64,000 bases of DNA, taken from positions 124,001 through 188,000 of the forward strand of contig NZ_JABETK010000003.1 in the NCBI RefSeq assembly GCF_013240295.1, given 5' to 3'. Within the stretch, counting starts at the first letter, position 1. The number at the start of each line of letters is the position of its first letter. The notes under the pieces are model-generated. The model had not been told where the DNA came from. It saw nothing but the letters and a program-made list of their open reading frames with translations, and did no database searches. Source of the stretch: Neoaquamicrobium sediminum (lineage in GTDB: Bacteria; Pseudomonadota; Alphaproteobacteria; Rhizobiales; Rhizobiaceae). A program made the translations under genes and the position numbers. Positions 1-64,000 of this stretch are shown piece after piece.

Positions 1-2
1 TC

Positions 3-486
3 ACCGGGCTGAAGAATCCTGTCATGATGGGTCCGGCACGTGTGTTCGACGACGAGCAATCTGCACTTGAGGCAATCCTTGCCGATCGCATAGCACCCGG
101 CGACGTGATGGTGCTGCGTTATCTCGGTCCACAGGGGGCCCAGGAATGCCGGAGATGCTGGCGCCTACTTCCGCGCTGGTGGGGCGTGGCCTGGGCGAGT
201 CGGTCGGTCTCGTTACCGACGGACGTTTCTCAGGCGGCACATGGGGTATGGTCGTCGGCCACGTCGCGCCGGAAGCCCACTTGGGGGCACGATAGCACTT
301 GTCGAAGAGGGCGACATCATATCGATTGATGCCCACAAGCTGCTCTTGCAGTTGCATGTCGACGACATTGAGCTGACGCACCGGCGCTCCGCATGGACCC
401 AACCGCCGCCGCGCTATACGCGCGGCGTTCTGGCGAAATTCGCCCGATTGGCGCGTCCCGCCAACGAAGGTGCATTGACAGGCTAA
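3..486 (+). pseudogene. ilvD: Dihydroxy-acid dehydratase C-terminal part, two frameshifts
   Basis: This is the C-terminal ~160 residues of an IlvD/Edd family dehydratase (branched-chain amino acid synthesis, cytosolic Fe-S enzyme); the 5' part lies outside the window. Family text is readable in three successive frames: [18 protein letters not shown], then [19 protein letters not shown] and [17 protein letters not shown], then [11 protein letters not shown] to [11 protein letters not shown] and a TAA stop. Both frame changes fall in runs of five G (about 133-138 and 283-287), and adding one G at each site restores one continuous reading frame. It is either a broken gene or an intact gene with two under-called homopolymers. 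The identification is sure; the functional state is not. Confidence 0.85.
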
Positions 487-724
487 GAGACCCGCCATCC
501 GGATTTCGCTGCCGCTCATGGTTCAGACCGCCTCTTTCCAGCGCGGCACACTGTCTTAATGATAGTCGAGGGGCCGGTGCGGCGACAATCAAGTTGCGCG
601 AGCACAAATATGTGTTTCACGGATCAGCTAGGATAACGGCGCGGTCGGCGTCAGTGGGAATCGAATCCACCCCTCAAAATCTACGGTTCAGCCGTCTACT
701 GCCGGAGGAGGCGCGTACAAGTGA

Positions 725-2083
<1,359 letters not shown>

Positions 2084-2120
2084 CTGTGCACGACGCGTAA
2101 TCCAGCAGTTAGAAAACATG

Positions 2121-2152
2121 CGCAGGGCGCGGATATCATCTTGCGCCCTGCG
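2121..2152 (+). terminator. Terminator-like hairpin after gdhA
   Basis: Perfect inverted repeat CGCAGGGCGC / GCGCCCTGCG with a 12-nt loop, 38 bases after the gdhA stop. There is no clear T-run, so it may act as a weak terminator or a 3'-end stabiliser. It sits between convergent gdhA and nirK copy 1. Confidence 0.55.
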
Positions 2153-2196
2153 TCGACGTTAACCGGAGCGGTCAGTCAAGCGCTCCTGGCGATATA

Positions 2197-3388
2197 CTAG
2201 TGGCCGCTATCGTGAGGATTCGGAGGAGCGTTAAAAACATCCGGATTATCCGGACCCTCGACGATCAAATAACCGGCGAGCCCGCGTTCGGCGCGGGACA
2301 GCGCGTGATCCACCAGAACATACCGGCCGGGCACCTCGCATTTGAATTCGACGATGTTGGCGGAGCCGGGTGGGACCGAGATGCTCTGGACGTCTGTGAT
2401 GGGAGGACTTGTGACTGAGCCAAGCTGATAGGCCTTGTCAAAAATCTCCCCTATGACGTGGAAGCCCGACGTATAGTTTGGCCCTCCCACGCCGAAGAAT
2501 ATTCGCACTGTCTCGCCTACCTGCGCTTTCAGCGGATAGTGATCAGTCAGCGCCCCGACATGCCCATTGAATACGAAATATTCAGGTCGCTCGTTGAGCA
2601 GCTTGTCATAGCTCTCCGTCAGCAGCCCGCTGCTACCGAAAGGCTCTTCGGTATAGATTTCGCCCTGCATGACGTAGAACTCGCGATCAACGGGCGGCAA
2701 GCCATCCTCAGGCTCGACGAGAATGAGGCCATACATGCCGTTGGCTATATGAAGAGCGACCGGGGGACCGCACAGTGGTAGACATAAAGCCCGGGATTTA
2801 GTGCTTTGAAAGTGAAAGAGCGCTCCTCGCCCGGGGCGGCCGTGGTTGCGCCCGCGCCACCGCCGGGGCCTGTACAGGCATGGAAATCCACATTGTGCAT
2901 CATCCAGCTGTCTTCGGGGTTCTTTAGGTGAACCTCCACCTGATCGCCCACCCGCACGCGTACAAAAGGACCAGGCACAGTGCCGTTAAACGTCCAGAAA
3001 CGGAACATGGCCTTATCGTCCAGATGGGCCTCAATTTCCTTCGTTTCGAGATCGACTCGGACCGTCGCCGGCTCACGTCGGGTGAGGGGAGGAGGTATAT
3101 TGGTGGGTTTTTCAGCAATGTCGGCCATATCAGGATGAACCGGATTGATTGAATAGATCCGGTTGCTGAGACTTCCTGGATACGTCCTGTGCTGCGCCAT
3201 CTGCGTCCCATCGGCCGGCGCGCCACCCTTATGCGCGGAATGCGCGCCAGCAGTTTGAGCTAAAGCCGCTTCAGCCGCAACCAACCCCCGACCGCGCCCA
3301 CCGACCCTACAAGCAGGCGTCTGCGGCTGATGGACTTGTCTTCTTCGGCTGACTGGTCGGATCCTGACGTAGTCTGTTTTGGTGACAT
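2197..3388 (-). pseudogene. nirK: Copper nitrite reductase, copy 1 (two frameshifts)
   Basis: Copper nitrite reductase (nitrite to nitric oxide, periplasm) of the AniA-like class. The start at 3388 has GGAG 7 nt upstream and opens with a Tat signal containing SRRRLLVGSVGAVGG. Cupredoxin 1 carries MHNVDFHA (type 1 and type 2 copper His), then YHCAV and IANGMYG (Cys, His, Met ligands); the C-terminal half has SGFHVIGEIFDK (catalytic His region) and VDHALSRA. The frame breaks in a 5-base G/C run within the signal (3285-3289) and in another right after the HCAV copper motif (2762-2766). One extra base in each run restores the whole protein, about 396 aa. It lies directly downstream of a pseudoazurin gene, its likely electron donor. 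It is either inactive by mutation or intact with two under-called homopolymers. Confidence 0.88.
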
Positions 3389-3416
3389 GCAACTGCTCCA
3401 TTTTTTAACGGCGGTG

Positions 3417-3443
3417 GCGGTTGCGCGCAGAAGGCGCAACCGC
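3417..3443 (-). terminator. Hairpin between pseudoazurin and nirK copy 1
   Basis: Perfect 10-bp inverted repeat GCGGTTGCGC / GCGCAACCGC with a 7-nt loop, 8 bases after the pseudoazurin stop and 28 bases before the nirK start. There is no T-run. It could attenuate read-through or protect the upstream pseudoazurin message, giving unequal expression of donor and reductase. Confidence 0.5.
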
Positions 3444-3451
3444 TTCGAAAC

Positions 3452-3934
3452 TTAATCTGCCGCTCCGGCACCGTCGCCTTCGGCACCATCACTGCTGACC
3501 TGCGCGATTAATTCCGCCATGCGCGTCTTGGCCCGTCCTGGCAGCTTTGCCGTCTCGGCCGAGTCCAAATTCTCCGTGCTATCGCCGACCTGGATGATGC
3601 CGACCATGCCAAGTCCGAAGTGCGGCATACACTTATAGCCGTAAATCCCTTCCACATCGAAAGTCACAACAATCTCTTCGTTAATCTTGCCCTTCCAGAC
3701 CTCTGCGGTTTCTGGAATCATTTCGAGGATTGATTCAGAATTGTGACCTTTGTCTGTGGCTATGAACTTTACGCTGTCGCCCGGCTCAATCTTGATGAAC
3801 GCGGGATCGAATTGCATCGGTTGGCCTTCAGGTCCCTTATTGAGCATGCGTACTTCGTGCTCGGCTGCGAAGGTGAAACCCCCGCTAAGACCCCAAATGC
3901 TGGCAGCCACCGCAAGTACTGTAAATCGGTTCAC
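3452..3934 (-). CDS. Pseudoazurin, copy 1
   Basis: A 160-residue type 1 copper protein of the pseudoazurin family, a periplasmic electron donor to nitrite reductase. A Sec signal peptide (about 23 aa, ending FTFAA) precedes the mature EHEVRMLNKG. Copper ligands are visible in GHNSES (His) and KCMPHFGLGM (Cys, His, Met). A GTG start at 3934 is chosen because GAGGAGG lies 8-9 nt upstream. The C terminus carries an extra acidic/glycine tail after the usual family end. It precedes nirK copy 1 in the same direction. A second, shorter paralogue lies at 50558-51001. Confidence 0.92.
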   Translation of the reverse strand: MNRFTVLAVAASIWGLSGGFTFAAEHEVRMLNKGPEGQPMQFDPAFIKIEPGDSVKFIATDKGHNSESILEMIPETAEVWKGKINEEIVVTFDVEGIYGYKCMPHFGLGMVGIIQVGDSTENLDSAETAKLPGRAKTRMAELIAQVSSDGAEGDGAGAAD

Positions 3935-3998
3935 GTGTAATTCCTCCTCAACGTTAATAGATGCCGCCACATCCAGGAGGCCGCGGCGGCACATATCG

Positions 3999-4079
3999 CT
4001 AACGAATGTTCTTGTGCTCGGTTCCTGCGAGATCTGCCCCCACAGCAGGTGTATCCTGCGGCTCGTGCGCGGCCAACAT
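3999..4079 (-). CDS. Possible 26-aa leader peptide upstream of pseudoazurin
   Basis: A short frame (begins MLAAHEPQDTPAV, ends HKNIR) with a strong GGAGGCGACA ribosome site right before its ATG. It lies between the YitT-type gene and pseudoazurin copy 1 on the same strand and ends 65 bases before the pseudoazurin start. I recognise no family. It could be a leader peptide, a small protein, or the remnant start of a lost gene; only the ribosome site supports it. Confidence 0.3.
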   Translation of the reverse strand: MLAAHEPQDTPAVGADLAGTEHKNIR

Positions 4080-4149
4080 TGTCGCCTCCTTCCCGATTAC
4101 CGGTCAACGTCGCTATTGCCTCGTGCGGTACGATCAGCCATCGCCGCAT

Positions 4150-4815
4150 TCAGCGCGCGACCACGTATCGATCAGACCGATGGTTCATTGCTAAAATTTG
4201 ATTGAGGACTACCGCTCCAATCACCGAAAGTAGGAATTCTCCCGAACCCAGCTGGAGGAAAGCGCCTGCAAGCACCGCTAAGTCGAGGGTCATCTGCACG
4301 TATCCAGCACGGATGCCGACCGTGTCCTGGAGGTACATCGACAGGAGGTTGAAGCCGCCAAGTCCAGTCCGATGCCGAAATAGAATGAGCAGTCCAACGC
4401 CGCAGAGCCCGCCGCCTGCGATCGCTGCGAAGCCGGTGTCGAGGTGAGAGAATTCGATCCACGAATGGATCGCGCCTGCCAGGACACTTACCAGGCTGAC
4501 GGCCAGGAGCGTCCTCAGAGCCACAGCCGGCCCCAACCTCTTCCAAGCCAGGAGGTAGAACGGAAGGTTAACGGCGAAAAAGGCGGCCCAGAACGGAATC
4601 GCCCATGAATGCTGGAGAAGGAGCGCTACTCCGGCGACCCCTCCGGTGACCAGATGTGCGTCGGCGAACATCTTGGTTCCCAAGGCGACGAAGGACGTGC
4701 CCAGCAGGATCGCCGCGACGTCTTCATGGAAGGAGTGCTGTATCGGTGAGACACCCTTCATCTTCTTGGGACCAATCGGTATTCTGGAGCGCAGAACATT
4801 CACGACGTTCCTCAT
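4150..4815 (-). CDS. YitT family integral membrane protein
   Basis: A 221-residue hydrophobic protein with about six membrane segments, matching the YitT/DUF161 type (segments such as ILLGTSFVALGTKMF, VTGGVAGVALLL and HRTGLGGFNLLSMYL). The C-terminal cytosolic DUF2179 domain seen in Bacillus YitT is absent. The start overlaps the nnrS stop in an ATGA at 4812-4815, so it is probably translationally coupled and part of the same operon. Its role in denitrification is unknown; the family is associated with uncharacterised membrane transport. Confidence 0.75.
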   Translation of the reverse strand: MRNVVNVLRSRIPIGPKKMKGVSPIQHSFHEDVAAILLGTSFVALGTKMFADAHLVTGGVAGVALLLQHSWAIPFWAAFFAVNLPFYLLAWKRLGPAVALRTLLAVSLVSVLAGAIHSWIEFSHLDTGFAAIAGGGLCGVGLLILFRHRTGLGGFNLLSMYLQDTVGIRAGYVQMTLDLAVLAGAFLQLGSGEFLLSVIGAVVLNQILAMNHRSDRYVVAR

Positions 4816-6047
4816 TTCCGATGTCTCCAAAGGATAGGAGCGTACCGGACAGCAAACAGCGCGAAAGCGAATGCCCAGAGGATCCCGCCGGCCATCAGCA
4901 GCGTGAGGTAGGTGTCGGCCGCAAAAGGCGCTGCGACACGCAGCAAGGCTCCGACTGTGACAGCGACATAGATCGCACGGGTCCACAAGTCCGCCTTGAT
5001 CTCCCGGCCTGTATGACCAAGGCTCGCGCGGGTCATCACTGTGAGCGTCATGGTACCGATCGCACCCGCGGTGAGGGCATGCAGGGCAGCGCTCGCCGGA
5101 ACGAAGTCCGTCACCGTCGAGAGGCCGAGCAGCAGCATCGAGACAGCCAGCCACGCGTAGCCGAGATGAAGCACAAGCACGATAGGTTCGCGCCAGGTTT
5201 GCCAGCCCTGCCAACGAGCGACGCGGACTGCGAGCAGAGTGCCCGAAGTCACCAACAACCAACCCGAGAGTGACGCACCTGCGGCAAACATCCAGCCCAT
5301 CACGGCCAGAACAGTGCTGGCGAGTGCCGCCTTGTCAAGGATGCCAAAATGCGCCGGAAGGCTCGTTCCGCCCTGCTTGACCAGCCAGTTGCGTGTGAAG
5401 CTCGGCACGATGCGACCGCCGATCAGTGCGATCAGCATCGCGACCGTCCCGAGAGCAATGCGGATCGCATATCCCTCAGGCAATATGGCCATGCCCTCAA
5501 GGTGATGCGCGAGATTGCCGACGGCGAACAGAGTCAGCATTCCCGCTACGGGAGCATTACGCCAGTTGCGACCGGCCCCGACCTCCCGCCATACCGAGGC
5601 GGCAAGTACGATCGGAAATGCCAGATCCAGCGTCATTGCGACTTCCGGCGAGGGGACGAACGCACAGGCGATGCGGCCAAGCAGCCAGAGTGATACGAGG
5701 CCCAACAGTGGCAGGCCGCTGAGCGGAAGTCTGCCGGTCCAGTTCGGCACTGCAGTCAGAACAAAGCCGGCGATCACCGCGCCGAGATAACCGAAAATCA
5801 TCTCGTGGGCATGCCACGCCATTGCCTGGAACGGACCGCCCATAACGACTCCCGACACGGACATCCAGAGCCAGATCGGCAATGCGATCGTCGCATGGAG
5901 GGCGCCCAGGAAGAAGAACGGGCGGAATCCGTAATGCAGGATGGCGGGCATCGATCGCACGCGTCCCCGGCCATCGCGTGTCTTGTCGCCACGAGCCATC
6001 GCGGCGCGCGGGGTTGACCTGTCCTGGCGAACTGCCCTTGCGGTCAC
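4812..6047 (-). CDS. nnrS: NnrS family heme/copper membrane protein
   Basis: A 411-residue polytopic membrane protein of the NnrS family, known from denitrifiers and NO-stressed bacteria to reduce nitrosative stress. The family start GFRPFFFLGALHA and the histidine-containing MAWHAHEMIFGYLGA are clear, followed by about twelve hydrophobic segments. The first ~35 residues are basic and poorly conserved, so an internal start nearer MPAILHYGFRPFF is possible. Its stop overlaps the YitT-type gene (ATGA) and its start overlaps the upstream 125-aa gene (ATGA at 6044-6047), giving a tightly coupled three-gene unit downstream of nirK copy 2. Confidence 0.9.
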   Translation of the reverse strand: MTARAVRQDRSTPRAAMARGDKTRDGRGRVRSMPAILHYGFRPFFFLGALHATIALPIWLWMSVSGVVMGGPFQAMAWHAHEMIFGYLGAVIAGFVLTAVPNWTGRLPLSGLPLLGLVSLWLLGRIACAFVPSPEVAMTLDLAFPIVLAASVWREVGAGRNWRNAPVAGMLTLFAVGNLAHHLEGMAILPEGYAIRIALGTVAMLIALIGGRIVPSFTRNWLVKQGGTSLPAHFGILDKAALASTVLAVMGWMFAAGASLSGWLLVTSGTLLAVRVARWQGWQTWREPIVLVLHLGYAWLAVSMLLLGLSTVTDFVPASAALHALTAGAIGTMTLTVMTRASLGHTGREIKADLWTRAIYVAVTVGALLRVAAPFAADTYLTLLMAGGILWAFAFALFAVRYAPILWRHRK

Positions 6048-6421
6048 AGCGGCCTCTCCTGCTGCGCCGCCTGCAACCGCTCGTGGGCGTCCCTCAGGGC
6101 GGTCGCGCCGGAGTGGGCCGCCGCCGCGACTTCATCGAACAGGACTGCGGCTTCCTCCAACGCTGAAAGATCCGGCTCTTGAGATGTCAGTTCGTCAAGT
6201 TCAGTAAGGAATGGGAGCAGCCTCCGAATGGCCTCTCTTTGGCGTCGGGACTTCTCCAGCCGTTCATCCGCATGCGCATAGGCACCGAAGGCCGAAAGGC
6301 GGTCGAGAGCCTGCTTCGCCTTCTCTTCGCATTCGCAATCGAGGCCCGCTCCGAGGAGCGCTATTCTCACTTCCGCGATCATCGAGTGTGCCGCCGTCGG
6401 GTCACTAAGATTGGAGGGCAT
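6044..6421 (-). CDS. Uncharacterised 125-aa protein coupled to nnrS
   Basis: An acidic, mostly helical 125-residue protein with no signal peptide, no membrane segment and no family I recognise. It has a CEC motif near residue 30 and long Glu/Arg/Leu-rich helices with coiled-coil character. It lies 68 bases downstream of nirK copy 2 and shares an ATGA stop/start overlap with nnrS, so it belongs to the nitrite/NO operon. A cytosolic accessory role in NirK or NnrS function is an inference from position only. Confidence 0.7.
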   Translation of the reverse strand: MPSNLSDPTAAHSMIAEVRIALLGAGLDCECEEKAKQALDRLSAFGAYAHADERLEKSRRQREAIRRLLPFLTELDELTSQEPDLSALEEAAVLFDEVAAAAHSGATALRDAHERLQAAQQERPL

Positions 6422-6446
6422 GGTTTCTTGTCCCTGAGAAACAGAT

Positions 6447-6474
6447 TTGGGCCGTCGGCTACCCGACGACCCAA
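6447..6474 (-). terminator. Hairpin between nirK copy 2 and the nnrS operon
   Basis: Imperfect 12-bp inverted repeat (TTGGGCCGTCGG / CCGACGACCCAA, one mismatch that can pair as G-U) with a 4-nt loop, just after the nirK copy 2 stop at 6490. There is no T-run on the transcribed strand. It probably modulates expression between nirK and the downstream genes. Confidence 0.45.
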
Positions 6475-6489
6475 TGAAATCTGCGATTG

Positions 6490-7559
6490 CTATTCGAAAA
6501 CCATGCCGACCTTCTCGTCTATGCCTTCGCGGTAGATGTCAGGTTGCTCAGGCCCTTCCACTTCCAGCTTGCCCACGAGACCTCTCATCGCCCTCGACAG
6601 CGCGTGGTCAACCAGAAGGTATTCGCCAGGCACCTCGACCTTGAAGTCCACCGCCGCGGCGCCGCCCGGGGAACGCTGATCGTCTGCACGTCCGGCAACG
6701 GTTCGCCGGTCAAGGAGCCGAGGTTGTAGACCTTGTCGAAGATCTCGCCGATGACGTGGAAGCTCGAAGTCTTGTTCGGGCCGCCGACCCCGAAGTAGAT
6801 GCGCACCGTCTCGCCGACCTTCGCCTTCAGGGCGTTGTCTCCGGTCAGCGCCTGGTCGGCCCCGTTGAAGACGTAGTATTCCGGCTGCTCGTCGATCAGC
6901 TTCTGGTAGCTCTCCGTCAGCTGACCCTGCTCGCCATAGGCTTCCTCGGTGTAGAGCTCTCCCTGCATAACATAGAACTCATGATCGACAGGAGGCAGGC
7001 CGCCTTCGGGTTCGACTAGGATCAGGCCGTACATGCCGTTCGCAATGTGCTGAGCGGCCGGCCCGACGGCGCAGTGATAGACGTAAAGGCCAGGATTCAG
7101 CGCCTTGAACGTGAAGCCCTTCTCTTCGCCGGGGGCCGCGAGCGTCGCATGGCCACCGCCATGCAGACCGGTGACCGCATGGAAGTCGACATTATGCATC
7201 GCCCCGCTGTCTTGATGGTTCTTGAGCATGACCTCAACGCTATCGCCGACGCGAACCCTAACCAGTGGACCCGGGACCTTCCGGTTGAATGTCCAGTAGT
7301 GGTAGGCCGTGCCGTCGGCGAGTTTACCCATGACCTCGACAGTTTCGAGGCCAACCTTGACCGTCTGCGGGCCCCGCTCTCCGATAGTGCCGGGAAGGTC
7401 GGTCGCCTGACGGATAATGTCGAGCGGCGCCTCCGCGGTGCCGAGTTCGGCGATATGCTGATGATCCCCGTCTGCGAAGGCCGGGAGAACACCGGCGGCG
7501 CCCGCCATCATCAGGCCGACGACGGCTGCGGTTGCGAGAAGGCTCTTGCGGATGGTCAT
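6490..7559 (-). pseudogene. nirK: Copper nitrite reductase, copy 2 (one frameshift)
   Basis: A second AniA-like copper nitrite reductase. It starts at 7559 with a Sec-type signal (MTIRKSLLATAAVVGLMMAG ... PAFADG), unlike the Tat signal of copy 1. Copper motifs MHNVDFHAVTG, YHCAVGPAAQHIANGMYG, SSFHVIGEIFDKVYN and VDHALSRAMRGL are all present. The only break is at 6668-6671, where a run of four G/C bases needs one more to continue VPPGGAAAVDFKVEVPGEY to the TAG at 6490. With that base the protein is about 356 aa and complete. A TTG-N8-CAA dyad lies 66 bp upstream. Judging by motif integrity this is the more likely functional copy. Confidence 0.9.
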
Positions 7560-7624
7560 GACACTTGCCCTTGTTGACCCGTTTGTTGATAACCTGAACC
7601 TACCGAACGCTCCGCTCGCATTCT

Positions 7625-7638
7625 TTGTGCTTCCGCAA
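7625..7638. promoter_or_regulatory. NnrR/FNR-type box upstream of nirK copy 2
   Basis: TTG-TGCTTCCG-CAA fits the TTG-N8-CAA core recognised by Crp/Fnr-family NO regulators (NnrR/DNR); the right half-site CGCAA matches the rhizobial NnrR form. It lies about 66 bp upstream of the nirK copy 2 start, a position suited to activation. Confidence 0.6.
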
Positions 7639-7793
7639 ACAACGAAACGAAGGCTCTCATCATTCGCTTTGAGCGCGCAGTGAGTGAATTTTGAGCGCTG
7701 CATGTTTCATGACATCGGCTCGATCTCCGCGTCTGCGTCGCCGAGGCGCTAAAGTGAACCGCCCCGGGTTTGCCGGAGGCCGTTTCTTTTGAG

Positions 7794-8699
7794 TCACGCG
7801 GCCATGGCTGGTTCTTCCAGCATGGCGTAGTAGCGTTCCTCGGCTTCCGCCGGCGGGATGTTGCCGATGGGCTCCAGCAGCCGGCGATTGTTGAACCAGT
7901 CGACCCAGGTCAGCGTGGCGAACTCTACGGCCTCGAAGCTACGCCATGGCCCGCGCCGATGAATGACCTCGGCCTTGTAGAGGCCGTTGATCGTCTCGGC
8001 GAGAGCATTGTCGTAGGAATCGCCCACACTGCCGACGGAGGGTTCGATGCCGGCTTCGGCCAGTCGCTCGGTGTAGCGGATGCTGACATATTGAGACCCC
8101 CTGTCGGAATGGTGCACCAGGCCGCCGCGGTGGATGGGCCGCCGTTCGTGCAGGGCCTGTTCGAGAGCATCGAGGACAAAGCCCGCATGGGCGGTCCTGC
8201 TCACCCGCCAGCCGACGATGCGGCGGGCATAGGCATCGATGACGAAGGCCACGTAAACGAAGCCGGACCAGGTGCTGACGTAGGTGAAGTCCGACAGCCA
8301 CAGCCTGTTCGGCGCGGGGGCATGGAAGACCCGGTTCACATGGTCGAGCGGGCACGGGGCGGCCTTGTCCTGCACCGTGGTGCGGATCGGCTTGCCGCGG
8401 ATGACGCCCTGAAGGCCGAGGTCGGCCATCAGCCGCTCGACCGTGCAGCGCGCGACGGCGAAGCCTTCACGCAGCATCTGCCGCCAGACCTTGCGCGCGC
8501 CATAGACCTCGAAGTTCTCGGCGAAGACGCGCTCGATCTCAGGCCTCAGGACACCGTCCCGCTTCGCCCGCGCCGACAGCTTCTCCGGATCGACGCGCTT
8601 GGCGACGTGGTCGTGGTAGGTCGACGGGGCGATCGGCAGAACCTTGCAGATCGGCTCGACCCCATGGACCCCGCGGTGATCGTCTATGAACCCGATCAT
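7794..8699 (-). CDS. IS3-family transposase OrfB (DDE integrase domain)
   Basis: A 301-residue catalytic subunit: a HTH_21-like N-terminal region ([12 protein letters not shown]) followed by the rve integrase core with WLSDFTYV (first Asp), HHSDRGSQY (second Asp) and [16 protein letters not shown] (Glu). The ATG at 8699 overlaps the orfA stop in ATGA, and IS3 elements often make an OrfAB fusion by -1 frameshifting in this overlap. The reading frame is intact, so the element may be active. Confidence 0.92.
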
Positions 8700-9022
8700 C
8701 GTTTGAACGGGCGGTCGAGCTCCGCCTGGGCAAAATAAGCGGAAGCCTTGCGCAGGATCTCGTTGGCCTGCCGAAGCTCCCGGTTCTCCCTCTCTAGCGC
8801 CTTCAGCTTTGCCGCCATGTCCGTCGGCACACCGGCGCGCTTGCCGGCGTCTACCTCGGACTTCTTCACCCACTCGTTCAGCGTCTGGCCCGTGCAGCCG
8901 ATCTTGGACGCGATCGACATGACCGCAGCCCACCGGGAGGGATGTTCATGTTCGTGATCCAGCACCAGCCGCACGGCTCGCTGGCGCACTTCCGGGGAAA
9001 ACTTGTTCGTCGTCTTGCTCAT
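8696..9022 (-). CDS. IS3-family transposase OrfA (HTH)
   Basis: A 108-residue OrfA with an N-terminal helix-turn-helix ([15 protein letters not shown] ... [14 protein letters not shown]) and a C-terminal leucine-zipper-like helix ([18 protein letters not shown]). It binds the element ends and pairs with OrfB. The protein is the same as the partial copy at 63689-64000 over the shared stretch, so the two insertions are recent or gene-converted. Confidence 0.92.
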
Positions 9023-9075
9023 GATGGCTCCACCTTCTCAGGAGTTGGAGCCTCCGGCAAACCCGGAGCGGTTCA

Positions 9076-9741
9076 AAGAGGTTTTGCAAGCACCCTTAAC
9101 CTCCAACGCATTGTAATCGTACCACCGCGACCGTTCAGCTATCGTGATGGTTGAACGAGGTGAGTTGGTCGAACTCTCGGTTTGGTCAGTCGTCAGCGAT
9201 GCGCTGGAGGGCGAGGATTAAACAGGCGAAAGGATCGGAAGCTGCGTTGCACCATGCCGATCCAGGGAAGGGTTGCCGAGAGCACGAGAAGGGCCGATAG
9301 CACAAAGCGGCTGCATTTCAGAGGAACAGCCAGACGCTTATGACATTGAGTAGTGCCGAGGTGAAGGGAGGCTTAGCAGCGAACAGGTTGGAAGAGAAAA
9401 CGAGCAGATATGAATAGCCTTGAGTTTCGTGGGAGCGCAGTGCATGCGCCAAGGGGTGGGGCGTCCATCGCCACGTATCGGCGGGGAGGGATGCAACTGT
9501 AGGCATGCAGTAGCGTCTGTTGCCAAGACGGCGTGGGTACTACCACGCACTTCTTGCGATCAGCGCTCAATGGCCTTTAACCTACTCATAACCCGCTTTG
9601 CTGCGATCCAATCGTCGCCTCAGGAACCCGAGTGCCAATTGACGATTGGTGGGAAGGTGCGTGAGCTGCACCCGCGCGCGCAACTGGCGGCAAGTTCCTC
9701 GGTGTGCGGACGAGGGGCAGAGAATACGTTAGGTTGAGAAC
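9076..9741. other. Intergenic region, no gene recognised
   Basis: About 665 bases between the IS3 element and the DUF1801 gene. Frames here are short and their translations resemble no family I know. I see no tRNA or strong hairpin. It may hold decayed sequence from earlier insertions. Confidence 0.5.
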
Positions 9742-10158
9742 ATGAGCAAGAATGCGAAACCGAAGCTGCTCTCTGGCGGCAATCCACAGATACCAAAAGG
9801 CTACGGCAATGAGCCTGTGGAGGCATACATCGAGGCCATGCCCGATTGGAAGCGGGATATTGGACGCAAGCTTGATAGGCTCATCGAGAAGGCCGTACCC
9901 GACGTGCAAAAAGGAGTGAAATGGAACTCGCCTTTCTATGGAACTGAAAAGGATGTTTGGTTCCTGAGTTTCCACTGTTTCACAAGGTATGTGAAAGTGA
10001 CGTTCCTCGAAGGAACGAAGCTTGAACCCATGCCGCCAGAGTCCTCGAAACATGGAAAAGTTCGGTACCTCAACATTTACAAAGATAAGCCCTTCGACGA
10101 GGATCAATTCACCGATTGGGTGATCCACGCGAGCAAGTTAGGCGGCGAGAAAATGTAA
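9742..10158 (+). CDS. DUF1801 domain protein
   Basis: A 138-residue cytosolic protein of the DUF1801 (YdhG-like) type, a small alpha/beta fold of unknown biochemical role. Family features are the MPDWKRDIGRKLDRLI helix, the segment VKWNSPFYG, and WFLSFHCFTRYVKVTFLEG. The length is typical. It stands alone between mobile elements, suggesting acquired or displaced DNA. No clear ribosome site distinguishes the start beyond the ATG at 9742. Confidence 0.8.
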   Translation: MSKNAKPKLLSGGNPQIPKGYGNEPVEAYIEAMPDWKRDIGRKLDRLIEKAVPDVQKGVKWNSPFYGTEKDVWFLSFHCFTRYVKVTFLEGTKLEPMPPESSKHGKVRYLNIYKDKPFDEDQFTDWVIHASKLGGEKM

Positions 10159-10181
10159 ATAGTGGCGGGTTGCCATCTCCT

Positions 10182-10500
10182 CTAGGGTCCGTGACATGCC
10201 CCTGAACGTTCGTCCATCGTCGATTTGAGCCCTGGCCGTATTCTGCTCTCATTCCGTTTTTGGCGGATCACGTCCCGCAGCATCTCCTTGTCGAGGGAGA
10301 GGTCGGCGACCAGGGTCCTGAGCGTGCTGTCGTCCTCGACCTGCTTGAGCCGGTTCATCCTGATCGGCCGCAGCCCGCCCCGTTTCTTTTTCCAGTTGAG
10401 GTAGGTCGCCTGGCTGATCCCAGCCCGACGGCAAACCTCCGCGACCTGGATTCGGTCCGCTCCCTGCTTCAAAATGAACGCCTTCTAGGCGTTCGAGAAC
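10182..10500 (-). pseudogene. IS3-family orfA remnant
   Basis: A decayed OrfA of another IS3-family element. The readable text KQGADRIQVAEVCRRAGIS, then QATYLNWKKKRGGL and LSLDKEMLRDVIRQK, is the HTH and zipper part of an IS407-type OrfA. The N terminus is cut by an in-frame stop before KAFILKQ, and no orfB follows. It shows older transposon activity in this stretch. Confidence 0.7.
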
Positions 10501-10584
10501 CATCGTCGTCCGCTCCTCCCGGGCAAGGGATGTCAACGGCGGAGCAAAAACCGGCCATTGGGCGGCGCAAAACCAGGCCCCTGG

Positions 10585-10649
10585 CGCTGCTGCGAGCGGG
10601 GAACGTCGGGAGGGCGTAGCCCGACCAGAGTTTTCCGCTCGCAGCAGCG
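10585..10649. repeat. Nested perfect inverted repeat (cruciform-like)
   Basis: Outer arms CGCTGCTGCGAGCGG (10585-10599) and its exact reverse complement (10635-10649) enclose inner arms GTCGGG (10605-10610) / CCCGAC (10620-10625). As RNA or single-stranded DNA this makes a long stem with an internal bulge and a terminal hairpin. It lies between the IS remnant and the next IS end. The function is unknown; it may be the end structure of a decayed mobile element. Confidence 0.6.
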
Positions 10650-10782
10650 GCGATCTTATTGGTGAGGGTTGGCGGTTTTTCGTGCCCGGCTTTGCGCGAG
10701 GCGATAGCTGTCGCCGTTTGGTCTGCCCCTGAAAAGTGGTCCTCTTTGAAGTAGGCTATTGAGCCGTAGAGAGGACGTTGGA

Positions 10783-11061
10783 ATGCCCCAGAAGAAGCAC
10801 AAGCCCGAAGAGATCGTCGCGAAGCTGCGCCAGGTCGATGTTCTGTTGTCGCAAGGAAGATCGGTTGGCGAAGCGGTTCGTTCGATCGGCGTGACACAGT
10901 TCACGTATTACCGGTGGCGCAAGGAGTTCGGCGGCCTTAAAGGCGATCAGGTGAAGCGTCTCAAGGAGCTTGAGAAAGAGAACGACCGTCTGCGCAAGGC
11001 GGTGTCGGACCTGACGCTCGAGAAGCTGATCCTGAAAGAGGCTGCTGCGGGAAACTTCTGA
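10783..11061 (+). CDS. IS3-family transposase OrfA (copy A)
   Basis: A 92-residue OrfA beginning MPQKKHKPEEIVAKLRQV with an HTH (GEAVRSIGVTQFTYYRWR) and a C-terminal helix (LKELEKENDRLRKAVSDL). The GAGAGGACGTTGGA leader gives a ribosome site at the right spacing. It is almost identical to the copy B OrfA; T and S differ at one position in the HTH. Confidence 0.9.
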   Translation: MPQKKHKPEEIVAKLRQVDVLLSQGRSVGEAVRSIGVTQFTYYRWRKEFGGLKGDQVKRLKELEKENDRLRKAVSDLTLEKLILKEAAAGNF

Positions 11062-11096
11062 GCCCCGCCCGCCGTCGCCGTTGCGTCGATCATGTC

Positions 11097-11951
11097 ATGG
11101 CGAAGTTCTGTGTCTCGGAGCGCTTTGCCTGCAAGGTTCTCGGCCAGCACCGTTCGACCCAGCGCAAGAAGCCCAGAGGCAGGCCGGATGAAGAGGCGTT
11201 GACCGCCGACATCATCCGGCTCGCATCCCGCTATGGCCGATACGGCTATCGCCGGGTCACGGCGATGCTGCGGTCCGAGGGCTGGACGGTGAACGCCAAG
11301 CGCGTCGAGCGCATCTGGCGGCGGGAGGGGCTGAAGGTTCCCCAGAAGCAACCGAAGAAAGGTCGGCTCTGGCTGAATGACGGATCGTGCGTCCGGCTTC
11401 GACCCGAGCACCCCAACCATGTCTGGTCCTATGATTTCGTCGAGGGCCGGACCCACAATGGCAGGAAGTTCCGCATGCTCAACATCATCGACGAGTTCAC
11501 CCGGGAGTGCCTGGCGATACGCATCGATCGCAAGCTCAACTCGTCCGACGTCATCGACGTCCTGTCGGACCTGTTCATCCTGCGCGGCGTGCCGGGCCAT
11601 GTTCGCTCTGACAACGGCCCGGAGTTCATCGCCAGGGCCGTGCAGGAGTGGATCGTGGCTGTCGGTGCAAAGACTGCCTTCATCGAACCCGGCAGCCCAT
11701 GGGAGAACGGCTACTGCGAGAGCTTCAACTCGAAGCTCCGCGACGAACTGCTCAACGGTGAGGTCTTCTATAGCGTCGCCGAGGCAAAGGTCATCATCGA
11801 GGCATGGAGACGCTACTACAACACCGAGCGGCCGCACTCATCGCTCGGCTATAAACCGCCGGCGCCGGAGGCTATCATCTGGCCAGCGCCGAACCGTAGA
11901 ACGGCACCACCATCTGCACAGGCAATGGCCGGAAAGCCGATCATGCATTAA
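11097..11951 (+). CDS. IS3-family transposase OrfB (copy A)
   Basis: A 284-residue DDE integrase-type transposase. HTH_21-like GRYGYRRVTAMLRSEGW leads into the catalytic core with WSYDFVEGRT (Asp), VRSDNGPEF (Asp) and SPWENGYCESFNSKLRDELL (Glu). The true product is probably an OrfAB fusion made by frameshifting, since IS3-family OrfB usually joins OrfA just upstream of this ATG. The frame is intact. Confidence 0.9.
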   Translation: MAKFCVSERFACKVLGQHRSTQRKKPRGRPDEEALTADIIRLASRYGRYGYRRVTAMLRSEGWTVNAKRVERIWRREGLKVPQKQPKKGRLWLNDGSCVRLRPEHPNHVWSYDFVEGRTHNGRKFRMLNIIDEFTRECLAIRIDRKLNSSDVIDVLSDLFILRGVPGHVRSDNGPEFIARAVQEWIVAVGAKTAFIEPGSPWENGYCESFNSKLRDELLNGEVFYSVAEAKVIIEAWRRYYNTERPHSSLGYKPPAPEAIIWPAPNRRTAPPSAQAMAGKPIMH

Positions 11952-12223
11952 AACTGAAACCGGACCACCTCATAGGGGCAGGCCAGCATAGTGTGTGCCG
12001 ACCGGTTTCAAACTGTGGGCCGGCGGGTCCCGTCGCTCTCGGGCTTGATTCGGCTATCGGTCGCGCGCCCGACATCCTCTTAAGCACTCAACGGTTGTGG
12101 CTCGTCGTGCGCTTTCATGCACCTCGAGAAACTAAGGCGAAAACGCAATGGCCATTCGTCGGCCTAGTCCCTTAATCCTACCTTACCGATTGTTTTTCTC
12201 AGTCAAAATCTTCCACTTTGTCG

Positions 12224-13093
12224 CTATGGCTTCAGTTCCTTTGCTCGACTGGCCGGTGGCATCAGGAAGCCGGCGAGCTCCTCAAGAACCAGCGCAAGAG
12301 GCCCCGGAGCAGCTGCAACATCCTCGACAAAGGCGCGCCACTGCTGCTGCTTTTGTTCGTCAGCTGCAAATGCTGGCGTGAGCGCATCGGGCGGCTCGGC
12401 CGGTATCACTGTCCCACGTCGCGCAAACGTGGCCGCGATGGCGCGGGCGAGCCGGTCATCATCGAAGGCGAATGACCGGCTGAGAATCCAGATGTCATAG
12501 AAGCCCTTCATCCGGCTGTTCGCCCGGCCCAGCGCCACCATCGCCTGGAACTTCTCGGCAATGACCGTCTCGCGCGCATAGGCGCGCAGTCTTGGTTTCG
12601 GGAGGTCGAGCATAACCGGATAGTCGACGACTTCCGCCCCCGGCTCCAGTGCATCCCCGAAACCGATGTCGATTGTCAGATTGATCCGCGCGCCGCCGAC
12701 CGAAGCGATCGCACGCAGCCGGAGACCACCATAGTCGAGCTTATCGCGGATGCGATCGACACGCAGCGTGTCCGGATCGAACACGACACCGTCTTCGGCG
12801 TCCTGAGCGAGAATGTCCCGGAATGTCGCCAGCATCGCGGCTTCGCTCCGGTCGCCGAATCCCAGCAGATCGAGATCGCGCGTCCCGCGGTGCGGATCGT
12901 CGAACCAGCTCATCATCAACATCGCGCCTTTCAGCACGAAGCGATCGACATGGGGTGACTGGCTGAGCCGGAACAGAAGGCGCTCCAGCGCGAAGCGCGT
13001 GAGCACCAGATCGAAGCTCTGTCCGTTCGCCTTGGAGAGGTTGAGGAGCCGGGCGCGCACCGAGGCGCCGATATTCGTGATCTCCTTAGCCAT
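12224..13093 (-). CDS. AbiEii/AbiGii-type nucleotidyltransferase toxin
   Basis: A 289-residue toxin of the type IV AbiE toxin-antitoxin family. AbiEii proteins are nucleotidyltransferase-like enzymes that cause growth arrest and phage abortive infection. The core LKGAMLMMSWFDDPHRGTRD with RDLDLLGFGD gives the DxD-type catalytic motif, and the conserved ARETVIAEKFQAMVALG and NSRMKGFYDIW follow. Its ATG overlaps the antitoxin stop by 8 nt, as usual for coupled pairs. It lies between two same-orientation IS copies. Confidence 0.9.
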   Translation of the reverse strand: MAKEITNIGASVRARLLNLSKANGQSFDLVLTRFALERLLFRLSQSPHVDRFVLKGAMLMMSWFDDPHRGTRDLDLLGFGDRSEAAMLATFRDILAQDAEDGVVFDPDTLRVDRIRDKLDYGGLRLRAIASVGGARINLTIDIGFGDALEPGAEVVDYPVMLDLPKPRLRAYARETVIAEKFQAMVALGRANSRMKGFYDIWILSRSFAFDDDRLARAIAATFARRGTVIPAEPPDALTPAFAADEQKQQQWRAFVEDVAAAPGPLALVLEELAGFLMPPASRAKELKP

Positions 13094-13703
13094 TGGCGGT
13101 CAGCGCCTCCAGATAGGGGCGGATGACCGTGCCGACCCCGCCTGTATCCGCTGCCCTCACGATCTCTGCCGGGGTGGCTTTGCGTTGGCGCAGAGCCTCC
13201 TGCAGGCCTTCGAGCGCGACGGGAAGACCGATCTTGCCGCGATGGCGGAAGCAGTCCGCGACGGTCTTTGCCACGCCGAACACCTTTACCGATACGCCTT
13301 CGATCACATGGGTCTCGACGCTGTCGGCAAGCAGATCGTCCGAGAAACGCAGCACACGGATCGGCATGTCGCTCGGCTTCGGCGTCCAGTCGTTCCGGCC
13401 GATCGCCATCCACACCTTCTGGGGAAGCTGATCGGTGAGTCCATGAAAGGCGAGCGCCGAGACGAGGCAGATCACACCCTTGGGGAAACGCTTGGCCGCC
13501 TCGGCAAGGCTGTGGTTTGCGTCGAGCTCTGCGTCGGTAAGCTGATAGAGCCCGCGCGCCAGGCGGATGACCTCGCCATCCCTCTCCATGCGGCTGACGG
13601 TTACGGCGGTCACGCCGGCGGCCCTGAGTTCCGCGAGGCGCAGAATCCCACGCGCCGCGAGGAGGTCGCGGGCTATCTCGCGCTGGGGCCGGGCCTGCGG
13701 CAT
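13086..13703 (-). CDS. AbiEi-type antitoxin
   Basis: A 205-residue AbiEi-family antitoxin: an N-terminal winged helix (EIARDLLAARGILRLAELRAAG) with the family turn VIRLARGLYQL, then the C-terminal neutralising domain (ICLVSALAFHGLTDQLP ... KVFGVAKTVADCFRHR). AbiEi proteins repress their own operon. The start at 13703 is preceded by GAGAG; an upstream ATG at about 13733 (MDVEVREY) is also possible. It overlaps the toxin gene. Confidence 0.88.
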   Translation of the reverse strand: MPQARPQREIARDLLAARGILRLAELRAAGVTAVTVSRMERDGEVIRLARGLYQLTDAELDANHSLAEAAKRFPKGVICLVSALAFHGLTDQLPQKVWMAIGRNDWTPKPSDMPIRVLRFSDDLLADSVETHVIEGVSVKVFGVAKTVADCFRHRGKIGLPVALEGLQEALRQRKATPAEIVRAADTGGVGTVIRPYLEALTANG

Positions 13704-13898
13704 AGATACATACTCTCGCACTTCAACGTCCATAGTGTGAGGTTTTGTACCAGATGGGGCCATAGAGGAAAAGACCGACGAGGTGTCGGATCGGCTGATT
13801 GGAAGCCTCCGCGCCGCTGATTGGAAGCGCATGTGGTCTGCCCCTGAAAAGTGGTCCTCCCTGAAGTAGGCTATTGAGCCTTTAGAGAGGACGTTGGA

Positions 13899-14177
13899 AT
13901 GCCCCAGAAGAAGCACAAGCCCGAAGAGATTGTCGCGAAACTGCGCCAGGTCGATGTCTTGTTGTCGCAAGGTCGATCGGTTGGTGAAGCGGTTCGCTCA
14001 ATAGGTGTGACGCAGTTCTCGTATTATCGGTGGCGCAAGGAGTTTGGTGGCCTGAAGGGCGACCAGGTGAAGCGCCTGAAAGAGCTTGAGAAAGAGAACG
14101 ACCGGCTGCGCAAGGCGGTGTCGGACCTGACGCTCGAGAAGCTGATCCTGAAAGAGGCTGCTGCGGGAAACTTCTGA
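13899..14177 (+). CDS. IS3-family transposase OrfA (copy B)
   Basis: A 92-residue OrfA matching the copy A protein except one HTH residue (FSYYRWR instead of FTYYRWR). Same leader and ribosome site. It carries the helix-turn-helix and leucine-rich C-terminal helix used to bind element ends and contact OrfB. Confidence 0.9.
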   Translation: MPQKKHKPEEIVAKLRQVDVLLSQGRSVGEAVRSIGVTQFSYYRWRKEFGGLKGDQVKRLKELEKENDRLRKAVSDLTLEKLILKEAAAGNF

Positions 14178-14212
14178 GCCCCGCCCGCCGTCGCCGTTGC
14201 GTCGATCATGTC

Positions 14213-15067
14213 ATGGCGAAGTTCTGTGTCTCGGAGCGCTTTGCCTGCAAGGCTCTCGGCCAGCACCGTTCGACCCAGCGCAAGAAGCCGGAAGGCAGGT
14301 CGGATGAAGAGGCGTTGACGGCTGACATTATTCGCCTGGCCTCACGCTACGGCCGCTACGGCTATCGCAGGATCACCGCGATGCTGCGGTCCGAGGGTTG
14401 GACGGTGAATGCCAAGCGTGTCGAGCGCATCTGGCGGCGGGAGGGGCTGAAGGTTCCCCAGAAGCAACCGAAGAAAGGCCGTCTCTGGCTGAATGACGGA
14501 TCGTGTATCCGGCTTCGACCCGAGCATCCCAACCATGTCTGGTCCTATGACTTCGTCGAGGACCGGACGCACAATGGCAGGAAGTTCCGCATGCTCAACA
14601 TCATCGATGAGTTCACCCGGGAATGCTTGGCGATCCGCATCGATCGCAAGCTCAATTCGACCGACGTCATCGACGTTCTGTCGGACCTGTTCATCCTGCG
14701 CGGTGTGCCGGGCCATGTTCGATCGGACAACGGACCGGAGTTCATAGCCAAGGCCGTGCGGGAGTGGATCGTTGCGGTCGGGGCCAGGACTGCCTTCATC
14801 GAGCCAGGCAGCCCTTGGGAAAATGGCTACTGCGAGAGCTTCAACTCGAAGCTGCGTGACGAACTGCTCAATGGCGAGATCTTCTACAGCCTCGCCGAGG
14901 CGAAGGTCATCATCGAGGCGTGGCGGCGCTACTACAATACGGAGCGGCCGCACTCATCACTCGGATACAAACCGCCAGCACCGCAGGCAATCGTTATACC
15001 TGCGATGCCACGCGGATCGACTCCATCATCTGCCCAAGCGATAGCCGGAAAGCCGATCATGCACTAA
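14213..15067 (+). CDS. IS3-family transposase OrfB (copy B)
   Basis: A 284-residue DDE transposase with the same catalytic blocks as copy A (WSYDFVEDRT, VRSDNGPEF, SPWENGYCESF). It differs from copy A at scattered residues (for example EGRS for RGRP near residue 27) and at the C-terminal tail. The frame is intact. Confidence 0.9.
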   Translation: MAKFCVSERFACKALGQHRSTQRKKPEGRSDEEALTADIIRLASRYGRYGYRRITAMLRSEGWTVNAKRVERIWRREGLKVPQKQPKKGRLWLNDGSCIRLRPEHPNHVWSYDFVEDRTHNGRKFRMLNIIDEFTRECLAIRIDRKLNSTDVIDVLSDLFILRGVPGHVRSDNGPEFIAKAVREWIVAVGARTAFIEPGSPWENGYCESFNSKLRDELLNGEIFYSLAEAKVIIEAWRRYYNTERPHSSLGYKPPAPQAIVIPAMPRGSTPSSAQAIAGKPIMH

Positions 15068-15190
15068 GACTGAAACCGGACCACCCGATAGGGGCAGGCC
15101 ACTTTTTTGTTGAGTTCATCCAGGCGGGCAGCAAAAGCAGATGCGATTTCATCGCTATATCGTATTCGAAGGCGACGCCGAGCTGGGGCG

Positions 15191-15381
15191 CTATCGATTC
15201 CCATGATCGGCATGAACGTGATAGATCGCCGGTGACGTGCCGCTGTGATCGACGACGGCAAGCGGCCGTTCTTCGAGCCAGACATATTCGCGTAGAAGCG
15301 TACCGCCCGCGTCATATTCGGCGATGATGTTGCCGTCCAGATCGTACACGAAGTGTGCGTTCCTCTCATCTGTCGCCAACC
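15191..15381 (-). pseudogene. RHS/YD-repeat protein remnant
   Basis: A fragment of an RHS-type protein core: HFVYDLDGNIIAEYDAGG, then LLREYVWLEERPLAVVD and IYHVHADH match the conserved YD-repeat-to-core region that normally continues with a LGTPR motif. Here the frame goes off and stops after HADHGNR, and the upstream coding part is missing. IS copy B lies immediately downstream on this strand. RHS proteins are large secreted polymorphic toxins, so this is a scrap of one. Confidence 0.7.
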
Positions 15382-15497
15382 GACACTCCCACTCCCATCG
15401 ACTGTGCCCTCGACACATTGAACCTCATCCCTCGCAGTCCGTACGGTCGTGCGAAGGGGACATCGACCGGATGCGCCCATCGGCAAGGGAGAGATCA

Positions 15498-17075
15498 ATG
15501 AACCGGCGAGAATTCAACCTGATGTTGGCAGCCACGATCGGCTCCACAGCTTTTGCGGGGCCTGCGTTCGGCCAGAGGACGGGCGACACGCTGACGGCGA
15601 TCATCCAACCCGAGCCGCCGATCCTGAACCTTGGACTTAACCAACAGACGCCGACCGGCGTGGTCGGCGGCAAGATTTACGAAGGGCTGCTTTCCTACGC
15701 CAAGGACCTCAGCCCGCAGCCTCTGCTCGCCGATTCCTGGGAGGTTTCGGAGGACGGCCTGACCTACACCTTCAAACTCGTGACGAACGCGAAGTGGCAC
15801 GACGGCCAGCCGTTCTCGTCGGCCGACGTCCTCTTCTCCTGCAAGTCGCTGCTGCCCGAAACCCATCCCCGTGCCCGCGCCGTGTTCGAGCGCTGCGAGA
15901 GCATTGAGGCGCCGGACGACCATACGGTGGTCTTCAAGTTGAAGGAGGCATTCCCGGCCTTCATCATGGCCTTCGAGACGGCATCGGCGCCTATGCTGCC
16001 GCGCCACCTGCTGGAAGGGAAAGACTATCGCAAGGACGGCGCCGAGCAGCAGCCGGTTGGCACCGGTCCGTTCCGCCTTGCCGAATGGGTGCGCGGGTCC
16101 CACATCCACCTGACCGCGGTCGATGACTACTATCGGCCGGATCAGCCGAAGCTGAAGGAAATCTACTATCGCGTGATCCCGGACGCCGCCTCGCGCGCCG
16201 TCTCGCTCGAGCAGGGTGAGACGCAGCTTGCGCAGTGGCAGGACATCGAACCATTCGACGTGGAGCGGCTGGCGTCGCTCGATCACCTCGACATGACGAC
16301 CGACGGCTACGAGTATTTCTCACCGATGGTGTGGATCGAGTTGAACTGCCGCCGTCCGCCAATGGACGACAAGCGGTTTCGCCAGGCGCTGATGCACCTT
16401 CTTGACCGTGAGTTCGTGCGCGATCGCATCCTGTTTGGCCTTGCCAATGCGGCGACAGGGCCGATTGCTTCGTCGATGCGATACTACACGCCGGACGTGA
16501 AAATTTACGAGCCTTCGGTCGAAAAGGCTGTGGCGCTCCTCGACGAGATGGGCCTGAAGCCCGACGCCGCCGGCGTGCGTGCGACGCTCAAGTTCACGAT
16601 GGTGCCGGCAGGCGAGGTCTGGACGCGGATTGCGGAGTATGTGCGCCAGTCCTTCGGTGCGGCGGGGATCAATGTCGAGTTGCAGAGCAATGATCTTGCC
16701 GGTTGGGTCTCCGCCGTCAGCAACGGTGATTTCGACATCAGCGGCAATCAGCTCTACCAGAATGGCGATCCAGCCCTCGGCGTATCGCGCACCTATATAT
16801 CCTCCAACATCCGCAAGGGCGTGATGTTCTCCAACACGGCTGGCTATTCTAATCCGAAGGTGGACGAGCTGTTCGAGGCTGCTGCCGTCGAGCTGGACGA
16901 GGAAAAGCGCCAGGCGCTTTATACGCAGGTGCAGCAGCTCCTCGTCGAGGAGATGCCGATCCTGTGGCTGTGCGAGCAGAAATACCCGACGATCTTCGAC
17001 AACCGGCTGAGCGATGTCGTCACCACATCGACCGGCGTTAACGCCAATTTCGGCACGACACACTTCGCGGCCTGA
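15498..17075 (+). CDS. ABC transporter substrate-binding protein, family 5 (DppA/OppA type)
   Basis: A 525-residue periplasmic solute-binding protein of the peptide/opine/nickel class. The start at 15498 follows AAGGGAGAG and opens with a signal (MNRREFNLMLAATIGSTAFA ... AFGQ); the NRRE and following hydrophobic stretch resemble but do not meet the Tat motif. Family landmarks: IYEGLLSYAKDLSPQPLLAD, WHDGQPFSSADV, GTGPFRLAEWVRG and RFRQALMHLLDREFV. It heads a transporter locus; a strong terminator separates it from the M20 gene, so the binding protein is probably made in excess. Confidence 0.92.
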   Translation: MNRREFNLMLAATIGSTAFAGPAFGQRTGDTLTAIIQPEPPILNLGLNQQTPTGVVGGKIYEGLLSYAKDLSPQPLLADSWEVSEDGLTYTFKLVTNAKWHDGQPFSSADVLFSCKSLLPETHPRARAVFERCESIEAPDDHTVVFKLKEAFPAFIMAFETASAPMLPRHLLEGKDYRKDGAEQQPVGTGPFRLAEWVRGSHIHLTAVDDYYRPDQPKLKEIYYRVIPDAASRAVSLEQGETQLAQWQDIEPFDVERLASLDHLDMTTDGYEYFSPMVWIELNCRRPPMDDKRFRQALMHLLDREFVRDRILFGLANAATGPIASSMRYYTPDVKIYEPSVEKAVALLDEMGLKPDAAGVRATLKFTMVPAGEVWTRIAEYVRQSFGAAGINVELQSNDLAGWVSAVSNGDFDISGNQLYQNGDPALGVSRTYISSNIRKGVMFSNTAGYSNPKVDELFEAAAVELDEEKRQALYTQVQQLLVEEMPILWLCEQKYPTIFDNRLSDVVTTSTGVNANFGTTHFAA

Positions 17076-17087
17076 TCGCTACGGGCT

Positions 17088-17126
17088 CCGCCGGCGCCCG
17101 ACCGGGCGCCGGCGGCTGTATTTTTT
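17088..17126 (+). terminator. Rho-independent terminator
   Basis: Perfect 12-bp GC stem (CCGCCGGCGCCC / GGGCGCCGGCGG) with a 4-nt loop, followed by CTGTATTTTTT. It lies just after the binding-protein gene and before the M20 gene, and is probably leaky since the permease genes follow. Confidence 0.85.
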
Positions 17127-17171
17127 AAAGAACGTGGCCGGCGGCCGCGGCAGAGGAGGCTTTCAGCCGAC

Positions 17172-18338
17172 ATGACCTGGCATTTCGATGACGCCGAGAT
17201 CGCCGCGCTGGAGGCGTGGCGGCACAAGCTGCACCAGTTTCCTGAGATTTCGGGCGAAGAGGTCGAGACGGCGCGCGAGGTGGTTTCCTTCCTCGCAGAT
17301 ACGGGTCCGGACGAGGTCATCACCGAATTGGGCGGGCACGGCGTCGCGCTGGTTTTTGAGGGCGCGGATGCGGGCCCGACGGTGCTGTTGCGATGCGAGC
17401 TCGACGCGCTCCAGATCCACGAACTATCTGCCCTTCCTTACCGCTCGCGCATCGACGGCAAGGCGCATATGTGCGGTCATGACGGGCACATGACGATGAT
17501 GGCTGCCGTCGCCCGCCGTCTGGGCGATCAAAGGCCGGCCCGGGGCAGGGCGGTCCTGTTGTTCCAGCCGGCCGAAGAGACCGCCCATGGCGCCGAGGCC
17601 GTGCTTGCCGATCCAAAGTTCGCGCCGATCACGCCGGACCATTCCTACGCGATCCACAATATGCCAGGCCTGCCGCTCGCCCATGTCGCGGTGGCGCCCG
17701 GCCAGATCACCTGTGCATCGATGGGGCTGTGCGTTGAACTCACCGGCAAGACCGCGCATGCCTCCATGCCTGAATCCGGCATTTCGCCCGCGACCGCGGT
17801 TTCCCGCATCATCACCGCGTTGAAGACTTTCGACACGGGCGAGGTGGTGGGACAAGGGTTCCGGCGCGTGACACTGACGAACGTCCAGATGGGCAGGCCG
17901 GTATTCGGCATCACGCCGGGTTCTGCCGAGATCCGCATGACCCTGCGCAGGCCCGAGAGCGACGGGATGGCGGCACTTGTCGAGGAGGTGCTGGAAATGG
18001 TGGCCAAGGTCGCCGCCGAGGAGCAGCTTACCGTCACCCATTCGACGCACAACTTCTTCCGCGCCTGCGTCAATGACCCCGAGGCGGCGGACGTCTTCGA
18101 CACCGCCGCGACGCGCATGGAGCTGTCGCGCGTTGAAGGCTATGTGCCCATCAGGGGCGCGGAAGATTTCGGCCTGTTCGGATCGTGCTCGAGGTCAGCC
18201 ATGCTCTTCATCGGGGCCGGCGTGGACCGCCCGATGGTCCACAATCCCGACTACGACTTTCCGGACGAGCTGATCCCGGTTGGTGCCGGCCTGTTCCTTC
18301 ACGTCCTCGACCAGTTGCTCGGACTTGAGATCGCCTGA
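17172..18338 (+). CDS. M20 family amidohydrolase (hippurate/N-acyl amino acid hydrolase type)
   Basis: A 388-residue zinc peptidase/amidohydrolase of the M20D type, hydrolysing N-acyl amino acids or related amides in the cytosol. Metal-binding motifs: MCGHDGHMTMM (Cys, His, Asp, His), QPAEETAHGAEAVL (Glu pair), YAIHNMPGLP (His) and the C-terminal VHNPDYDFPD (His). A ribosome site GAGGAGG lies upstream of 17172. Its stop shares one base with the permease start (TGATG), so it is in the transporter operon. This suggests the imported compound is an N-acyl or amide-bearing molecule cleaved after uptake. Confidence 0.9.
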   Translation: MTWHFDDAEIAALEAWRHKLHQFPEISGEEVETAREVVSFLADTGPDEVITELGGHGVALVFEGADAGPTVLLRCELDALQIHELSALPYRSRIDGKAHMCGHDGHMTMMAAVARRLGDQRPARGRAVLLFQPAEETAHGAEAVLADPKFAPITPDHSYAIHNMPGLPLAHVAVAPGQITCASMGLCVELTGKTAHASMPESGISPATAVSRIITALKTFDTGEVVGQGFRRVTLTNVQMGRPVFGITPGSAEIRMTLRRPESDGMAALVEEVLEMVAKVAAEEQLTVTHSTHNFFRACVNDPEAADVFDTAATRMELSRVEGYVPIRGAEDFGLFGSCSRSAMLFIGAGVDRPMVHNPDYDFPDELIPVGAGLFLHVLDQLLGLEIA

Positions 18339-19315
18339 TGCCTGTCGTCTCACGTCTCTTTGCGAAGCTTGCCGGGATTGTCTTCACGATCCTGGTGATC
18401 GCCACGATCAACTTCCTCCTCATTCATTCGACGCCCGGCGACCCTGCGCTGGTGATCGCGGGGCAGTCAGGTGCGACGGATGCGAAGTTCATCGAGCAGG
18501 TCCGGGCGCAATACGGGCTCGACCAGCCGTTCATCGTGCAGCTCGGCACCTATATCGGCAAGATCCTGCAGTTCGACCTTGGCTATTCGTACCGGCAGCA
18601 GACCGCGGTGAGCCAGCTCATTCTCGAGCGGCTCGGGCCGACGCTCCTTTTGACGCTTTCCGCATTCTTCCTCTCACTGATCGGCGGCGTTCTATTCGGA
18701 GCGCTGGCCGGCCAGCGCCAGGGCAAGTGGTCGGATCTCGTCATCTCGCTCTTGTCGCTGCTGCTTTACGCGACACCGGTATTCTGGCTCGGCCTGATGC
18801 TGGTGCTGATCTTCTCGATCCAGCTCGAGTGGCTGCCGGCCTTCGGCTATGCTGGCATCCGTGCAGCGAGCTTCGGTCCGATCGAATACGCACTCGACGT
18901 CGCGCGTCACCTGATCCTTCCCGTGATCACGCTCGCTGCGATCTACATGGCCGTCTATACACGCCTGATGCGGTCCTCGCTGATCGAGGTTTCGCACGAA
19001 GACCATGTGCGCACCGCCCGCGCGAAGGGTCTGAGCGAGCCGCAGATCCTGTCGCGGCATATGCTGCGCAACGCCGCTGTGCCGGTGGTGACCTTCGCCG
19101 GCATGCAGGCGGGCGCGCTGATCGGCGGCGCTGTGGTCGTCGAAACCGTGTTCTCCTGGCCCGGTCTCGGCCGGCTCACCTATGACGCGGTCACCGCGCG
19201 AGACTACCCAGTCCTTCTCGGCCTCTTCCTGATCATGTCGATCCTAGTGATCGCGACCAATCTGTTAAGCGACTTTCTGCACCGGCTCATCGATCCCCGC
19301 ATCAAAGGCCGATAG
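18338..19315 (+). CDS. ABC transporter permease (DppB type)
   Basis: A 325-residue inner-membrane permease with about six helices. The family opening (TPGDPALVI preceded by a hydrophobic helix) and the EAA-loop region (EDHVRTARAKGLSEPQIL followed by HMLRNAAVPVV) contact the ATPase. Start and stop are coupled: TGATG with the M20 gene, and 8 bases before the next permease. Confidence 0.93.
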   Translation: MPVVSRLFAKLAGIVFTILVIATINFLLIHSTPGDPALVIAGQSGATDAKFIEQVRAQYGLDQPFIVQLGTYIGKILQFDLGYSYRQQTAVSQLILERLGPTLLLTLSAFFLSLIGGVLFGALAGQRQGKWSDLVISLLSLLLYATPVFWLGLMLVLIFSIQLEWLPAFGYAGIRAASFGPIEYALDVARHLILPVITLAAIYMAVYTRLMRSSLIEVSHEDHVRTARAKGLSEPQILSRHMLRNAAVPVVTFAGMQAGALIGGAVVVETVFSWPGLGRLTYDAVTARDYPVLLGLFLIMSILVIATNLLSDFLHRLIDPRIKGR

Positions 19316-19323
19316 GAGCTGTC

Positions 19324-20154
19324 ATGCAGGATTTCATGCGTACCTTCCTCCGTCGGCCGGCCGGCAGTGTCGGCCTGCTGCTCCTCGCTTTGGTCTGCCT
19401 CCTCGCCGTCCTTGCGCCGCTACTCTATCCGGCCTCGCCATGGGAGATGGTGGGCATTCCCTTCAGCCGGCCTGGCGAGAATGACATGCTGCTGGGCAGC
19501 GATACGCTCGGGCGCGACGTCGCATCTGGCATAGCCCATGGGGCACGCGTCTCCATCCTGATCGGCCTTGCCTCGACGCTGACGGCGCTTTGCATCGGCG
19601 TCCCGCTCGGCTGCATCGCGGGCTATGCAGGTGGCGCAGTCGACAGCGCTATCGTGCGGCTCACCGAGATTTTCCAGACGATCCCGAGCTTCGTGCTGGC
19701 AATTCTCTTCGTTGCAATACTCACCCCGTCAATCGGCACGATTATCCTGGCGATCGGGCTCGTGAGCTGGCCCCCGCTGGCGCGGCTGACGCGCGCGCAG
19801 GTGAAGACTGTCTCCCAGCGAGAGTTCGTTCAGGCCGCGCGGTGCCAGGGCCAGTCGACCCTTTCGATCGTGCTGCGCCATGTCCTGCCCAACGCCGTGT
19901 CACCGATCATCGTGGCGGGATCGCTGACGGTTGCGGCCGCAATCCTCATCGAGGCGGCACTCTCCTTCATGGGGCTAGGTGACCCCAATTTCATGAGCTG
20001 GGGCTACATGGTCGGCGCCGGCCGCACCGTGATCCGGCAGGCATGGTGGATGAGCGTTTTTCCGGGCATCGCAATCCTGCTGACGGTCGTGGCGATCAAC
20101 CTCGTGGGCGAAGCCCTCAACGACACGCTGAACCCGAGGATTTCCCGAGCATGA
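19324..20154 (+). CDS. ABC transporter permease (DppC type)
   Basis: A 276-residue second permease subunit. The DppC-type N terminus leads to LLGSDTLGRDVASGIAHGAR, and the EAA loop reads EFVQAARCQGQSTLSIVLRH. A GGAGCT ribosome site precedes 19324. The stop overlaps the ATPase start in ATGA at 20151-20154. Confidence 0.93.
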   Translation: MQDFMRTFLRRPAGSVGLLLLALVCLLAVLAPLLYPASPWEMVGIPFSRPGENDMLLGSDTLGRDVASGIAHGARVSILIGLASTLTALCIGVPLGCIAGYAGGAVDSAIVRLTEIFQTIPSFVLAILFVAILTPSIGTIILAIGLVSWPPLARLTRAQVKTVSQREFVQAARCQGQSTLSIVLRHVLPNAVSPIIVAGSLTVAAAILIEAALSFMGLGDPNFMSWGYMVGAGRTVIRQAWWMSVFPGIAILLTVVAINLVGEALNDTLNPRISRA

Positions 20155-21778
20155 CCACGCCTTTGCTTGCCATCGAGAACCTCGTCCTCGGCCTGCCGCA
20201 GGGAGCAGACCGCAGCCGCGCCGTCGACGGGATCAGCCTGACGGTAGACCGCAACGAGATTGTCTGCCTCGTGGGTGAAAGTGGCTCGGGCAAGTCGATG
20301 ACTGCGCATGCGATCCTCGGGCTCCTTCCTTCGAAGGTGGAGGCGCTGCAGGGCGAGATACGGCTCGGCGGCCGCAACCTCATTGGCCTGGCGCCTCGCG
20401 ATATGCGTGCGCTGCGCGGCAGCAGCATCGCGATGATCTTTCAGGAACCGCTGACCGCTCTCAACCCGCTGGCGAAGGTCGGGCACCAGGTTGCCGAGGC
20501 GATCAGTATTCATGGCCGCATTGCCGACCGCGATGTCTCGGCCCGCGTCACCGAGCTCTTCGACCAGGTCGGGCTGCCCGACCCGGCGTCGATAGGGGCA
20601 GCCTATCCGTTTCAGCTTTCCGGCGGGCAGCGCCAACGCGTGATGATCGCTATGGCGCTCGCTAACGATCCGCAGCTCCTGATCGCCGACGAGCCTACCA
20701 CCGCGCTCGACGTGACGACGCAGCGGCAGATTCTCGACCTCATCCTGAGCCTCCAGAAGAAGCGCGACATGGGAGTGCTGTTCATAACCCATGATATCGG
20801 GGTGGTGGCAGACATTGCCGATCGTGTGGTCGTGCTGCGCCATGGCAAGGTGGTGGAAGAGGGGCTGCCGCGGCGGTGCTCGATCGCCCGCAGACCGACT
20901 ACACCCGCGACCTGCTCGACGCCGTGCCCGGCCGCGGAACCGTCCGCCCTGCCGCGGACGAGCGCGAAGCACTCCTGGAAATCAAGGACCTGCGGAAGGT
21001 CTTCACTTCGCGGCAGAGTTTCTTTGCCGAGCCGCGCCGCGTCGTCGCGGCGGACAGCATTAACCTTGAGCTCACGCGCGGCGACACGCTGGCTGTGGTG
21101 GGAGAGAGCGGATCGGGCAAGTCGACGCTCGCACGAATGGTGCTGCGCCTGATCGAGCCGGACGGTGGCACGATCCGCTTCGACGGCGCTGCGGTGCGCG
21201 AAATGAAAGGCGAGACGCTGCGCCAGTTCCGGCGCAGGGTGCAGATCGTCTTCCAGGATCCTTACGCTTCGCTTGATCCGCGGCTGAAGATCGGGGAGAG
21301 CATCGTACGCGGGCCCATGGCGTTCGGCGCTTCCCGCGCCGAGGCGGTGGCGATCGCCACACGCTGGCTGGAGAAGGTGGGTCTTGGCGCCCACGCACTC
21401 AATCGTTTTCCGCACGAGTTTTCCGGCGGCCAGCGTCAGCGCATCTGCATCGCCCGCGCGCTGGCGCTCGATCCCGTGTGCCTGATCGCCGATGAGGCCG
21501 TCTCAGCGTTGGATGTCTCGGTGCAGGCGCAGGTGCTGAAGCTGCTGTCCGACCTCAAGGCCGAGATCGGGCTGAGCATGCTTTTCATCACGCATGACCT
21601 GCGCGTGGCGCGCGAAATCGCCGACAAGATCGTTGTGATGCAGAACGGCCGTATCGTTGAGCAGGCGCCTGCGGCCGACCTCTTCGACGCACCGCGCGCG
21701 GACTACACGCGGCGACTGCTGGATGCGGTTCCGGGTCGCGACTTCTTCGTGCGGCGTGCCCTGGCAGACGCCGTCTGA
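20151..21778 (+). pseudogene. Fused DppD-DppF ABC ATPase, frameshifted in the middle
   Basis: Two ATP-binding cassettes in one gene, as in GsiA-like peptide transporters. Cassette 1 has Walker A GESGSGKSM, signature LSGGQRQRV and Walker B LLIADEPTTALD. Cassette 2 has GESGSGKST, FSGGQRQRI and LIADEAVSALD. The frame breaks between them at the four-G run 20861-20864; one more G joins VVEEG to AAVLDRPQTDYTRDLL and makes a ~540-aa protein. Both halves are otherwise perfect, which favours an under-called homopolymer. Cassette 2 has Ala instead of Pro in its Walker B DEA segment. Confidence 0.88.
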
Positions 21779-21790
21779 CGGATCAAGAGC

Positions 21791-23773
21791 ATGGACGACC
21801 GCACGCGTTCCTTCATCGAAAAGTCGACGCTCCTTTTCATCGCCTCGCGCAATGCAACCGGCGGCATGGACGTCTCGCCACGCGGCGGCCAGCCCTGCGT
21901 GGTGCGGATCGCGGACGATGGCCGCCTTTTCCTTCCCGATTATATCGGCAACCGCCGGCTCGACACGATCGGCAATGTGCTCAGCAATCCCGACGTGGCG
22001 CTGATCCTGCTCAACCGGCGGTCCGACGAATATCTGCGGATTGCCGCGCGCGCTACGGTTTCGCGAGAGCCGCTGGACATCGCTGCTTTTCCAGCAGATG
22101 AGAATCGTCCGCTGAGCGTCATGGTCCTGACGCCGGATCGGATGGAGTTCGTGTCAACCAAGGCGTTCGCAAAGAGCGGGTTCTGGATCGACCCGGCGGA
22201 CAGGAAACCGCCCCTCGACGTTCTCGACATCTACGACAGCGATGGCCGTTGGCAGGCGGAGAGCGGACGCAAGCCCGTTCTCTACGACGCTGCTGCCGAA
22301 AGCCGCCTGACCGACGTAGGTCTGCGCGAGACTTACGGAACGCCCAGCCCGCTGGTGCAGACGAAGGCCTATGGCACTGCCGGACCGGGTTTCATGGGCT
22401 TCATCGACGCCGCCCGGTTCATCGTACTCGCGCGGGAGAACGATACGGGAGAGATCCTACTCGAACTGGCGGCCGGTCCGCTTCGGCCCGATCCCGGCAC
22501 GAACCGGCAGTCCTTCCTCATCGACGTCGAACCCGACATGTCCGCTGCGCCGCACTCCGCCGAGTTCGCGCTGCTTGGTGTCGAGCCAGGACGTGCCGAC
22601 ATCATCCGCATCAACGGCGCCTATCGGGAGGTTGGTGCTGAAGTTGGCGGGCAGCGCCGGCTCGCTCTGCATCCGGAGGAGATATACTTCCATTGCCCCG
22701 CCGCCTTCTCGCGGTCGCGGATCTGGACGGACTCCCGCCCGATTGCCTGGAGCGGGCGGCGCAGCTTTACCTGCGTGACAAGGACACGGGAAAGCCCGGA
22801 TGTTGTCTCGTTGGTGCTGCAGCCGCGCGACGGCGCCCCCGTCGGCGACGTGTTACCTGGCCAATATGTGAATGTTTCGCTGCCGTATGACGATCACCCG
22901 ACGCCACGCCGCCGGTCCTACTCGATCTCTGGTGTCCCCGACGCACGGTCGTTGCGCATCTCCGTGCGGCGCGTCGGCAATGACGGGGTCTCTGCGCTGC
23001 TCCATGAAGCGGTCGCGGCGGGCGATGAGTTGCTAGTCGGGCCACCGGCTGGGCAATTCGTCCTCGACAGCGCACCGCTACGCCCGGTTGTGCTGGTCAG
23101 CGCCGGCGTTGGCATCACACCGCTGCTGCCGATGGCCGAGCAATTGGCACAAGAGGCCTCAAGGCGCGACGTCTGGTTCGTGCATGCAGCGCGCGACGCA
23201 CGGCACCACCTGTTTGCTGAAGAGACGCGGCGTATCGCAGCCGCCAATCCGCGTATCAGACTGCTGACTGCCTACTCCCGACCCCAGACCGGCGACAGCT
23301 GCCATCATCGGGGCCGCCTCGATGCCGAAGCGCTCGCGGCGCATGTCCCCGTCGCCGACGCCGATTTCTACATCTGCGGCCCCGCCGCCTTCATGGAATC
23401 GCTGAAACAGGGGTTGATCGAATGCGGGGTCGCGCCGGAGAGTATCAGGATGGAGGCGTTCGAGCAAAAGCAGGACGGCGGCCTATTCGCCTCCGCTGGC
23501 GTCCCTAACGAAGGGGGCCCATGCAGCGTGACCTTTGCCCGCTCCCAAAAAGACGTGACTTGGCAGCCCGAAAGCGGCTCGCTGCTCGACCTGGCCTTGG
23601 CCAATGGCGTCGATGTCCCGTATTCCTGCCGCAACGGCGAATGCCAGTCCTGCGCGCAACGCGTCGTCAGCGGAGGCGCTTTCTATCCGGCGGGCGATGA
23701 GCCGCTGCTTCCTCGTGGCCAGGTGCTGCTGTGCCAGGCGATCCCGCGCGGCGACATCGTCATCGATTGTTGA
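21791..23773 (+). CDS. PNPOx-like / ferredoxin reductase / [2Fe-2S] fusion oxidoreductase
   Basis: A 660-residue three-part protein. Residues ~1-165 are a pyridoxamine-phosphate-oxidase-like flavin fold (STLLFIASRNATGG ... LPDYIGNRRLDTIGNVL). Residues ~170-320 are less clear and may be a second such domain. Residues ~325-570 are an FNR-type reductase with FAD motif RRRSYSISG and the NAD segment SAGVGITPLLPM. The C-terminal ferredoxin has Cys at 613, 618, 621 and 648 (CX4CX2CX26C). Electrons would run NAD(P)H to FAD to Fe-S, with the N-terminal flavin domain as a possible partner. It starts 12 bases after the ABC ATPase, so it is co-transcribed with an uptake system. Confidence 0.85.
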   Translation: MDDRTRSFIEKSTLLFIASRNATGGMDVSPRGGQPCVVRIADDGRLFLPDYIGNRRLDTIGNVLSNPDVALILLNRRSDEYLRIAARATVSREPLDIAAFPADENRPLSVMVLTPDRMEFVSTKAFAKSGFWIDPADRKPPLDVLDIYDSDGRWQAESGRKPVLYDAAAESRLTDVGLRETYGTPSPLVQTKAYGTAGPGFMGFIDAARFIVLARENDTGEILLELAAGPLRPDPGTNRQSFLIDVEPDMSAAPHSAEFALLGVEPGRADIIRINGAYREVGAEVGGQRRLALHPEEIYFHCPAAFSRSRIWTDSRPIAWSGRRSFTCVTRTRESPDVVSLVLQPRDGAPVGDVLPGQYVNVSLPYDDHPTPRRRSYSISGVPDARSLRISVRRVGNDGVSALLHEAVAAGDELLVGPPAGQFVLDSAPLRPVVLVSAGVGITPLLPMAEQLAQEASRRDVWFVHAARDARHHLFAEETRRIAAANPRIRLLTAYSRPQTGDSCHHRGRLDAEALAAHVPVADADFYICGPAAFMESLKQGLIECGVAPESIRMEAFEQKQDGGLFASAGVPNEGGPCSVTFARSQKDVTWQPESGSLLDLALANGVDVPYSCRNGECQSCAQRVVSGGAFYPAGDEPLLPRGQVLLCQAIPRGDIVIDC

Positions 23774-23937
23774 GTAGGTCCGCGGGGCAGGAGTGATGAA
23801 TCAACATTGCGCGTGCCGCAGGCTATGTTCCGCAGACATTGTCGCGCGAGCCTTGGAATTCCTAACCTTGCAAGGCAAGAAGCGCGCTTCCGGTGCATGA
23901 GCGGCGGGAGCGTCTTTGCGAAACAGGGAGGAACATT

Positions 23938-25170
23938 GTGCAACATCGCAAGCTCGCAACAGTCTGCACCACCACCATGATCGCCGCTGCGGCCTTTGCC
24001 GGCACGAGCGCTTTCGCGCAAGACGCGCAAATCTCCGACGGCGTCGTGCGTGTCGGCTTCATCGAGGATATGTCCGGCGTCTATGCCGATATCACCGGCA
24101 TGGGCGCGGTGACCGCCGCACAGATGGCGGTCGAGGAGTTCGGTGGTAGCGTGCTCGGAATGCCGGTCGAGATCGTGTCGGCCGACCACCAGAACAAGCC
24201 CGACATCGCCGGCGCAATTGCGCGCAAATGGTTCGACGAGGACAAGGTCGATGCTATTCTCGACGTTGCCAGTTCTTCGCCGGCGCTCTCGGTGTTGGCG
24301 ATTGCCCGGGAGAAGGAGAAGATCCTGACGCTGAGCTCGCCGGGCTCGCTGCGGATCACCAACGAGGACTGTGGGCCCTACGTCGTTCACTGGGCCTACG
24401 ACACCCATGCGATCGCCCACAGCACGAGCAAGGCTCTCGTGGAGCAGGGTTTCGACAGCTGGTATTTCGTCGTCGCCGACTATGCCTTCGGCCACAGCCT
24501 CGAAAAGGACACGTCCGAGGTGGTGAAAGCGGCCGGTGGCGAGGTCCTGGGAAGCACGCGCCTGCCCGTCGGAACCACCGATTTCGCCTCCGCGCTGCTG
24601 ACCGCACAGAGCTCGGGAGCCGAGGTGGTCGCGCTGGCGAATGCTGGCAGCGACGCGATCAACTCGATCAAGCAGGCGGCTCAGTTCGGGCTCACGCAGG
24701 CCGGCCAGAAGCTCGCAACTCTCGCTGGCTTCATCAACGACGTGCATGGGCTCGGACTGGAGCAGGCGCAGGGCCTCACAGTAACAGAGGCGAGCTACTG
24801 GGATCTCAACGACGAGACGCGGGCGTGGTCTCAGCGCTTCTTCGAGGAGATGAACGCGATGCCCAACATGCTGCAAACCGGCACCTATTCGTCTGTGCTT
24901 CACTATCTCAGGGCCGTCGAGGCCGCTGGAACCGACGAGACAGAGGCGGTGATGTCGAAGATGCGCGAGATGGCAGTCAACGACGTCTTCTACAAAAACG
25001 GGACTATCCGCGAGGACGGACGCATGATGCACGACATGTATCTATTCGAGGTCAAGAAGCCTGAGGAGTCGAAAGGGCAGTGGGACTACTACAAGCTGCT
25101 CGCGACTGTTCCTGCGGAAGAAGCGTTTCAGCCGCTAGACAAATCGGCCTGTTCGCTCGTCTCGAACTGA
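23938..25170 (+). CDS. ABC transporter substrate-binding protein, branched-chain amino acid type
   Basis: A 410-residue periplasmic binding protein of the LivJ/Peripla_BP_6 type. The GTG at 23938 follows GGGAGGAACATT, and a signal peptide ends TSAFAQDAQ. The mature start VRVGFIEDMSGVYADITG and the core WYFVVADYAFGHSLEKDT are family-typical; such proteins in degradation islands often bind aromatic or organic acids rather than amino acids. No cognate permease or ATPase genes are adjacent, so it is either an orphan or works with a system elsewhere. It is convergent with the crotonase gene. Confidence 0.9.
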   Translation: MQHRKLATVCTTTMIAAAAFAGTSAFAQDAQISDGVVRVGFIEDMSGVYADITGMGAVTAAQMAVEEFGGSVLGMPVEIVSADHQNKPDIAGAIARKWFDEDKVDAILDVASSSPALSVLAIAREKEKILTLSSPGSLRITNEDCGPYVVHWAYDTHAIAHSTSKALVEQGFDSWYFVVADYAFGHSLEKDTSEVVKAAGGEVLGSTRLPVGTTDFASALLTAQSSGAEVVALANAGSDAINSIKQAAQFGLTQAGQKLATLAGFINDVHGLGLEQAQGLTVTEASYWDLNDETRAWSQRFFEEMNAMPNMLQTGTYSSVLHYLRAVEAAGTDETEAVMSKMREMAVNDVFYKNGTIREDGRMMHDMYLFEVKKPEESKGQWDYYKLLATVPAEEAFQPLDKSACSLVSN

Positions 25171-25176
25171 ACCTAA

Positions 25177-25200
25177 GGCCGCTTTTTTTTCAGCGCGGCC
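25177..25200. terminator. Hairpin with T-rich loop between convergent genes
   Basis: GGCCGC / GCGGCC arms enclose a loop that starts with eight T. It lies 7 bases after the binding-protein stop and 28 bases before the end of the convergent crotonase gene. Termination could occur on the T-run for plus-strand transcripts. Confidence 0.45.
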
Positions 25201-25228
25201 AGCACGAGCCGGCCGCCTTTCCTTGCGC

Positions 25229-26002
25229 TCATTTACTTTTCTTCGCATTTCCACTCGCCCGCGCTGCGAAGGCGGCGAGCCCATTGCGCGCATCCTCGCT
25301 GGTAAACGTCCGCTGGCCGAGCGCGGCTTCGCGCGCGAAGGCTTCCGTCCATGGCAGGTCCTGAAGCGTCAGCACCGCCTCCTTGATGGTCTGCACCGCT
25401 GTCGGGCTGAGTGCTGCGATCCGCGCCGCTGTCTCGTGGGCTATGACGTCCACGTCCTCAGCTGGAACGGCCTGGTTGACGACACCGCGCGTGACAAGTT
25501 CGGCGGAAGAGAACCGGCGCGCCGAAAGCAGGATTTCCATGGCGTGGGCATAACCGATCTGTCGGACGAGCCGCACCAAGGTGCCGCCGGCCGGCACGAA
25601 ACCGTGGATCGGCTCTGGAAGTTGGAACTGCGCGTCTTCTGCGGCAATGCGGATGTCGGTCGCCAGCATGATCTCGAAACCGCCGCCCAGGCATAGCCCG
25701 CGCACCGCGCAGACGACCGGCTTGTAGAAATCCATGTTCTTCAGATGCGCAGGGTCCCAGGCGCTGATGTCGAAACGGCCGCTGGCCAGCGCGGGAATCG
25801 ATTCGGTCAGGTCCGCACCGACGCAGAACGCCCTGTCGCCGGTACCGGTCAGCACGACGGTTCGTATGTCGGCATCGTCGCGCGCCTCGGCGAAGGCAAG
25901 GCCGAGATCTTCATACATCTGCAGCGACAGGGCATTGAGCTTGTCGGGCCGGTTGATGGTGATGGTCGCGACGGGGCCGTTGCGGGTCAGGTCAATCGCC
26001 AT
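25229..26002 (-). CDS. Enoyl-CoA hydratase/isomerase (crotonase family)
   Basis: A 257-residue crotonase. The CoA-binding/oxyanion segment AFCVGADLTE and the block CLGGGFEIMLATDIRIA are present, with the two acidic residues of hydratases (Glu in GGGFE and Glu in FQLPEPIHGF), so hydration of an enoyl-CoA is chemically plausible. It is the last gene of a three-gene minus-strand set with a CoA-transferase and an HMG-CoA lyase. A 3-methylglutaconyl-CoA hydratase role is inferred from these neighbours, not from a specific motif. Confidence 0.88.
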   Translation of the reverse strand: MAIDLTRNGPVATITINRPDKLNALSLQMYEDLGLAFAEARDDADIRTVVLTGTGDRAFCVGADLTESIPALASGRFDISAWDPAHLKNMDFYKPVVCAVRGLCLGGGFEIMLATDIRIAAEDAQFQLPEPIHGFVPAGGTLVRLVRQIGYAHAMEILLSARRFSSAELVTRGVVNQAVPAEDVDVIAHETAARIAALSPTAVQTIKEAVLTLQDLPWTEAFAREAALGQRTFTSEDARNGLAAFAARASGNAKKSK

Positions 26003-26005
26003 GGC

Positions 26006-27247
26006 TCAGATCGCCCCGATCTCGGACAGCTTCTCGACCTCCTGTGGGGTGAGGCCGGCCAGGCGCGAATAGACGAAGCTGTTGTGCTCGCCCGGATTCG
26101 GCGCCTTCTCAGAAGGGTTGCCCGGCGTGTTGGACAACTTCACCGGCAGGCCGAACATGCGCACCAGTTTACCCGCCACCGGCACTTTGACGATCATCTC
26201 GCGAGCCGCGATGTGCGGGTCCTCGACAACCTCGGCGATCGTCTTGATGGCGCTGAGCGGAACCCGGTCGCCCGCAAGCTCTTCCAGTTCCGCCTTGGTG
26301 TAGACGCTGAACCAGCGTTCCAGGATCGGCTTGACGCGCCTGTCTGCAACGCGCGCGTCGAACCGCTTCTCCATCGTGTCGATCTCGGGATCGTCCGCGA
26401 GTTCTGGCTCGCCGAACATCTCGCAGGTGATCCGCCAGAATTTGTCGGTATAACCACCGAAGAACACGAAGCCGTCCTTGCAGGGGAATTGGCCGTAGGG
26501 ACGGACGAAGGGGTGGTCGTTGCCGAGCGGGGAGGCGACCTCACCACTGGTGGTGTAGCGGACCACTGCGTTCTCGGTCAGTGTCAGCACCGCGTCCTGC
26601 TGGGAGATATCTACGACCTGACCGCGACCGCTGTGCTCGGCTTCGCGCAGCGCGGCAAGCGTGCCGATCGCCGCATAAAGCGAGGCGGCGAGGTCGCCGA
26701 TAATCGTGCCGACCCGCACCGGCGGCATGTCGGGATAGCCGTTCATCGACCAGAGACCGCCGGTGGCCTGGCCGGTATTGTCGTAGGCAGGGCGCGAGGA
26801 GTTGGGACCCGTGCGCCCGAAGCCGCTGATTGCCGTATAGATCAGTCGCGGGTTCTCCTTGCGCAACACCTCGTACCCTAGGCCGAGCTTCTCCATCGTG
26901 CCTGGCCGGAAGTTCTCGACCAAGATGTCGGCACGTCGCACCAGTGTCTTCAGGAGCGCTTTGCCTTCTTCGGACTTCATGTTGAGCGTGATGCCCAGCT
27001 TGTTGCGGTTGAACTGCGTGAAGAAGGCGGAGAAGTCGCCATCGTCACCGTTGACGAAGGGTGGGAAGGTGCGAGCATAATCCGGGTCATCCGGGTGCTC
27101 GACCTTGATGACCGTCGCGCCGAGGTCGGCAAGCAACATCGAGCAGAAGGGACCCGCCACCACGCGCGTGATGTCGAGCACCGTTACGCCCTTGAGCGGG
27201 CCCGAGCCGGTGATGCCGCTGGCGGCGGCTGACTTGACGTCAGACAT
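26006..27247 (-). CDS. CaiB/BaiF family III CoA-transferase
   Basis: A 413-residue family III CoA-transferase that moves CoA between carboxylic acids through an aspartyl-CoA intermediate. The N-terminal KGVTVLDITRVVAGPFCSML and LGATVIKVEHPDDPDYAR are family hallmarks, and the catalytic Asp is probably the one in GTIIGDLAAS. The ribosome site GGGAGGACATCC precedes the ATG at 27247. It ends 3 bases before the crotonase start codon. The acid it activates is unknown; in this context a C5-C6 (di)carboxylic acid is likely. Confidence 0.92.
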   Translation of the reverse strand: MSDVKSAAASGITGSGPLKGVTVLDITRVVAGPFCSMLLADLGATVIKVEHPDDPDYARTFPPFVNGDDGDFSAFFTQFNRNKLGITLNMKSEEGKALLKTLVRRADILVENFRPGTMEKLGLGYEVLRKENPRLIYTAISGFGRTGPNSSRPAYDNTGQATGGLWSMNGYPDMPPVRVGTIIGDLAASLYAAIGTLAALREAEHSGRGQVVDISQQDAVLTLTENAVVRYTTSGEVASPLGNDHPFVRPYGQFPCKDGFVFFGGYTDKFWRITCEMFGEPELADDPEIDTMEKRFDARVADRRVKPILERWFSVYTKAELEELAGDRVPLSAIKTIAEVVEDPHIAAREMIVKVPVAGKLVRMFGLPVKLSNTPGNPSEKAPNPGEHNSFVYSRLAGLTPQEVEKLSEIGAI

Positions 27248-27338
27248 GGATGTCCTCCCTGTTTGGAATTGTTCGCCATCTCTCTCGGATGAACAATGTC
27301 GCCGTGCTACACCGCCGGGCTTGAGCGAGATAGGTTCT

Positions 27339-28253
27339 TCATAAGGCGCTATGCTGTTTCGCGCTCACGGCCAGCGCCCGGGCCACCTTCGACGCGGTCG
27401 CCCGTCCGAGATGGCGCGATATGAAGTCTCCGGCCGCCGCCACAGCACTGACGTCGATGCCCGTCTCCATGCCAAGCCCGTCAAGCATATAGACGAGATC
27501 TTCGGTAGCGACGTTGCCGGACGCTCCAGGCGCATAGGGACAGCCGCCAAGCCCGGCAACTGAACTGTCAATCGTCCTGACCCCATCGTCCAGGCAAGCG
27601 AGAATGTTCGCGAGCGCCTGGCCGCGCGTGTCGTGGAAATGAACCGCCAGGCTGTCGATCGGTAACTCGACCGCCGCAGCCCGGACCATGGCGCTTGCCT
27701 CGCGCGGCGTGCCGATGCCGATGGTGTCTCCAAGCGATATCTCACGACATCCGAGTGCTGAGAGACGGCGCGAAACGTCCACGACCGACCGCACCGACAC
27801 CTTACCTTCATAAGGGCAGCCGAGGACGCAGGACACGTAGCCGCGCACCGGGATCGAGCGGGCCTGCGCCAGCTCCATCACGGGCAAGAAGCGGTCAAGG
27901 CTTTCGTCGATCGAACAGTTGATGTTGCGCTGCGAGAACGTTTCGGATGCCGAGGCAAAGACAGCTAACTCCTGTATGGGAAGCTCGACGGCCTCCAAGG
28001 CGCCTTGCTCATTGGGAACAAGCACGCCGTAGATGACCTCGTCGAACCGGGGGAGCGAGCGCAACAGCTCTGCCGTGCCGGCCATCTGAGGAATCCGCCG
28101 GGGCGACACGAAACTTCCGACCTCGATACTGCGGAGCCCGGCTTGCGCCAGCTGCCTGACGAGCTCGATACGCACCTCGACCGGAACCGCAGTCGGCTCG
28201 TTCTGTAGGCCGTCGCGTGGTCCTACCTCCACGATCGTGACATGCTCCGCCAT
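27339..28253 (-). CDS. Hydroxymethylglutaryl-CoA lyase family protein
   Basis: A 304-residue HMGL-like TIM-barrel lyase; HMG-CoA lyase splits HMG-CoA to acetoacetate and acetyl-CoA. The substrate/metal motif VEVGPRDGLQNE, metal His pair HFHDTRGQALAN and the signature loop GLGGCPYAPGASGNVATED with its Cys are intact. The start at 28253 is chosen for GAGAGGACCG directly upstream. It is first in the minus-strand set and divergent from the GAF-PucR regulator across a 174-bp region with a dyad. Confidence 0.92.
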   Translation of the reverse strand: MAEHVTIVEVGPRDGLQNEPTAVPVEVRIELVRQLAQAGLRSIEVGSFVSPRRIPQMAGTAELLRSLPRFDEVIYGVLVPNEQGALEAVELPIQELAVFASASETFSQRNINCSIDESLDRFLPVMELAQARSIPVRGYVSCVLGCPYEGKVSVRSVVDVSRRLSALGCREISLGDTIGIGTPREASAMVRAAAVELPIDSLAVHFHDTRGQALANILACLDDGVRTIDSSVAGLGGCPYAPGASGNVATEDLVYMLDGLGMETGIDVSAVAAAGDFISRHLGRATASKVARALAVSAKQHSAL

Positions 28254-28348
28254 CGGTCCTCTCTTCCCGCCAAAGCGTGACGATCCGGAACAGTAGCAAT
28301 CGCGTGGATACCCAATGAATATGGGTCGCGCACATGATAGACGCCGAA

Positions 28349-28363
28349 GTATGTACGACATAC
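28349..28363. promoter_or_regulatory. Candidate operator GTATGT-ACG-ACATAC
   Basis: A perfect dyad with 6-bp arms and a 3-bp centre in the divergent region between the HMG-CoA lyase and the GAF-PucR regulator. A second, weaker dyad ACCCA-N7-TGGGT lies at 28310-28326. The PucR-like regulator next door is the likely binder, by position only. Confidence 0.4.
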
Positions 28364-28427
28364 ACATTCCCCTTGAGAGAAATCCGATTGTTTACTGTCA
28401 GATCGGAAAGTTGCCTGGGAGGAGGCG

Positions 28428-30367
28428 ATGAGAGCCAGCATTCGCCGCATCGAGTCGCCATCGCCGGAAGGCGTTCAGCACGATCATTACCGCCGCATCT
28501 TGAGCCTCCTCGACGCGAACGAGGCTTCCCGGAACTTGACCGACTTGGTGCGGAGATTCGGCAGCGTGTTCAGGCCGGAGATCTGCCGGCCTCCATGGCT
28601 GCGGACCTGGAGATCGCGCTGAGGCTTCAGGAGAATTTCGAAAACAAGCGCAAGCGTGAGCGCGAGCTTTCTGCCCTCTATGAAACGGCGCGCGACCTTT
28701 CCGCTCTGCGCAATACCGACCAGGTTCTGCAGGCGATCGTGCAGCGCGCCCGCCAGCTCGTCGGCAGCGACATTGCCTATCTTTCGGCAGCGGATGACGA
28801 GCGCAACGACTTCTACGTCCGGGCCACGGAAGGCGTCATTTCGCAGGACTTCGCCCGCATCCGGGTGCCACGCGAAATTGGGGTATGCGGCAGCGTCGCG
28901 CGGACGCGACGTCCATTCTATTCGAGCAGCTATTCGAGCGACGAGGCCTTTGCGCACGATCCGTCCATCGACCAGGCCACGCGCGGCGAGGGCGTCGTTT
29001 CCATTCTCGGCATTCCCCTCGAAGTCGATTCTCAGGTGATCGGCGTGCTGTTCGTCGGCGACCGCTATGTGCGTTCTTACACGCCGCAAGAAATGGCGGT
29101 GCTTTCCTCGCTTGGCACCTTCGCAGCGCTGGCAATTGAAAATGCACGCCTGTTCGAGGAGACGCGCCGGGCGCTGCAGACAGCGAAAGATGCCAATATC
29201 GCGCTCTCGACGCAGGCGGAGGAAGTCGAGCGCGGCCGCCGCGCACGAACAGCTTACCGAGCTCGTCGCGCGTGGCGGAACGCTGGACGATCTCTCGCGC
29301 CGCGTTGGAAAGCTGCTCAACGGACAGGCGGCAGTTCTCGATGAGCGGCTTAAGCCGATCAGCGGCACGTTTCCCCCGGATGCTCTGAGGAAGAGATCGT
29401 GCGCGCCGCGCGCGAGAGCGACCGGACGGGACGTTCGGTGCAAGTCCGGTGCGAGGACGGTGATATCGCCATCATCGCGGCCGCGATGGGCGGCAGTGCG
29501 CGCCTGGGCTCACTCCTGTTCAAGAGGCCCCGGCCATTCTCAGCGCCTGAGGTGCGGACCTTCGAGCGCAGCGCCATCGTCACCGGCATCGTGCTGCTAT
29601 CGATCGAACGGATCGCCCAGTCGGCACACAGAAGCGCTACTGACGCGATCTCGGCGTTGGCGCGTGGCACGTCCGATCCCTTCGCCGGCGGCGCTCTGAG
29701 GCAGCAGCCGGGCGCCAGCGCCGTCACGTGGCCGCTGACGATGATGCTGGTCGACGTCGGCGAGCTGCCATTCATGCAGGTCGCCGCCCCGGCACGTGCG
29801 GCGCTGACCGGACGCGACACAATTTTCGCCGAGTTCAACGGCGACCTCGTCGTGGCGACGAGCAGCGAGCGACCGCTGGACGTGGCGGAGCGGCTTTCGG
29901 AGGAACTGCAGGCCGCCACACAGCGCCGCCTGACCATCGTGGTTTCCGAACCCGTCGCTGCGATCGGCGAAGCGCCGCTGCGCTTCGAATCGCTGCGGCG
30001 GTGTGTCGGCCTCGTTCGTGGCCTGGGCCAGCAAGGCCGTATCGTATCCGAAAGCGCGATGGCGATGTATGCGACCATCTTCGCAGGCGGTCCGAGCGAC
30101 GCGGTCGGTGCCTTCGTGAGGGCAACGACTGGGCCTATCATCGAGCACGATCTGCGCAAGGGTAGTCAGCTCGCGCGCACGCTTGCTGCATATCTCGACA
30201 GCGGCAGGAGCCTCAGCAAGGCCGCCGAGCAGCTTGGCATCCATGTCAACACGATGCGGCAGCGCCTCGACCTCGTTGGACAGCTCAGCGCCGCCTGCCT
30301 CGATCCGGTGCACGGCCTTGAAACCCATCTCGCGCTGCGCCTGCACCTCATGAAGGCGGGCGGCTGA
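28428..30367 (+). pseudogene. GAF-domain PucR/CdaR-type transcriptional regulator, three frameshifts
   Basis: A regulator with an N-terminal helical region, a GAF sensor (YETARDLSALRNTDQVLQ ... VVSILGIPLEVDSQVIGVLF) and a C-terminal PucR-type HTH (LARTLAAYLDSGRSLSKAAE, then LGIHVNTMRQRLDLV). The frame breaks at about 28531 (GG where GGG fits), 29231-29241 (one GC unit short) and about 29386 (one G short in CTG GAG). Corrected, it is ~645 aa. The start at 28428 has GGGAGGAGGCG. It divides HMG-CoA lyase from HMG-CoA reductase and probably controls both. Three hits in one otherwise conserved gene fit sequence errors better than decay. Confidence 0.8.
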
Positions 30368-30475
30368 CCCTGTTCCCTTTCCACGTCAAGACTGCGGCAG
30401 CCTGTATCTCATCCACATTGTTGGCAGCCGGGCCGACAAATAGGCTCCTCGTCATCTGATTGAGGAGTCCACTTC

Positions 30476-31748
30476 ATGGTGACGAGCAGTCGTCTTCCCG
30501 GTTTCTATAAGCTGTCGCCTTCGGAGCGGCTAAACACCGTCTTGCAGGCGACAGGGCTGGAGATCGGGCAACTGGGGGCTGTCCTACCCGCGGACGACCA
30601 GATGCTCGCCATAGCTGACCGGATGATCGAGAACGTGATCGGCGCGCTATCGGTCCCGCTCGCAGTGGCCGCCAACTTCAAGATCAACGGCAAGGACTAC
30701 CTCATTCCGATGGCGACCGAGGAGCCTTCGGTGGTGGCCGCTGCCAGCAACATGGCGTCAGTCGCGCGCATCCATGGCGGCTTTCACGCTTCCAGCGACC
30801 AGCCGATCATGATCTCGCAGATCCAGGTGGTCGGCGCTCCCGATCCGCATGGCGCGCGGTTGCGCCTGTACGAGCGGCGCCGTGACATCCTCGATCTTGC
30901 GAACGAACAGGATCCGTTCCTCGTCAAGCTCGGCGGCGGCGCCAAGGATATCAAGGTGCGCATCATCGAGGCGCCGGGCGTGAGCCATGTCGTGCTCCAT
31001 CTCATCGTCGATGTCCGCGACGCCATGGGCGCCAACGCCGTCAATACGATGGCCGAGGCGTTGGCGCCGCTGGTCTCGGAGATTGCCGGGGGCAGGGTGC
31101 GCCTGCGCATCCTGTCGAACAAGGCCGATTTGAGGCTCGCGCGCGTCCGGGCGATCTACGACCGCGACGCACTCGGTGGTGAGGACGTGGTCAACGGCAT
31201 CATCGACGCCTATGACTTCGCGGTCGCCGATCCTTACCGTGCCGCGACCCACAACAAGGGCATCATGAACGGGATCACCGCAGTGGTGCTCGCCACCGGC
31301 AACGATACTCGGGCGGTCGAGGCGGGTGCGCATTGCCACGCCGCTGCAAGCGGTCGTTATACGTCCTTGTCCCACTACGAGAAGGACACAAATGGCAATC
31401 TCGTCGGCACCTTGGAACTGCCGATGGCGGTGGGGCTCGTCGGCGGCGCCACGAAGACACATCCGGTCGCTCAGGCGAGCGTCAGGATGCTGGGCGTCGA
31501 GAGCGCAGGAACTGGCGCAGATCATAACGGCGGTCGGGCTCGCGCAGAACACGGGCGCGCTACGCGCATTGGCGGCCGAGGGCATCCAGAAGGGCCATAT
31601 GTCGCTTCACGCTCGCAATGTCGCCATCGCGGCGGGCGCGGACGGCGACGAGATTGAGCATGTCGCCGCACGGTTGAAGCAGGCCGGGAATGTTCGGCTG
31701 GATATCGCGCAGAAGGTGCTGGAAGAGGTCCGCGCGGGGGCTGGGTAA
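30476..31748 (+). pseudogene. mvaA: Degradative (class II) HMG-CoA reductase, frameshift near the C terminus
   Basis: Class II hydroxymethylglutaryl-CoA reductase, which in bacteria such as Pseudomonas mevalonii oxidises mevalonate to HMG-CoA. Catalytic residues sit in IENVIGALSVPLAVA (Glu), HNKGIMNGITAV (Lys), GNDTRAVEAGAH (Asp) and GHMSLHARNVA (His). Length about 425 aa. The frame shifts at about 31503, where loss of one GC unit from GCGCGC interrupts SAQELAQIITAVGLAQN. The ATG at 30476 follows GAGGAGTCCACTTC. The gene is downstream of the PucR-type regulator and pairs functionally with the HMG-CoA lyase. Confidence 0.88.
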
Positions 31749-31847
31749 GCTCACCGCACGTGATCGGGTTCCGCGTCGCCCGCGCAGGCGGGAATATGCT
31801 CGCCCAGACTATAGCGTTGGACCTTCTCCGTGCGCTCGGTGGAAGCA

Positions 31848-32567
31848 TCATTGCGATAAGCTCCTGTAGGGGCAAACGTCTTCGTCAAAAGGCACGTGGC
31901 GTTGTCGGAACTGTTTGCCATCGATCACGGCCGGCTTACTGATGCGGTCCATTCGGAAGTGACGGAAGTCTTCTCGCAGCGGATCCCATGCCACCAGATA
32001 CCATAGCGGTGGTAGGATCAGCATGGCCTGCGGTTCGACCTCGCGGGACGACTGTCGGCCTTTGGCATCGCGATAGCAGAACTTCAGATGCAGGCGTGCC
32101 AAGAAAGCGTTCTCGAAGGCGGGCAACAGATCGGAATCGATCGACCCTATGTCCGACATATCCTGAAGCGGCGAAAGTCTCCCCACGTGCAGGCAGTCCA
32201 GAAGCCGGCGCAGATCGCGCACTTTTTCCGGCCGGAGCGTCTTTTCGATCTTTGCGAGTCCCGCATCCGCGAGGCCTGAGAACGGCAGGTAGCCGACCGC
32301 GCGCGTTGCGGCCACGCTGATCAGCAGGGCAAAGACCTCCGCCACGGCGAGCCGTGCCGTTGCTTCAATTGATTGTGGATCGAGTTGCAGGCCGCCACCG
32401 CGTCCAGGTTCCGAGTGAATTAGGAACCCCTGTTCGCGCAGGGCGGCGATGTCGCGCAAAACCGTCCGCCGCGATGCACCTACCTCACGGGCAAGGGCAT
32501 CGACGGTCGTCGTCTGTGAGCGGCGCAGGCTACGCACGATGGCATCGTGACGAGTTCGGATATTCAT
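31848..32567 (-). CDS. DeoR/WYL-domain transcriptional regulator (YafY type)
   Basis: A 239-residue regulator: N-terminal winged HTH (TRHDAIVRSLRRSQTTTVDA ... GASRRTVLRDIAALREQGF) and a C-terminal WYL domain (REVEPQAMLILPPLWYLVAW and FRHFRMDRI), a ligand-sensing SH3-like fold. The start at 32567 is preferred; a longer frame reaches 32639 but would run into the divergent promoter. It is divergent from a RidA gene 86 bp away and likely regulates it. Confidence 0.85.
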   Translation of the reverse strand: MNIRTRHDAIVRSLRRSQTTTVDALAREVGASRRTVLRDIAALREQGFLIHSEPGRGGGLQLDPQSIEATARLAVAEVFALLISVAATRAVGYLPFSGLADAGLAKIEKTLRPEKVRDLRRLLDCLHVGRLSPLQDMSDIGSIDSDLLPAFENAFLARLHLKFCYRDAKGRQSSREVEPQAMLILPPLWYLVAWDPLREDFRHFRMDRISKPAVIDGKQFRQRHVPFDEDVCPYRSLSQ

Positions 32568-32653
32568 GGTGTCAGCATAGTACGAAAGGTGCCAAGCTTT
32601 GGCACCAATAAGTCCTACAGGAGTCCGTATAGACATCAACGAGGAGAACCTGC

Positions 32654-33049
32654 ATGCAACGCACTCCGGTAAATCCGTGGGACTGGTCCCTGGGGCTGGG
32701 ATACAATCAAGCCGAGATCATCGAAGGCGCAACACGCCAGGTCGTATGCGCCGGCCAGACCGCTGTCGATGCGGAAGGCAAGCCGCAGCATTTGGGTGAT
32801 ATGCGCGGCCAGATCGGTCTGGCGCTGGAAAATCTTGAAGCGATACTGGAGGGCGCGGGCATGGGTCTGAGCCATGTCATCAAGCTAGGCATTTATACGA
32901 CAGATGTGGATGAGGCGCTGAAGAATTTCGATCTGCTGGGGATGCGGCTTTGTGCGGTGCAGAACACCCCACCGATGACCTTGGTCGGCGTCGAGCGGCT
33001 GGCCATTCCGGGCCTGCTTTTCGAGATTGACGCTACCGCCTGTGCCTGA
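32654..33049 (+). CDS. RidA/YjgF family protein
   Basis: A 131-residue RidA-superfamily protein; RidA enzymes hydrolyse reactive enamines/imines made by amino acid-metabolising PLP enzymes. Landmarks are VVCAGQTAVDAEGKPQHLGD, ENLEAILEGAGMGLSHVIKL and the C-terminal LAIPGLLFEIDATA. The usual catalytic Arg of true RidA (in the C-terminal RVA/RxE region) is not obvious, so it may belong to another Rid subgroup. GAGGAG precedes the ATG. It is divergent from the WYL regulator. Confidence 0.85.
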   Translation: MQRTPVNPWDWSLGLGYNQAEIIEGATRQVVCAGQTAVDAEGKPQHLGDMRGQIGLALENLEAILEGAGMGLSHVIKLGIYTTDVDEALKNFDLLGMRLCAVQNTPPMTLVGVERLAIPGLLFEIDATACA

Positions 33050-33267
33050 CGCGATCAAAGCCAGAGCCGCCGTTCAACCCACAAGCCGGACGGCGGCTTT
33101 GGCCGCATAGCACCTGTCCGTAGCGACCGCCGTTTCGTCTGCATGTCACCTCCCGTTCGCCGTATGGGAGCCGCGAGCAACGGTCCGGCAACGAGTGCAA
33201 ATGGCTGCGCGAAGCATTGGTTGTGACAGCGTCCTCGGGCATCGACTGACTTAGAGAACACGGGATG

Positions 33268-33496
33268 TCATGTCTCACTCTCCCGTCGACTGAGCACCGA
33301 CACGGTAAGACCGAGCGAGGACGCCACCTGCAGGGGGCGCCCGACTTGACAACTTTCCTTTCCAGCTTCCGAGCTCACGCACAAAGCGGATACCGACCCC
33401 GGTGAGCGCGGCGAGCTGCTCCTGGGAGAGTTTTTGTGCTTTTCGCTCGGTGTGGATCAGAAGACCAAGGCTTTGGGTGGCAAAGATTATCTGCAT
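33268..33496 (-). pseudogene. Orphan XRE/HipB-type antitoxin, frameshifted
   Basis: A HipB-like DNA-binding antitoxin of ~75 aa: LGLLIHTERKAQKLSQEQLA and LTGVGIRFVREL form the HTH, and after a frame change near 33369 the text continues EAGKESCQVGRPLQVASSLG to a TGA. The net change is +1 or -2 bases. Directly downstream is ATGACATCCCGTGTTCTC and a stop, resembling the first codons of a HipA kinase, but no HipA remains. It is best read as the stub of a HipBA module. Confidence 0.55.
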
Positions 33497-33930
33497 GATA
33501 ATCGTCCCTACCGAAATGATTAGTTGAGGATAACACTCGGGACTGCACTAAAAGAACCAACGGGACTATTTCGAGTCAGGGCTTGCATAGAAGGCGGTTT
33601 GGATCCCGAGCCAGTCACCGCACTGACAGGTGCGTTGACGAGCGCAGTCCGCTCTCATGGGCTGGTGGTCAACTTCGTCGAGAAGACGTCTTTTCGGCCT
33701 GAATCATCCAAGTTGCAAAAGCGCGATCTTGAGGGTCTGCTTTGTCGGTGCCCGCGACTGACGGCCAAGGCGGGTCATGAGATCTCGGGCAAGATTCGGG
33801 ATTGCATAGGTTACAATTAACTCAGGTGGGGCCCATCCTTGCTGCGCTGAGTCTATAGATTCCTTCGTTCTAATTTAAAAGAATCTCAACCCGGCTGCCA
33901 CAAACTGCCGTACCTACCGTACCGAGATGT
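33497..33930. other. Intergenic region, no gene recognised
   Basis: About 430 bases between the HipB-like stub and the GGDEF gene. One plus-strand frame of 98 codons (33524-33820) is open but has no family resemblance and no convincing ribosome site, so I do not call it. Confidence 0.5.
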
Positions 33931-34932
33931 TTGGCGATCACCGTGGTTGAACTGACAAACAACACGCAGAGCGTCGAGACTGCCTACGTACTTATGCGTC
34001 GGACGTTGGACCTTCTGCCGGATGGTGTTCTGATTATCGGACACGATCGAAAAGTGCTCTACTTCAACGAGGCGTTCGAACGGCTGTGGCGTATCCCTCA
34101 CGATGTCGCCGAGTACGGCGACATTGCCATGCTTGATCACGTTGTAAGCCAACTTGACGATCCAACGTCGTTCGTGGCTCGCGTGGAACAACTCTATGAA
34201 AGTTCCGAATTCTCCGAAGACGAACTGACCTTCAAGGATGGACGGGTCTTCAACAGGCGCAGCGTTGCGCTAGGTGACGGCGGCGGCGGCTATAGCAGAA
34301 TCTGGATATTCAGCGATGTGACAGAAGCATGGAGCGCGCGGATCGACGTGTTGACCGGGTTACTGAACCGGCGCGCTTACGCCAACGAACTACCCGAATT
34401 CATGGCTTCTACCGAGTATGGCCGCACAAAGTCATTTGCACTGGTCGATGTGGATCAATTCAAGTCGTACAACGACAGCTATGGCCATGCGGCCGGAGAT
34501 GCTGTCCTTGAGAGGATTGGCGAGATATTGCGTCATGCTTGTGACAGCAATACAGCCTCGGCATATCGTATCGGCGGCGAAGAATTTGCTGTCACGTGCG
34601 TATCTGATGACGACGACGCAGCAGTCTCTTTCCATCAGGCAATTTTGCAGCACATTCGACAAGAAGTCGTAAAGCACGATGGAAACCATCCCCACGGCAT
34701 TGTCACCGTCTCTGTAGGTCTTGGGCTCTTCTCGGGGCCTGCAGACGCAAAGGTTGTCTTTGCGTCTGTTGATCGCGCGCTATATCGGGCGAAGAAGCTG
34801 GGCCGAAACACAATTGCGCTTGAGCCGATAGGGCATCTCTCAGGGATCGCGTCAAATCAAGCACCGGAGACGTGCAACAAATTGCAAGATCATTCTTCGC
34901 AACGCAGTATGATTTTAACCGGAACAGGTTAG
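33931..34932 (+). CDS. PAS-GGDEF diguanylate cyclase
   Basis: A 333-residue protein: an N-terminal PAS-like sensor (LPDGVLIIGHDRKVLYFNEA, FERLWRIP) and a GGDEF domain (DVLTGLLNRRAYANELP, FALVDVDQFKSYNDSYGHAA, active site RIGGEEFAVTC). The GGEEF variant is catalytically competent, so it should make cyclic di-GMP. No membrane helix is seen. The start is uncertain: TTG at 33931 gives the longest frame and GTG at 33943 is an alternative. It lies 33 bases before the larger GGDEF-EAL gene. Confidence 0.85.
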   Translation: MAITVVELTNNTQSVETAYVLMRRTLDLLPDGVLIIGHDRKVLYFNEAFERLWRIPHDVAEYGDIAMLDHVVSQLDDPTSFVARVEQLYESSEFSEDELTFKDGRVFNRRSVALGDGGGGYSRIWIFSDVTEAWSARIDVLTGLLNRRAYANELPEFMASTEYGRTKSFALVDVDQFKSYNDSYGHAAGDAVLERIGEILRHACDSNTASAYRIGGEEFAVTCVSDDDDAAVSFHQAILQHIRQEVVKHDGNHPHGIVTVSVGLGLFSGPADAKVVFASVDRALYRAKKLGRNTIALEPIGHLSGIASNQAPETCNKLQDHSSQRSMILTGTG

Positions 34933-34965
34933 CCCGAGAGGTAACTGGACCGCAGGGCTCTCACT

Positions 34966-37610
34966 ATGTTCGCTTCCATGAGGACGAATACCGAGATGGC
35001 GCAAAAAGACCGCTTATTCGATGTCCTCACACATTCAGTGCCCGGCTTCGTTTGGCTGTCCGATCCCAACGGCAATGTTGAATTCGTTAATGATGCGTGG
35101 TGTGAATACACCGGTCTCACGCGCACCGCGTCACTGGGAAAGGGATGGGCCCAGATGGTCCACCCCGATGATGTTGCTGCTCTTGGAGCGATCTGGCCGC
35201 CACGGGCCAGTGGTCAGAATCCGGCCTATCAAATCCAACTGCGGTTCCGCCATAAGAATGGGCAGTATCGCTGGCACGTGGTGCGCGCCAATCCGGTTGC
35301 AGATAGCGGCGGACAGTGGATCGGTTGCTCGACTGATATACATGATCTAGTCGCCATGCAGACGAGAGATCGTGCTCAGGCCGAGATCCTCAACAAGGTC
35401 GCTGCCGGCGACGACGTTCTCTCTATCCTAGAAGAACTTTGTACGCTGGGCGAAGAGCAGCTGCCAGGCAGTCGTTGTACGGTTCTCCTCCTGAACGACG
35501 GTGGCACAGAATTCACCGGTGGTGCGGCCCCATTTCTTCCTGACACTGTTCATTCGTTGATACCCGGCACGAAGGTCGGAACTGGTGTCGGCTCCTGCGG
35601 CACTGCGGCTTTCGAGAAGCGCGATGTCGTTTCAGAATGTATCGAGACCGATCCTTTATGGGATGATTGGCGAGAAGCATTCACACCACTTGGCATCAAG
35701 GCTTGCTGGTCGCTGCCGGTATATGGGCCCGATGGTGATGTGCTCGCAACGTTCGGCTTCTATTTCTACGAGGAGCGTGCCCCCGGGAGGATGAGCTCAA
35801 GAACCTCGACAATCTGCGGCGCTTGGCATCCGTAGCCATCGACAAGGCGCGAACAGCGCAGGCCCTTCGGGAAAGCGAAGAACATTATCGCCACACAGTC
35901 GAGCACAACCCCCAGATCCCATGGACTGCCGATCCGCAGGGGCGGATAATGAGTTTGTCGTCACGTTGGAAGGAAGCGACCGGCTTGCCGGTGGAAAGTG
36001 CCATTGGTCATGGGTGGTTCCAGGCTCTCCATCCTGAGGACGTTGACCGCGTAAGGGGCTATTGGGCGGAAAGGCTTCAAACCGGTGAGCCGGCGGATTT
36101 GAAGTATCGCATACGCTTGGAGGACTACACCTATCGATGGGTGCGAGCTCGGGCAACACCGAGACGGGATGAGGATGGCCAGATCGTAAAATGGTACGGC
36201 GCAGTCGAAGACATCCACGATCTTGAATTGGCCACTGAACGGCTTCACAGGCAGGCTTATGTTGACGATCTAACGCGGCTTGCGAATAGGCGGTCTGTTG
36301 AAGAAGAGTTGGCGGGTTTGCTACAGGAACCCCGAACTTGCGGTCCCGTCGAACTTCTGGTCGTAGACCTCTCTGGCTTCCGGCACCTGAACGATCGCTT
36401 TGGTCATGAGACGGGGGATGCGGTCCTCCGGCTCTTTGCGATTCTTCTGCGCAAGTGCCTATCTGAAACCGATGTGATTGGGCGGATTGCGGGCGACCAA
36501 TTCGTGGTGATGCTTCACGAGCCCATTGGTGAAGCTGGCTTGCAGTCGTTTGCGGTCAAGCTCGCGCGTGAACTCGAGCATCGAATGGATCGGAACACAA
36601 GAACGCGCAATGTTGGGGTCCGTATCGGTTGCGCCCGGTCGTTGGTTGGTGATCGTTGCGAAGATTTGATCCGCCGCGCAAAAATGGCACTGTACGCAGC
36701 CAAGGAAGACAGCAAACAACCAGCCAGGTTGTTCACGCCTGCTCTTCAGCGCACTATCAACGAGCGTGCCGATCAGCTCGAACTCGCCAGGCAGGCACTC
36801 AGGTCTCGCTGGTTGGTTCCCTACTACCAGCCCATGATCGATTTGAGGTCTGGCGAGGTGGCTGGCGCTGAGGCTCTGCTTCGGGTCGACCATCCCGCCG
36901 ATGGGATACTCTCCCCTGCGTCTATATGGGCTGCACTTGACGCTCCCAAGCTCAGCAAGTTGATCAACGACCAAATGATGGCGCTCGTGCTTTCGGACCT
37001 ACGTGAATGGGGACCATGGCCTGCCTCGGTGGGAAGCATCTCGATCAATCTTTCGGGCGAAATGCTAATGCAGGAGGGGCTAGCGCGCTCGCTGCTGCGG
37101 AAGCTTGAGCGTAAATCCGTCAAACCACACCAGCTCACTGTCGAAATTACTGAACGTGTGCTGGTGGACGAGCTCGCCCCCAAGACGCGCCAATGCCTTG
37201 AGCAGTTGCAGCGGCATGGTGTTCGTGTGTCGCTCGATGATTTCGGCACCGGCTTTGCATCACTCACGCACCTTCAGCGACTCCCGGTGAACGAAATCAA
37301 GATCGATCGGTCTTTTGTCAGCGATCTTGGGCAGAGCGGCACCGGGACGGCGATTGTAAAATCGATGATCCATCTGGCGCAAAACATGGGAATAGACGTC
37401 GTAGCAGAAGGGGTGGAGACGACTGAGCAGGCACACCTGTTGCAAGAATGGGGGTGCCGATACGCCCAAGGGTATTATTTCTCCAAGCCTTTGCCAGCGG
37501 ATGAGTTTGGTGCGATTTGGTGTGCTGTTACGAAGCCCTACCGCGGAACATTCCAGCAAAAGCGCCCCCTTCCGACGCGAAGTGATGGTGTTGCAGTTTC
37601 TCATAGCTAG
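34966..37610 (+). pseudogene. PAS-GAF-PAS-GGDEF-EAL signalling protein, one frameshift
   Basis: Order of domains: PAS (VPGFVWLSDPNGNVEFVNDA), GAF (VAAGDDVLSILEELCTLGEE ... SLPVYGPDGDVLATFGFYFY), PAS (NPQIPWTADPQGRIM ... WVRARATPRRDEDG), GGDEF and EAL. The GGDEF site is degenerate (RIAGDQF), so cyclase activity is unlikely. The EAL domain keeps AGAEALLR, DDFGTGFASL, KIDRSFVSD and AEGVETTEQ, so cyclic-di-GMP hydrolysis is plausible. The frame breaks at 35785-35787 where CCCCCGGG needs one more G to continue ERAPGEDELKNLDNLRRLA. Corrected length ~880 aa. Confidence 0.85.
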
Positions 37611-37652
37611 CCGTCAGCTCGGCAAGCGAACAGGAGGCGTCGAGGTCGTGCC

Positions 37653-37973
37653 TCATATGACGGGCACGCAGAGATGAATCCCTACGGTCTGGCTGGTTGC
37701 GCCCCTTGCCGCCGTTGGCGCAGCGATGCGCACCACCTCAGGATGCATCCCCGCCACGGCCAGCGAGACGTGGCGATCGCTGGCGCAGGTCAGCAGACCG
37801 TCTCTGGCCGCCGTGCTTCCGGACCATTTCTCGGCAGCGGGATAGGCGTCCACCTTCACCACGGCGGCACATTCGGCTGGCTTCGCCAGTTTCGACAGCA
37901 GCCGCCAGTTGGAAACGATCGCCTCAAGATCGATCGTAAGGATTGCGCCTGCTCGCATTCCCTTCGCGCTCAT
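37653..37973 (-). pseudogene. dadX: Truncated catabolic alanine racemase
   Basis: The first ~35 residues are a clear alanine racemase N terminus (AGAILTIDLEAIVSNWRLL, then AECAAVVKVDAY, including the PLP-binding Lys). After that the protein departs from the family (PAAEKWSGS onward) and stops at 106 aa instead of ~370. Its ATG overlaps the dadA stop (ATGA at 37970-37973), the usual dadA-dadX coupling. This marks a deletion or rearrangement endpoint at about 37860. Confidence 0.75.
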
Positions 37974-39223
37974 GCGCGGTACCGTCCGGGATTGAGGTCC
38001 GATAGGTCGATATCGGGAACCCTGTCCGAGATGAGGTCCGCGAGAACGCGTCCCGAGCCGCACGCCATCGTCCAACCGAGGGTTCCATGTCCGGTGTTGA
38101 CGTAGAGCCCGGGGATGGACGTAGCGCCGATGATCGGCGGGCCGTCTGGAGTCATTGGTCTCAACCCACACCAGAAAGATGCGGCAGCAGCGTCGCCCGC
38201 CCCGGGGAACAGGTCGGTAACCGAATGCTCGAGGGGCCCGCGGCGGGAACGCGGCAAGGATAGATCGAACCCAGATATCTCGGCAGTACCCCCAACGCGG
38301 ATGCGGTCTCCCAGGCGGGTGATAGCGATCTTGAAGGTCTCGTCCATCACAGTCGATACAGGCGCGGCAGCAGCATCAGTCACGGGCATTGTCAGCGAGT
38401 AGCCTTTCACCGGATAGACAGGAACATGCACGCCGACGGGCGCGAGCAGTCGGGAAGAATAGCTTCCCGCAGCGACGACGACGGCGTCCGCCGTAAGCAG
38501 CCCGCCGGCTGTCTGGACGCCCGTGACCCTGCCGCCTTCGTGGACAAGTCCCTGGACCGAGACGCCAAAACGAAAATCGACCGCGGCGGAGGCGAGAGCG
38601 GCCAGCTTCTCGGTAAAGACGCGGCAATCTCCGGTCTCGTCGCCGGGAAGCCGCAGGCCCCCAACGAACTTCTCCGTCACCCGCGCGAGCGCCGGTTCCG
38701 CAGCGACACAGCCCGATGGGGCAAGGACAGTGAAATCAACCCCGAACTGCTTGAGGACCTCGACGTCGCCGACGATTCCGTCGAGTTGCTTCTGGGTGCG
38801 GAACAGCTGCAGAGTACCCTGCGATCGCTCGTCGTATTCGATGGCGGTCGTAGCCCTCAACTCGCGAAGGCAGTCACGGCTGTACTCCGCGATCGGCACC
38901 ATGCGCGCCTTGTTCACGGCGTAGCGCCGCGACGTGCAGTTGGCGAGCATCTGCAAAACCCACGACCACATCGCCGGATCGAACCGTGGACGGATGGCGA
39001 GAGGGCCGTGCTTCATCAGGAGCCATTTGATCGCCTTTAGGGGCACTCCGGGACCCGCCCACGGTGAGGAATAGCCAGGCGACACCTCACCAGCATTGGC
39101 GTAGCTGGTTTCCAGTGCGGGACCGGGCTGTCGGTCGAGGACGGCGACTTCGTGTCCGGCGCGCGCCAGATACCACGCAGAGGTCACGCCGATGACCCCG
39201 CTGCCTACGATGAGAACCCTCAT
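37970..39223 (-). CDS. dadA: D-amino acid dehydrogenase
   Basis: A 417-residue FAD-dependent, membrane-associated dehydrogenase that oxidises D-alanine and other D-amino acids, feeding electrons to the quinone pool. The N-terminal dinucleotide fold [20 protein letters not shown], the DadA motif [20 protein letters not shown] and the C-terminal [13 protein letters not shown] are intact. The ATG at 39223 has GGAGGCGGAC upstream. It is normally followed by alanine racemase; here only the racemase start remains. Confidence 0.93.
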
Positions 39224-39592
39224 GTCCGCCTCCTGCGGACGGCGAGTTTGGAAGCCGCGCACATGCGGCTGGGGCATCTGTCGATCATCATGCATCTCCA
39301 CCGGGCCAGAGGGGCGGACCCGGAAATCAGAACTGAATTTTTGACTTGGTTGGATTTCCGGCCCCCGGTCGACGGCCTTGCGGCCGCGCCAGGGCTAGAT
39401 GCATGCGATAAGGCTGCCCGCGTGGTTCATGAACCGGATGCGGGTCCGCGATGATGTCCTGTCCATTCGAGAAGTGGGCACGGCACGAACTCAAGCGTTT
39501 CCAAGTCCCACAATAGCGCCGACTACGCTTCATGCAATGACCAGCTCGACGATTCCGGGCATCCAGAGGCAGCTGTGCGTGTTGCTGCTCTC
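39224..39592. other. Intergenic region upstream of dadA, no gene recognised
   Basis: About 370 bases between dadA and the small membrane gene at the end of the cbb3 run. Both flanking genes are minus-strand, so it holds the dadA promoter and the end of the cco transcript. I see no convincing gene and no TTG-N8-CAA dyad. Confidence 0.5.
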
Positions 39593-39727
39593 TCAGAACA
39601 GCAGAGCGAGCACAGCCATCGACGCGACTGCCAGAGCGATCATGCTGGGTACCATCACGGCTACGCCCGAACCGAATGCGAGCGCCGCAACCCAGTCGAA
39701 CTTCCTGTCGGTATGCTCGCGCATCAT
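39593..39727 (-). CDS. 44-aa membrane protein coupled to ccoS
   Basis: Not annotated by length-limited searches. The frame begins [19 protein letters not shown] and continues with a hydrophobic stretch (SMIALAVASMAVLALLF at the C terminus), predicting one or two membrane segments after a short charged N terminus. GGGAGCGA lies just upstream and its start overlaps the ccoS stop in ATGA, the same coupling used throughout this cluster. I know no named family. By position it could be a small cbb3 oxidase accessory subunit or assembly peptide, as CcoM is in Pseudomonas stutzeri, but no sequence likeness to CcoM is claimed. Confidence 0.6.
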   Translation of the reverse strand: MMREHTDRKFDWVAALAFGSGVAVMVPSMIALAVASMAVLALLF

Positions 39728-39930
39728 TCGCTCCCTGTTTCCGCAACGTTGGTGCGCTCACGATCGTTCCGATCCCGTAGCGGTGCGTCGTCTATCTCGT
39801 GCAGCAAAACTCGCTCGGCCGCGCCGTCCAGGTCTTCCAGCTGCCCACTCCTCATTGACCACAGGAAGGCGATCAGGCCAACAAGCCCCATGCCCAGCGC
39901 AAGCGGGACCAGCCACGACAACAGGCTCAT
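39724..39930 (-). CDS. ccoS: cbb3 oxidase maturation protein CcoS
   Basis: A 68-residue single-pass membrane protein ([20 protein letters not shown] then [19 protein letters not shown]). The hydrophobic helix followed by WSxxSGQxxDLxGxxxRxL is the CcoS/FixS signature. It is needed for heme/copper cofactor insertion into cbb3 oxidase. Start and stop overlap ccoI and the 44-aa gene by ATGA. Confidence 0.93.
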
Positions 39931-42178
39931 GTCGCCTCCGAAAGCCGAAGCGACTTCCAGGCGGTCCCGTCGCGTGATGGCGCTCCGCCTCGGCCTGCAA
40001 GGCGCAGTGCGTTGGCGACGACCAGAACCGACGAAGTCGACATTGCCACCGCGGCAACAAGGGGGTCACGTATCCTGCGAGCGCAAGCGGCAGTGCCATC
40101 GCATTATAGGCGATCGAGAGCCCGATATTCTGCGTAACAAGCCGCTTCGCCTGGCGCGCGACCACGATCGCCTCCGGCACGCTGTTGAGACTGGAGCCAA
40201 GGAAGACCAGATCGGCTGCGTTCCGGCCGACATCGGCTGCCGACGAGGGGGCCATCGAAACGTGGGCCGCGCCGAGAGCGGGGGCATCGTTGAGCCCGTC
40301 GCCGACCATGAGGATCTTGCGGCCATGAGATGCGAGGGCTTCGAGGCGAGCGACCTTGTCGCGGGGAAGCATGCGTCCCTTCGCCTGATCGATCCCCACG
40401 GTACTTGCCGCCTCGGCGACCGCCTCCTCTTCGTCGCCCGACAGGATTTCTGCAGATAGTCCGAGCCGACGCAGCTGCCTCACCGCTTCGCAGGCGCTGG
40501 GCCGCAGCGTGTCGGCGATCTCGAAGCCGCCCAGCACGCGACCGTCGACGGAGAGCCAGGACGCGGCAGGAACTCGGCTGGCAGCTGAAGCACCAACCCA
40601 GTCCTGGCGGCCAAGCCTGTAGGTTCGGCCCGCTATCCTGCCTTCGATGCCGTTTCCTGGCGTCTCGCGCACGTCCTCGACGATCAGCGAAGGCGCGGGC
40701 GCAAGCGCGGCCACTGCCCGCGAGGCAGGATGCCGCGACATTCGGGCAAGCGCGGCGGCGGCCCCCAGTTCGCGCTCGGGCACGGTGAATGACATCACCC
40801 GGGCCATTCCCTCCGTCAGCGTGCCGGTCTTGTCTAGGACGACGTGGTCGACCTCCGCCAACCGTTCCAGCGCAGCCCCGTCCTTGAGCGTCAATCCGAA
40901 CGAGAACAGCCGCCGCGCTGCGACCGCCTGGACCATCGGAACTGCGAGCCCCAAAGCACACGGGCACGTTATGATCAGGACGGCGATGGCGACCGTTAGC
41001 GACCTGTGCATGTCCCCGGTGGCCCAGAGCCATGCAAGGAAGGCCGTAAAGGCGACGCCATGGACGACAGGGGAGTAGAGCGAGGCGGCCCGGTCGGCGA
41101 TGCGGCGGTAGCGCGCCCTGCCGCCTTCGGCCGCCTCCATCAGCCGCACCATGTCGGAGAGGAACGAATCCTTCTGCTGACGGTCCACGGTTACGGTCAG
41201 CGGCCCGTCGAGGTTGAGCGAACCCGACAGGATCTGCGATCCCGGACCGACCTGCTCAGCGGCGGACTCGCCGGTCACGACCGACAGGTCCAGCGAAGCG
41301 GTGCCCGACACGACGGTTCCGTCGACGGGCACCCGTTCGCCGGCAAGAACGAGAACTGTTTCCCCGGCTCCGATCGCCGAGGTCTCACGATACTCGCGGC
41401 CGCCGTCCGGCGCGACCACCGTCGCCCCGCGCGGCATCATCCTGGCGAGCGACCTGACCGCGTCGCGGGCACGTCCGCGCATCGCCCGGTCGACGGTCCG
41501 TCCGGCCAGCAGAAAAAACAGTAGCGAGGTCAACGCGTCGAAATAGGCGTGCGGGCCTCCCGCCACGGTATCGTAGAGGCTCATGAAAAATGCGAGCAGG
41601 ACGCCGACGCTGATTGGCACGTCCATGTTAGTGCGTCCGACGCGCAACGCGCCCCAGGCAGACAGAAAGAAGATGCGTCCCGAATAGATCAGCGCGGGAA
41701 GAGCCAGCGCGGCGGAGATTACATGGAAGGCTTGCCGCGTCTCGTTGCCAGCACCTGACCAGACCGAGACAGAGAGCAGCATGATGTTCATTGCCGCGAA
41801 GCCCGCCACGGCAGTAGCCCGCAGGAGCCGCGCCATCTCGGGATCGGCGGAACTGTCTGCAGCCTCCGTCAGGCTGGCGGCGTATCCCGCGCCCCGCAGC
41901 ACGTCGACAAGCGGAGGTACGCCGGTTTCTCGCCGCCATTTCACGGCGACGCGTCTGGCGGACAGGTTGACCCGTGCAGAAACGACGCCCTCCAGTCTCG
42001 CGAGCGTTCCTTCGATGGTCCGGATGCATCCGGCGCAGTGCGCAGCCGGAACCGACAGGTCGGTTTGCAACGTGCCGTCACCGAGGTCACGACTGGCGAG
42101 AAGGATCTCGCGGTCATCGAGAAGGCGGCCAGGTCCGATTTCGAGGGCCGCTTCGGTTCCGGGCGCGCAGCAGCTCAA
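39927..42178 (-). pseudogene. ccoI: Copper P-type ATPase CcoI/FixI (frameshift near C terminus)
   Basis: A ~750-residue copper-exporting P1B ATPase that supplies copper for cbb3 oxidase assembly. N-terminal heavy-metal domain with [12 protein letters not shown], membrane CPC motif [13 protein letters not shown], phosphorylation site [12 protein letters not shown], and hinge [17 protein letters not shown] start at 42178 is preferred (GGAGGA 8 nt upstream). The frame changes at 40061-40065: five C where six are needed; one more C gives [20 protein letters not shown] and a TGA that overlaps the ccoS ATG exactly, strong evidence that the corrected frame is the real one. Confidence 0.9.
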
Positions 42179-42181
42179 GGC

Positions 42182-43000
42182 TCATTCCTCCGGGCGCGCG
42201 ACGGCCTTGTAGGCATGCCATGTAGCGTGCCCGAGAAGCGGGAAGATGACGATCATGCCGACCAGTCCCGTCGCCACGCAGACGGCAAAGAGCCCTAGGA
42301 CCATGGCTCCCCAGGCGATCATCGTAGGCAGGTTGTTCCAGACGAGCTTCACGCTCGTGCCCATGGCGGTGAGCGCGTCGACGCGGCGATCAAGCAGCAT
42401 GGGAACGGCAAAGACGCTGACCGAGTAGGCGAATGCGGCAAACAGGCCGCCTATGGCCGTGCCGATGACGACCATCGCCCAGCCGGAGGGCGTGCCAAGG
42501 AGGATACCGATGACATGGTCGAGGCCCGGGAAGGCGGTGACCCCGAAGAACAGCGACCAGAGCAGGACGGCGGCGCGCGTCCACAGCAGCATCAAAAGGC
42601 TGAGCAGGAGCCCGGTGAAGAACACCTGGGCTCCAGCCCTTGGCCTGACGCGCAGCATCGATCCGAGTGTGATTGGCCTGCCTTCCCCGATTGCGCGGCT
42701 CTTCTCGTAGAGCCCAATGGCAAGGAAGGGGGCGACGATCAGGAAACCCGCCAGCGCCGGGAACAGGATGTAATCCCTGCCGAAGCCGACGAGCGTCCAG
42801 ACGAAGAGCACGGACAGCACGAAGACGCCCAGGCCGTATGCGAGGCTCGACGAGGCGCCGTTCCAGAAATCACGCCACCCAGCGGCAAGCCAGCGCTGGC
42901 CCTCGAGCAGTGGCAGGTCGCGCTGAAGGGCTGGGTCGCGGGTCTCGCCGATGCCAGACGTCTCGCTGAGCAGCCAGTATCCCTTGTCGGCTTCGCCCAT
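42182..43000 (-). CDS. DUF2189 family membrane protein
   Basis: A 272-residue integral membrane protein with about six helices (for example YGLGVFVLSVLFVWTLVGFG, MVVIGTAIGGLFAAFAYSVS), matching the DUF2189 family found near respiratory genes in alphaproteobacteria. The start at 43000 has GGAGGAGGAAATC upstream. It occupies the place where ccoG and ccoH usually sit between ccoP and ccoI. Function unknown; a role in oxidase assembly is inferred from position. It ends 3 bases before the ccoI start codon. Confidence 0.8.
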   Translation of the reverse strand: MGEADKGYWLLSETSGIGETRDPALQRDLPLLEGQRWLAAGWRDFWNGASSSLAYGLGVFVLSVLFVWTLVGFGRDYILFPALAGFLIVAPFLAIGLYEKSRAIGEGRPITLGSMLRVRPRAGAQVFFTGLLLSLLMLLWTRAAVLLWSLFFGVTAFPGLDHVIGILLGTPSGWAMVVIGTAIGGLFAAFAYSVSVFAVPMLLDRRVDALTAMGTSVKLVWNNLPTMIAWGAMVLGLFAVCVATGLVGMIVIFPLLGHATWHAYKAVARPEE

Positions 43001-43014
43001 GATTTCCTCCTCCC

Positions 43015-43203
43015 TCAGCAGGCCGACTTGGCGGCGCGGTAGCCACCATCGCCGTCGGCGGACTTCAGATGTTCGACACATTCCGGCTGCGACTGGAACG
43101 CGACGTAGACGAGGTGCGCGTTCGCGCCAGCGAAGAGCAGAAGGCCCGCCGGGACAAGGACCCATGGCAGCCATCCGCCGGGGAGCCGCGCGCGTCCCCT
43201 CAT
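43015..43203 (-). CDS. 62-aa membrane protein between ccoP and DUF2189
   Basis: A small protein with a basic N terminus, one membrane helix (WLPWVLVPAGLLLFAGANAH) and a short tail with two cysteines (PECVEHLKSADG ... AAKSAC). The start overlaps the ccoP stop in ATGA. The two tail cysteines, probably periplasmic if the N terminus is cytosolic, could bind copper or heme intermediates, but this is inference. It takes the position of FixH/CcoH, which is larger and unrelated in sequence. Confidence 0.7.
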   Translation of the reverse strand: MRGRARLPGGWLPWVLVPAGLLLFAGANAHLVYVAFQSQPECVEHLKSADGDGGYRAAKSAC

Positions 43204-44081
43204 GGCTGCGCCGTCCCGAGATCGTGGACGTAGACTGCCAGCGTCCTGATCTCAGCCTTGCTCAGCCGCTCGTCCCAGGTCGGCATGTGACCCTGACGGC
43301 CGCCATGCACGGATGCGATGATCGTATCGAGATCGCCGCCATAGACCCAGTAGGCATCGGTCAGGTTCGGCGCGCCGACTTCCACGTCTCCCTGCGCGCT
43401 GTCGCCGTGACAGGCGGCGCAGGTGGTGGCGAAGACCTCGCGGCCGGTGTTGATGCGATCGAGGTTCTCCGGTGTGGAATAGTCGGGGTGCGTCAACGAA
43501 TAGACATAGGCGGCGACGCTGCGGACCTGTTCGCGGTCGAGCATCTCGTCGCGGCCAAAGGCAGGCATCTGGGCGACCCGGCTTTCTGGATGCGCGGTGT
43601 TGATGCCGACGCGCATCGTCTGCTCGATCAGCTCCGGGCCGCCACCCCACAGCCAGTCATCGTCCGTCAGGTCGGGATAGTTGGCGCGGCCCCTGCCGTC
43701 GCGACCGTGGCACGCAGCGCAGTTGTCGCCGAACAGCTGCCGCCCGGTGTCGCGCACGGTCCGCATCAACGCCTCGTCGGCGAGGATCGTGTCATAGGGT
43801 TCGTTTTCCAGCCGCGTCGTCCAGACAGAGCGCTGCTGCTGGCCGTCGAGGACCCGCGCCTCGACAGTCGTCTGTTGGTCGATACCGAGCAGGCCCTTCG
43901 TATAGGTTACGCCAAGTGGCCAGGCAGGCACCATGAACCACCAGAAGATCGCCCACACGTGGGTGACGATCAGGAACATTAGCACCCCGCGAGGAACAGG
44001 CGTATCCAGTTCCTTGATGCCGTTCCACTCGTGGCCCGTCGTCTCGCGTCCAGTGACGGGGTCGCGTTCTACTTCCGCCAT
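43200..44081 (-). CDS. ccoP: cbb3 cytochrome c oxidase subunit III (diheme c)
   Basis: A 293-residue diheme cytochrome c subunit that passes electrons to CcoO/CcoN. An N-terminal membrane anchor (VLMFLIVTHVWAIFWWFMV) is followed by two periplasmic heme domains with CAACHGRDGRG and CAACHGDSAQG and distal Met regions (AQMPAFGRDEMLD and GRQGHMPTW). Its ATG lies inside the end of ccoQ (13-nt overlap). Confidence 0.95.
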   Translation of the reverse strand: MAEVERDPVTGRETTGHEWNGIKELDTPVPRGVLMFLIVTHVWAIFWWFMVPAWPLGVTYTKGLLGIDQQTTVEARVLDGQQQRSVWTTRLENEPYDTILADEALMRTVRDTGRQLFGDNCAACHGRDGRGRANYPDLTDDDWLWGGGPELIEQTMRVGINTAHPESRVAQMPAFGRDEMLDREQVRSVAAYVYSLTHPDYSTPENLDRINTGREVFATTCAACHGDSAQGDVEVGAPNLTDAYWVYGGDLDTIIASVHGGRQGHMPTWDERLSKAEIRTLAVYVHDLGTAQP

Positions 44082-44242
44082 GGCGTGTCGTCCCGTTCGA
44101 GGATGCTGTGCTTGGCCCGGTCGAACCGCTTCCTGTTCTTCGGCCAGAAGGCGTAGACGCAGGCGGCCAGAAAAAACGCCATCATGTAGAATAGGCCCCA
44201 GCTCTTGGAGAAGGCGACCAGCGTTTCGTAAGAGAAGTCCAT
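44069..44242 (-). CDS. ccoQ: cbb3 oxidase subunit CcoQ
   Basis: A 57-residue single-helix protein starting MDFSYETLVAFSKSWGL, with hydrophobic FYMMAFFLAACVYAFWP followed by a basic KNRKRFDRAK stretch, the usual CcoQ/FixQ plan; it stabilises the oxidase complex. GGAGGCAGAC precedes the ATG. It ends inside the ccoP start region, and its size and place between ccoO and ccoP support the call. Confidence 0.9.
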   Translation of the reverse strand: MDFSYETLVAFSKSWGLFYMMAFFLAACVYAFWPKNRKRFDRAKHSILERDDTPWRK

Positions 44243-44252
44243 GTCTGCCTCC

Positions 44253-45008
44253 TTAGTCTTCCGGATCCGATGGCTGCTCGGTGGCCGCGGTATCCGTGTA
44301 GGCGGCGTTGGTCAGGCGGCCCAGCACCTGAAGGTAGGCCACGAGGGCATCCATCTCCGTGACCTGCGTGGCGACGCCGTCGAAGGCGCTGACGGTGGTT
44401 TCTTGGCCGTAGCGCTCGGTCACGCCGGAAGCGAATTCGGTGTCCGGGGTGGCCTGGCCGTAGGCGTCGCGCGCGGCGTTCTCCACCATCTCGTCGGTGT
44501 AGGGCACGCCCAATGATTGCTGCGCCGCCAGATGCTTGGGCAGGTCTTTCATCCTGAGCGGCGTGCGTGCCAGCCAGCGATAGGCGGGCATGTTGGATTC
44601 CGGAACGACGTCCCGCGGATTGTTGAGGTGCGCAACGTGCCAGAAGTCCGAATACTTGCCGCCGACGCGGGCAAGGTCCGGACCGGTCCGTTTCGAGCCC
44701 CACAGCATCGGGCGGTCGTACTGCGACTCCACCGCCAGCGAATACGGGCCGTAGCGCTCCACCTCGTCGCGCAGCGTCCTGATCATCTGGCTGTGGCAGG
44801 CATAGCAACCCTCGCGGACGTAGATGTTGCGCCCGGCCAGTTCGAGCGGCGTGTACATCCGCATGTCGGGGGCTTCCTCGACGGTCTCGTCGATTGTGAA
44901 CAGCGGCGCAATCTCGACGATGCCGCCGACGCTGGCTGCTGCAATGATCGCGAGAACGAAGCCGATGGCCGAGCGCTCGAGCTTGCGATGGAAGAGTTCA
45001 GGCATCAA
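44253..45008 (-). CDS. ccoO: cbb3 cytochrome c oxidase subunit II (mono-heme c)
   Basis: A 251-residue membrane-anchored cytochrome c. The N-terminal anchor is IGFVLAIIAAASVGGIVEI; the heme motif is GCYACHSQMIR with the family context YVREG upstream and RYGPYSLAVESQYDRP downstream. Its ATG follows directly on the ccoN TGA. Confidence 0.95.
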   Translation of the reverse strand: MMPELFHRKLERSAIGFVLAIIAAASVGGIVEIAPLFTIDETVEEAPDMRMYTPLELAGRNIYVREGCYACHSQMIRTLRDEVERYGPYSLAVESQYDRPMLWGSKRTGPDLARVGGKYSDFWHVAHLNNPRDVVPESNMPAYRWLARTPLRMKDLPKHLAAQQSLGVPYTDEMVENAARDAYGQATPDTEFASGVTERYGQETTVSAFDGVATQVTEMDALVAYLQVLGRLTNAAYTDTAATEQPSDPED

Positions 45009-46646
45009 TCATTCTCCCGGAACGGCCGCTGGCTGGACAGGCGCATCGGAGCGGGTGGCGGCGAGCGGGGCCGCCCTGACCGTCATCCAGATGTTGTAGC
45101 AGCCGATGATCGTGCCAATGAGGAACAAAAGGCCTCCGAAGGCGCGGGCGATGTAGTAGGGATACATGGCGACCAGGCTGTCGACGAACGAATAGGCAAG
45201 TGCGCCTTCCTCCGTGTACGTCCTCCACATCAGCCCCTGGATGATGCCCGAATTCCACATCGCGAAGACGTAGATCAGGGTTCCCGCGATCGCGAGCCAG
45301 AAATGGACCTCGACGAGCGCGGCCGAGTACATGCGCTCGCGTTTCCAAAGGCTCGGCACCAGTGTGTAGAGCGAGCCGAAGGTGATGAGCGCTACCCAGC
45401 CGAGCGCCCCTGCGTGGACGTGACCGACGGTCCAGTCGGTGTAGTGGCTGAGCGAGTTGACCGGGCGGATCGCCATGAACGAGCCCTCGAAGGTCGAAAG
45501 CCCGTAGAATACGGCCGCTGCCATCATGAAGCGCAACGTCGCATCGTCCCGCACCCGGTGCCAGGCGCCGTTGAGGGTCAACAGCGCGTTACCCGCCGAC
45601 GCCCATGACGGCACGAGCAGCATGACCGAGAAGGTCATTCCGAGCGTCTGTACCCAGTGGGGCAGGGCGGTGTAGTGCAGATGATGCGAGCCGGCCCACA
45701 TATAGAAGAAGGTGATGCCCCAGAAGCTGAGGATCGAAAGCCGATAGGAAAAGATCGGGCGCTGTGCCCGCACGGGCAGGTAGTAGTACAACATCCCCAG
45801 GAAGCCTGCCGTCAGGAAGAAGGCGACCGCGTTGTGCCCGTACCACCACTGCACCATCGCGTCCTGCACGCCCGGCCAGATCGTGTAGCTCTTGGCGTGC
45901 CCCCAGGAGATCGGGACCGCCAGATTGTTGACGATATGGAGGATGGCCACGACCAGGATGAAGGCCATGAAGTACCAGTTGGCGACGTAGATGTGCGGTT
46001 CCTTCCGCCGTGCGATCGTCGCAATGTAGAGGACGAAGTAGGTCACCCACACGATCACCAGCCACAAGTCGGCGTACCACTCGGCCTCGGCATATTCCTT
46101 CGATTGGGTCACGCCGAGGAGGTAGCCGGAAACGGCGAGCAAACAGAACAGGTTGAAGCCTAGCAGCACGAACCACGGGCTGACCTGTCCCGCTAGCCTC
46201 GCACGCGATGTCCTCTGGACAACGTGGAATGAGGTCGCGATCAGCGCATTGCCGCCGAAGCCGAATATCACGCCGCTGGTGTGGGCCGGACGAAGCCGAC
46301 CGAAGGAAGACCATGCGGCGTCGAAGGCCAGTTCGGGCCAGGCCAACTGGGCAGCAACCCACACACCCATGAACATGCCGAACACGGCCCAGGCCATCGA
46401 AAGCACGATGCCGACCTTGATCGGATCGTCGTAGTAGGATGCGGCCCGGTCCTCGTTTGGCTCGGGGCCATAGAAGGAAGAAAGAACCAGATAGAGCAGC
46501 GCGCCCGCGAACACCATGATAATCACGCCATGAACGCCCAGAGTGTCATTCCGGCCTAGTATGGCGAGTGCGGCTCCAGCAACAGCAAGGGTGAGAAGGA
46601 TAATGGCTGCGTTCTGCCGCTCGCTGGACGTGAGCTGTTCGATCAT
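45009..46646 (-). CDS. ccoN: cbb3 cytochrome c oxidase subunit I
   Basis: A 545-residue catalytic heme-copper subunit reducing O2 to water with high affinity. About twelve helices; heme and CuB histidines lie in FGGNALIATSFHVVQ, WYGHNAVAFFLTAG, WAGSHHLHYTALP and DWTVGHVHAGALGW, and the cbb3-type helix VII tyrosine lies in FYGLSTFEGSF. The start at 46646 has GGAGGCAAC upstream. It is 31 bases downstream of nsrR, so transcription is probably from the globin/nsrR promoter, linking the oxidase to NO sensing. Confidence 0.95.
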   Translation of the reverse strand: MIEQLTSSERQNAAIILLTLAVAGAALAILGRNDTLGVHGVIIMVFAGALLYLVLSSFYGPEPNEDRAASYYDDPIKVGIVLSMAWAVFGMFMGVWVAAQLAWPELAFDAAWSSFGRLRPAHTSGVIFGFGGNALIATSFHVVQRTSRARLAGQVSPWFVLLGFNLFCLLAVSGYLLGVTQSKEYAEAEWYADLWLVIVWVTYFVLYIATIARRKEPHIYVANWYFMAFILVVAILHIVNNLAVPISWGHAKSYTIWPGVQDAMVQWWYGHNAVAFFLTAGFLGMLYYYLPVRAQRPIFSYRLSILSFWGITFFYMWAGSHHLHYTALPHWVQTLGMTFSVMLLVPSWASAGNALLTLNGAWHRVRDDATLRFMMAAAVFYGLSTFEGSFMAIRPVNSLSHYTDWTVGHVHAGALGWVALITFGSLYTLVPSLWKRERMYSAALVEVHFWLAIAGTLIYVFAMWNSGIIQGLMWRTYTEEGALAYSFVDSLVAMYPYYIARAFGGLLFLIGTIIGCYNIWMTVRAAPLAATRSDAPVQPAAVPGE

Positions 46647-46677
46647 GTTGCCTCCATGCTGTACTGGATAACCTGCC

Positions 46678-47133
46678 TCATGCGGCCCTGGGTGCGGTTG
46701 AGGGTGTTTCCAACAACGCTTCGAGCAATGTTCGATTTGCGACGATATCCGCCAGAGTATAAGCATCGAACACCGCGAGGAAAGCTTCAACGGCCTTGCC
46801 GACAATGCCCTTCAACCTGCACGCCGGCGATATGACGCACGTCCCGCCATCCGACCGCTGACATTCCACCATCGCGAATCCGTCCTCGGTTCCGCGCACG
46901 ACATCACCGAGGTTAATGTCCTCTGGCAGCTGGGCAAGGGCGATGCCTCCTAACCGGCCTCGGGTCGTTCTGACATAGCCAAGGCGGCCGAGATTCAGCG
47001 CGACCTTCAGAAGGTGATTACGTGAGAGACCGTACGCATCGGCGATATCGGACACAGTCGTGGATCGCCCTTCGCGCAATGCGAGGAAGATCAGCATGCG
47101 CAGTGAGTAATCGGTGTAGAGGGTCAGTTTCAT
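46678..47133 (-). CDS. nsrR: Rrf2 family NO-sensing repressor NsrR
   Basis: A 151-residue Rrf2-family regulator. The winged HTH MKLTLYTDYSLRMLIFLAL, then VSDIADAYGLSRNHLLKV, and the three cluster cysteines at 91, 99 and 105 (ECQRSDGGTCVISPACRL) identify the [Fe-S] NO sensor. NO destroys the cluster and relieves repression. It lies inside the globin-to-cco run, so autoregulation is likely. Confidence 0.9.
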   Translation of the reverse strand: MKLTLYTDYSLRMLIFLALREGRSTTVSDIADAYGLSRNHLLKVALNLGRLGYVRTTRGRLGGIALAQLPEDINLGDVVRGTEDGFAMVECQRSDGGTCVISPACRLKGIVGKAVEAFLAVFDAYTLADIVANRTLLEALLETPSTAPRAA

Positions 47134-47136
47134 CGC

Positions 47137-47616
47137 TTATTCCACGCTCGTCTGGGGCTTGTCCCGCCAACCTAGCCTGAATAGTGCCACCAATGCGACC
47201 GCAGCCAGGGCCGTTGCCTTGCTCGCTTCCAGCGTCGCGTAGAGCAGATGATGGGCAGAGGGCGGCATCGGCTGGCCAGAAAGAACTGCATCGACACGTG
47301 CGTCGAGAGCAGGCAGCAGCCAAAGCGCCTGTGTCAGAACGATTAGAACGGCCGCAAAAGACAGCACCACCTCCGCACGTGGTGCTCTTGGAATGAAAGT
47401 GGCTATGACGAGGAACGCAGATAGACCCCATTCCACCTTTGAAAACGCAGCAAAGGTCACTTGTCCCACTTCAAGTGCACTGGGGAGCGCCAGTGAAGGA
47501 GCCTGAAACTTAATAGGCGTCGCAAGGAACGAAACGCCAATGAGCATGCCCAACCAGGCTGTTGCCACAAAGGCGGTCACGGCGTCGGGAAAGGGTTCGG
47601 TGGAGCGAACGGGCAT
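47137..47616 (-). CDS. Four-helix membrane protein between globin and nsrR
   Basis: A 159-residue hydrophobic protein with four predicted helices (TAFVATAWLGMLIGVSFLAT, WGLSAFLVIATFIP, VVLSFAAVLIVLTQALWLL, ATALAAVALVALFRLG). It resembles small DUF4149-like membrane proteins, but I am not certain of the family. The start at 47616 is chosen because GGAGAGCTAGG precedes it and it follows the globin stop by one base. It ends 3 bases before the nsrR ATG. It may handle heme or NO-related redox, judged only from its neighbours. Confidence 0.7.
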   Translation of the reverse strand: MPVRSTEPFPDAVTAFVATAWLGMLIGVSFLATPIKFQAPSLALPSALEVGQVTFAAFSKVEWGLSAFLVIATFIPRAPRAEVVLSFAAVLIVLTQALWLLPALDARVDAVLSGQPMPPSAHHLLYATLEASKATALAAVALVALFRLGWRDKPQTSVE

Positions 47617-47617
47617 C

Positions 47618-48064
47618 CTAGCTCTCCGCGGGTGACAGGCCGGGAGCCGAAAGTCGGTAGAACATTGCAAGTTTGAGGCTCTGGGCGATGCGCTCGGCGC
47701 GCTCGACAAAGACGGCAGCGACCGCCGGCTCGCAGAGTTCTGTTGCCGTCTGTCTGAAAATGCCTAGCCAGATATCGAAGTCCTCCTCCCGCACCTGTTT
47801 CAGCTTGAGATGAGCTGGCACCGGTCTGCCGCTGTAAGCGCCGTTCTTCAGGATCACCGAGCACCAGAAGTCGGTCATTTTCTCCAGGTGGGGTTCCCAG
47901 TCGCCGTCGATTTCCGAAGCGAATATCGGGCCCAGGCGGCTATCGGCGCGCACGCGGGAATAGAAGTCCCTGACAAGCGCGCCGATGAACGCGCGGTCCA
48001 TGAGGGGATGCACGAGCGGCTGCTCGGGCTGCGGTCGGATGGCATCTCTTGCGGCAGGAATCAT
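47618..48064 (-). CDS. Truncated hemoglobin, group III-like
   Basis: A 148-residue 2-over-2 globin. Family landmarks are HPLMDRAFIGALVRDFYSRV near the N terminus, EPHLEKMTDFWCSVIL (E helix) and RPVPAHLKLKQVREEDFDIW (proximal His in AHLKL). Such globins bind O2/NO and often detoxify NO. The start is set at the ATG at 48064; the frame opens a little earlier with TTG/GTG codons. It is first of the minus-strand run through ccoS, next to a perfect NnrR-type dyad. Confidence 0.88.
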   Translation of the reverse strand: MIPAARDAIRPQPEQPLVHPLMDRAFIGALVRDFYSRVRADSRLGPIFASEIDGDWEPHLEKMTDFWCSVILKNGAYSGRPVPAHLKLKQVREEDFDIWLGIFRQTATELCEPAVAAVFVERAERIAQSLKLAMFYRLSAPGLSPAES

Positions 48065-48075
48065 GGCGGTCACCA

Positions 48076-48102
48076 AAAAGTGGCATCTCTTTAGCCACTT
48101 TT
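48076..48102. promoter_or_regulatory. Perfect 9-bp dyad before the globin gene
   Basis: AAAAGTGGC / GCCACTTTT separated by 9 bases, 12 bases upstream of the globin start. As DNA it could be a repressor operator (NsrR is encoded in the same unit, although the dyad does not match the enterobacterial NsrR consensus); as RNA it is a hairpin with flanking A and T runs that could act as an attenuator. Confidence 0.5.
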
Positions 48103-48174
48103 ACGAGCCAGCTCCTCCGATCGCAAGTGCGCTGATGTCGCGGCTGGCGCGAAACGCTGCGTACCGTCGATTTG

Positions 48175-48190
48175 TTTGCGCCGGCGCAAA
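48175..48190. promoter_or_regulatory. Perfect NnrR-type palindrome TTTGCGCCGGCGCAAA
   Basis: A 16-bp perfect palindrome containing TTG-N8-CAA with CGCAA half-sites, centred between the globin gene (minus) and the DUF1858 gene (plus). It is the best match in the window to a Crp/Fnr-type NO-regulator box and could control both directions. Confidence 0.7.
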
Positions 48191-48231
48191 GTTCGGACGC
48201 CACCGAGGTGGTCATATGGTGTTCTTTGGAG

Positions 48232-48498
48232 ATGCTGGACGTGAAACCACCACTGACGATCGACCCGGACATGACGGTCGATGAGATCATGCGACGATGG
48301 CCTGCCACGATCCGGGTGTTCATTCGACACCGGATGCTGTGCATCGGCTGCCCGATCGGCGTGTTCCACAATTTGACGGACGCGTGTGACGCACACCGCC
48401 TCGATGAGGAGACAGTCTCGCGCGAGCTTCTGGCAGCCATGACGAACGACGACCTGGTGAGCGGGCCGTCGGTGTTCGAAACAACCGGAGCGAGGTGA
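48232..48498 (+). CDS. DUF1858 domain protein
   Basis: An 88-residue protein with the DUF1858 fold: LTIDPDMTVDEIMRRWPATI, VFIRHRMLCIGCPIGVFHN. The C-x-x-C pair suggests metal or redox binding; the domain also occurs at the N terminus of ScdA/YtfE-type Fe-S repair proteins and near hybrid-cluster proteins. The start is uncertain: the ATG at 48232 has GGAG immediately before it and a GTG at 48208 is an alternative. It lies just right of the NnrR-type palindrome, so it is probably NO-induced. Confidence 0.8.
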   Translation: MLDVKPPLTIDPDMTVDEIMRRWPATIRVFIRHRMLCIGCPIGVFHNLTDACDAHRLDEETVSRELLAAMTNDDLVSGPSVFETTGAR

Positions 48499-48499
48499 G

Positions 48500-48769
48500 A
48501 TGATGAACATCATGGGACGGGTACAAGCAAGGCTGGATCAGTCCGGCGAGATCATGGCGCGGGGCCGCGTCAATATGGCCGAGGGCGGCTTCGCTGCGGA
48601 AAACGACATGCGGAACGCGATCTGGCGCTGCGTTCTTTGCCGTCACGGCGACGATTGCCGCGACTGGCTGGCTGCGGGACGAACTGACATTCCCGACTTC
48701 TGTCCCAACCGGGGCATCTATGCGAAATATGCCAGCGCGGGCGGCACCCACGCGGCGTCGGTTGCTTGA
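48500..48769 (+). CDS. DUF6455-like small cysteine protein
   Basis: An 89-residue protein, MMNIMGRVQARLDQSGEI at the N terminus and a Cys-containing core NAIWRCVLCRHGDDCRDWLA with DFCPNRGIYAKY. The C-x2-C-x5-C plus a later Cys could bind a metal or Fe-S cluster. The pattern fits DUF6455, a rhizobial family of unknown role. GAGGTGAG precedes the start, one base after the DUF1858 stop, so the two genes are coupled. Confidence 0.7.
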   Translation: MMNIMGRVQARLDQSGEIMARGRVNMAEGGFAAENDMRNAIWRCVLCRHGDDCRDWLAAGRTDIPDFCPNRGIYAKYASAGGTHAASVA

Positions 48770-48828
48770 CCCCCATCTGATGCGACGGCGCTTCGTCGGA
48801 GGCCTCTGCGGGAAAGAAAGGCAGGCCG

Positions 48829-49692
48829 ATGGTCATCCTGGCAGGAATCGTCCGGTGGGCGTTGGCAGTCGTGATCGCCGCGGTCGTGGCGCTGACGGTG
48901 CTGCGCATGTCCGATCAGCGGAACGCTAATACCCTGTGGAAGTCGCTCTGGTCCGATTCGGTGCAGGATGTGGCGGAGTTCGATCGCTCCATGGTCGACG
49001 CGCTGCCAGAGCCCGCCCGTCGCTATTTTCTCTATACGATCGGAGGGGGCGTGCCGCTTCGGACCGTCGCGGAAATCGAGATGGAAGGGGAGATCGGCCT
49101 TGGCGACAGATCCGACCCTCGCTATCTCGCCATGAGGGGCCATCAGGTCATCGCGCCCCCGCGCGGATTTGTGTGGAAGGTGGACGCGGGATTGGGGTTG
49201 ATGTCCTTGTCAGGGTCGGATGGTTTCGACAGATCGCGGTCGTGGGTCCGGTTTTGGCTCCTGCAGTCGATTCCGGTTGTTCGGGAAGGAGGCAATCCGG
49301 ACCACGCCAGGTCGGCGTTCGGACGCGTCGTCGCTGAATCGGTCTTCTTCGCGCCCGCCGCACTGCTGCCTGGCAAAGGAGTCGAGTGGGAAGCCGTCAG
49401 CCCGGACACAGCGCGCGCCACAGTCAGCTATCGCGACATGGTCCAGTCGGTCGACGTTTCGGTCGACGAGGAAGGACGGCCCCACACGGTCGTCATTCCG
49501 CGGTGGAGCAACGCCAACCCCCAAAGGGAATACCGGATTCAGCCATTCGGGGGCAGGCTCTCCGAGTTCCGCTCCTTTGATGGTTATATGCTGCCGACGC
49601 GGATCGAAGGGGGAAACTTCATCGGCACGCCGGACTACTTCCCGTTCTATCGAGCCCGTGTTCTCAGCATCAGGTTCATCGAAGAGCCCTGA
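48829..49692 (+). CDS. DUF6544/DUF6920-like protein
   Basis: A 287-residue protein with an N-terminal membrane anchor (GIVRWALAVVIAAVVALTVL) and a beta-rich exported domain. Family-like features are MVDALPEPARRYFLYTIGGG near residue 55 and a C-terminal lipid-binding-like barrel (LSEFRSFDGYMLPTRIEGGN). The family assignment is from memory of the LPxPxRRYxxH pattern and is tentative; function unknown. It follows the DUF6455 gene by 59 bases in the same direction. Confidence 0.6.
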   Translation: MVILAGIVRWALAVVIAAVVALTVLRMSDQRNANTLWKSLWSDSVQDVAEFDRSMVDALPEPARRYFLYTIGGGVPLRTVAEIEMEGEIGLGDRSDPRYLAMRGHQVIAPPRGFVWKVDAGLGLMSLSGSDGFDRSRSWVRFWLLQSIPVVREGGNPDHARSAFGRVVAESVFFAPAALLPGKGVEWEAVSPDTARATVSYRDMVQSVDVSVDEEGRPHTVVIPRWSNANPQREYRIQPFGGRLSEFRSFDGYMLPTRIEGGNFIGTPDYFPFYRARVLSIRFIEEP

Positions 49693-49719
49693 CTGCCAAA
49701 CACGGACGGCGCCCGAGGC

Positions 49720-50418
49720 CTATTTCCTGCGACGGTTCTCCGCCACGACCATGAGGCCGTGCGGATTTGTCACGACGACCCGCTGGCGCCCGCCCTTCAC
49801 GAGGCCTTCGTCTTCCCAGGCGCTGAGCAACCTGCTCACCGTGTGAAGCGTCGTTCCCGTCATCTCGGCAATGTCCTGCCTCGTGATCGGAAAGTCGACT
49901 TCGATGCCTTGTTCGGTCTTCCTGCCTGACTGGCTGACGATCCGCAGCAGGGCATGCGCGATCCGCTGCTCCACCTGCTGCGTCGACATCTCCATGACCT
50001 GCGCCTGCGTGTCCTGCAGCCGCGAGCCGATTGTCTGGTATGCGCTCGCAGCGAAGGAGGGGACGCGGGCCTGAAGATCAGGCCACGCGGCGTTGGGCCA
50101 GGTGAGAACGACGCAGTCGACCGCGGCAACTGCGGACGCTGGATAAGTGCTCCGTCCCATCGCCACGGCGATCCCGAAGAGTTCGCCTTCGTTGATGTAG
50201 CGCGCGATCACCTGATGGCCTTCGGGCGAGGTCCGCACGACCCTGATGTGGCCCGCCAGCAGCAGGAAGAAGGAAGCTGCTTCCCCGCCCTGAGAAAAGA
50301 CTTCGGAATCCTTGGGAAAGCGCGACGACCGCGCCCGGGCCAGCACGGCGTCGAGTCCGGGACCGTCGAGATCCGCGAACGCGGGTAGTCCGGCGATAAG
50401 GCTCCTGTCCAACGTCAT
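49720..50418 (-). CDS. nnrR: Crp/Fnr family regulator, NnrR/DNR type
   Basis: A 232-residue regulator: an N-terminal cyclic-nucleotide-like sensor ([16 protein letters not shown] ... [18 protein letters not shown]), a long dimer helix, and a C-terminal HTH ([20 protein letters not shown]). The FNR iron-sulfur cysteines are absent, consistent with the heme-type NO sensors NnrR/DNR. The start at 50418 is chosen over the longer frame to 50484, which would run into the TTG-N8-CAA dyad. It is divergent from pseudoazurin copy 2. Confidence 0.82.
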
Positions 50419-50470
50419 CCTGATTCCAGCGGTCTCCGGCACTGCTTCCGATACGGTTTCTAGCTGCTGT

Positions 50471-50484
50471 TTGCTCTGGCGCAA
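50471..50484. promoter_or_regulatory. NnrR-type box between nnrR and pseudoazurin
   Basis: TTG-CTCTGGCG-CAA lies 53 bp upstream of the nnrR start and 74 bp upstream of pseudoazurin copy 2, and would allow both autoregulation and activation of the copper donor. Confidence 0.6.
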
Positions 50485-50557
50485 ACAGCATATCGCCTCG
50501 GGAAGGTATCACGAATGCAACGGCGATCGCAGCCGGGCACCAAGAAAGGACAGAAAA

Positions 50558-51001
50558 ATGAAACGGATCATAGCAGCCCTGGCGCTCGGCGCCGCAGTCA
50601 TCGCAGCAGGAGCGGCCGGAGCTGCCGAGTTCGAGGTCATGATGTTGAACAAGGGCGAGAAGGGCAACATGGTGTTCGAGCCCGACTTCATCAAGGCGGC
50701 TCCGGGGGACACGATCCGCTTCGTGCCGACTGACAAGGGCCATAACGTCGAGACGATCAAGGGAATGCTACCCGAGGGCGCAGAGGCCTTCAAAAGCAAG
50801 TTCAACGAGACTTTCGAGATCACGCTGGCGGCGGAAGGGGTCTATGGCGTGAAGTGCGCACCGCACTACGCGATGGGCATGGTGGCCCTCATCGAAGTGG
50901 GCCAGCCCGTCAACGTCGAGGATGCCAAGGCCGTGAAGCAGGCGGGCAAGGCAAAGACCGTGTTCGCCGAGCTGTTCGGCCAGGTGGTCGCGGCAAAGTA
51001 G
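50558..51001 (+). CDS. Pseudoazurin, copy 2
   Basis: A 147-residue type 1 copper protein, periplasmic donor to nitrite reductase. A signal peptide of about 22 aa ends [10 protein letters not shown]; copper ligands lie in [11 protein letters not shown] (His) and [11 protein letters not shown] (Cys, His, Met). AAGGA lies 8 nt upstream of the ATG. It is shorter and lacks the acidic tail of copy 1. It has its own NnrR-type box and is followed by two small genes in the same direction. Confidence 0.94.
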
Positions 51002-51057
51002 CCGTGAATGCTTCACCAATGCCCGGATGTCGAGGGATCCGGGCTAGGAGGCGGACG

Positions 51058-51279
51058 ATGACCAGGCCGGATGGAAAAGCAGCCCGCGCGAACGGTCGAG
51101 ATGCGCAGAGGCACGACGCCGCGATCATGGGGAAGACGTTGCGGCAGTACGAACGCTGCCATCCGGACGACACGTTTGCCGACCTGGTGCGCCGGTCTTC
51201 CTTCTCGAAGGAGGACCGGCGACTACTTGAGGACTGGCTCGTTGCGACGGCCTCGCACGCGGGGTCGGCCGATGGCTGA
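51058..51279 (+). CDS. Uncharacterised 73-aa protein
   Basis: A small hydrophilic protein with a basic N terminus and a helical C-terminal part (LRQYERCHPDDTFADLVRRS, EDRRLLEDWLVATA). GGAGGCGGACG gives a strong ribosome site. Its stop overlaps the DUF6522 start by 8 nt. No family recognised; position after pseudoazurin suggests a denitrification-linked accessory. Confidence 0.65.
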   Translation: MTRPDGKAARANGRDAQRHDAAIMGKTLRQYERCHPDDTFADLVRRSSFSKEDRRLLEDWLVATASHAGSADG

Positions 51280-51565
51280 GGCCCACTTGGATGTCATTTT
51301 CGAGGACGGTGGGGTGACCGTCGACGCCGCACTGGTGGCGGAAGGGCTTCGGCTGCGCCCCGACGCCGTCCCCTCGATGCTCCGCGACGGATCCATCACC
51401 TCCCGCTTCGAACGCGGCACTGGGGAGGATGACGGGCTTGTCCGCCTGACGTTCTGGCACGGAAGCCTCAGGTTCCGGGTGATCGTAGACGGGGCGGGTC
51501 AGGTGCTTCAGCGCCTGAGGCTGGACCATGGAAGGCCGAGGCCTATCCGATCACCCATTGGATAG
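51272..51565 (+). CDS. DUF6522-like protein
   Basis: A 97-residue cytosolic protein resembling DUF6522: VTVDAALVAEGLRLRPDAV, MLRDGSITSRFERGTGED and VRLTFWHGSLRFRVIVDG. The family is small, of unknown function, and recurs beside nitrogen-oxide genes in alphaproteobacteria. It overlaps the 73-aa gene and converges on napC 20 bases away. Confidence 0.7.
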   Translation: MAEAHLDVIFEDGGVTVDAALVAEGLRLRPDAVPSMLRDGSITSRFERGTGEDDGLVRLTFWHGSLRFRVIVDGAGQVLQRLRLDHGRPRPIRSPIG

Positions 51566-51585
51566 ACATTGACAGGCGGAGACAC

Positions 51586-52371
51586 CTACTCGGCAGCTGC
51601 TCCGGCGGAGCTGGTTCCGCCCCGGGCAGAGGCAATCGAATCCATGGACATGGCGGACAGCTCTTCGTCCAGGCTCCACATGGTCCGGTGCGGGGAATGG
51701 GCCAGCCGCTCCAGCCTGTCGAACACAGACGCCTCTGGTAGTTCGTCCCCCTGGAGCTCTGGGGGAACCTTCCAGCCTGGATCCACCCCTTCCATGTCCG
51801 GCAGCTCGTGCGCGATGCCCTTGTGGCAGTCGATGCAGGTCGCTTCGCCGGACAGGAGGTAGCGCGTATGGATCGTCGCGGCGCGCTCGGTCTGCCTGGA
51901 GAGGTCCATCGCCACGGACGAATGGCAGTTGCGGCACTCGAGGCTGTCGTTGGCCTTCAGCCGCGCCCACTCGTGCTGGGCGAGTTCGAGGCGGTGGTCG
52001 AGGAACTTGCGACGTGTGTTGATGGTGCCGAAGATCTTGCCCCAGACTTCCTTCGACGCCTGCATCTTACGGGCGATCTTGTCGGTCCACTCGTGCGGCA
52101 CGTGGCAGTCCGGGCAGGACGCGCGCACGCCTGAGCGGTTCGAGAAGTGGACGGTCCGCGTCAGCTCCTCATAGACGTTGTTTTCCATCTCGTGGCAGGA
52201 GATGCAGAACTCTTCCGTGTTGGTTAGCTCAAGGGCGGTGTTGAACGCGCCCCAGAAGATCACACCGCCGAGGAAGCCGCCAAGCGTCAGGAAGCCGAGG
52301 CTGAGCGTCGCGGCTGGAGTTGCGACGATGCCCCATGCCCAGGCGACCAACGCCTTCAGGCGTGACCACAT
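51586..52371 (-). CDS. napC: Periplasmic nitrate reductase tetraheme quinol dehydrogenase
   Basis: A 261-residue NapC/NirT family cytochrome with an N-terminal anchor ([20 protein letters not shown]) and four heme motifs: [30 protein letters not shown] and [10 protein letters not shown]. It passes electrons from the quinol pool to NapB. It carries a longer than usual C-terminal tail. Adjacent to the napB stop with no gap. Confidence 0.95.
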
Positions 52372-52833
52372 CTATTCGTCCCCCGCATGGCCGACGCCCA
52401 GCTCGCTCATGTCGGTGAAGGTGTTGCCGATGAGCGGCGCGGTGTCCGCCTGGGGGACATGGCAGGCCGTGCAGAAGTACCGGCGCGGCGAAACGTCCGC
52501 GAGCATCTGTCCCTCGCGCGTCATGTAGTGCGTGACGCTGATCATCGGCGCTCCCGAGCCTTCCGTGAACTCGCGCTTGTGGCATGACACGCAGCGGTTC
52601 GTATTGACGGAAAGCTGGTAGCCCTCGATCGAATGTGGAATCACCGGAGGCTGGTCAGGATAAGCCCGCATCCTGCGGATGTCGTCGACGGTCCACTTCG
52701 GGATCGGTCCGGCGGGTACTTCCTCCATGGGCTGACCCGCTCCGGTGAGCGGCGGAACGATTTCGGCGCTCATCTGCGCGAATGCCGCCGAGCCGGCCGC
52801 GACGGCGAGCACCGCGACGAGGATGGCGCGCAC
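52372..52833 (-). CDS. napB: Periplasmic nitrate reductase diheme subunit
   Basis: A 153-residue periplasmic diheme cytochrome. A GTG start at 52833 follows a GAGGC motif and opens with a signal peptide (ILVAVLAVAAGSAAFAQM). Family text PPVIPHSIEGYQLSVNTNRC and the hemes CVSCHKREF and CTACHVPQAD are present. It starts 8 bases after the napA stop. Confidence 0.94.
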   Translation of the reverse strand: MRAILVAVLAVAAGSAAFAQMSAEIVPPLTGAGQPMEEVPAGPIPKWTVDDIRRMRAYPDQPPVIPHSIEGYQLSVNTNRCVSCHKREFTEGSGAPMISVTHYMTREGQMLADVSPRRYFCTACHVPQADTAPLIGNTFTDMSELGVGHAGDE

Positions 52834-52841
52834 ACGACGCC

Positions 52842-55088
52842 TCAGACGGGGATGATCTTGACTGCGCATTTCTTGAAATCCGTCTGCTTGGAGATCGGGT
52901 CTGTGGCGTCGAGCGTCACCTTGTTGATCAGCTTGCTCGCGTCGAACCAGGGAACGAAGACCACGCCCCGAGGCATGCGGTTGCGCCCCCTCGTCTCGAC
53001 GCGGACCCTGATCTCCCCGCGCCGGGAGACCACGCGCACCTCGGCTCCCTGGTTGATGCCGCGCCGGCGAGCGTCGTCGGCGTTCATGAAGCAGACTGCA
53101 CCCGGGAACGCCTTGTAGAGCTCCGGCACCCGCATGGTCATCGAGCCGGAATGCCAATGCTCAAGCACACGTCCCGTCACCAGCCAGACGTCGAACTCGT
53201 CGTCTGGAGATTCAGCCGGCGGCTCATAGGGCACGGCGAGGATGACGGCCTTGCCATCGGGCCTGCCGTAGAATTTCACCCCTTCGCCCGGCTTCACGTA
53301 GGGATCGAAACCTTCACGGTAGCGCCATTTCGTTTCCTTGCCGGCGACGACGGGCCAGCGAAGGCCACGCACCTCGTGGTAGGTGTCGAAGGGCGCGAGG
53401 TCGTGGCCATGGCCACGTCCGAATTCGGCGTATTCCTCGAACAGACCTTTCTGAAGATAGAAACCGTATTCCCGGGATTCGCGGTTCTCATACTCGGCAT
53501 CGAGGTCCGAAAGCGGGAAGCGGTCGACCTTGCCGTTCCGGAACAGGACGTCGAACAGCGTCTTGCCCTTGTAGTCCGGATTGGCGTCGAGGAGGTCGGA
53601 CGGCCACACCTCGTCGGTGGTGAAGCGCTTGGCAAATTCGGTGAGCTGCCACAGGTCCGAGCGAGCCTCGCCCGGGGCGTTCACAAGCTGTCTCCAGACG
53701 TGAGTCCGTCGCTCGGCGTTGCCGTAAGCCCCTTCTTTTTCAACCCACATCGCAGCGGGTAGGATCATATCGGCCGATAGCGCGGTGACGGTCGGATAGG
53801 CGTCGGAGACGACGATAAAGTTATCTGGGTTGCGATAGCCCGGATACGTCTCGTTCGAGCTGTTGGGTGCGGCCTGGACGTTGTTGTTGACCTGGACCCA
53901 ATAGAAATTGAGCTTGCCGTCGTGCAGCATCCTGTCCTGCTGGACGGCGTGGAAACCGGGCTTTTCCGGAAGCAGCCCCTGCGGCAGCTGCCAGATTTCC
54001 TCGGCATGGTGACGGTGTTCCGGGTTGGTCACCACCATGTCGGCCGGCAATCGGTGCGCGAAGGTGCCGACCTCGCGCGCGGTGCCGCAGGCCGAAGGCT
54101 GGCCCGTCAGCGAGAAAGGGCTGTTGCCGGGCTCGGAGATTTTTCCGGTCAAAAGGTGGATGTTGTAGACCATCTGATTGGCCCACACGCCTCGGACGTG
54201 CTGGTTGAAGCCCATCGTCCATAGCGACATGACCTTTATGTCGGGATTGGCGTAGAGTTCGGCGAGTTCCTCCAGGAATTCAGGCTCGACGCCGGAGAGT
54301 TCCGACACCATGTCGAGCGTGTAGTCGGCGACCATGGCCTTGAATGCGTCGAAGTCGATCGGCTCGGTCTTTCCCGCGTCGGCGGCGCCCTTGGCCGCCA
54401 CCTCCACCGGGTTGTCAGGACGAAGCCCGTATCCGATGTCGGTCGCCCCGCTCATGAAGACGGCGTGATCGCGGACAAACTGCTCGTTGACCCGTCCGGT
54501 CTGGATGATGTGGTGGGCGATGTAGTTCAGGATCGCCAGGTCGGTGCCGGGCTTGAAGACAATCGGTATGTCGGCGAGGTCCATCGAGCGGTGGGTGAAG
54601 GTCGACAGCACCGCGCAGCGTACGTGCGGATGCCCCAGCCTGCGGTCGGCGACCCGGGTCCACAGAATCGGGTGCATCTCCGCCATGTTGGAGCCCCACA
54701 GCACGAAGGCGTCGGCGTGCTCGAAATCGTCGTAGCAACCCATCGGCTCGTCCATGCCGAAGGTGCGCATGAAGGCCACCGCGGCCGAAGCCATGCAGTG
54801 GCGGGCATTGGGGTCGAGATTGTTGGAGCGGAAACCTGCCCGCATCAGTTTGGTGGCGGCGTAGCCCTCGAAAATCGTCCACTGGCCCGAGCCGAACATG
54901 CCGATGGCCTCCGGCCCTTTCTCACGGAGCACCGCCTTGCACTTTTCCGCCATCAGGTCGAGGGCCTCGTCCCAGGACACGGGTTCGAACTCGCCGTCCT
55001 TGTCGTAGACGCCGCCGCGCTTGCGCATCAGCGGGGTCGTCAGACGGTCCTCGCCGTACATGATCTTGGAGAGAAAGTAGCCCTTCAC
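52842..55088 (-). pseudogene. napA: Periplasmic nitrate reductase catalytic subunit, N terminus missing
   Basis: Molybdopterin nitrate reductase subunit. From [20 protein letters not shown] to the C-terminal [13 protein letters not shown] the sequence is intact, including the molybdenum Cys region ([18 protein letters not shown]). The first ~83 residues (Tat signal and the first three [4Fe-4S] cysteines) are absent: the family reads NC-VKGYF and exactly at that point (about 55089-55094) the DNA becomes a winged-helix gene. Without the Fe-S domain the protein cannot work. No napD, napE or napF gene is in the window. Either a real deletion or an assembly chimera. Confidence 0.9.
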
Positions 55089-55939
55089 GCAATTGTTTGT
55101 GCTGCAAGTTGTGCAGCGACATCCGAGGCGATCGATTCCTGAATTGCAAAGACGTCACCCCAAGGACGGTCGAAACGCTCTGTCCAGCGGTTGACCCCGG
55201 TCTCCAGGTCGACAAGCTGGACAGCGAGGCGCAGTTCATCGCCGTTCCGTCGCAGGCTCCCCTGCAGCAGGAAGTCAGCGCGAAGCCCCTCACGGATACG
55301 AGGCAGATCGTCGTCGGTGTCGAACCGAAAGCTCGAATTGCGGGCGATGACCGCAATGTCACGGAAACGCGACAGCGCCATGATGACATCCTCAGCGACG
55401 CCTTCGCCCAGCCAGGCGTCGACATCGCTTTCGGTGCTGGTTCGGAATGGCAGGACGGCGACAGAGGGTCTGGGATCACGCCCTTCCGCGCTGCTGACAT
55501 CAGCAGCGAAGTGTGTCCATGCCATGCCGGCCACAACCGCCGCCACCGCCAATAGAGCCGTGAGCGCCGCCAGAGGTCGACGCCAGAGGGGATGCGGCAT
55601 CGGGCGCGGAAAATGCCCGTCGTTTTCCTCAGTGACGCCTCCAGCAAAAAGATAGCCGCGTCGCGGCACTGTCTTGATCAAGCAATGATCATCGTCGCCG
55701 AGCGCTTTGCGAACGTCGCGCACGCATTGAGCAAGCGCATCGTCGTTTACGATTACATCGGGCCACACGACGGCTACCAGTTCATCTTTGGTGACCAGGC
55801 GACCGGAGTGCTCGACAAGGAAACGCAGCGTATCGAATGCCTTCGGCCGCAGCTCGATCTGGTGTTCACCTTCAGTGAGCGCCATTCGTTCCATATCAAG
55901 AACGAAGGAGCCGAACCGATATCGTCTTGCCGTATTCAT
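55085..55939 (-). pseudogene. Winged-helix (CadC/OmpR-type) membrane regulator, 3' truncated
   Basis: N-terminal DNA-binding domain (RYRFGSFVLDMERMALTEGE, DDALAQCVRDVRKALGDDDH, IKTVPRRGYLFAGG), a membrane helix (PLAALTALLAVAAVVAGMAW) and a FlgO/adenylate-cyclase-associated domain (RPSVAVLPFRTSTESD). Relatives continue ~200-300 residues with TPR repeats; here the frame ends at the napA junction after [15 protein letters not shown] lies directly before the ATG. It is the other half of the fusion seen in napA. Confidence 0.82.
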
Positions 55940-56071
55940 TCCTCCCTCGCACGCATGCGATCAGCCGAAATTATACCCGTATTAGAGGAAAATTGCAGCG
56001 CGAATACATGCGTCCCGCCGGGAGACAGAGCAGGCTTCGCGTGCTTTCCGGGCATTACAGGAGGAACACCA

Positions 56072-56581
56072 ATGGAACGCAAAAGCACTCTCGTCGCTGC
56101 CTCAGCGATTTCACTTCTCGCAGCGTGTCATTCCGCCGCTGCAAGCGATGCCAAGAGCCTGAAGGAGCAGGTCGTGGGAACATGGTCGCTCGTCTCGCTC
56201 ACGGTCCACCAGACCGACAAGAAGGTCGAGCTGTTCGGCGAGAAACCGCGAGGAATCCAGATCATGGATCCGAACGGTCGCTTCGTGAACATCATCACCC
56301 GCTCCAGCCTCCCGCTCTATGCGGGCAACAACCGCATGCAAGGTACGGCCGAGGAATACACCGCGATCGGAAAGGGATCGAACGCTTTGTATGGGACATA
56401 CGAGGTCGACGAAGAAAACCAGACCGTGACCTTCAATGTCGAGGTCAGCACGTTTCCGAACTGGGAGGGCGAAAAGCAGCGTCGCGAATCCAGCGTGGAG
56501 GGCGACGTCTGGCGTTACACCAATCCTATGACAACGATCGGCGACGGCCATGTCGAGGTCGTCTGGAAACGCCTGGACTGA
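56072..56581 (+). CDS. Lipocalin-like domain lipoprotein
   Basis: A 169-residue exported protein. The signal ends with a lipobox (LLAAC, Cys ~residue 19), so it is probably a lipoprotein. The mature part matches the bacterial lipocalin-like (Lipocalin_5) pattern: LKEQVVGTWSLVSLTV, GIQIMDPNGRFVNIITR, YGTYEVDEENQTVTFNVEVS. AGGAGGAACACC precedes the ATG. It stands alone and is followed by a strong hairpin. Ligand unknown. Confidence 0.82.
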   Translation: MERKSTLVAASAISLLAACHSAAASDAKSLKEQVVGTWSLVSLTVHQTDKKVELFGEKPRGIQIMDPNGRFVNIITRSSLPLYAGNNRMQGTAEEYTAIGKGSNALYGTYEVDEENQTVTFNVEVSTFPNWEGEKQRRESSVEGDVWRYTNPMTTIGDGHVEVVWKRLD

Positions 56582-56603
56582 GCCAGAAGGGGCACTGGCT
56601 CCT

Positions 56604-56636
56604 GAACGCATCCGCCTCATCGAGGCGGATGCGTTC
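56604..56636 (+). terminator. Strong hairpin after the lipocalin-like gene
   Basis: Perfect 15-bp stem GAACGCATCCGCCTC / GAGGCGGATGCGTTC with a 3-nt loop, 22 bases after the stop. There is no T-run, but its stability suggests a terminator or end-protecting structure. Confidence 0.65.
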
Positions 56637-56854
56637 ACCGCGTGCTCATCTGGGGGAAGTGGTCCACCCGGCGCGGGAAACCGCCATCATCGACTGTGCC
56701 TGTGCCTCTGTTGCCGCGCCGGGCTTCGCCACAACAACCATTGTCGAAGCGAACCACGGGGTCCGGAGCTGGCTTTCCCTGTCGCGCGGTTGCAAAGCGC
56801 CCTCGATGAATCCGCCGACGGCCGGTGTCGTTCAACGGTTCCGATAGCTACGCG

Positions 56855-57139
56855 TTAACGTCGAACGGCAGTGCTGCGCATGTCATAGCCAGGTACCGGA
56901 TCGAACGTCGGCTCAAGGACATTCATCATCCTCGCAAAAGCGACGAACGCTTCGCGGGCTTCCTCTACGGACACCTCCTGCGCCAGCGCTGCTAGACATA
57001 ATCGGCGGACGTTCTCGCGAATCGGTCCACGCCGTGCTGGCGGCCATTCGTCGAGGAAATCGAGGAGATCACCGATTGTAAGCAGATCACGAGAACCGGA
57101 TAGCCCAACAGTAACCGTGACTGGCAGATGCAGCCTCAT
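56855..57139 (-). CDS. DUF982 domain protein
   Basis: A 94-residue protein of the DUF982 type, abundant in Rhizobiales: LPVTVTVGLSGSRDLLTIGD, LLDFLDEWPPARRGPIREN, then a helix with a Cys (RRLCLAALAQEVSVEEARE). GGGAGGAATGCCATC precedes the ATG at 57139. Function unknown. It lies downstream of a minus-strand terminator. Confidence 0.75.
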   Translation of the reverse strand: MRLHLPVTVTVGLSGSRDLLTIGDLLDFLDEWPPARRGPIRENVRRLCLAALAQEVSVEEAREAFVAFARMMNVLEPTFDPVPGYDMRSTAVRR

Positions 57140-57217
57140 GATGGCATTCCTCCCGAAGATGCATAGGGACGATCGCTCAACGCCGTTCGGCTGAAAGGGT
57201 TGCCTAACCGACACCAC

Positions 57218-57244
57218 AAAAAAACGGCCGGCCTTGAGCCGGCC
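57218..57244 (-). terminator. Rho-independent terminator (minus strand)
   Basis: Stem GGCCGGC / GCCGGCC with a 5-nt loop followed on the minus strand by G and seven T. A textbook intrinsic terminator for transcription coming from the right; no clear gene lies just upstream of it on that strand, so the gene it served may be decayed. Confidence 0.8.
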
Positions 57245-57637
57245 AGCGAGTCAGGAGGTCGCGTGTCGGCAGGGCCAGTGGAAGTCCGCGCTCGCCAACC
57301 AGAAACCATGCGTTTTGTTCCAGCCCCCTTGCTCAAGAAACAACGCAGACGCGACGCTGCAGAGTGGTGGTAGCCGCAAGATGGAAGAACTTGCGGCACA
57401 TAACGGTTATCCAAACCGGAACCTTGCGGCCGCCATGCCGGCCCCCGGCAGACCGCTCCGGAACGAGACGAGCGCTTCAGCCACCCAAAGCCAGCAGCGG
57501 GTCTTAACAAGAAAGGGCCGGCACGAAGGCCGGCCAAGTTTTGAGGGGATATACGGCAGGGCTGCAGTCCTGCCGCCCCACCAACCGCCCACAGTCTGGT
57601 TTGTTCCAAGCAGCGACCGGTGAGCGCCGAGACGCGG
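57245..57637. other. Intergenic region with a second GGCCGGC hairpin
   Basis: About 390 bases without a recognisable gene; the long frames here have unnatural composition. A second hairpin with the same GGCCGGC / GCCGGCC arms lies at 57516-57535, followed by AAGTTTTG on the plus strand. The two hairpins point outward from this stretch, as if bracketing a lost gene or non-coding RNA. Confidence 0.45.
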
Positions 57638-57805
57638 TTAACGATGGGGTTGTCTGGCGGGAAGGTCCCGCTTCAGTAAGTCGCCGAGAACTGACGCGGT
57701 TTCCAAGAGGAGACGTCTGATCTCCGATGGCGTCAGTTCATGCGCCCGGTCGGCAGCATCCTGCAGTTCGACCACCAGTTCCACACCTCGCATATGCAAC
57801 TGCAT
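57638..57805 (-). CDS. Uncharacterised 55-aa helical protein
   Basis: A small acidic helical protein (MQLHMRGVELVVELQDAADR ... TPSEIRRLLLETASVLGDLL). AAGGAACCGATCA precedes the ATG and an AGTATAAG -10-like element lies just upstream, supporting expression. No family recognised. Confidence 0.55.
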   Translation of the reverse strand: MQLHMRGVELVVELQDAADRAHELTPSEIRRLLLETASVLGDLLKRDLPARQPHR

Positions 57806-58269
57806 TGATCGGTTCCTTATACTTTTCTCTGACAGTGCGATAATCAACAACAACGAACCCTTTCCGGCAAGCGCCGGGTGAAAGGAACACCATGGCCACG
57901 CGACACAAGCGGGGCTCATCAGCGCTCGTCGCCGCCGTGACTCGTGACAGCGCTGGTCCCCGCATCGGGGCGTGAAGAAGGTTTCCAATCACAACGAATA
58001 TGCAGCCAAGTCTGCCGTCCTTCGACGTGTGCCAGGGTCCGCTCGGCACGCTCGCATGAACCCGGGCCGCCCGGCGGCTCTGGGCAATCCCATGAAAGGC
58101 AAATGCCACGCGCTTGCCGTTCACTGCAGCACCGGCGATGCTCTCGCTCGCTGCGTGCACCACGACCGATCGCACCAACGGCGAGCAGATCGCCAATAAA
58201 GACGTTCACTCGGCGCCAAGGCTGCATGCCGGCTCCTGGCGGCTGCAGAGGCTGTGGCAGACATCATTG
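57806..58269. other. Intergenic region, no gene recognised
   Basis: About 460 bases between two small minus-strand genes. The open frames are unlike proteins I know and lack ribosome sites. The right part contains the promoter region of the 55-aa gene. Confidence 0.45.
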
Positions 58270-58422
58270 CTACTGGCGATCCGCGTCCGCCGCCAGCTTC
58301 CGCCGAACTTCTTCGAGCGCAACGCTCAGAAGAGCATCGACCTCCTCAAGTTCGGTTCGCAAGTCGTCCCGGCCGCCGATGTAGCGGCGCAGCTCTTCGA
58401 GCATCTGGCAGACATGTTCCAT
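58270..58422 (-). CDS. Uncharacterised 50-aa helical protein
   Basis: A short frame (MEHVCQMLEELRRYIGGRDD, then a Leu/Glu-rich helix ending KLAADADRQ) with GAGGACGTTGT before its ATG. The heptad-like Leu/Glu/Val pattern suggests a coiled coil. No family recognised; too short for usual length cut-offs. Confidence 0.5.
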   Translation of the reverse strand: MEHVCQMLEELRRYIGGRDDLRTELEEVDALLSVALEEVRRKLAADADRQ

Positions 58423-58798
58423 ACAACGTCCTCTGATTCATTCGCGATGAAGGCACGCCAAACGCGCTCCATCGTAATACGAGTGCTCTGGGGGCATGGA
58501 TCAGTGGAGATAAGGCCGCTAGAGTTTCTTGAGGATAGCAAGAAGTTGACCTTCGCGACTGGTCATGGCCGCGAGAGCGTTGGCGACGCTTTACTGAGGG
58601 TTCTGGTGTCCTGCTCATTTGAGCACCTCATGCCGGTGGGCGAACCCTAACGGGCGGTCTGAACTCTGCGCATCCGCCGCGTTTTATCCTTTCGATGGAT
58701 TTGACGCGACCTGAGGCAATTGCCGCACATTCCACCGTTTCAGTTTCCGACTTCGTAACTCGCATGATCGACAATGAGCTCCGAAGTGGGAGGCTGCC
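58423..58798. other. Intergenic region, no gene recognised
   Basis: About 375 bases between the 50-aa gene and the nuclease. Contains the upstream region of both. No repeat, tRNA or recognisable coding sequence seen. Confidence 0.45.
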
Positions 58799-59263
58799 AT
58801 GTTCGGACAACCGCCGGTATTCTTTGTGGGCTTCTGCGCGGCGCTTGCCGGTGCCGGGATCATCGGATGGAAGATCGCGCCTGAGGAACGCCGGGTTGAT
58901 GCTGCATCGATCGTCTCGGCCGGCCACACCATCGCCATGCCGATCTGCGGCAGCGGCAAGCGCATCAACTGCGTAGTCGATGGGGACACGATCTGGGTGA
59001 GGGGTGAGAAGATTCGCCTCGAAGGCTTCAACGCGCCCGAGATGAACGGCTCGTGCGACCGCGAAAGGCGGATGGCCGTTCAGGCGCGAGATGAGCTCCG
59101 GCGCGCGCTCGACGGCCGTGCATTCACCATCGAGCGCAACGGCAAGGATCGTTACGGGCGCACCCTGGCCACGATCCGCGTTGGCGAGCGCGAGGTTGGT
59201 GCGGAGCTGATCAGCAAGGGGCTGGCGCACGAATGGCGAGGGTTCAAGGAAAGCTGGTGCTAG
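58799..59263 (+). CDS. Thermonuclease (SNase-like) family protein
   Basis: A 154-residue nuclease-fold protein with an N-terminal hydrophobic anchor (VFFVGFCAALAGAGIIGW). The SNase core shows CVVDGDTIWVRGEKIRLEGF, FNAPEM, ERNGKDRYGRTLATIRVG and VGAELISKGLAHEW; Asp and Arg residues of the active site are in VVDGDTIW, IRLEGF and RYGRT. Likely an exported or membrane-tethered nuclease. It ends GFKESWC, shorter than proteins with extra C-terminal domains. Confidence 0.88.
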   Translation: MFGQPPVFFVGFCAALAGAGIIGWKIAPEERRVDAASIVSAGHTIAMPICGSGKRINCVVDGDTIWVRGEKIRLEGFNAPEMNGSCDRERRMAVQARDELRRALDGRAFTIERNGKDRYGRTLATIRVGEREVGAELISKGLAHEWRGFKESWC

Positions 59264-59351
59264 CTCGCAAGCTCTGAACCGCTGACAGGATTGGTGCTTT
59301 TCCCATCCGCATCCGGGCAAAGAAAGACCCTGCCGGGGCGGGGGTTCCCTG

Positions 59352-59588
59352 TCAGGCTGCTTCCGCATGTGGAAATGGCATATCGAACCGCAACGGAACA
59401 CCAAGCGCCCTGAAAGCATCCTCAAGGGAGTCGAGGCGCGAGTTGTGGTCGAGCCTGAACAGTCTATCCACGTGTTCACGCTTACAATCGAGTAAGCGCA
59501 TCAGGTCGGCGCGGGTCTTACCCTGTTCGCGCAAGATCATGTACAGCGCGGATTCGAGCTACACGAGCGCCGGCACCTCAACAAAGCG
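59352..59588 (-). pseudogene. HicB-like antitoxin C-terminal remnant
   Basis: The frame shows EVPALV, a TAG stop, then LESALYMILREQGKTRADLM and VDRLFRLDHNSRLDSLEDAF followed by RALGVPLRFDM, the DNA-binding C-terminal half of a HicB-type antitoxin. The HicB N-terminal domain and a HicA toxin are missing. An internal start at 59540 could still express the HTH part. Confidence 0.55.
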
Positions 59589-59621
59589 GCCAGCTGCCGT
59601 GCGCGATGAGCGGAAATGAGC

Positions 59622-60182
59622 CTACTTGGCAATCCCGGCTTCCCAGCGGCCATCGACCACCGCGCCTCGCACCAGTTCCACCATCAGGTTACGCACGGTT
59701 TCCAGGGCGTAGGTCGCCGGGCGATCGGCCAACTCGCAGATGTAGAGGGTTCGCGAAAGCTCAGGCTCGATGATCGGCCGGAAATGCAACAGGCCGCTTT
59801 CGATATGCTCGTACATGAAAAGCTTGGTGCCGATTGCGCAGCCGAGCCCAGCGGCCAGTGACGCCCCGATGGCGTGGACGGAGTTCATCTGCAGCTTGGC
59901 GCGGCCTTCGATCTTCTTCAGCAGGTTGGTGTCGTCCATCAACGCCCGGGCCGAGATGCCTTGCCGCAACAGGATCAGCGGCAGGTCGAGAATATCGTTA
60001 AACAGCACCGGCGCGTCACTGGCGCCAATGATCTCGCGCGTGCCGACGAGGACCATCTGCTCTTCGAGTACCGGCTGCGTCTTCAGCCGCGGGTCGGCCG
60101 GCGGGTTGTAGACGAGCGCGAGATCGACCTCCGAGGCCATCAGGTGCAGCAGCGTCGATCCTGACAGGCTTTCAGACAACGA
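59622..60182 (-). pseudogene. LysR-type regulator, effector-domain fragment
   Basis: The C-terminal ~185 residues of a LysR regulator: ASEVDLALVYNPPADPRLKT, PVLEEQMVLVGTREIIG, ALMDDTNLLKKIEGRAKLQM and LGCAIGTKLFMYEHI. The N-terminal winged helix and linker are gone. At about 60172-60182 the sequence changes directly into a DUF1772-type membrane gene on the same strand, so this is a fusion junction. Confidence 0.8.
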
Positions 60183-60336
60183 CAACCGCAAACAACGCCC
60201 ACCCTTCATAGATCGGCTGGACCGTGAAATATTCAGCCTCATTCATGCCCATCTTTGCCGGAAGTTCGAAGAGGTGAGCTCCTCCGGGAATGACGATTAG
60301 GGCGGTCAGTGCAAGAGTCAGGAGTTTGAGTATCAT
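60172..60336 (-). pseudogene. DUF1772-type membrane protein, N-terminal fragment
   Basis: Begins MILKLLTLALTALIVIPGGA and continues AHLFELPAKMGMNEAEYF and VQPIYEGWALFAVVVV before stopping at the junction with the LysR fragment. It is homologous in plan to the complete gene at 60942-61451 (compare AHALEFPGKLRLEEKDYRLV there), so a related gene has been cut after its first ~50 residues. Confidence 0.7.
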
Positions 60337-60438
60337 GCCGGCCTCGATTGGGCGCGTAGGAGACATTGCGGCCAATGCGTCACCCTGGGGTACGGTTCCG
60401 CGTTGCGACAGGCCAGCAGACGATAATCCCCTGATGCC

Positions 60439-60606
60439 TCACCGCATGCCGCGTTTCGGCACCTGGTTTCGTCGTCGACCGAACGTTATGGGCTCCTGTC
60501 GTTTCGGCTGTTGAGCTGGCCTGCGATCTTTGGGAGCCCGTCGACGGATGGCCTTGGGCTTTTGCGGCAATAACTCAGCCAACAGGCTGCGAAAGAACGC
60601 CATCAT
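60439..60606 (-). CDS. Uncharacterised 55-aa basic protein
   Basis: A short frame starting MMAFFRSLLAELLPQKPKAI and becoming very rich in Arg, Lys, Gln and Pro (RRRAPKDRRPAQQPKRQEP). AGGAGGCGACA gives an ideal ribosome site. The hydrophobic start and basic tail suggest membrane or nucleic-acid contact. No family recognised. Confidence 0.5.
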   Translation of the reverse strand: MMAFFRSLLAELLPQKPKAIRRRAPKDRRPAQQPKRQEPITFGRRRNQVPKRGMR

Positions 60607-60913
60607 TGTCGCCTCCTGTGTCTAAAGGTGCCAACGCGTGAGGACAGATGCAGTTCCGAAAGTAGGCGCCCATGCATACAAGCGAAGCCGTCTAAAGCAG
60701 CGCATTTTGATCTATGAAGTTGTCGGGCTGGCATTCGTCTGCGGAAGGTCGGTCTGATCATCTACGGGCGGATGGCTGGAGCCTTTTCCAGCGTGCAGCT
60801 GCTCTTGCCGTAAAGCCCAAATGACATCTCTGGCTGTCCGGTGTCAGCACTTCCGGAACGATTCGCTATCTGAAGAACACGCTTTCGCGGCATTGCGCTT
60901 CCAGGATTCTAAA
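60607..60913. other. Intergenic region upstream of divergent genes
   Basis: About 305 bases between the basic 55-aa gene (minus) and the DUF1772 gene (plus). No coding sequence recognised. The A/T-rich right end carries the dyad described next. Confidence 0.45.
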
Positions 60914-60926
60914 TATACACTGTATA
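60914..60926. promoter_or_regulatory. Candidate TetR operator TATACA-C-TGTATA
   Basis: A 13-bp dyad with perfect 6-bp arms, 16 bp upstream of the DUF1772 start. A TetR-family gene follows that gene, so this is a plausible operator and overlaps the likely -10 region (TATATAT just to the right). Confidence 0.5.
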
Positions 60927-60941
60927 TATATCTGAGATAAG

Positions 60942-61451
60942 ATGACGCTCATGAGGTATCTATCAATGACCCAAGCTCTTGCCGTGATCGCGCTTGTCCT
61001 AGTTGCCGTCACGATGGGACTGGCCTTGGCCCACGCGCTCGAATTTCCCGGCAAGCTCCGGCTCGAGGAAAAAGACTACCGCCTTGTTCAGGCAATCTAC
61101 TATCCGGGGTTCACCATCGGCGGGCTCGTCGGCGAGTTGGGTGCGCTGCTGTTGCTGCCCATCCTGCTCCTGCTCACGCCCTTCGGATCGGAGCGCTCCT
61201 GGTGGATCGCTGCCGCATTTGTGTTTCTCGTGGTCGGGCATCTGACCTACTGGTTCGTTACCCATCCCGTGAACAGTGTTTGGCTGAAGGACACACGCAT
61301 CTCAGGCTTGGGCTCGGTGTTCTTTTCCGCCTTTGCAGGTCAGGATGCGGATTGGCGCCAGCTCAGGGATATCTGGGAGTATTCGCATATGGCACGCGCC
61401 GGCCTTGCAACATTAAGCCTGATCGCAATGGCCGTCGCACTTACACAATAG
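60942..61451 (+). CDS. DUF1772-like four-helix membrane protein
   Basis: A ~169-residue membrane protein with four helices (ALAVIALVLVAVTMGLALAH, GALLLLPILLLLTPF, WWIAAAFVFLVVGHLTYWF, GLATLSLIAMAVAL) and the family-like core HALEFPGKLRLEEKDYRLVQ. The DUF1772 assignment is moderate. The start is uncertain among ATGs at 60942, 60951 and 60966. It is followed by a TetR gene in the same direction and preceded by a dyad. Confidence 0.75.
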   Translation: MTLMRYLSMTQALAVIALVLVAVTMGLALAHALEFPGKLRLEEKDYRLVQAIYYPGFTIGGLVGELGALLLLPILLLLTPFGSERSWWIAAAFVFLVVGHLTYWFVTHPVNSVWLKDTRISGLGSVFFSAFAGQDADWRQLRDIWEYSHMARAGLATLSLIAMAVALTQ

Positions 61452-61498
61452 GAGATGCGTATCCGCAGCGCCCAGATTCACCGTCCGCGAGGTCGTCT

Positions 61499-62129
61499 AT
61501 GAGAGCCCGCGACCTAACACGGGGCAAGGTCATTGAGGCCGGCCTCAGTCTTCTCGACCGAGAGGGGTGGAGGCCGTCTCTATGCGAGCCGTCGCTAAGT
61601 CTCTGAGGGTGACGCCAATGGCCCTCTATAATCACGTCGACAGCAAGGACGATCTGTTGCGCGCGATTGCATCATATGTCCTCGACAAAGCAATGTTTGA
61701 CGGCGGCGCCTCGGGCTGGCGCGACCAGGTAGTCTATTGCTTTAGTGAGTTTCGCGCCCTCTGCCTGCGGCATCCAGGCCTGAGTCGCCTGTTGGAGGGG
61801 CCTGATATCGCACCCACCAGCGCCTTCGCGCCTATGGAGATAACCCTAAGAGCTCTCGGCCAGGCGGGTCTGTCGGACCTTGATAGCGTGCGAACATATT
61901 TCACGCTCGTCAGCTTCACGCTCATGCAGGCTACCTACCAGAGCCGCGGAGACTACGTCGACCTGGAGCCAAATGCGGCCACCCAGAGAAACCGCATTAA
62001 CGGGTTCGATTCAAGGTGCTGGAACAAATGGAGCTGCCGCGTCAGTGGGATTTCGATCGCGCATTCGAGTTCGGAATAGGTCTTATCCTCGACGGCGTCG
62101 TATCAGCCGTTCAGAGGAGGAGGGCTTGA
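61499..62129 (+). pseudogene. TetR family regulator, two frameshifts
   Basis: A TetR regulator of ~209 aa when repaired. The HTH is split: LTRGKVIEAGLSLLDREG in one frame, then VEAVSMRAVAKSLRVTPMAL and YNHVDSKDDLLRAIASYVLD in the next; the break is a four-G run (61564-61567) that needs one more G. A second break at about 62001-62012 leads to FKVLEQMELPRQWDFDRAFE and FGIGLILDGVVSAV and a TGA at 62127. It probably represses the DUF1772 gene. Confidence 0.78.
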
Positions 62130-62478
62130 ATATTGGCCGGCCGCCTTATTACCATCTTCATATTTCCGCCAACGATTTGGCTGCAAGCGCTCCAGACTAT
62201 CTGATAGCGTCAGCGTCCAGCACGATGTTCTTGCGAAAGGATATGCTCAAACTTGACGGGGAACTGGCGTGCCTCCCCGCTCGATTTCCGCTCATCCAGA
62301 CGCTAAAATAGCGTGCAGGTCTGCGCGATGAGCTACCGAGCGAGGCTCTAAACGACTTCGGACCCGTTCCACCACGTACACGACGTTAGCAAAAGCGCGC
62401 GGATTGCGTTCCGCGTAAGAGCCGTCTATCGCTCCAACCGAATTCGGCAATCTCGCGAGTGACGACAGGAGTCAAGCT
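62130..62478. other. Intergenic region, no gene recognised
   Basis: About 350 bases between the TetR gene and mucR. Short frames only; no family text, tRNA or strong hairpin seen. It probably contains the mucR promoter. Confidence 0.45.
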
Positions 62479-62933
62479 ATGAATGAACAGGGAGAACGCG
62501 ACCAGCTCGTCGCCCTGACAGCCGACATCGTGTCGGCCTACGTGTCCAAGAACCCCTTCCGATGAGGGAACTGGCTGACCTGATCGAGAGCGTCCACATA
62601 TCACTTGCCGGATTGACCAGCGGTGCAGTGCAGGAAACCGTGGCGCCACTGAAGCCTGCAGTTCCGGTGAAGAAGTCGGTGCATGACGACTACATCATCT
62701 GCCTTGAGGACGGCAAAAAATTCAAGTCGCTCAAGCGTCACCTCAGCGTCCATTTTGGCCTCACGCCAGCCGAGTACCGCGACAAATGGGGGCTGCCGCA
62801 CGACTACCCCATGGTAGCACCGGGCTATTCAGCAGCGCGGTCCGCTCTAGCCAAGTCCATGGGACTTGGGCGGAAGCCGTCAGCGCCGGCTCCCAAGAAA
62901 CGCAGCCGCAAGAAGGCTGCAGCCAGCGCTTGA
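62479..62933 (+). pseudogene. mucR: MucR/Ros family zinc-finger regulator, one frameshift
   Basis: A ~151-aa Ros/MucR regulator when repaired. The N terminus MNEQGERDQLVALTADIVSA, YVSKNP is followed, after a frame change at the four-C run 62553-62556 (one more C gives NPLPMRELADLIESVH), by KKSVHDDYIICLEDGKKFKS and LKRHLSVHFGLTPAEYRDKW. The zinc ligands are Cys and two His in CLEDGKKFKSLKRHLSVH with a nearby Asp. MucR proteins are H-NS-like global regulators in rhizobia. AGGAG precedes the ATG. A lysine-rich tail (KKRSRKKAAASA) ends the protein. Confidence 0.85.
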
Positions 62934-62934
62934 C

Positions 62935-62952
62935 CCGGCGCCCTGGCGCCGG
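62935..62952 (+). terminator. Hairpin after mucR
   Basis: CCGGCGCC / GGCGCCGG with a 2-nt loop immediately after the mucR stop; no T-run. Confidence 0.45.
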
Positions 62953-63020
62953 AGCGACTCGACATTGGACGCGAGCTCCACGATCCTTGGCGGTCCGATT
63001 TCAGGGCAGATCGATCGTGA

Positions 63021-63428
63021 CTAATCTGTCGGCATGGTGCTCATGTCCATGTACATTGCTTCCCAGACGTGACCGTCGGGGTCAGCGAAGTTGCGGTTGT
63101 ACATGAAGCCTAGGTCTTGGGCCGGGTTGATGTCGGCTGTGCCATCATGCTTCGCTGCTGCTGAATTCATCGCATCGACCGCGTCACGGCTGTCGCACGA
63201 CAATGCCAAAAGCACTTCGCTTGAATGTGCGGGTGCGATCTGACGACTGGTGAAACTCTTCCATTTCGCGTGGGTGAGCAGCATGACATGGATCGTCTCC
63301 GACACCACCATGCAGGCGCTGCCGTCATCGCTGAATTGCGGATTTTTGGTGAAACCCAGCGCTTCGTAGAAAGCTTCCGACCTGGCCAGGTCAGTAACCG
63401 GCAGATTCACGAAAATCATCCTGGTCAT
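63021..63428 (-). CDS. VOC/glyoxalase superfamily protein
   Basis: A 135-residue vicinal-oxygen-chelate protein of the extradiol-dioxygenase/lactoylglutathione-lyase-like group: MIFVNLPVTDLARSEAFYEA, LGFTKNPQFSDDGSACMVVS and the C-terminal FADPDGHVWEAMYMD. The metal pattern is partial (His and Glu in GHVWEAMY), so the reaction is not predictable. It stands alone beside the terminal IS copy. Confidence 0.88.
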   Translation of the reverse strand: MTRMIFVNLPVTDLARSEAFYEALGFTKNPQFSDDGSACMVVSETIHVMLLTHAKWKSFTSRQIAPAHSSEVLLALSCDSRDAVDAMNSAAAKHDGTADINPAQDLGFMYNRNFADPDGHVWEAMYMDMSTMPTD

Positions 63429-63635
63429 TGTTCATGTCCCTCCATTTTCCGACGGCAACAGCTTGAGCAGTGACTGCCGGCGGGTTGAAGCGTCGGCGTG
63501 ACCGCCACGGCGACTGCTTGGACATGACGCTTAGAGTGATCGGAGCGCGGGCGAATTGATGTTTGGTAAGAATGCGAGCTACCGCTTGCCCAAACGGCCA
63601 AAGGCAATCTTTCTACGCAAGCGGCTGAGGCTCTC

Positions 63636-64000
63636 TGAACCGCTCCGGGTTTGCCGGAGGCTCCAACTCCTGAGAAGGTGGAGCCATCATGAGCAAGACG
63701 ACGAACAAGTTTTCCCCGGAAGTGCGCCAGCGAGCCGTGCGGCTGGTGCTGGATCACGAACATGAACATCCCTCCCGGTGGGCTGCGGTCATGTCGATCG
63801 CGTCCAAGATCGGCTGCACGGGCCAGACGCTGAACGAGTGGGTGAAGAAGTCCGAGGTAGACGCCGGCAAGCGCGCCGGTGTGCCGACGGACATGGCGGC
63901 AAAGCTGAAGGCGCTAGAGAGGGAGAACCGGGAGCTTCGGCAGGCCAACGAGATCCTGCGCAAGGCTTCCGCTTATTTTGCCCAGGCGGAGCTCGACCGC
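63636..64000 (+). mobile_element. IS3-family element, copy 2 (cut by window end)
   Basis: The inverted repeat TGAACCGCTCCGGGTTTG at 63636 and the following sequence match the right end of copy 1 (7755-9075) read from the other strand. It is therefore the same element in inverted orientation, 54.6 kb from copy 1. The rest runs past the window. Confidence 0.93.
63689..64000 (+). CDS. IS3-family transposase OrfA (partial)
   Basis: The first 104 codons of the same OrfA as at 8696-9022, with an identical protein over the visible part ([20 protein letters not shown] to [10 protein letters not shown]). Ribosome site AGAAGGTGGAG upstream. OrfB lies outside the window. Confidence 0.92.

Follow-up and report, generated by a model that had tools for sequence, protein, structure and literature searches.

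What is the role of a family III CoA-transferase (CoAT) and a crotonase-family enoyl-CoA hydratase (ECH) encoded beside the gene pair of the degradative mevalonate pathway? This question is raised by a 64,000-nucleotide stretch of the Neoaquamicrobium sediminum genome, hereafter the window, in which the genes for an HMG-CoA lyase, CoAT and ECH lie in tandem, and those for a regulator and then an HMG-CoA reductase (HMGR) are divergent from them. The core cluster comprises the following genes.

25229 to 26002, minus strand: ECH, crotonase family (PF00378, 1.4e-57)
26006 to 27247, minus strand: CoAT, family III (PF02515, 3.8e-125)
27339 to 28253, minus strand: HMG-CoA lyase, TIM-barrel type (NF004283, 426.9 bits, cut-off 246)
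28428 to 30367, plus strand: GAF and HTH_30 (PucR-type) regulator (GAF_2, 8.1e-20; HTH_30, PF13556, 1.2e-13)
30476 to 31748, plus strand: degradative class II HMGR (TIGR00532, 386.8 bits, cut-off 259.95)

The five genes named in a preliminary description of this DNA are all present with strong Pfam or NCBIfam matches, and its assignments of a class II HMGR and an HMG-CoA lyase are borne out by scores above the model cut-offs, in the case of HMGR even with its gene frameshifted. HMGR and lyase thus form the degradative mevalonate gene pair, divergent and with the regulator between them. The best solved relatives of the lyase are the HMG-CoA lyases 2ftp and 2cw6; from the sequence, its start is probably at 28253 rather than at 28367, where the longer open reading frame begins. 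For HMGR, the intact copy of the related locus L081 has the HMGRs 6dio and 1qax as its closest solved structures. The C-terminal domain of the regulator is HTH_30, as expected for the PucR type.

The start of ECH is only 3 nt away from CoAT, and both enzymes retain the catalytic residues expected of their families. In an alignment, Glu110 and Glu130 of ECH, which we take to be the positions of the two catalytic glutamates of crotonases, are invariant across 12 homologues. Likewise, Asp185 of CoAT, presumably the catalytic aspartate of family III CoA-transferases, is invariant in 12 homologues and aligns with an aspartate of four solved family III enzymes. ECH is below the cut-off of every NCBIfam model among the matches listed (25 of the 73 matched), and CoAT falls below in all seven models that it matched. 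CoAT scored 318.9 of the required 700 bits against the mesaconate CoA-transferase equivalog and 285.7 of 750 against that for glutarate CoA-transferase, while the score was 148.5 of 413 bits for the carnitine CoA-transferase equivalog and 140.6 of 500 for that of crotonobetainyl-CoA hydratase. An itaconate pathway was set aside, given the mesaconate score and a lyase of the HMG-CoA type.

We surveyed 80 named CoAT loci, counting neighbors within 10 kb, and found CoAT, ECH and HMGR together in 73. The CoAT/ECH pair occurs in Alpha-, Beta- and Gammaproteobacteria and in Actinobacteria. HMGR was missing within 10 kb in the other seven; for two it lies elsewhere in the genome, and none was found in five records, of which two are Pseudonocardia (7.0 and 7.4 Mb) and three measure 1.5-2.0 Mb. 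These five also have no ECH near CoAT. A lyase gene lies that close in 40 of the 73 core loci. Three samples of whole genomes were surveyed as well. Within the family of the window organism (297 genomes, the window genome included), HMGR is present in 12/12 CoAT genomes and above cut-off in 41/297 overall (hypergeometric 1e-11, kinship ignored). Within its class (385 genomes, again including the window genome), the corresponding figures are 3/3 and 13, and in an actinobacterial order of 283 genomes HMGR occurs in 14/14 CoAT genomes versus 3/20 of the CoAT-negative genomes tested. Thus, HMGR is often found without CoAT, and no CoAT genome in these three samples is without HMGR, which suggests a step before HMGR, one that makes mevalonate. 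Based on this association, the most likely role of CoAT/ECH is to supply HMGR with mevalonate, in the simplest case through a CaiB/CaiD-like CoA cycle in which anhydromevalonate is hydrated. The contrast between HMGR and lyase concerns adjacency only and is not proof, since, among the 33 genomes whose core has no lyase nearby, 32 encode one above cut-off at another site.

These counts bear on the preliminary description, which had called for such a survey and had proposed that the four enzymes converge on HMG-CoA and funnel mevalonate and a C6 dicarboxylate into acetyl-CoA and acetoacetate. The gene calls and the endpoint, cleavage of HMG-CoA, hold; a CoAT and crotonase leading straight to HMG-CoA, in parallel to HMGR, fit the survey less well. 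In that scheme, CoAT would activate 3-methylglutaconate (or HMG), the crotonase would form HMG-CoA for the lyase, and HMGR would be a separate entry for mevalonate. HMG-CoA is indeed a point where all the enzymes can converge, the relatives of CoAT include the solved human succinate-hydroxymethylglutarate CoA-transferase (1.5e-59), and the lyase is either near the core or, with one exception, elsewhere in the genome. The human enzyme, SUGCT (9br6/9br7), is, like CoAT, a family III CoA-transferase and acts on dicarboxylates. Some ferrichromes also bear acyl groups of the methylglutaconyl type, if the one printed as "transb-ethylglutaconyl" (PMC8781417) is taken as trans-beta-methylglutaconyl. 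However, HMGR is a more frequent neighbor of the pair than the lyase is (73 of 80 against 40 of 73), HMGR was present in every CoAT genome of the three samples, exceptions amounting to five of the 80 loci, and CoAT is far from the glutarate CoA-transferase model; we regard this scheme as unlikely. Since the pair adjoins HMGR more than the lyase, we also set aside a SCOT-like role, in which CoAT would handle the acetoacetate released by the lyase and the neighborhood would be one of ordinary mevalonate catabolism. HMGR plus lyase is a known mevalonate route, but this proposal predicts CoAT beside the lyase and leaves the crotonase without a role, which makes it highly improbable.

We instead favor, with a probability of roughly 55%, a catabolic island that converts anhydromevalonate (5-hydroxy-3-methylpent-2-enoate) and mevalonate to acetyl-CoA and acetoacetate. 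While the gene content, the conserved residues and the association with HMGR are observed directly, we infer the substrate, the CoA cycle, the direction, the part played by Opp and M20, and the regulation. For a crotonase with a CoA-transferase that has to produce mevalonate, the natural substrate would be anhydromevalonate, and fungal SidI and SidH carry out the corresponding steps in reverse (PMC3709128). An acylated or peptide-like conjugate would be imported, in the window by an Opp transporter, and its amide bond would be cut, in the window by an M20 amidohydrolase, to give free anhydromevalonate. CoAT, proposed here as a mevalonyl-CoA:anhydromevalonate CoA-transferase, would move CoA from mevalonyl-CoA to this acid, and ECH, the proposed anhydromevalonyl-CoA hydratase, would add water to regenerate mevalonyl-CoA. 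The next turnover of CoAT would free mevalonate, so that the pair would form a closed CoA cycle like that of CaiB/CaiD. HMGR, working in the oxidative direction, would then produce HMG-CoA for cleavage by the lyase, and the PucR-type regulator may sense a pathway compound and act at the divergent promoter.

Two further proposals concern the same enzyme pair. CoAT and crotonase could racemise mevalonate via anhydromevalonyl-CoA, making (S)-mevalonate usable by an (R)-specific HMGR. The chemistry and the association with HMGR would be identical, but we know of no large source of (S)-mevalonate, and the amidase, esterase and FhuE-like receptor described below would be left unexplained, so that we consider racemisation quite improbable. 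Alternatively, the pair may act on another acid degraded to mevalonate or HMG-CoA, such as a lactone or a HyuAB product. Accessory modules do vary across the 80 loci: HyuA and HyuB occur in 28, a MocR regulator in 26 and a LIV-type binding protein in 17, while 11 encode a fusion of an ABC permease with a lactonase. Against this, a crotonase and a CoA-transferase bound to deliver mevalonate have little chemical freedom, and the lactone of anhydromevalonate would fall under the anhydromevalonate pathway itself; another acid is thus rather unlikely.

The anhydromevalonate pathway would also draw on genes to the left of the core. The unit extends over 15324-25170 with genes that recur beside the core in relatives.

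15324 to 17075, plus strand: peptide-type solute-binding protein, SBP_bac_5 (PF00496, 1e-83)
17172 to 18338, plus strand: M20 amidohydrolase (PF01546, 2.7e-26; TIGR01891, 197.5 bits, cut-off 153.75)
18338 to 20154, plus strand: OppB and OppC permeases (by eye, from their position before the OppDF ATPases; homologues beside the core in relatives)
20043 to 21778, plus strand: OppD-OppF ATPases (ABC_tran)
21791 to 23773, plus strand: PPOX-like, flavohemoprotein-like reductase and 2Fe-2S fusion (PNPOx_N, NAD_binding_1, Fer2)
23893 to 25170, plus strand: LIV-type periplasmic binding protein, Peripla_BP_6 (PF13458, 2.1e-109)

The core is paired with M20 and Opp genes in the window and in six named relatives (L081, L082, L084, L085, L087 and L098). 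We propose that this M20 protein is an N-acyl hydrolase, while the fusion protein, with homologues in 7 of the 80 CoAT loci, could possibly reduce a ferric complex or an N-hydroxy group.

Anhydromevalonate, which decorates many iron carriers of fungi, is the acyl group of the fusarinine and coprogen siderophores, and such siderophores are the likely natural source; in other lineages, the source may perhaps be the lactone or the free acid. This idea was framed before we examined seven xanthomonad loci (L116, L118, L119, L120, L126, L127 and L137), in each of which the genes beside the core include homologues of those for receptor, M20 protein and esterase in L118. Receptors next to the core score below the FhuE cut-off. 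The best solved relative of the L118 receptor is FhuE, which is also its best NCBIfam model, although below cut-off (403 of 666 bits; FauA is second with 366), and the L118 M20 protein is above the acetylornithine deacetylase cut-off. The seven genomes hold one to three FhuE-class receptors each (E<=1e-60), and the only one of Pseudoxanthomonas yeongjuensis is located beside the core. Since these loci are related, they amount to about one observation; a second, weaker case is a Sphingomonas locus (L110) with a FauA/FhuE-like receptor, whose genome holds four receptors of this kind. The window has its M20 and oligopeptide-type transporter in place of the xanthomonad receptor, amidase and esterase set, and no siderophore receptor was found among the roughly 20 window ORFs scanned. 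Also against this source, 29 of the 73 core loci had no match to any of the three acyl hydrolases that were scored, and in Actinobacteria HyuA/HyuB take their place.

These findings tentatively suggest a dedicated pathway, spread over Proteobacteria and Actinobacteria, by which hydroxamate siderophores of fungi (coprogens and fusarinines) would serve as food, through import, ester and amide cleavage, a CaiB/CaiD-like cycle, HMGR and lyase. Our confidence in it falls short of even odds; it was lowered because the receptor that exceeds the FhuE cut-off (764-803 bits) in four of the seven xanthomonad genomes is another one, encoded far from the core.

Known systems provide partial parallels. Mevalonate catabolism in Pseudomonas mevalonii is encoded by mvaAB, which, like the window, combines a degradative class II HMGR with a TIM-barrel HMG-CoA lyase; in the window, these genes are instead divergent around a PucR-type regulator and are joined by the CoAT/crotonase pair and by import and amidase genes. 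CaiB/CaiD, the crotonobetaine-carnitine CoA cycle of carnitine metabolism, likewise pairs a family III CoA-transferase with a crotonase, and hydration with CoA recycling is what we propose here; however, the carnitine-specific models are far from reached, and a different substrate is expected. Fungal SidI/SidH lead from mevalonate to anhydromevalonyl-CoA (PMC3709128). Compared by their reactions, they share metabolites and the mevalonyl-CoA hydratase step with the proposed pair, but run in reverse and use a CoA ligase rather than a bacterial CoA-transferase. Itaconate dissimilation follows a similar CoA-transferase, hydratase and lyase logic, described without an HMGR step in the available part of its source (PMC6689899), whereas the window has HMGR and a lyase of the HMG-CoA type. 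The literature searched gave no description of a CoAT/ECH pathway from anhydromevalonate to mevalonate, and nothing usable on the substrate-binding site of SUGCT, on ATP-dependent diketopiperazine hydrolases (which might explain HyuAB) or on a link between PucR, hydantoinase and mevalonate.

If correct, the proposal would give a function and a carbon source to the CoAT/ECH pair in all four bacterial groups, and would suggest how bacteria get rid of the acyl moiety of the iron carriers of fungi. It would connect what soil bacteria catabolise with the iron supply of fungi in a simple way that can be tested. Siderophore use would feed the bacterium and also destroy the iron carrier of the fungus.

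Regulation may involve the divergent promoter, where the preliminary description had placed a dyad. A perfect dyad, GTATGT-ACG-ACATAC, does exist at 28349-28363, although the nearest relative does not conserve it in that form. A looser motif overlaps it.

28350 to 28367, no strand: T[AG]TGT-N9-ACAT element of the divergent promoter, a weak operator candidate

The whole 64 kb contain a single match to the motif, roughly the chance expectation. Among 13 other loci tested, it is found upstream of PucR in six (L081-L085 and L098) and is absent there in L086, L087, L102, L103, L114, L123 and L152. Because it was defined from the window together with L081, L082, L084 and L085, only L083 and L098 (2 of 9) are new hits, and these sequence matches weakly suggest an operator.

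Relative to a 91.7% identical relative, the regulator gene is broken by deletions of 1-2 nt near 28531, 29231 and 29375, and the HMGR gene by a 2-nt deletion near 31504. The regulator is a single open frame in L081, L034, L037 and others, and HMGR is intact in relatives such as L081. The rpoB gene of the window genome is likewise split across two frames, and three other CoA-transferase genes of this genome each match as two neighboring pieces. With single open frames in relatives and rpoB split as well, assembly indels are likelier than pseudogenes, a reading that the three split CoA-transferase genes also disfavor; the frameshifts in the regulator and HMGR are probably assembly errors. The OppD-OppF region shows one 1-nt deletion near 20861 relative to L081.

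The genes for a lyase, a CoA-transferase, a crotonase, a regulator and a reductase reported for the window in the preliminary description are all five present, as listed here:

Core genes, lyase and regulator of the window, with their NCBIfam matches
25229-26002, minus strand: crotonase (ECH); passes none of the 25 models shown, of 73 matched
26006-27247, minus strand: family III CoA-transferase (CoAT); under the cut-off for 7/7 models matched
27339-28253, minus strand: HMG-CoA lyase (HMGL); passes the NF004283 cut-off
28428-30367, plus strand: GAF/HTH_30 regulator
30476-31748, plus strand: HMG-CoA reductase (HMGR); passes the cut-off of TIGR00532, a degradative-type model

Because CoAT and ECH stay below these cut-offs, the models do not fix the substrates of the two enzymes. 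The genome-neighbourhood survey proposed in that description covered the best 80 of 325 CoAT relatives (loci L081-L160), which, judging from organism names, we take to span Alpha-, Beta- and Gammaproteobacteria and Actinobacteria. With gene-presence thresholds chosen after a first look at the data, ECH was found in 75 of these loci, HMGR in 73, and CoAT, ECH and HMGR together (the core) in 73. Gene order varies between clades, which indicates that the association has been preserved through rearrangement. HMGL lies within 10 kb in 41 of these best 80 loci and in 40/73 core loci; it occurs over the cut-off elsewhere in the genome for 32 of the 33 remaining core loci, the exception being L086, a MAG. 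Among the seven loci without a nearby HMGR, those of Azospirillum and Acrocarpospora carry the gene elsewhere; it was not found in the other five records (two from Pseudonocardia, 7.0 and 7.4 Mb in size, plus another three of 1.5-2.0 Mb), all of which also lack ECH at the CoAT locus. The two Pseudonocardia loci (L146, L147) hold a close CoAT relative (65% identity) with neither a nearby ECH nor an HMGR in the record, and it must serve a different function there.

Co-occurrence was also assessed in three genome samples, which partly overlap the locus survey (L083, for instance, is genome G064), and the probabilities computed for it ignore kinship. In the Rhizobiaceae, CoAT (protein search, E<=1e-120) is present in 12/297 genomes including the window genome, all 12 with HMGR. 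For the Alphaproteobacteria the figures are 3/385, again including the window genome, and 3/3, with HMGR over the cut-off in 13/385. In an actinobacterial order, all 14 CoAT-positive genomes (of 297) have HMGR over the cut-off, as do 3 of the 20 CoAT-negative ones that were tested; CoAT and HMGR lie within 8 kb in 13/14 and on different contigs in one.

If the CoAT/ECH pair acts upstream of HMGR, it must supply mevalonate, and mevalonate as the product of these two enzyme types would make anhydromevalonate the substrate. CaiB/CaiD offer a model of CoA cycling for a CoA-transferase/crotonase pair, and CoA would cycle in the same way here, between mevalonyl-CoA and anhydromevalonate. Our interpretation, drawn from comparative genomics, has accordingly shifted: the role first proposed for CoAT and ECH, a parallel road to HMG-CoA, is revised to that of a feeder of HMGR, and the cluster would represent a new variant of mevalonate catabolism. 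The direction of the pathway, its substrate and the regulator's ligand are what we infer. In fungi, according to PMC3709128, mevalonate is converted to anhydromevalonyl-CoA via SidI and SidH and built into fusarinines and coprogens. PMC8781417 places anhydromevalonyl acyls in ferrichromes and fusarinines and a glutaconyl acyl in ferrichromes, and mentions partial hydrolysis of fusarinine-type siderophores by an esterase. Among the matches listed, titles and abstract openings from the open-access literature, with subscription papers mostly outside, contain no description of bacterial anhydromevalonate catabolism or of this operon. Bacterial degradation of amphibactins, reported in PMC11800396, is a different case, and the itaconate route, as described in PMC6689899, was used for comparison.

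The siderophore hypothesis was framed before the xanthomonad loci were examined. All seven of these carry homologues of the TonB receptor, M20 protein and esterase of locus L118. The L118 receptor exceeds the general siderophore-receptor cut-off; among the NCBIfam models it scores highest against FhuE (403 bits, under the 666 cut-off), followed by FauA (366), and its closest solved relative is FhuE 6e4v. The L118 M20 protein passes the acetylornithine deacetylase model TIGR01892 (400.8, cut-off 297.7). The seven genomes encode 1-3 FhuE-class receptors each (E<=1e-60), and in Pseudoxanthomonas yeongjuensis the sole one adjoins the core. As counter-evidence, four of these genomes (G997, G999, G1002, G1008) have a different receptor, distant from the core, that scores over the FhuE cut-off, so the core-adjacent receptor is a FhuE relative and not FhuE. 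A Sphingomonas locus (L110) carries a FauA/FhuE-like receptor, one of four in its genome.

The accessory modules vary from locus to locus; they were traced from 40 neighbouring ORFs hand-picked for Pfam, several without a family and maybe shadow ORFs, whose homologues were then counted across the 80 loci. A window gene (21791-23773) encoding a 660-aa protein in which a PPOX-like flavin domain is fused to a flavohemoprotein-like reductase and a 2Fe-2S ferredoxin, a possible siderophore or hydroxamate reductase, has counterparts beside the core in 7/80. Homologues of the window M20 occur in seven loci and of OppB in nine; 17 loci have a LIV-type binding protein and 26 a MocR-type regulator. A BPD_transp_2 ABC permease fused to a strictosidine-synthase/gluconolactonase-like domain (for instance L083:14143-16251) has homologues in 11. 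A HyuA/HyuB hydantoinase-family pair, which may be an ATP-dependent hydrolase of amides or rings, lies near PucR/HMGR and CoAT/ECH in L114 and 27 other loci (28/80), every one actinobacterial.

Against L081, an Aquamicrobium MAG with 91.7% DNA identity, the regulator of the window is missing 1-2 nt at three sites (near 28531, 29231 and 29375), and HMGR (near 31504) and OppDF (near 20861) at one each, besides further indels; relatives keep single open frames. Assembly indels are the likeliest cause. The assembly of the window genome (6.1 Mb in 9 contigs, completeness 94.85%) shows a sign of such errors elsewhere: its rpoB (C2:617509-621555) is split into three matching stretches alternating between two frames; additionally, three other CoA-transferase genes each matched as two neighbouring pieces. 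By eye, ORFs at 33931-37610 resemble PAS/GGDEF/EAL signalling proteins, possibly split by more indels.

Within the Rhizobiaceae, HMGR passes the TIGR00532 cut-off in 41/297 genomes (44 when every match at E<=0.001 is counted). Among 40 HMGR regions of 5-20 kb, CoAT and ECH adjoin HMGR in 11 (L033-L037, L039, L041, L046, L055, L059, L064), and homologues of the window PucR-type regulator lie nearby in six (L034-L037, L039, L041), as do those of its M20 (L033, L034, L036, L037, L039, L041). Opp homologues of >70% identity occur in four (L033, L034, L036, L037), a count limited by L039 and L041 stopping at the M20 gene. The four other sampled genomes of the window's genus have no HMGR and no CoAT at E<=1e-120, so the distribution of the island (core, lyase, regulator and the import/amidase genes to their left) is patchy. 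At its left edge lie AbiEii toxin and AbiEi antitoxin genes (12224-13970, minus strand), next to an integrase-core transposase (14213-15067).
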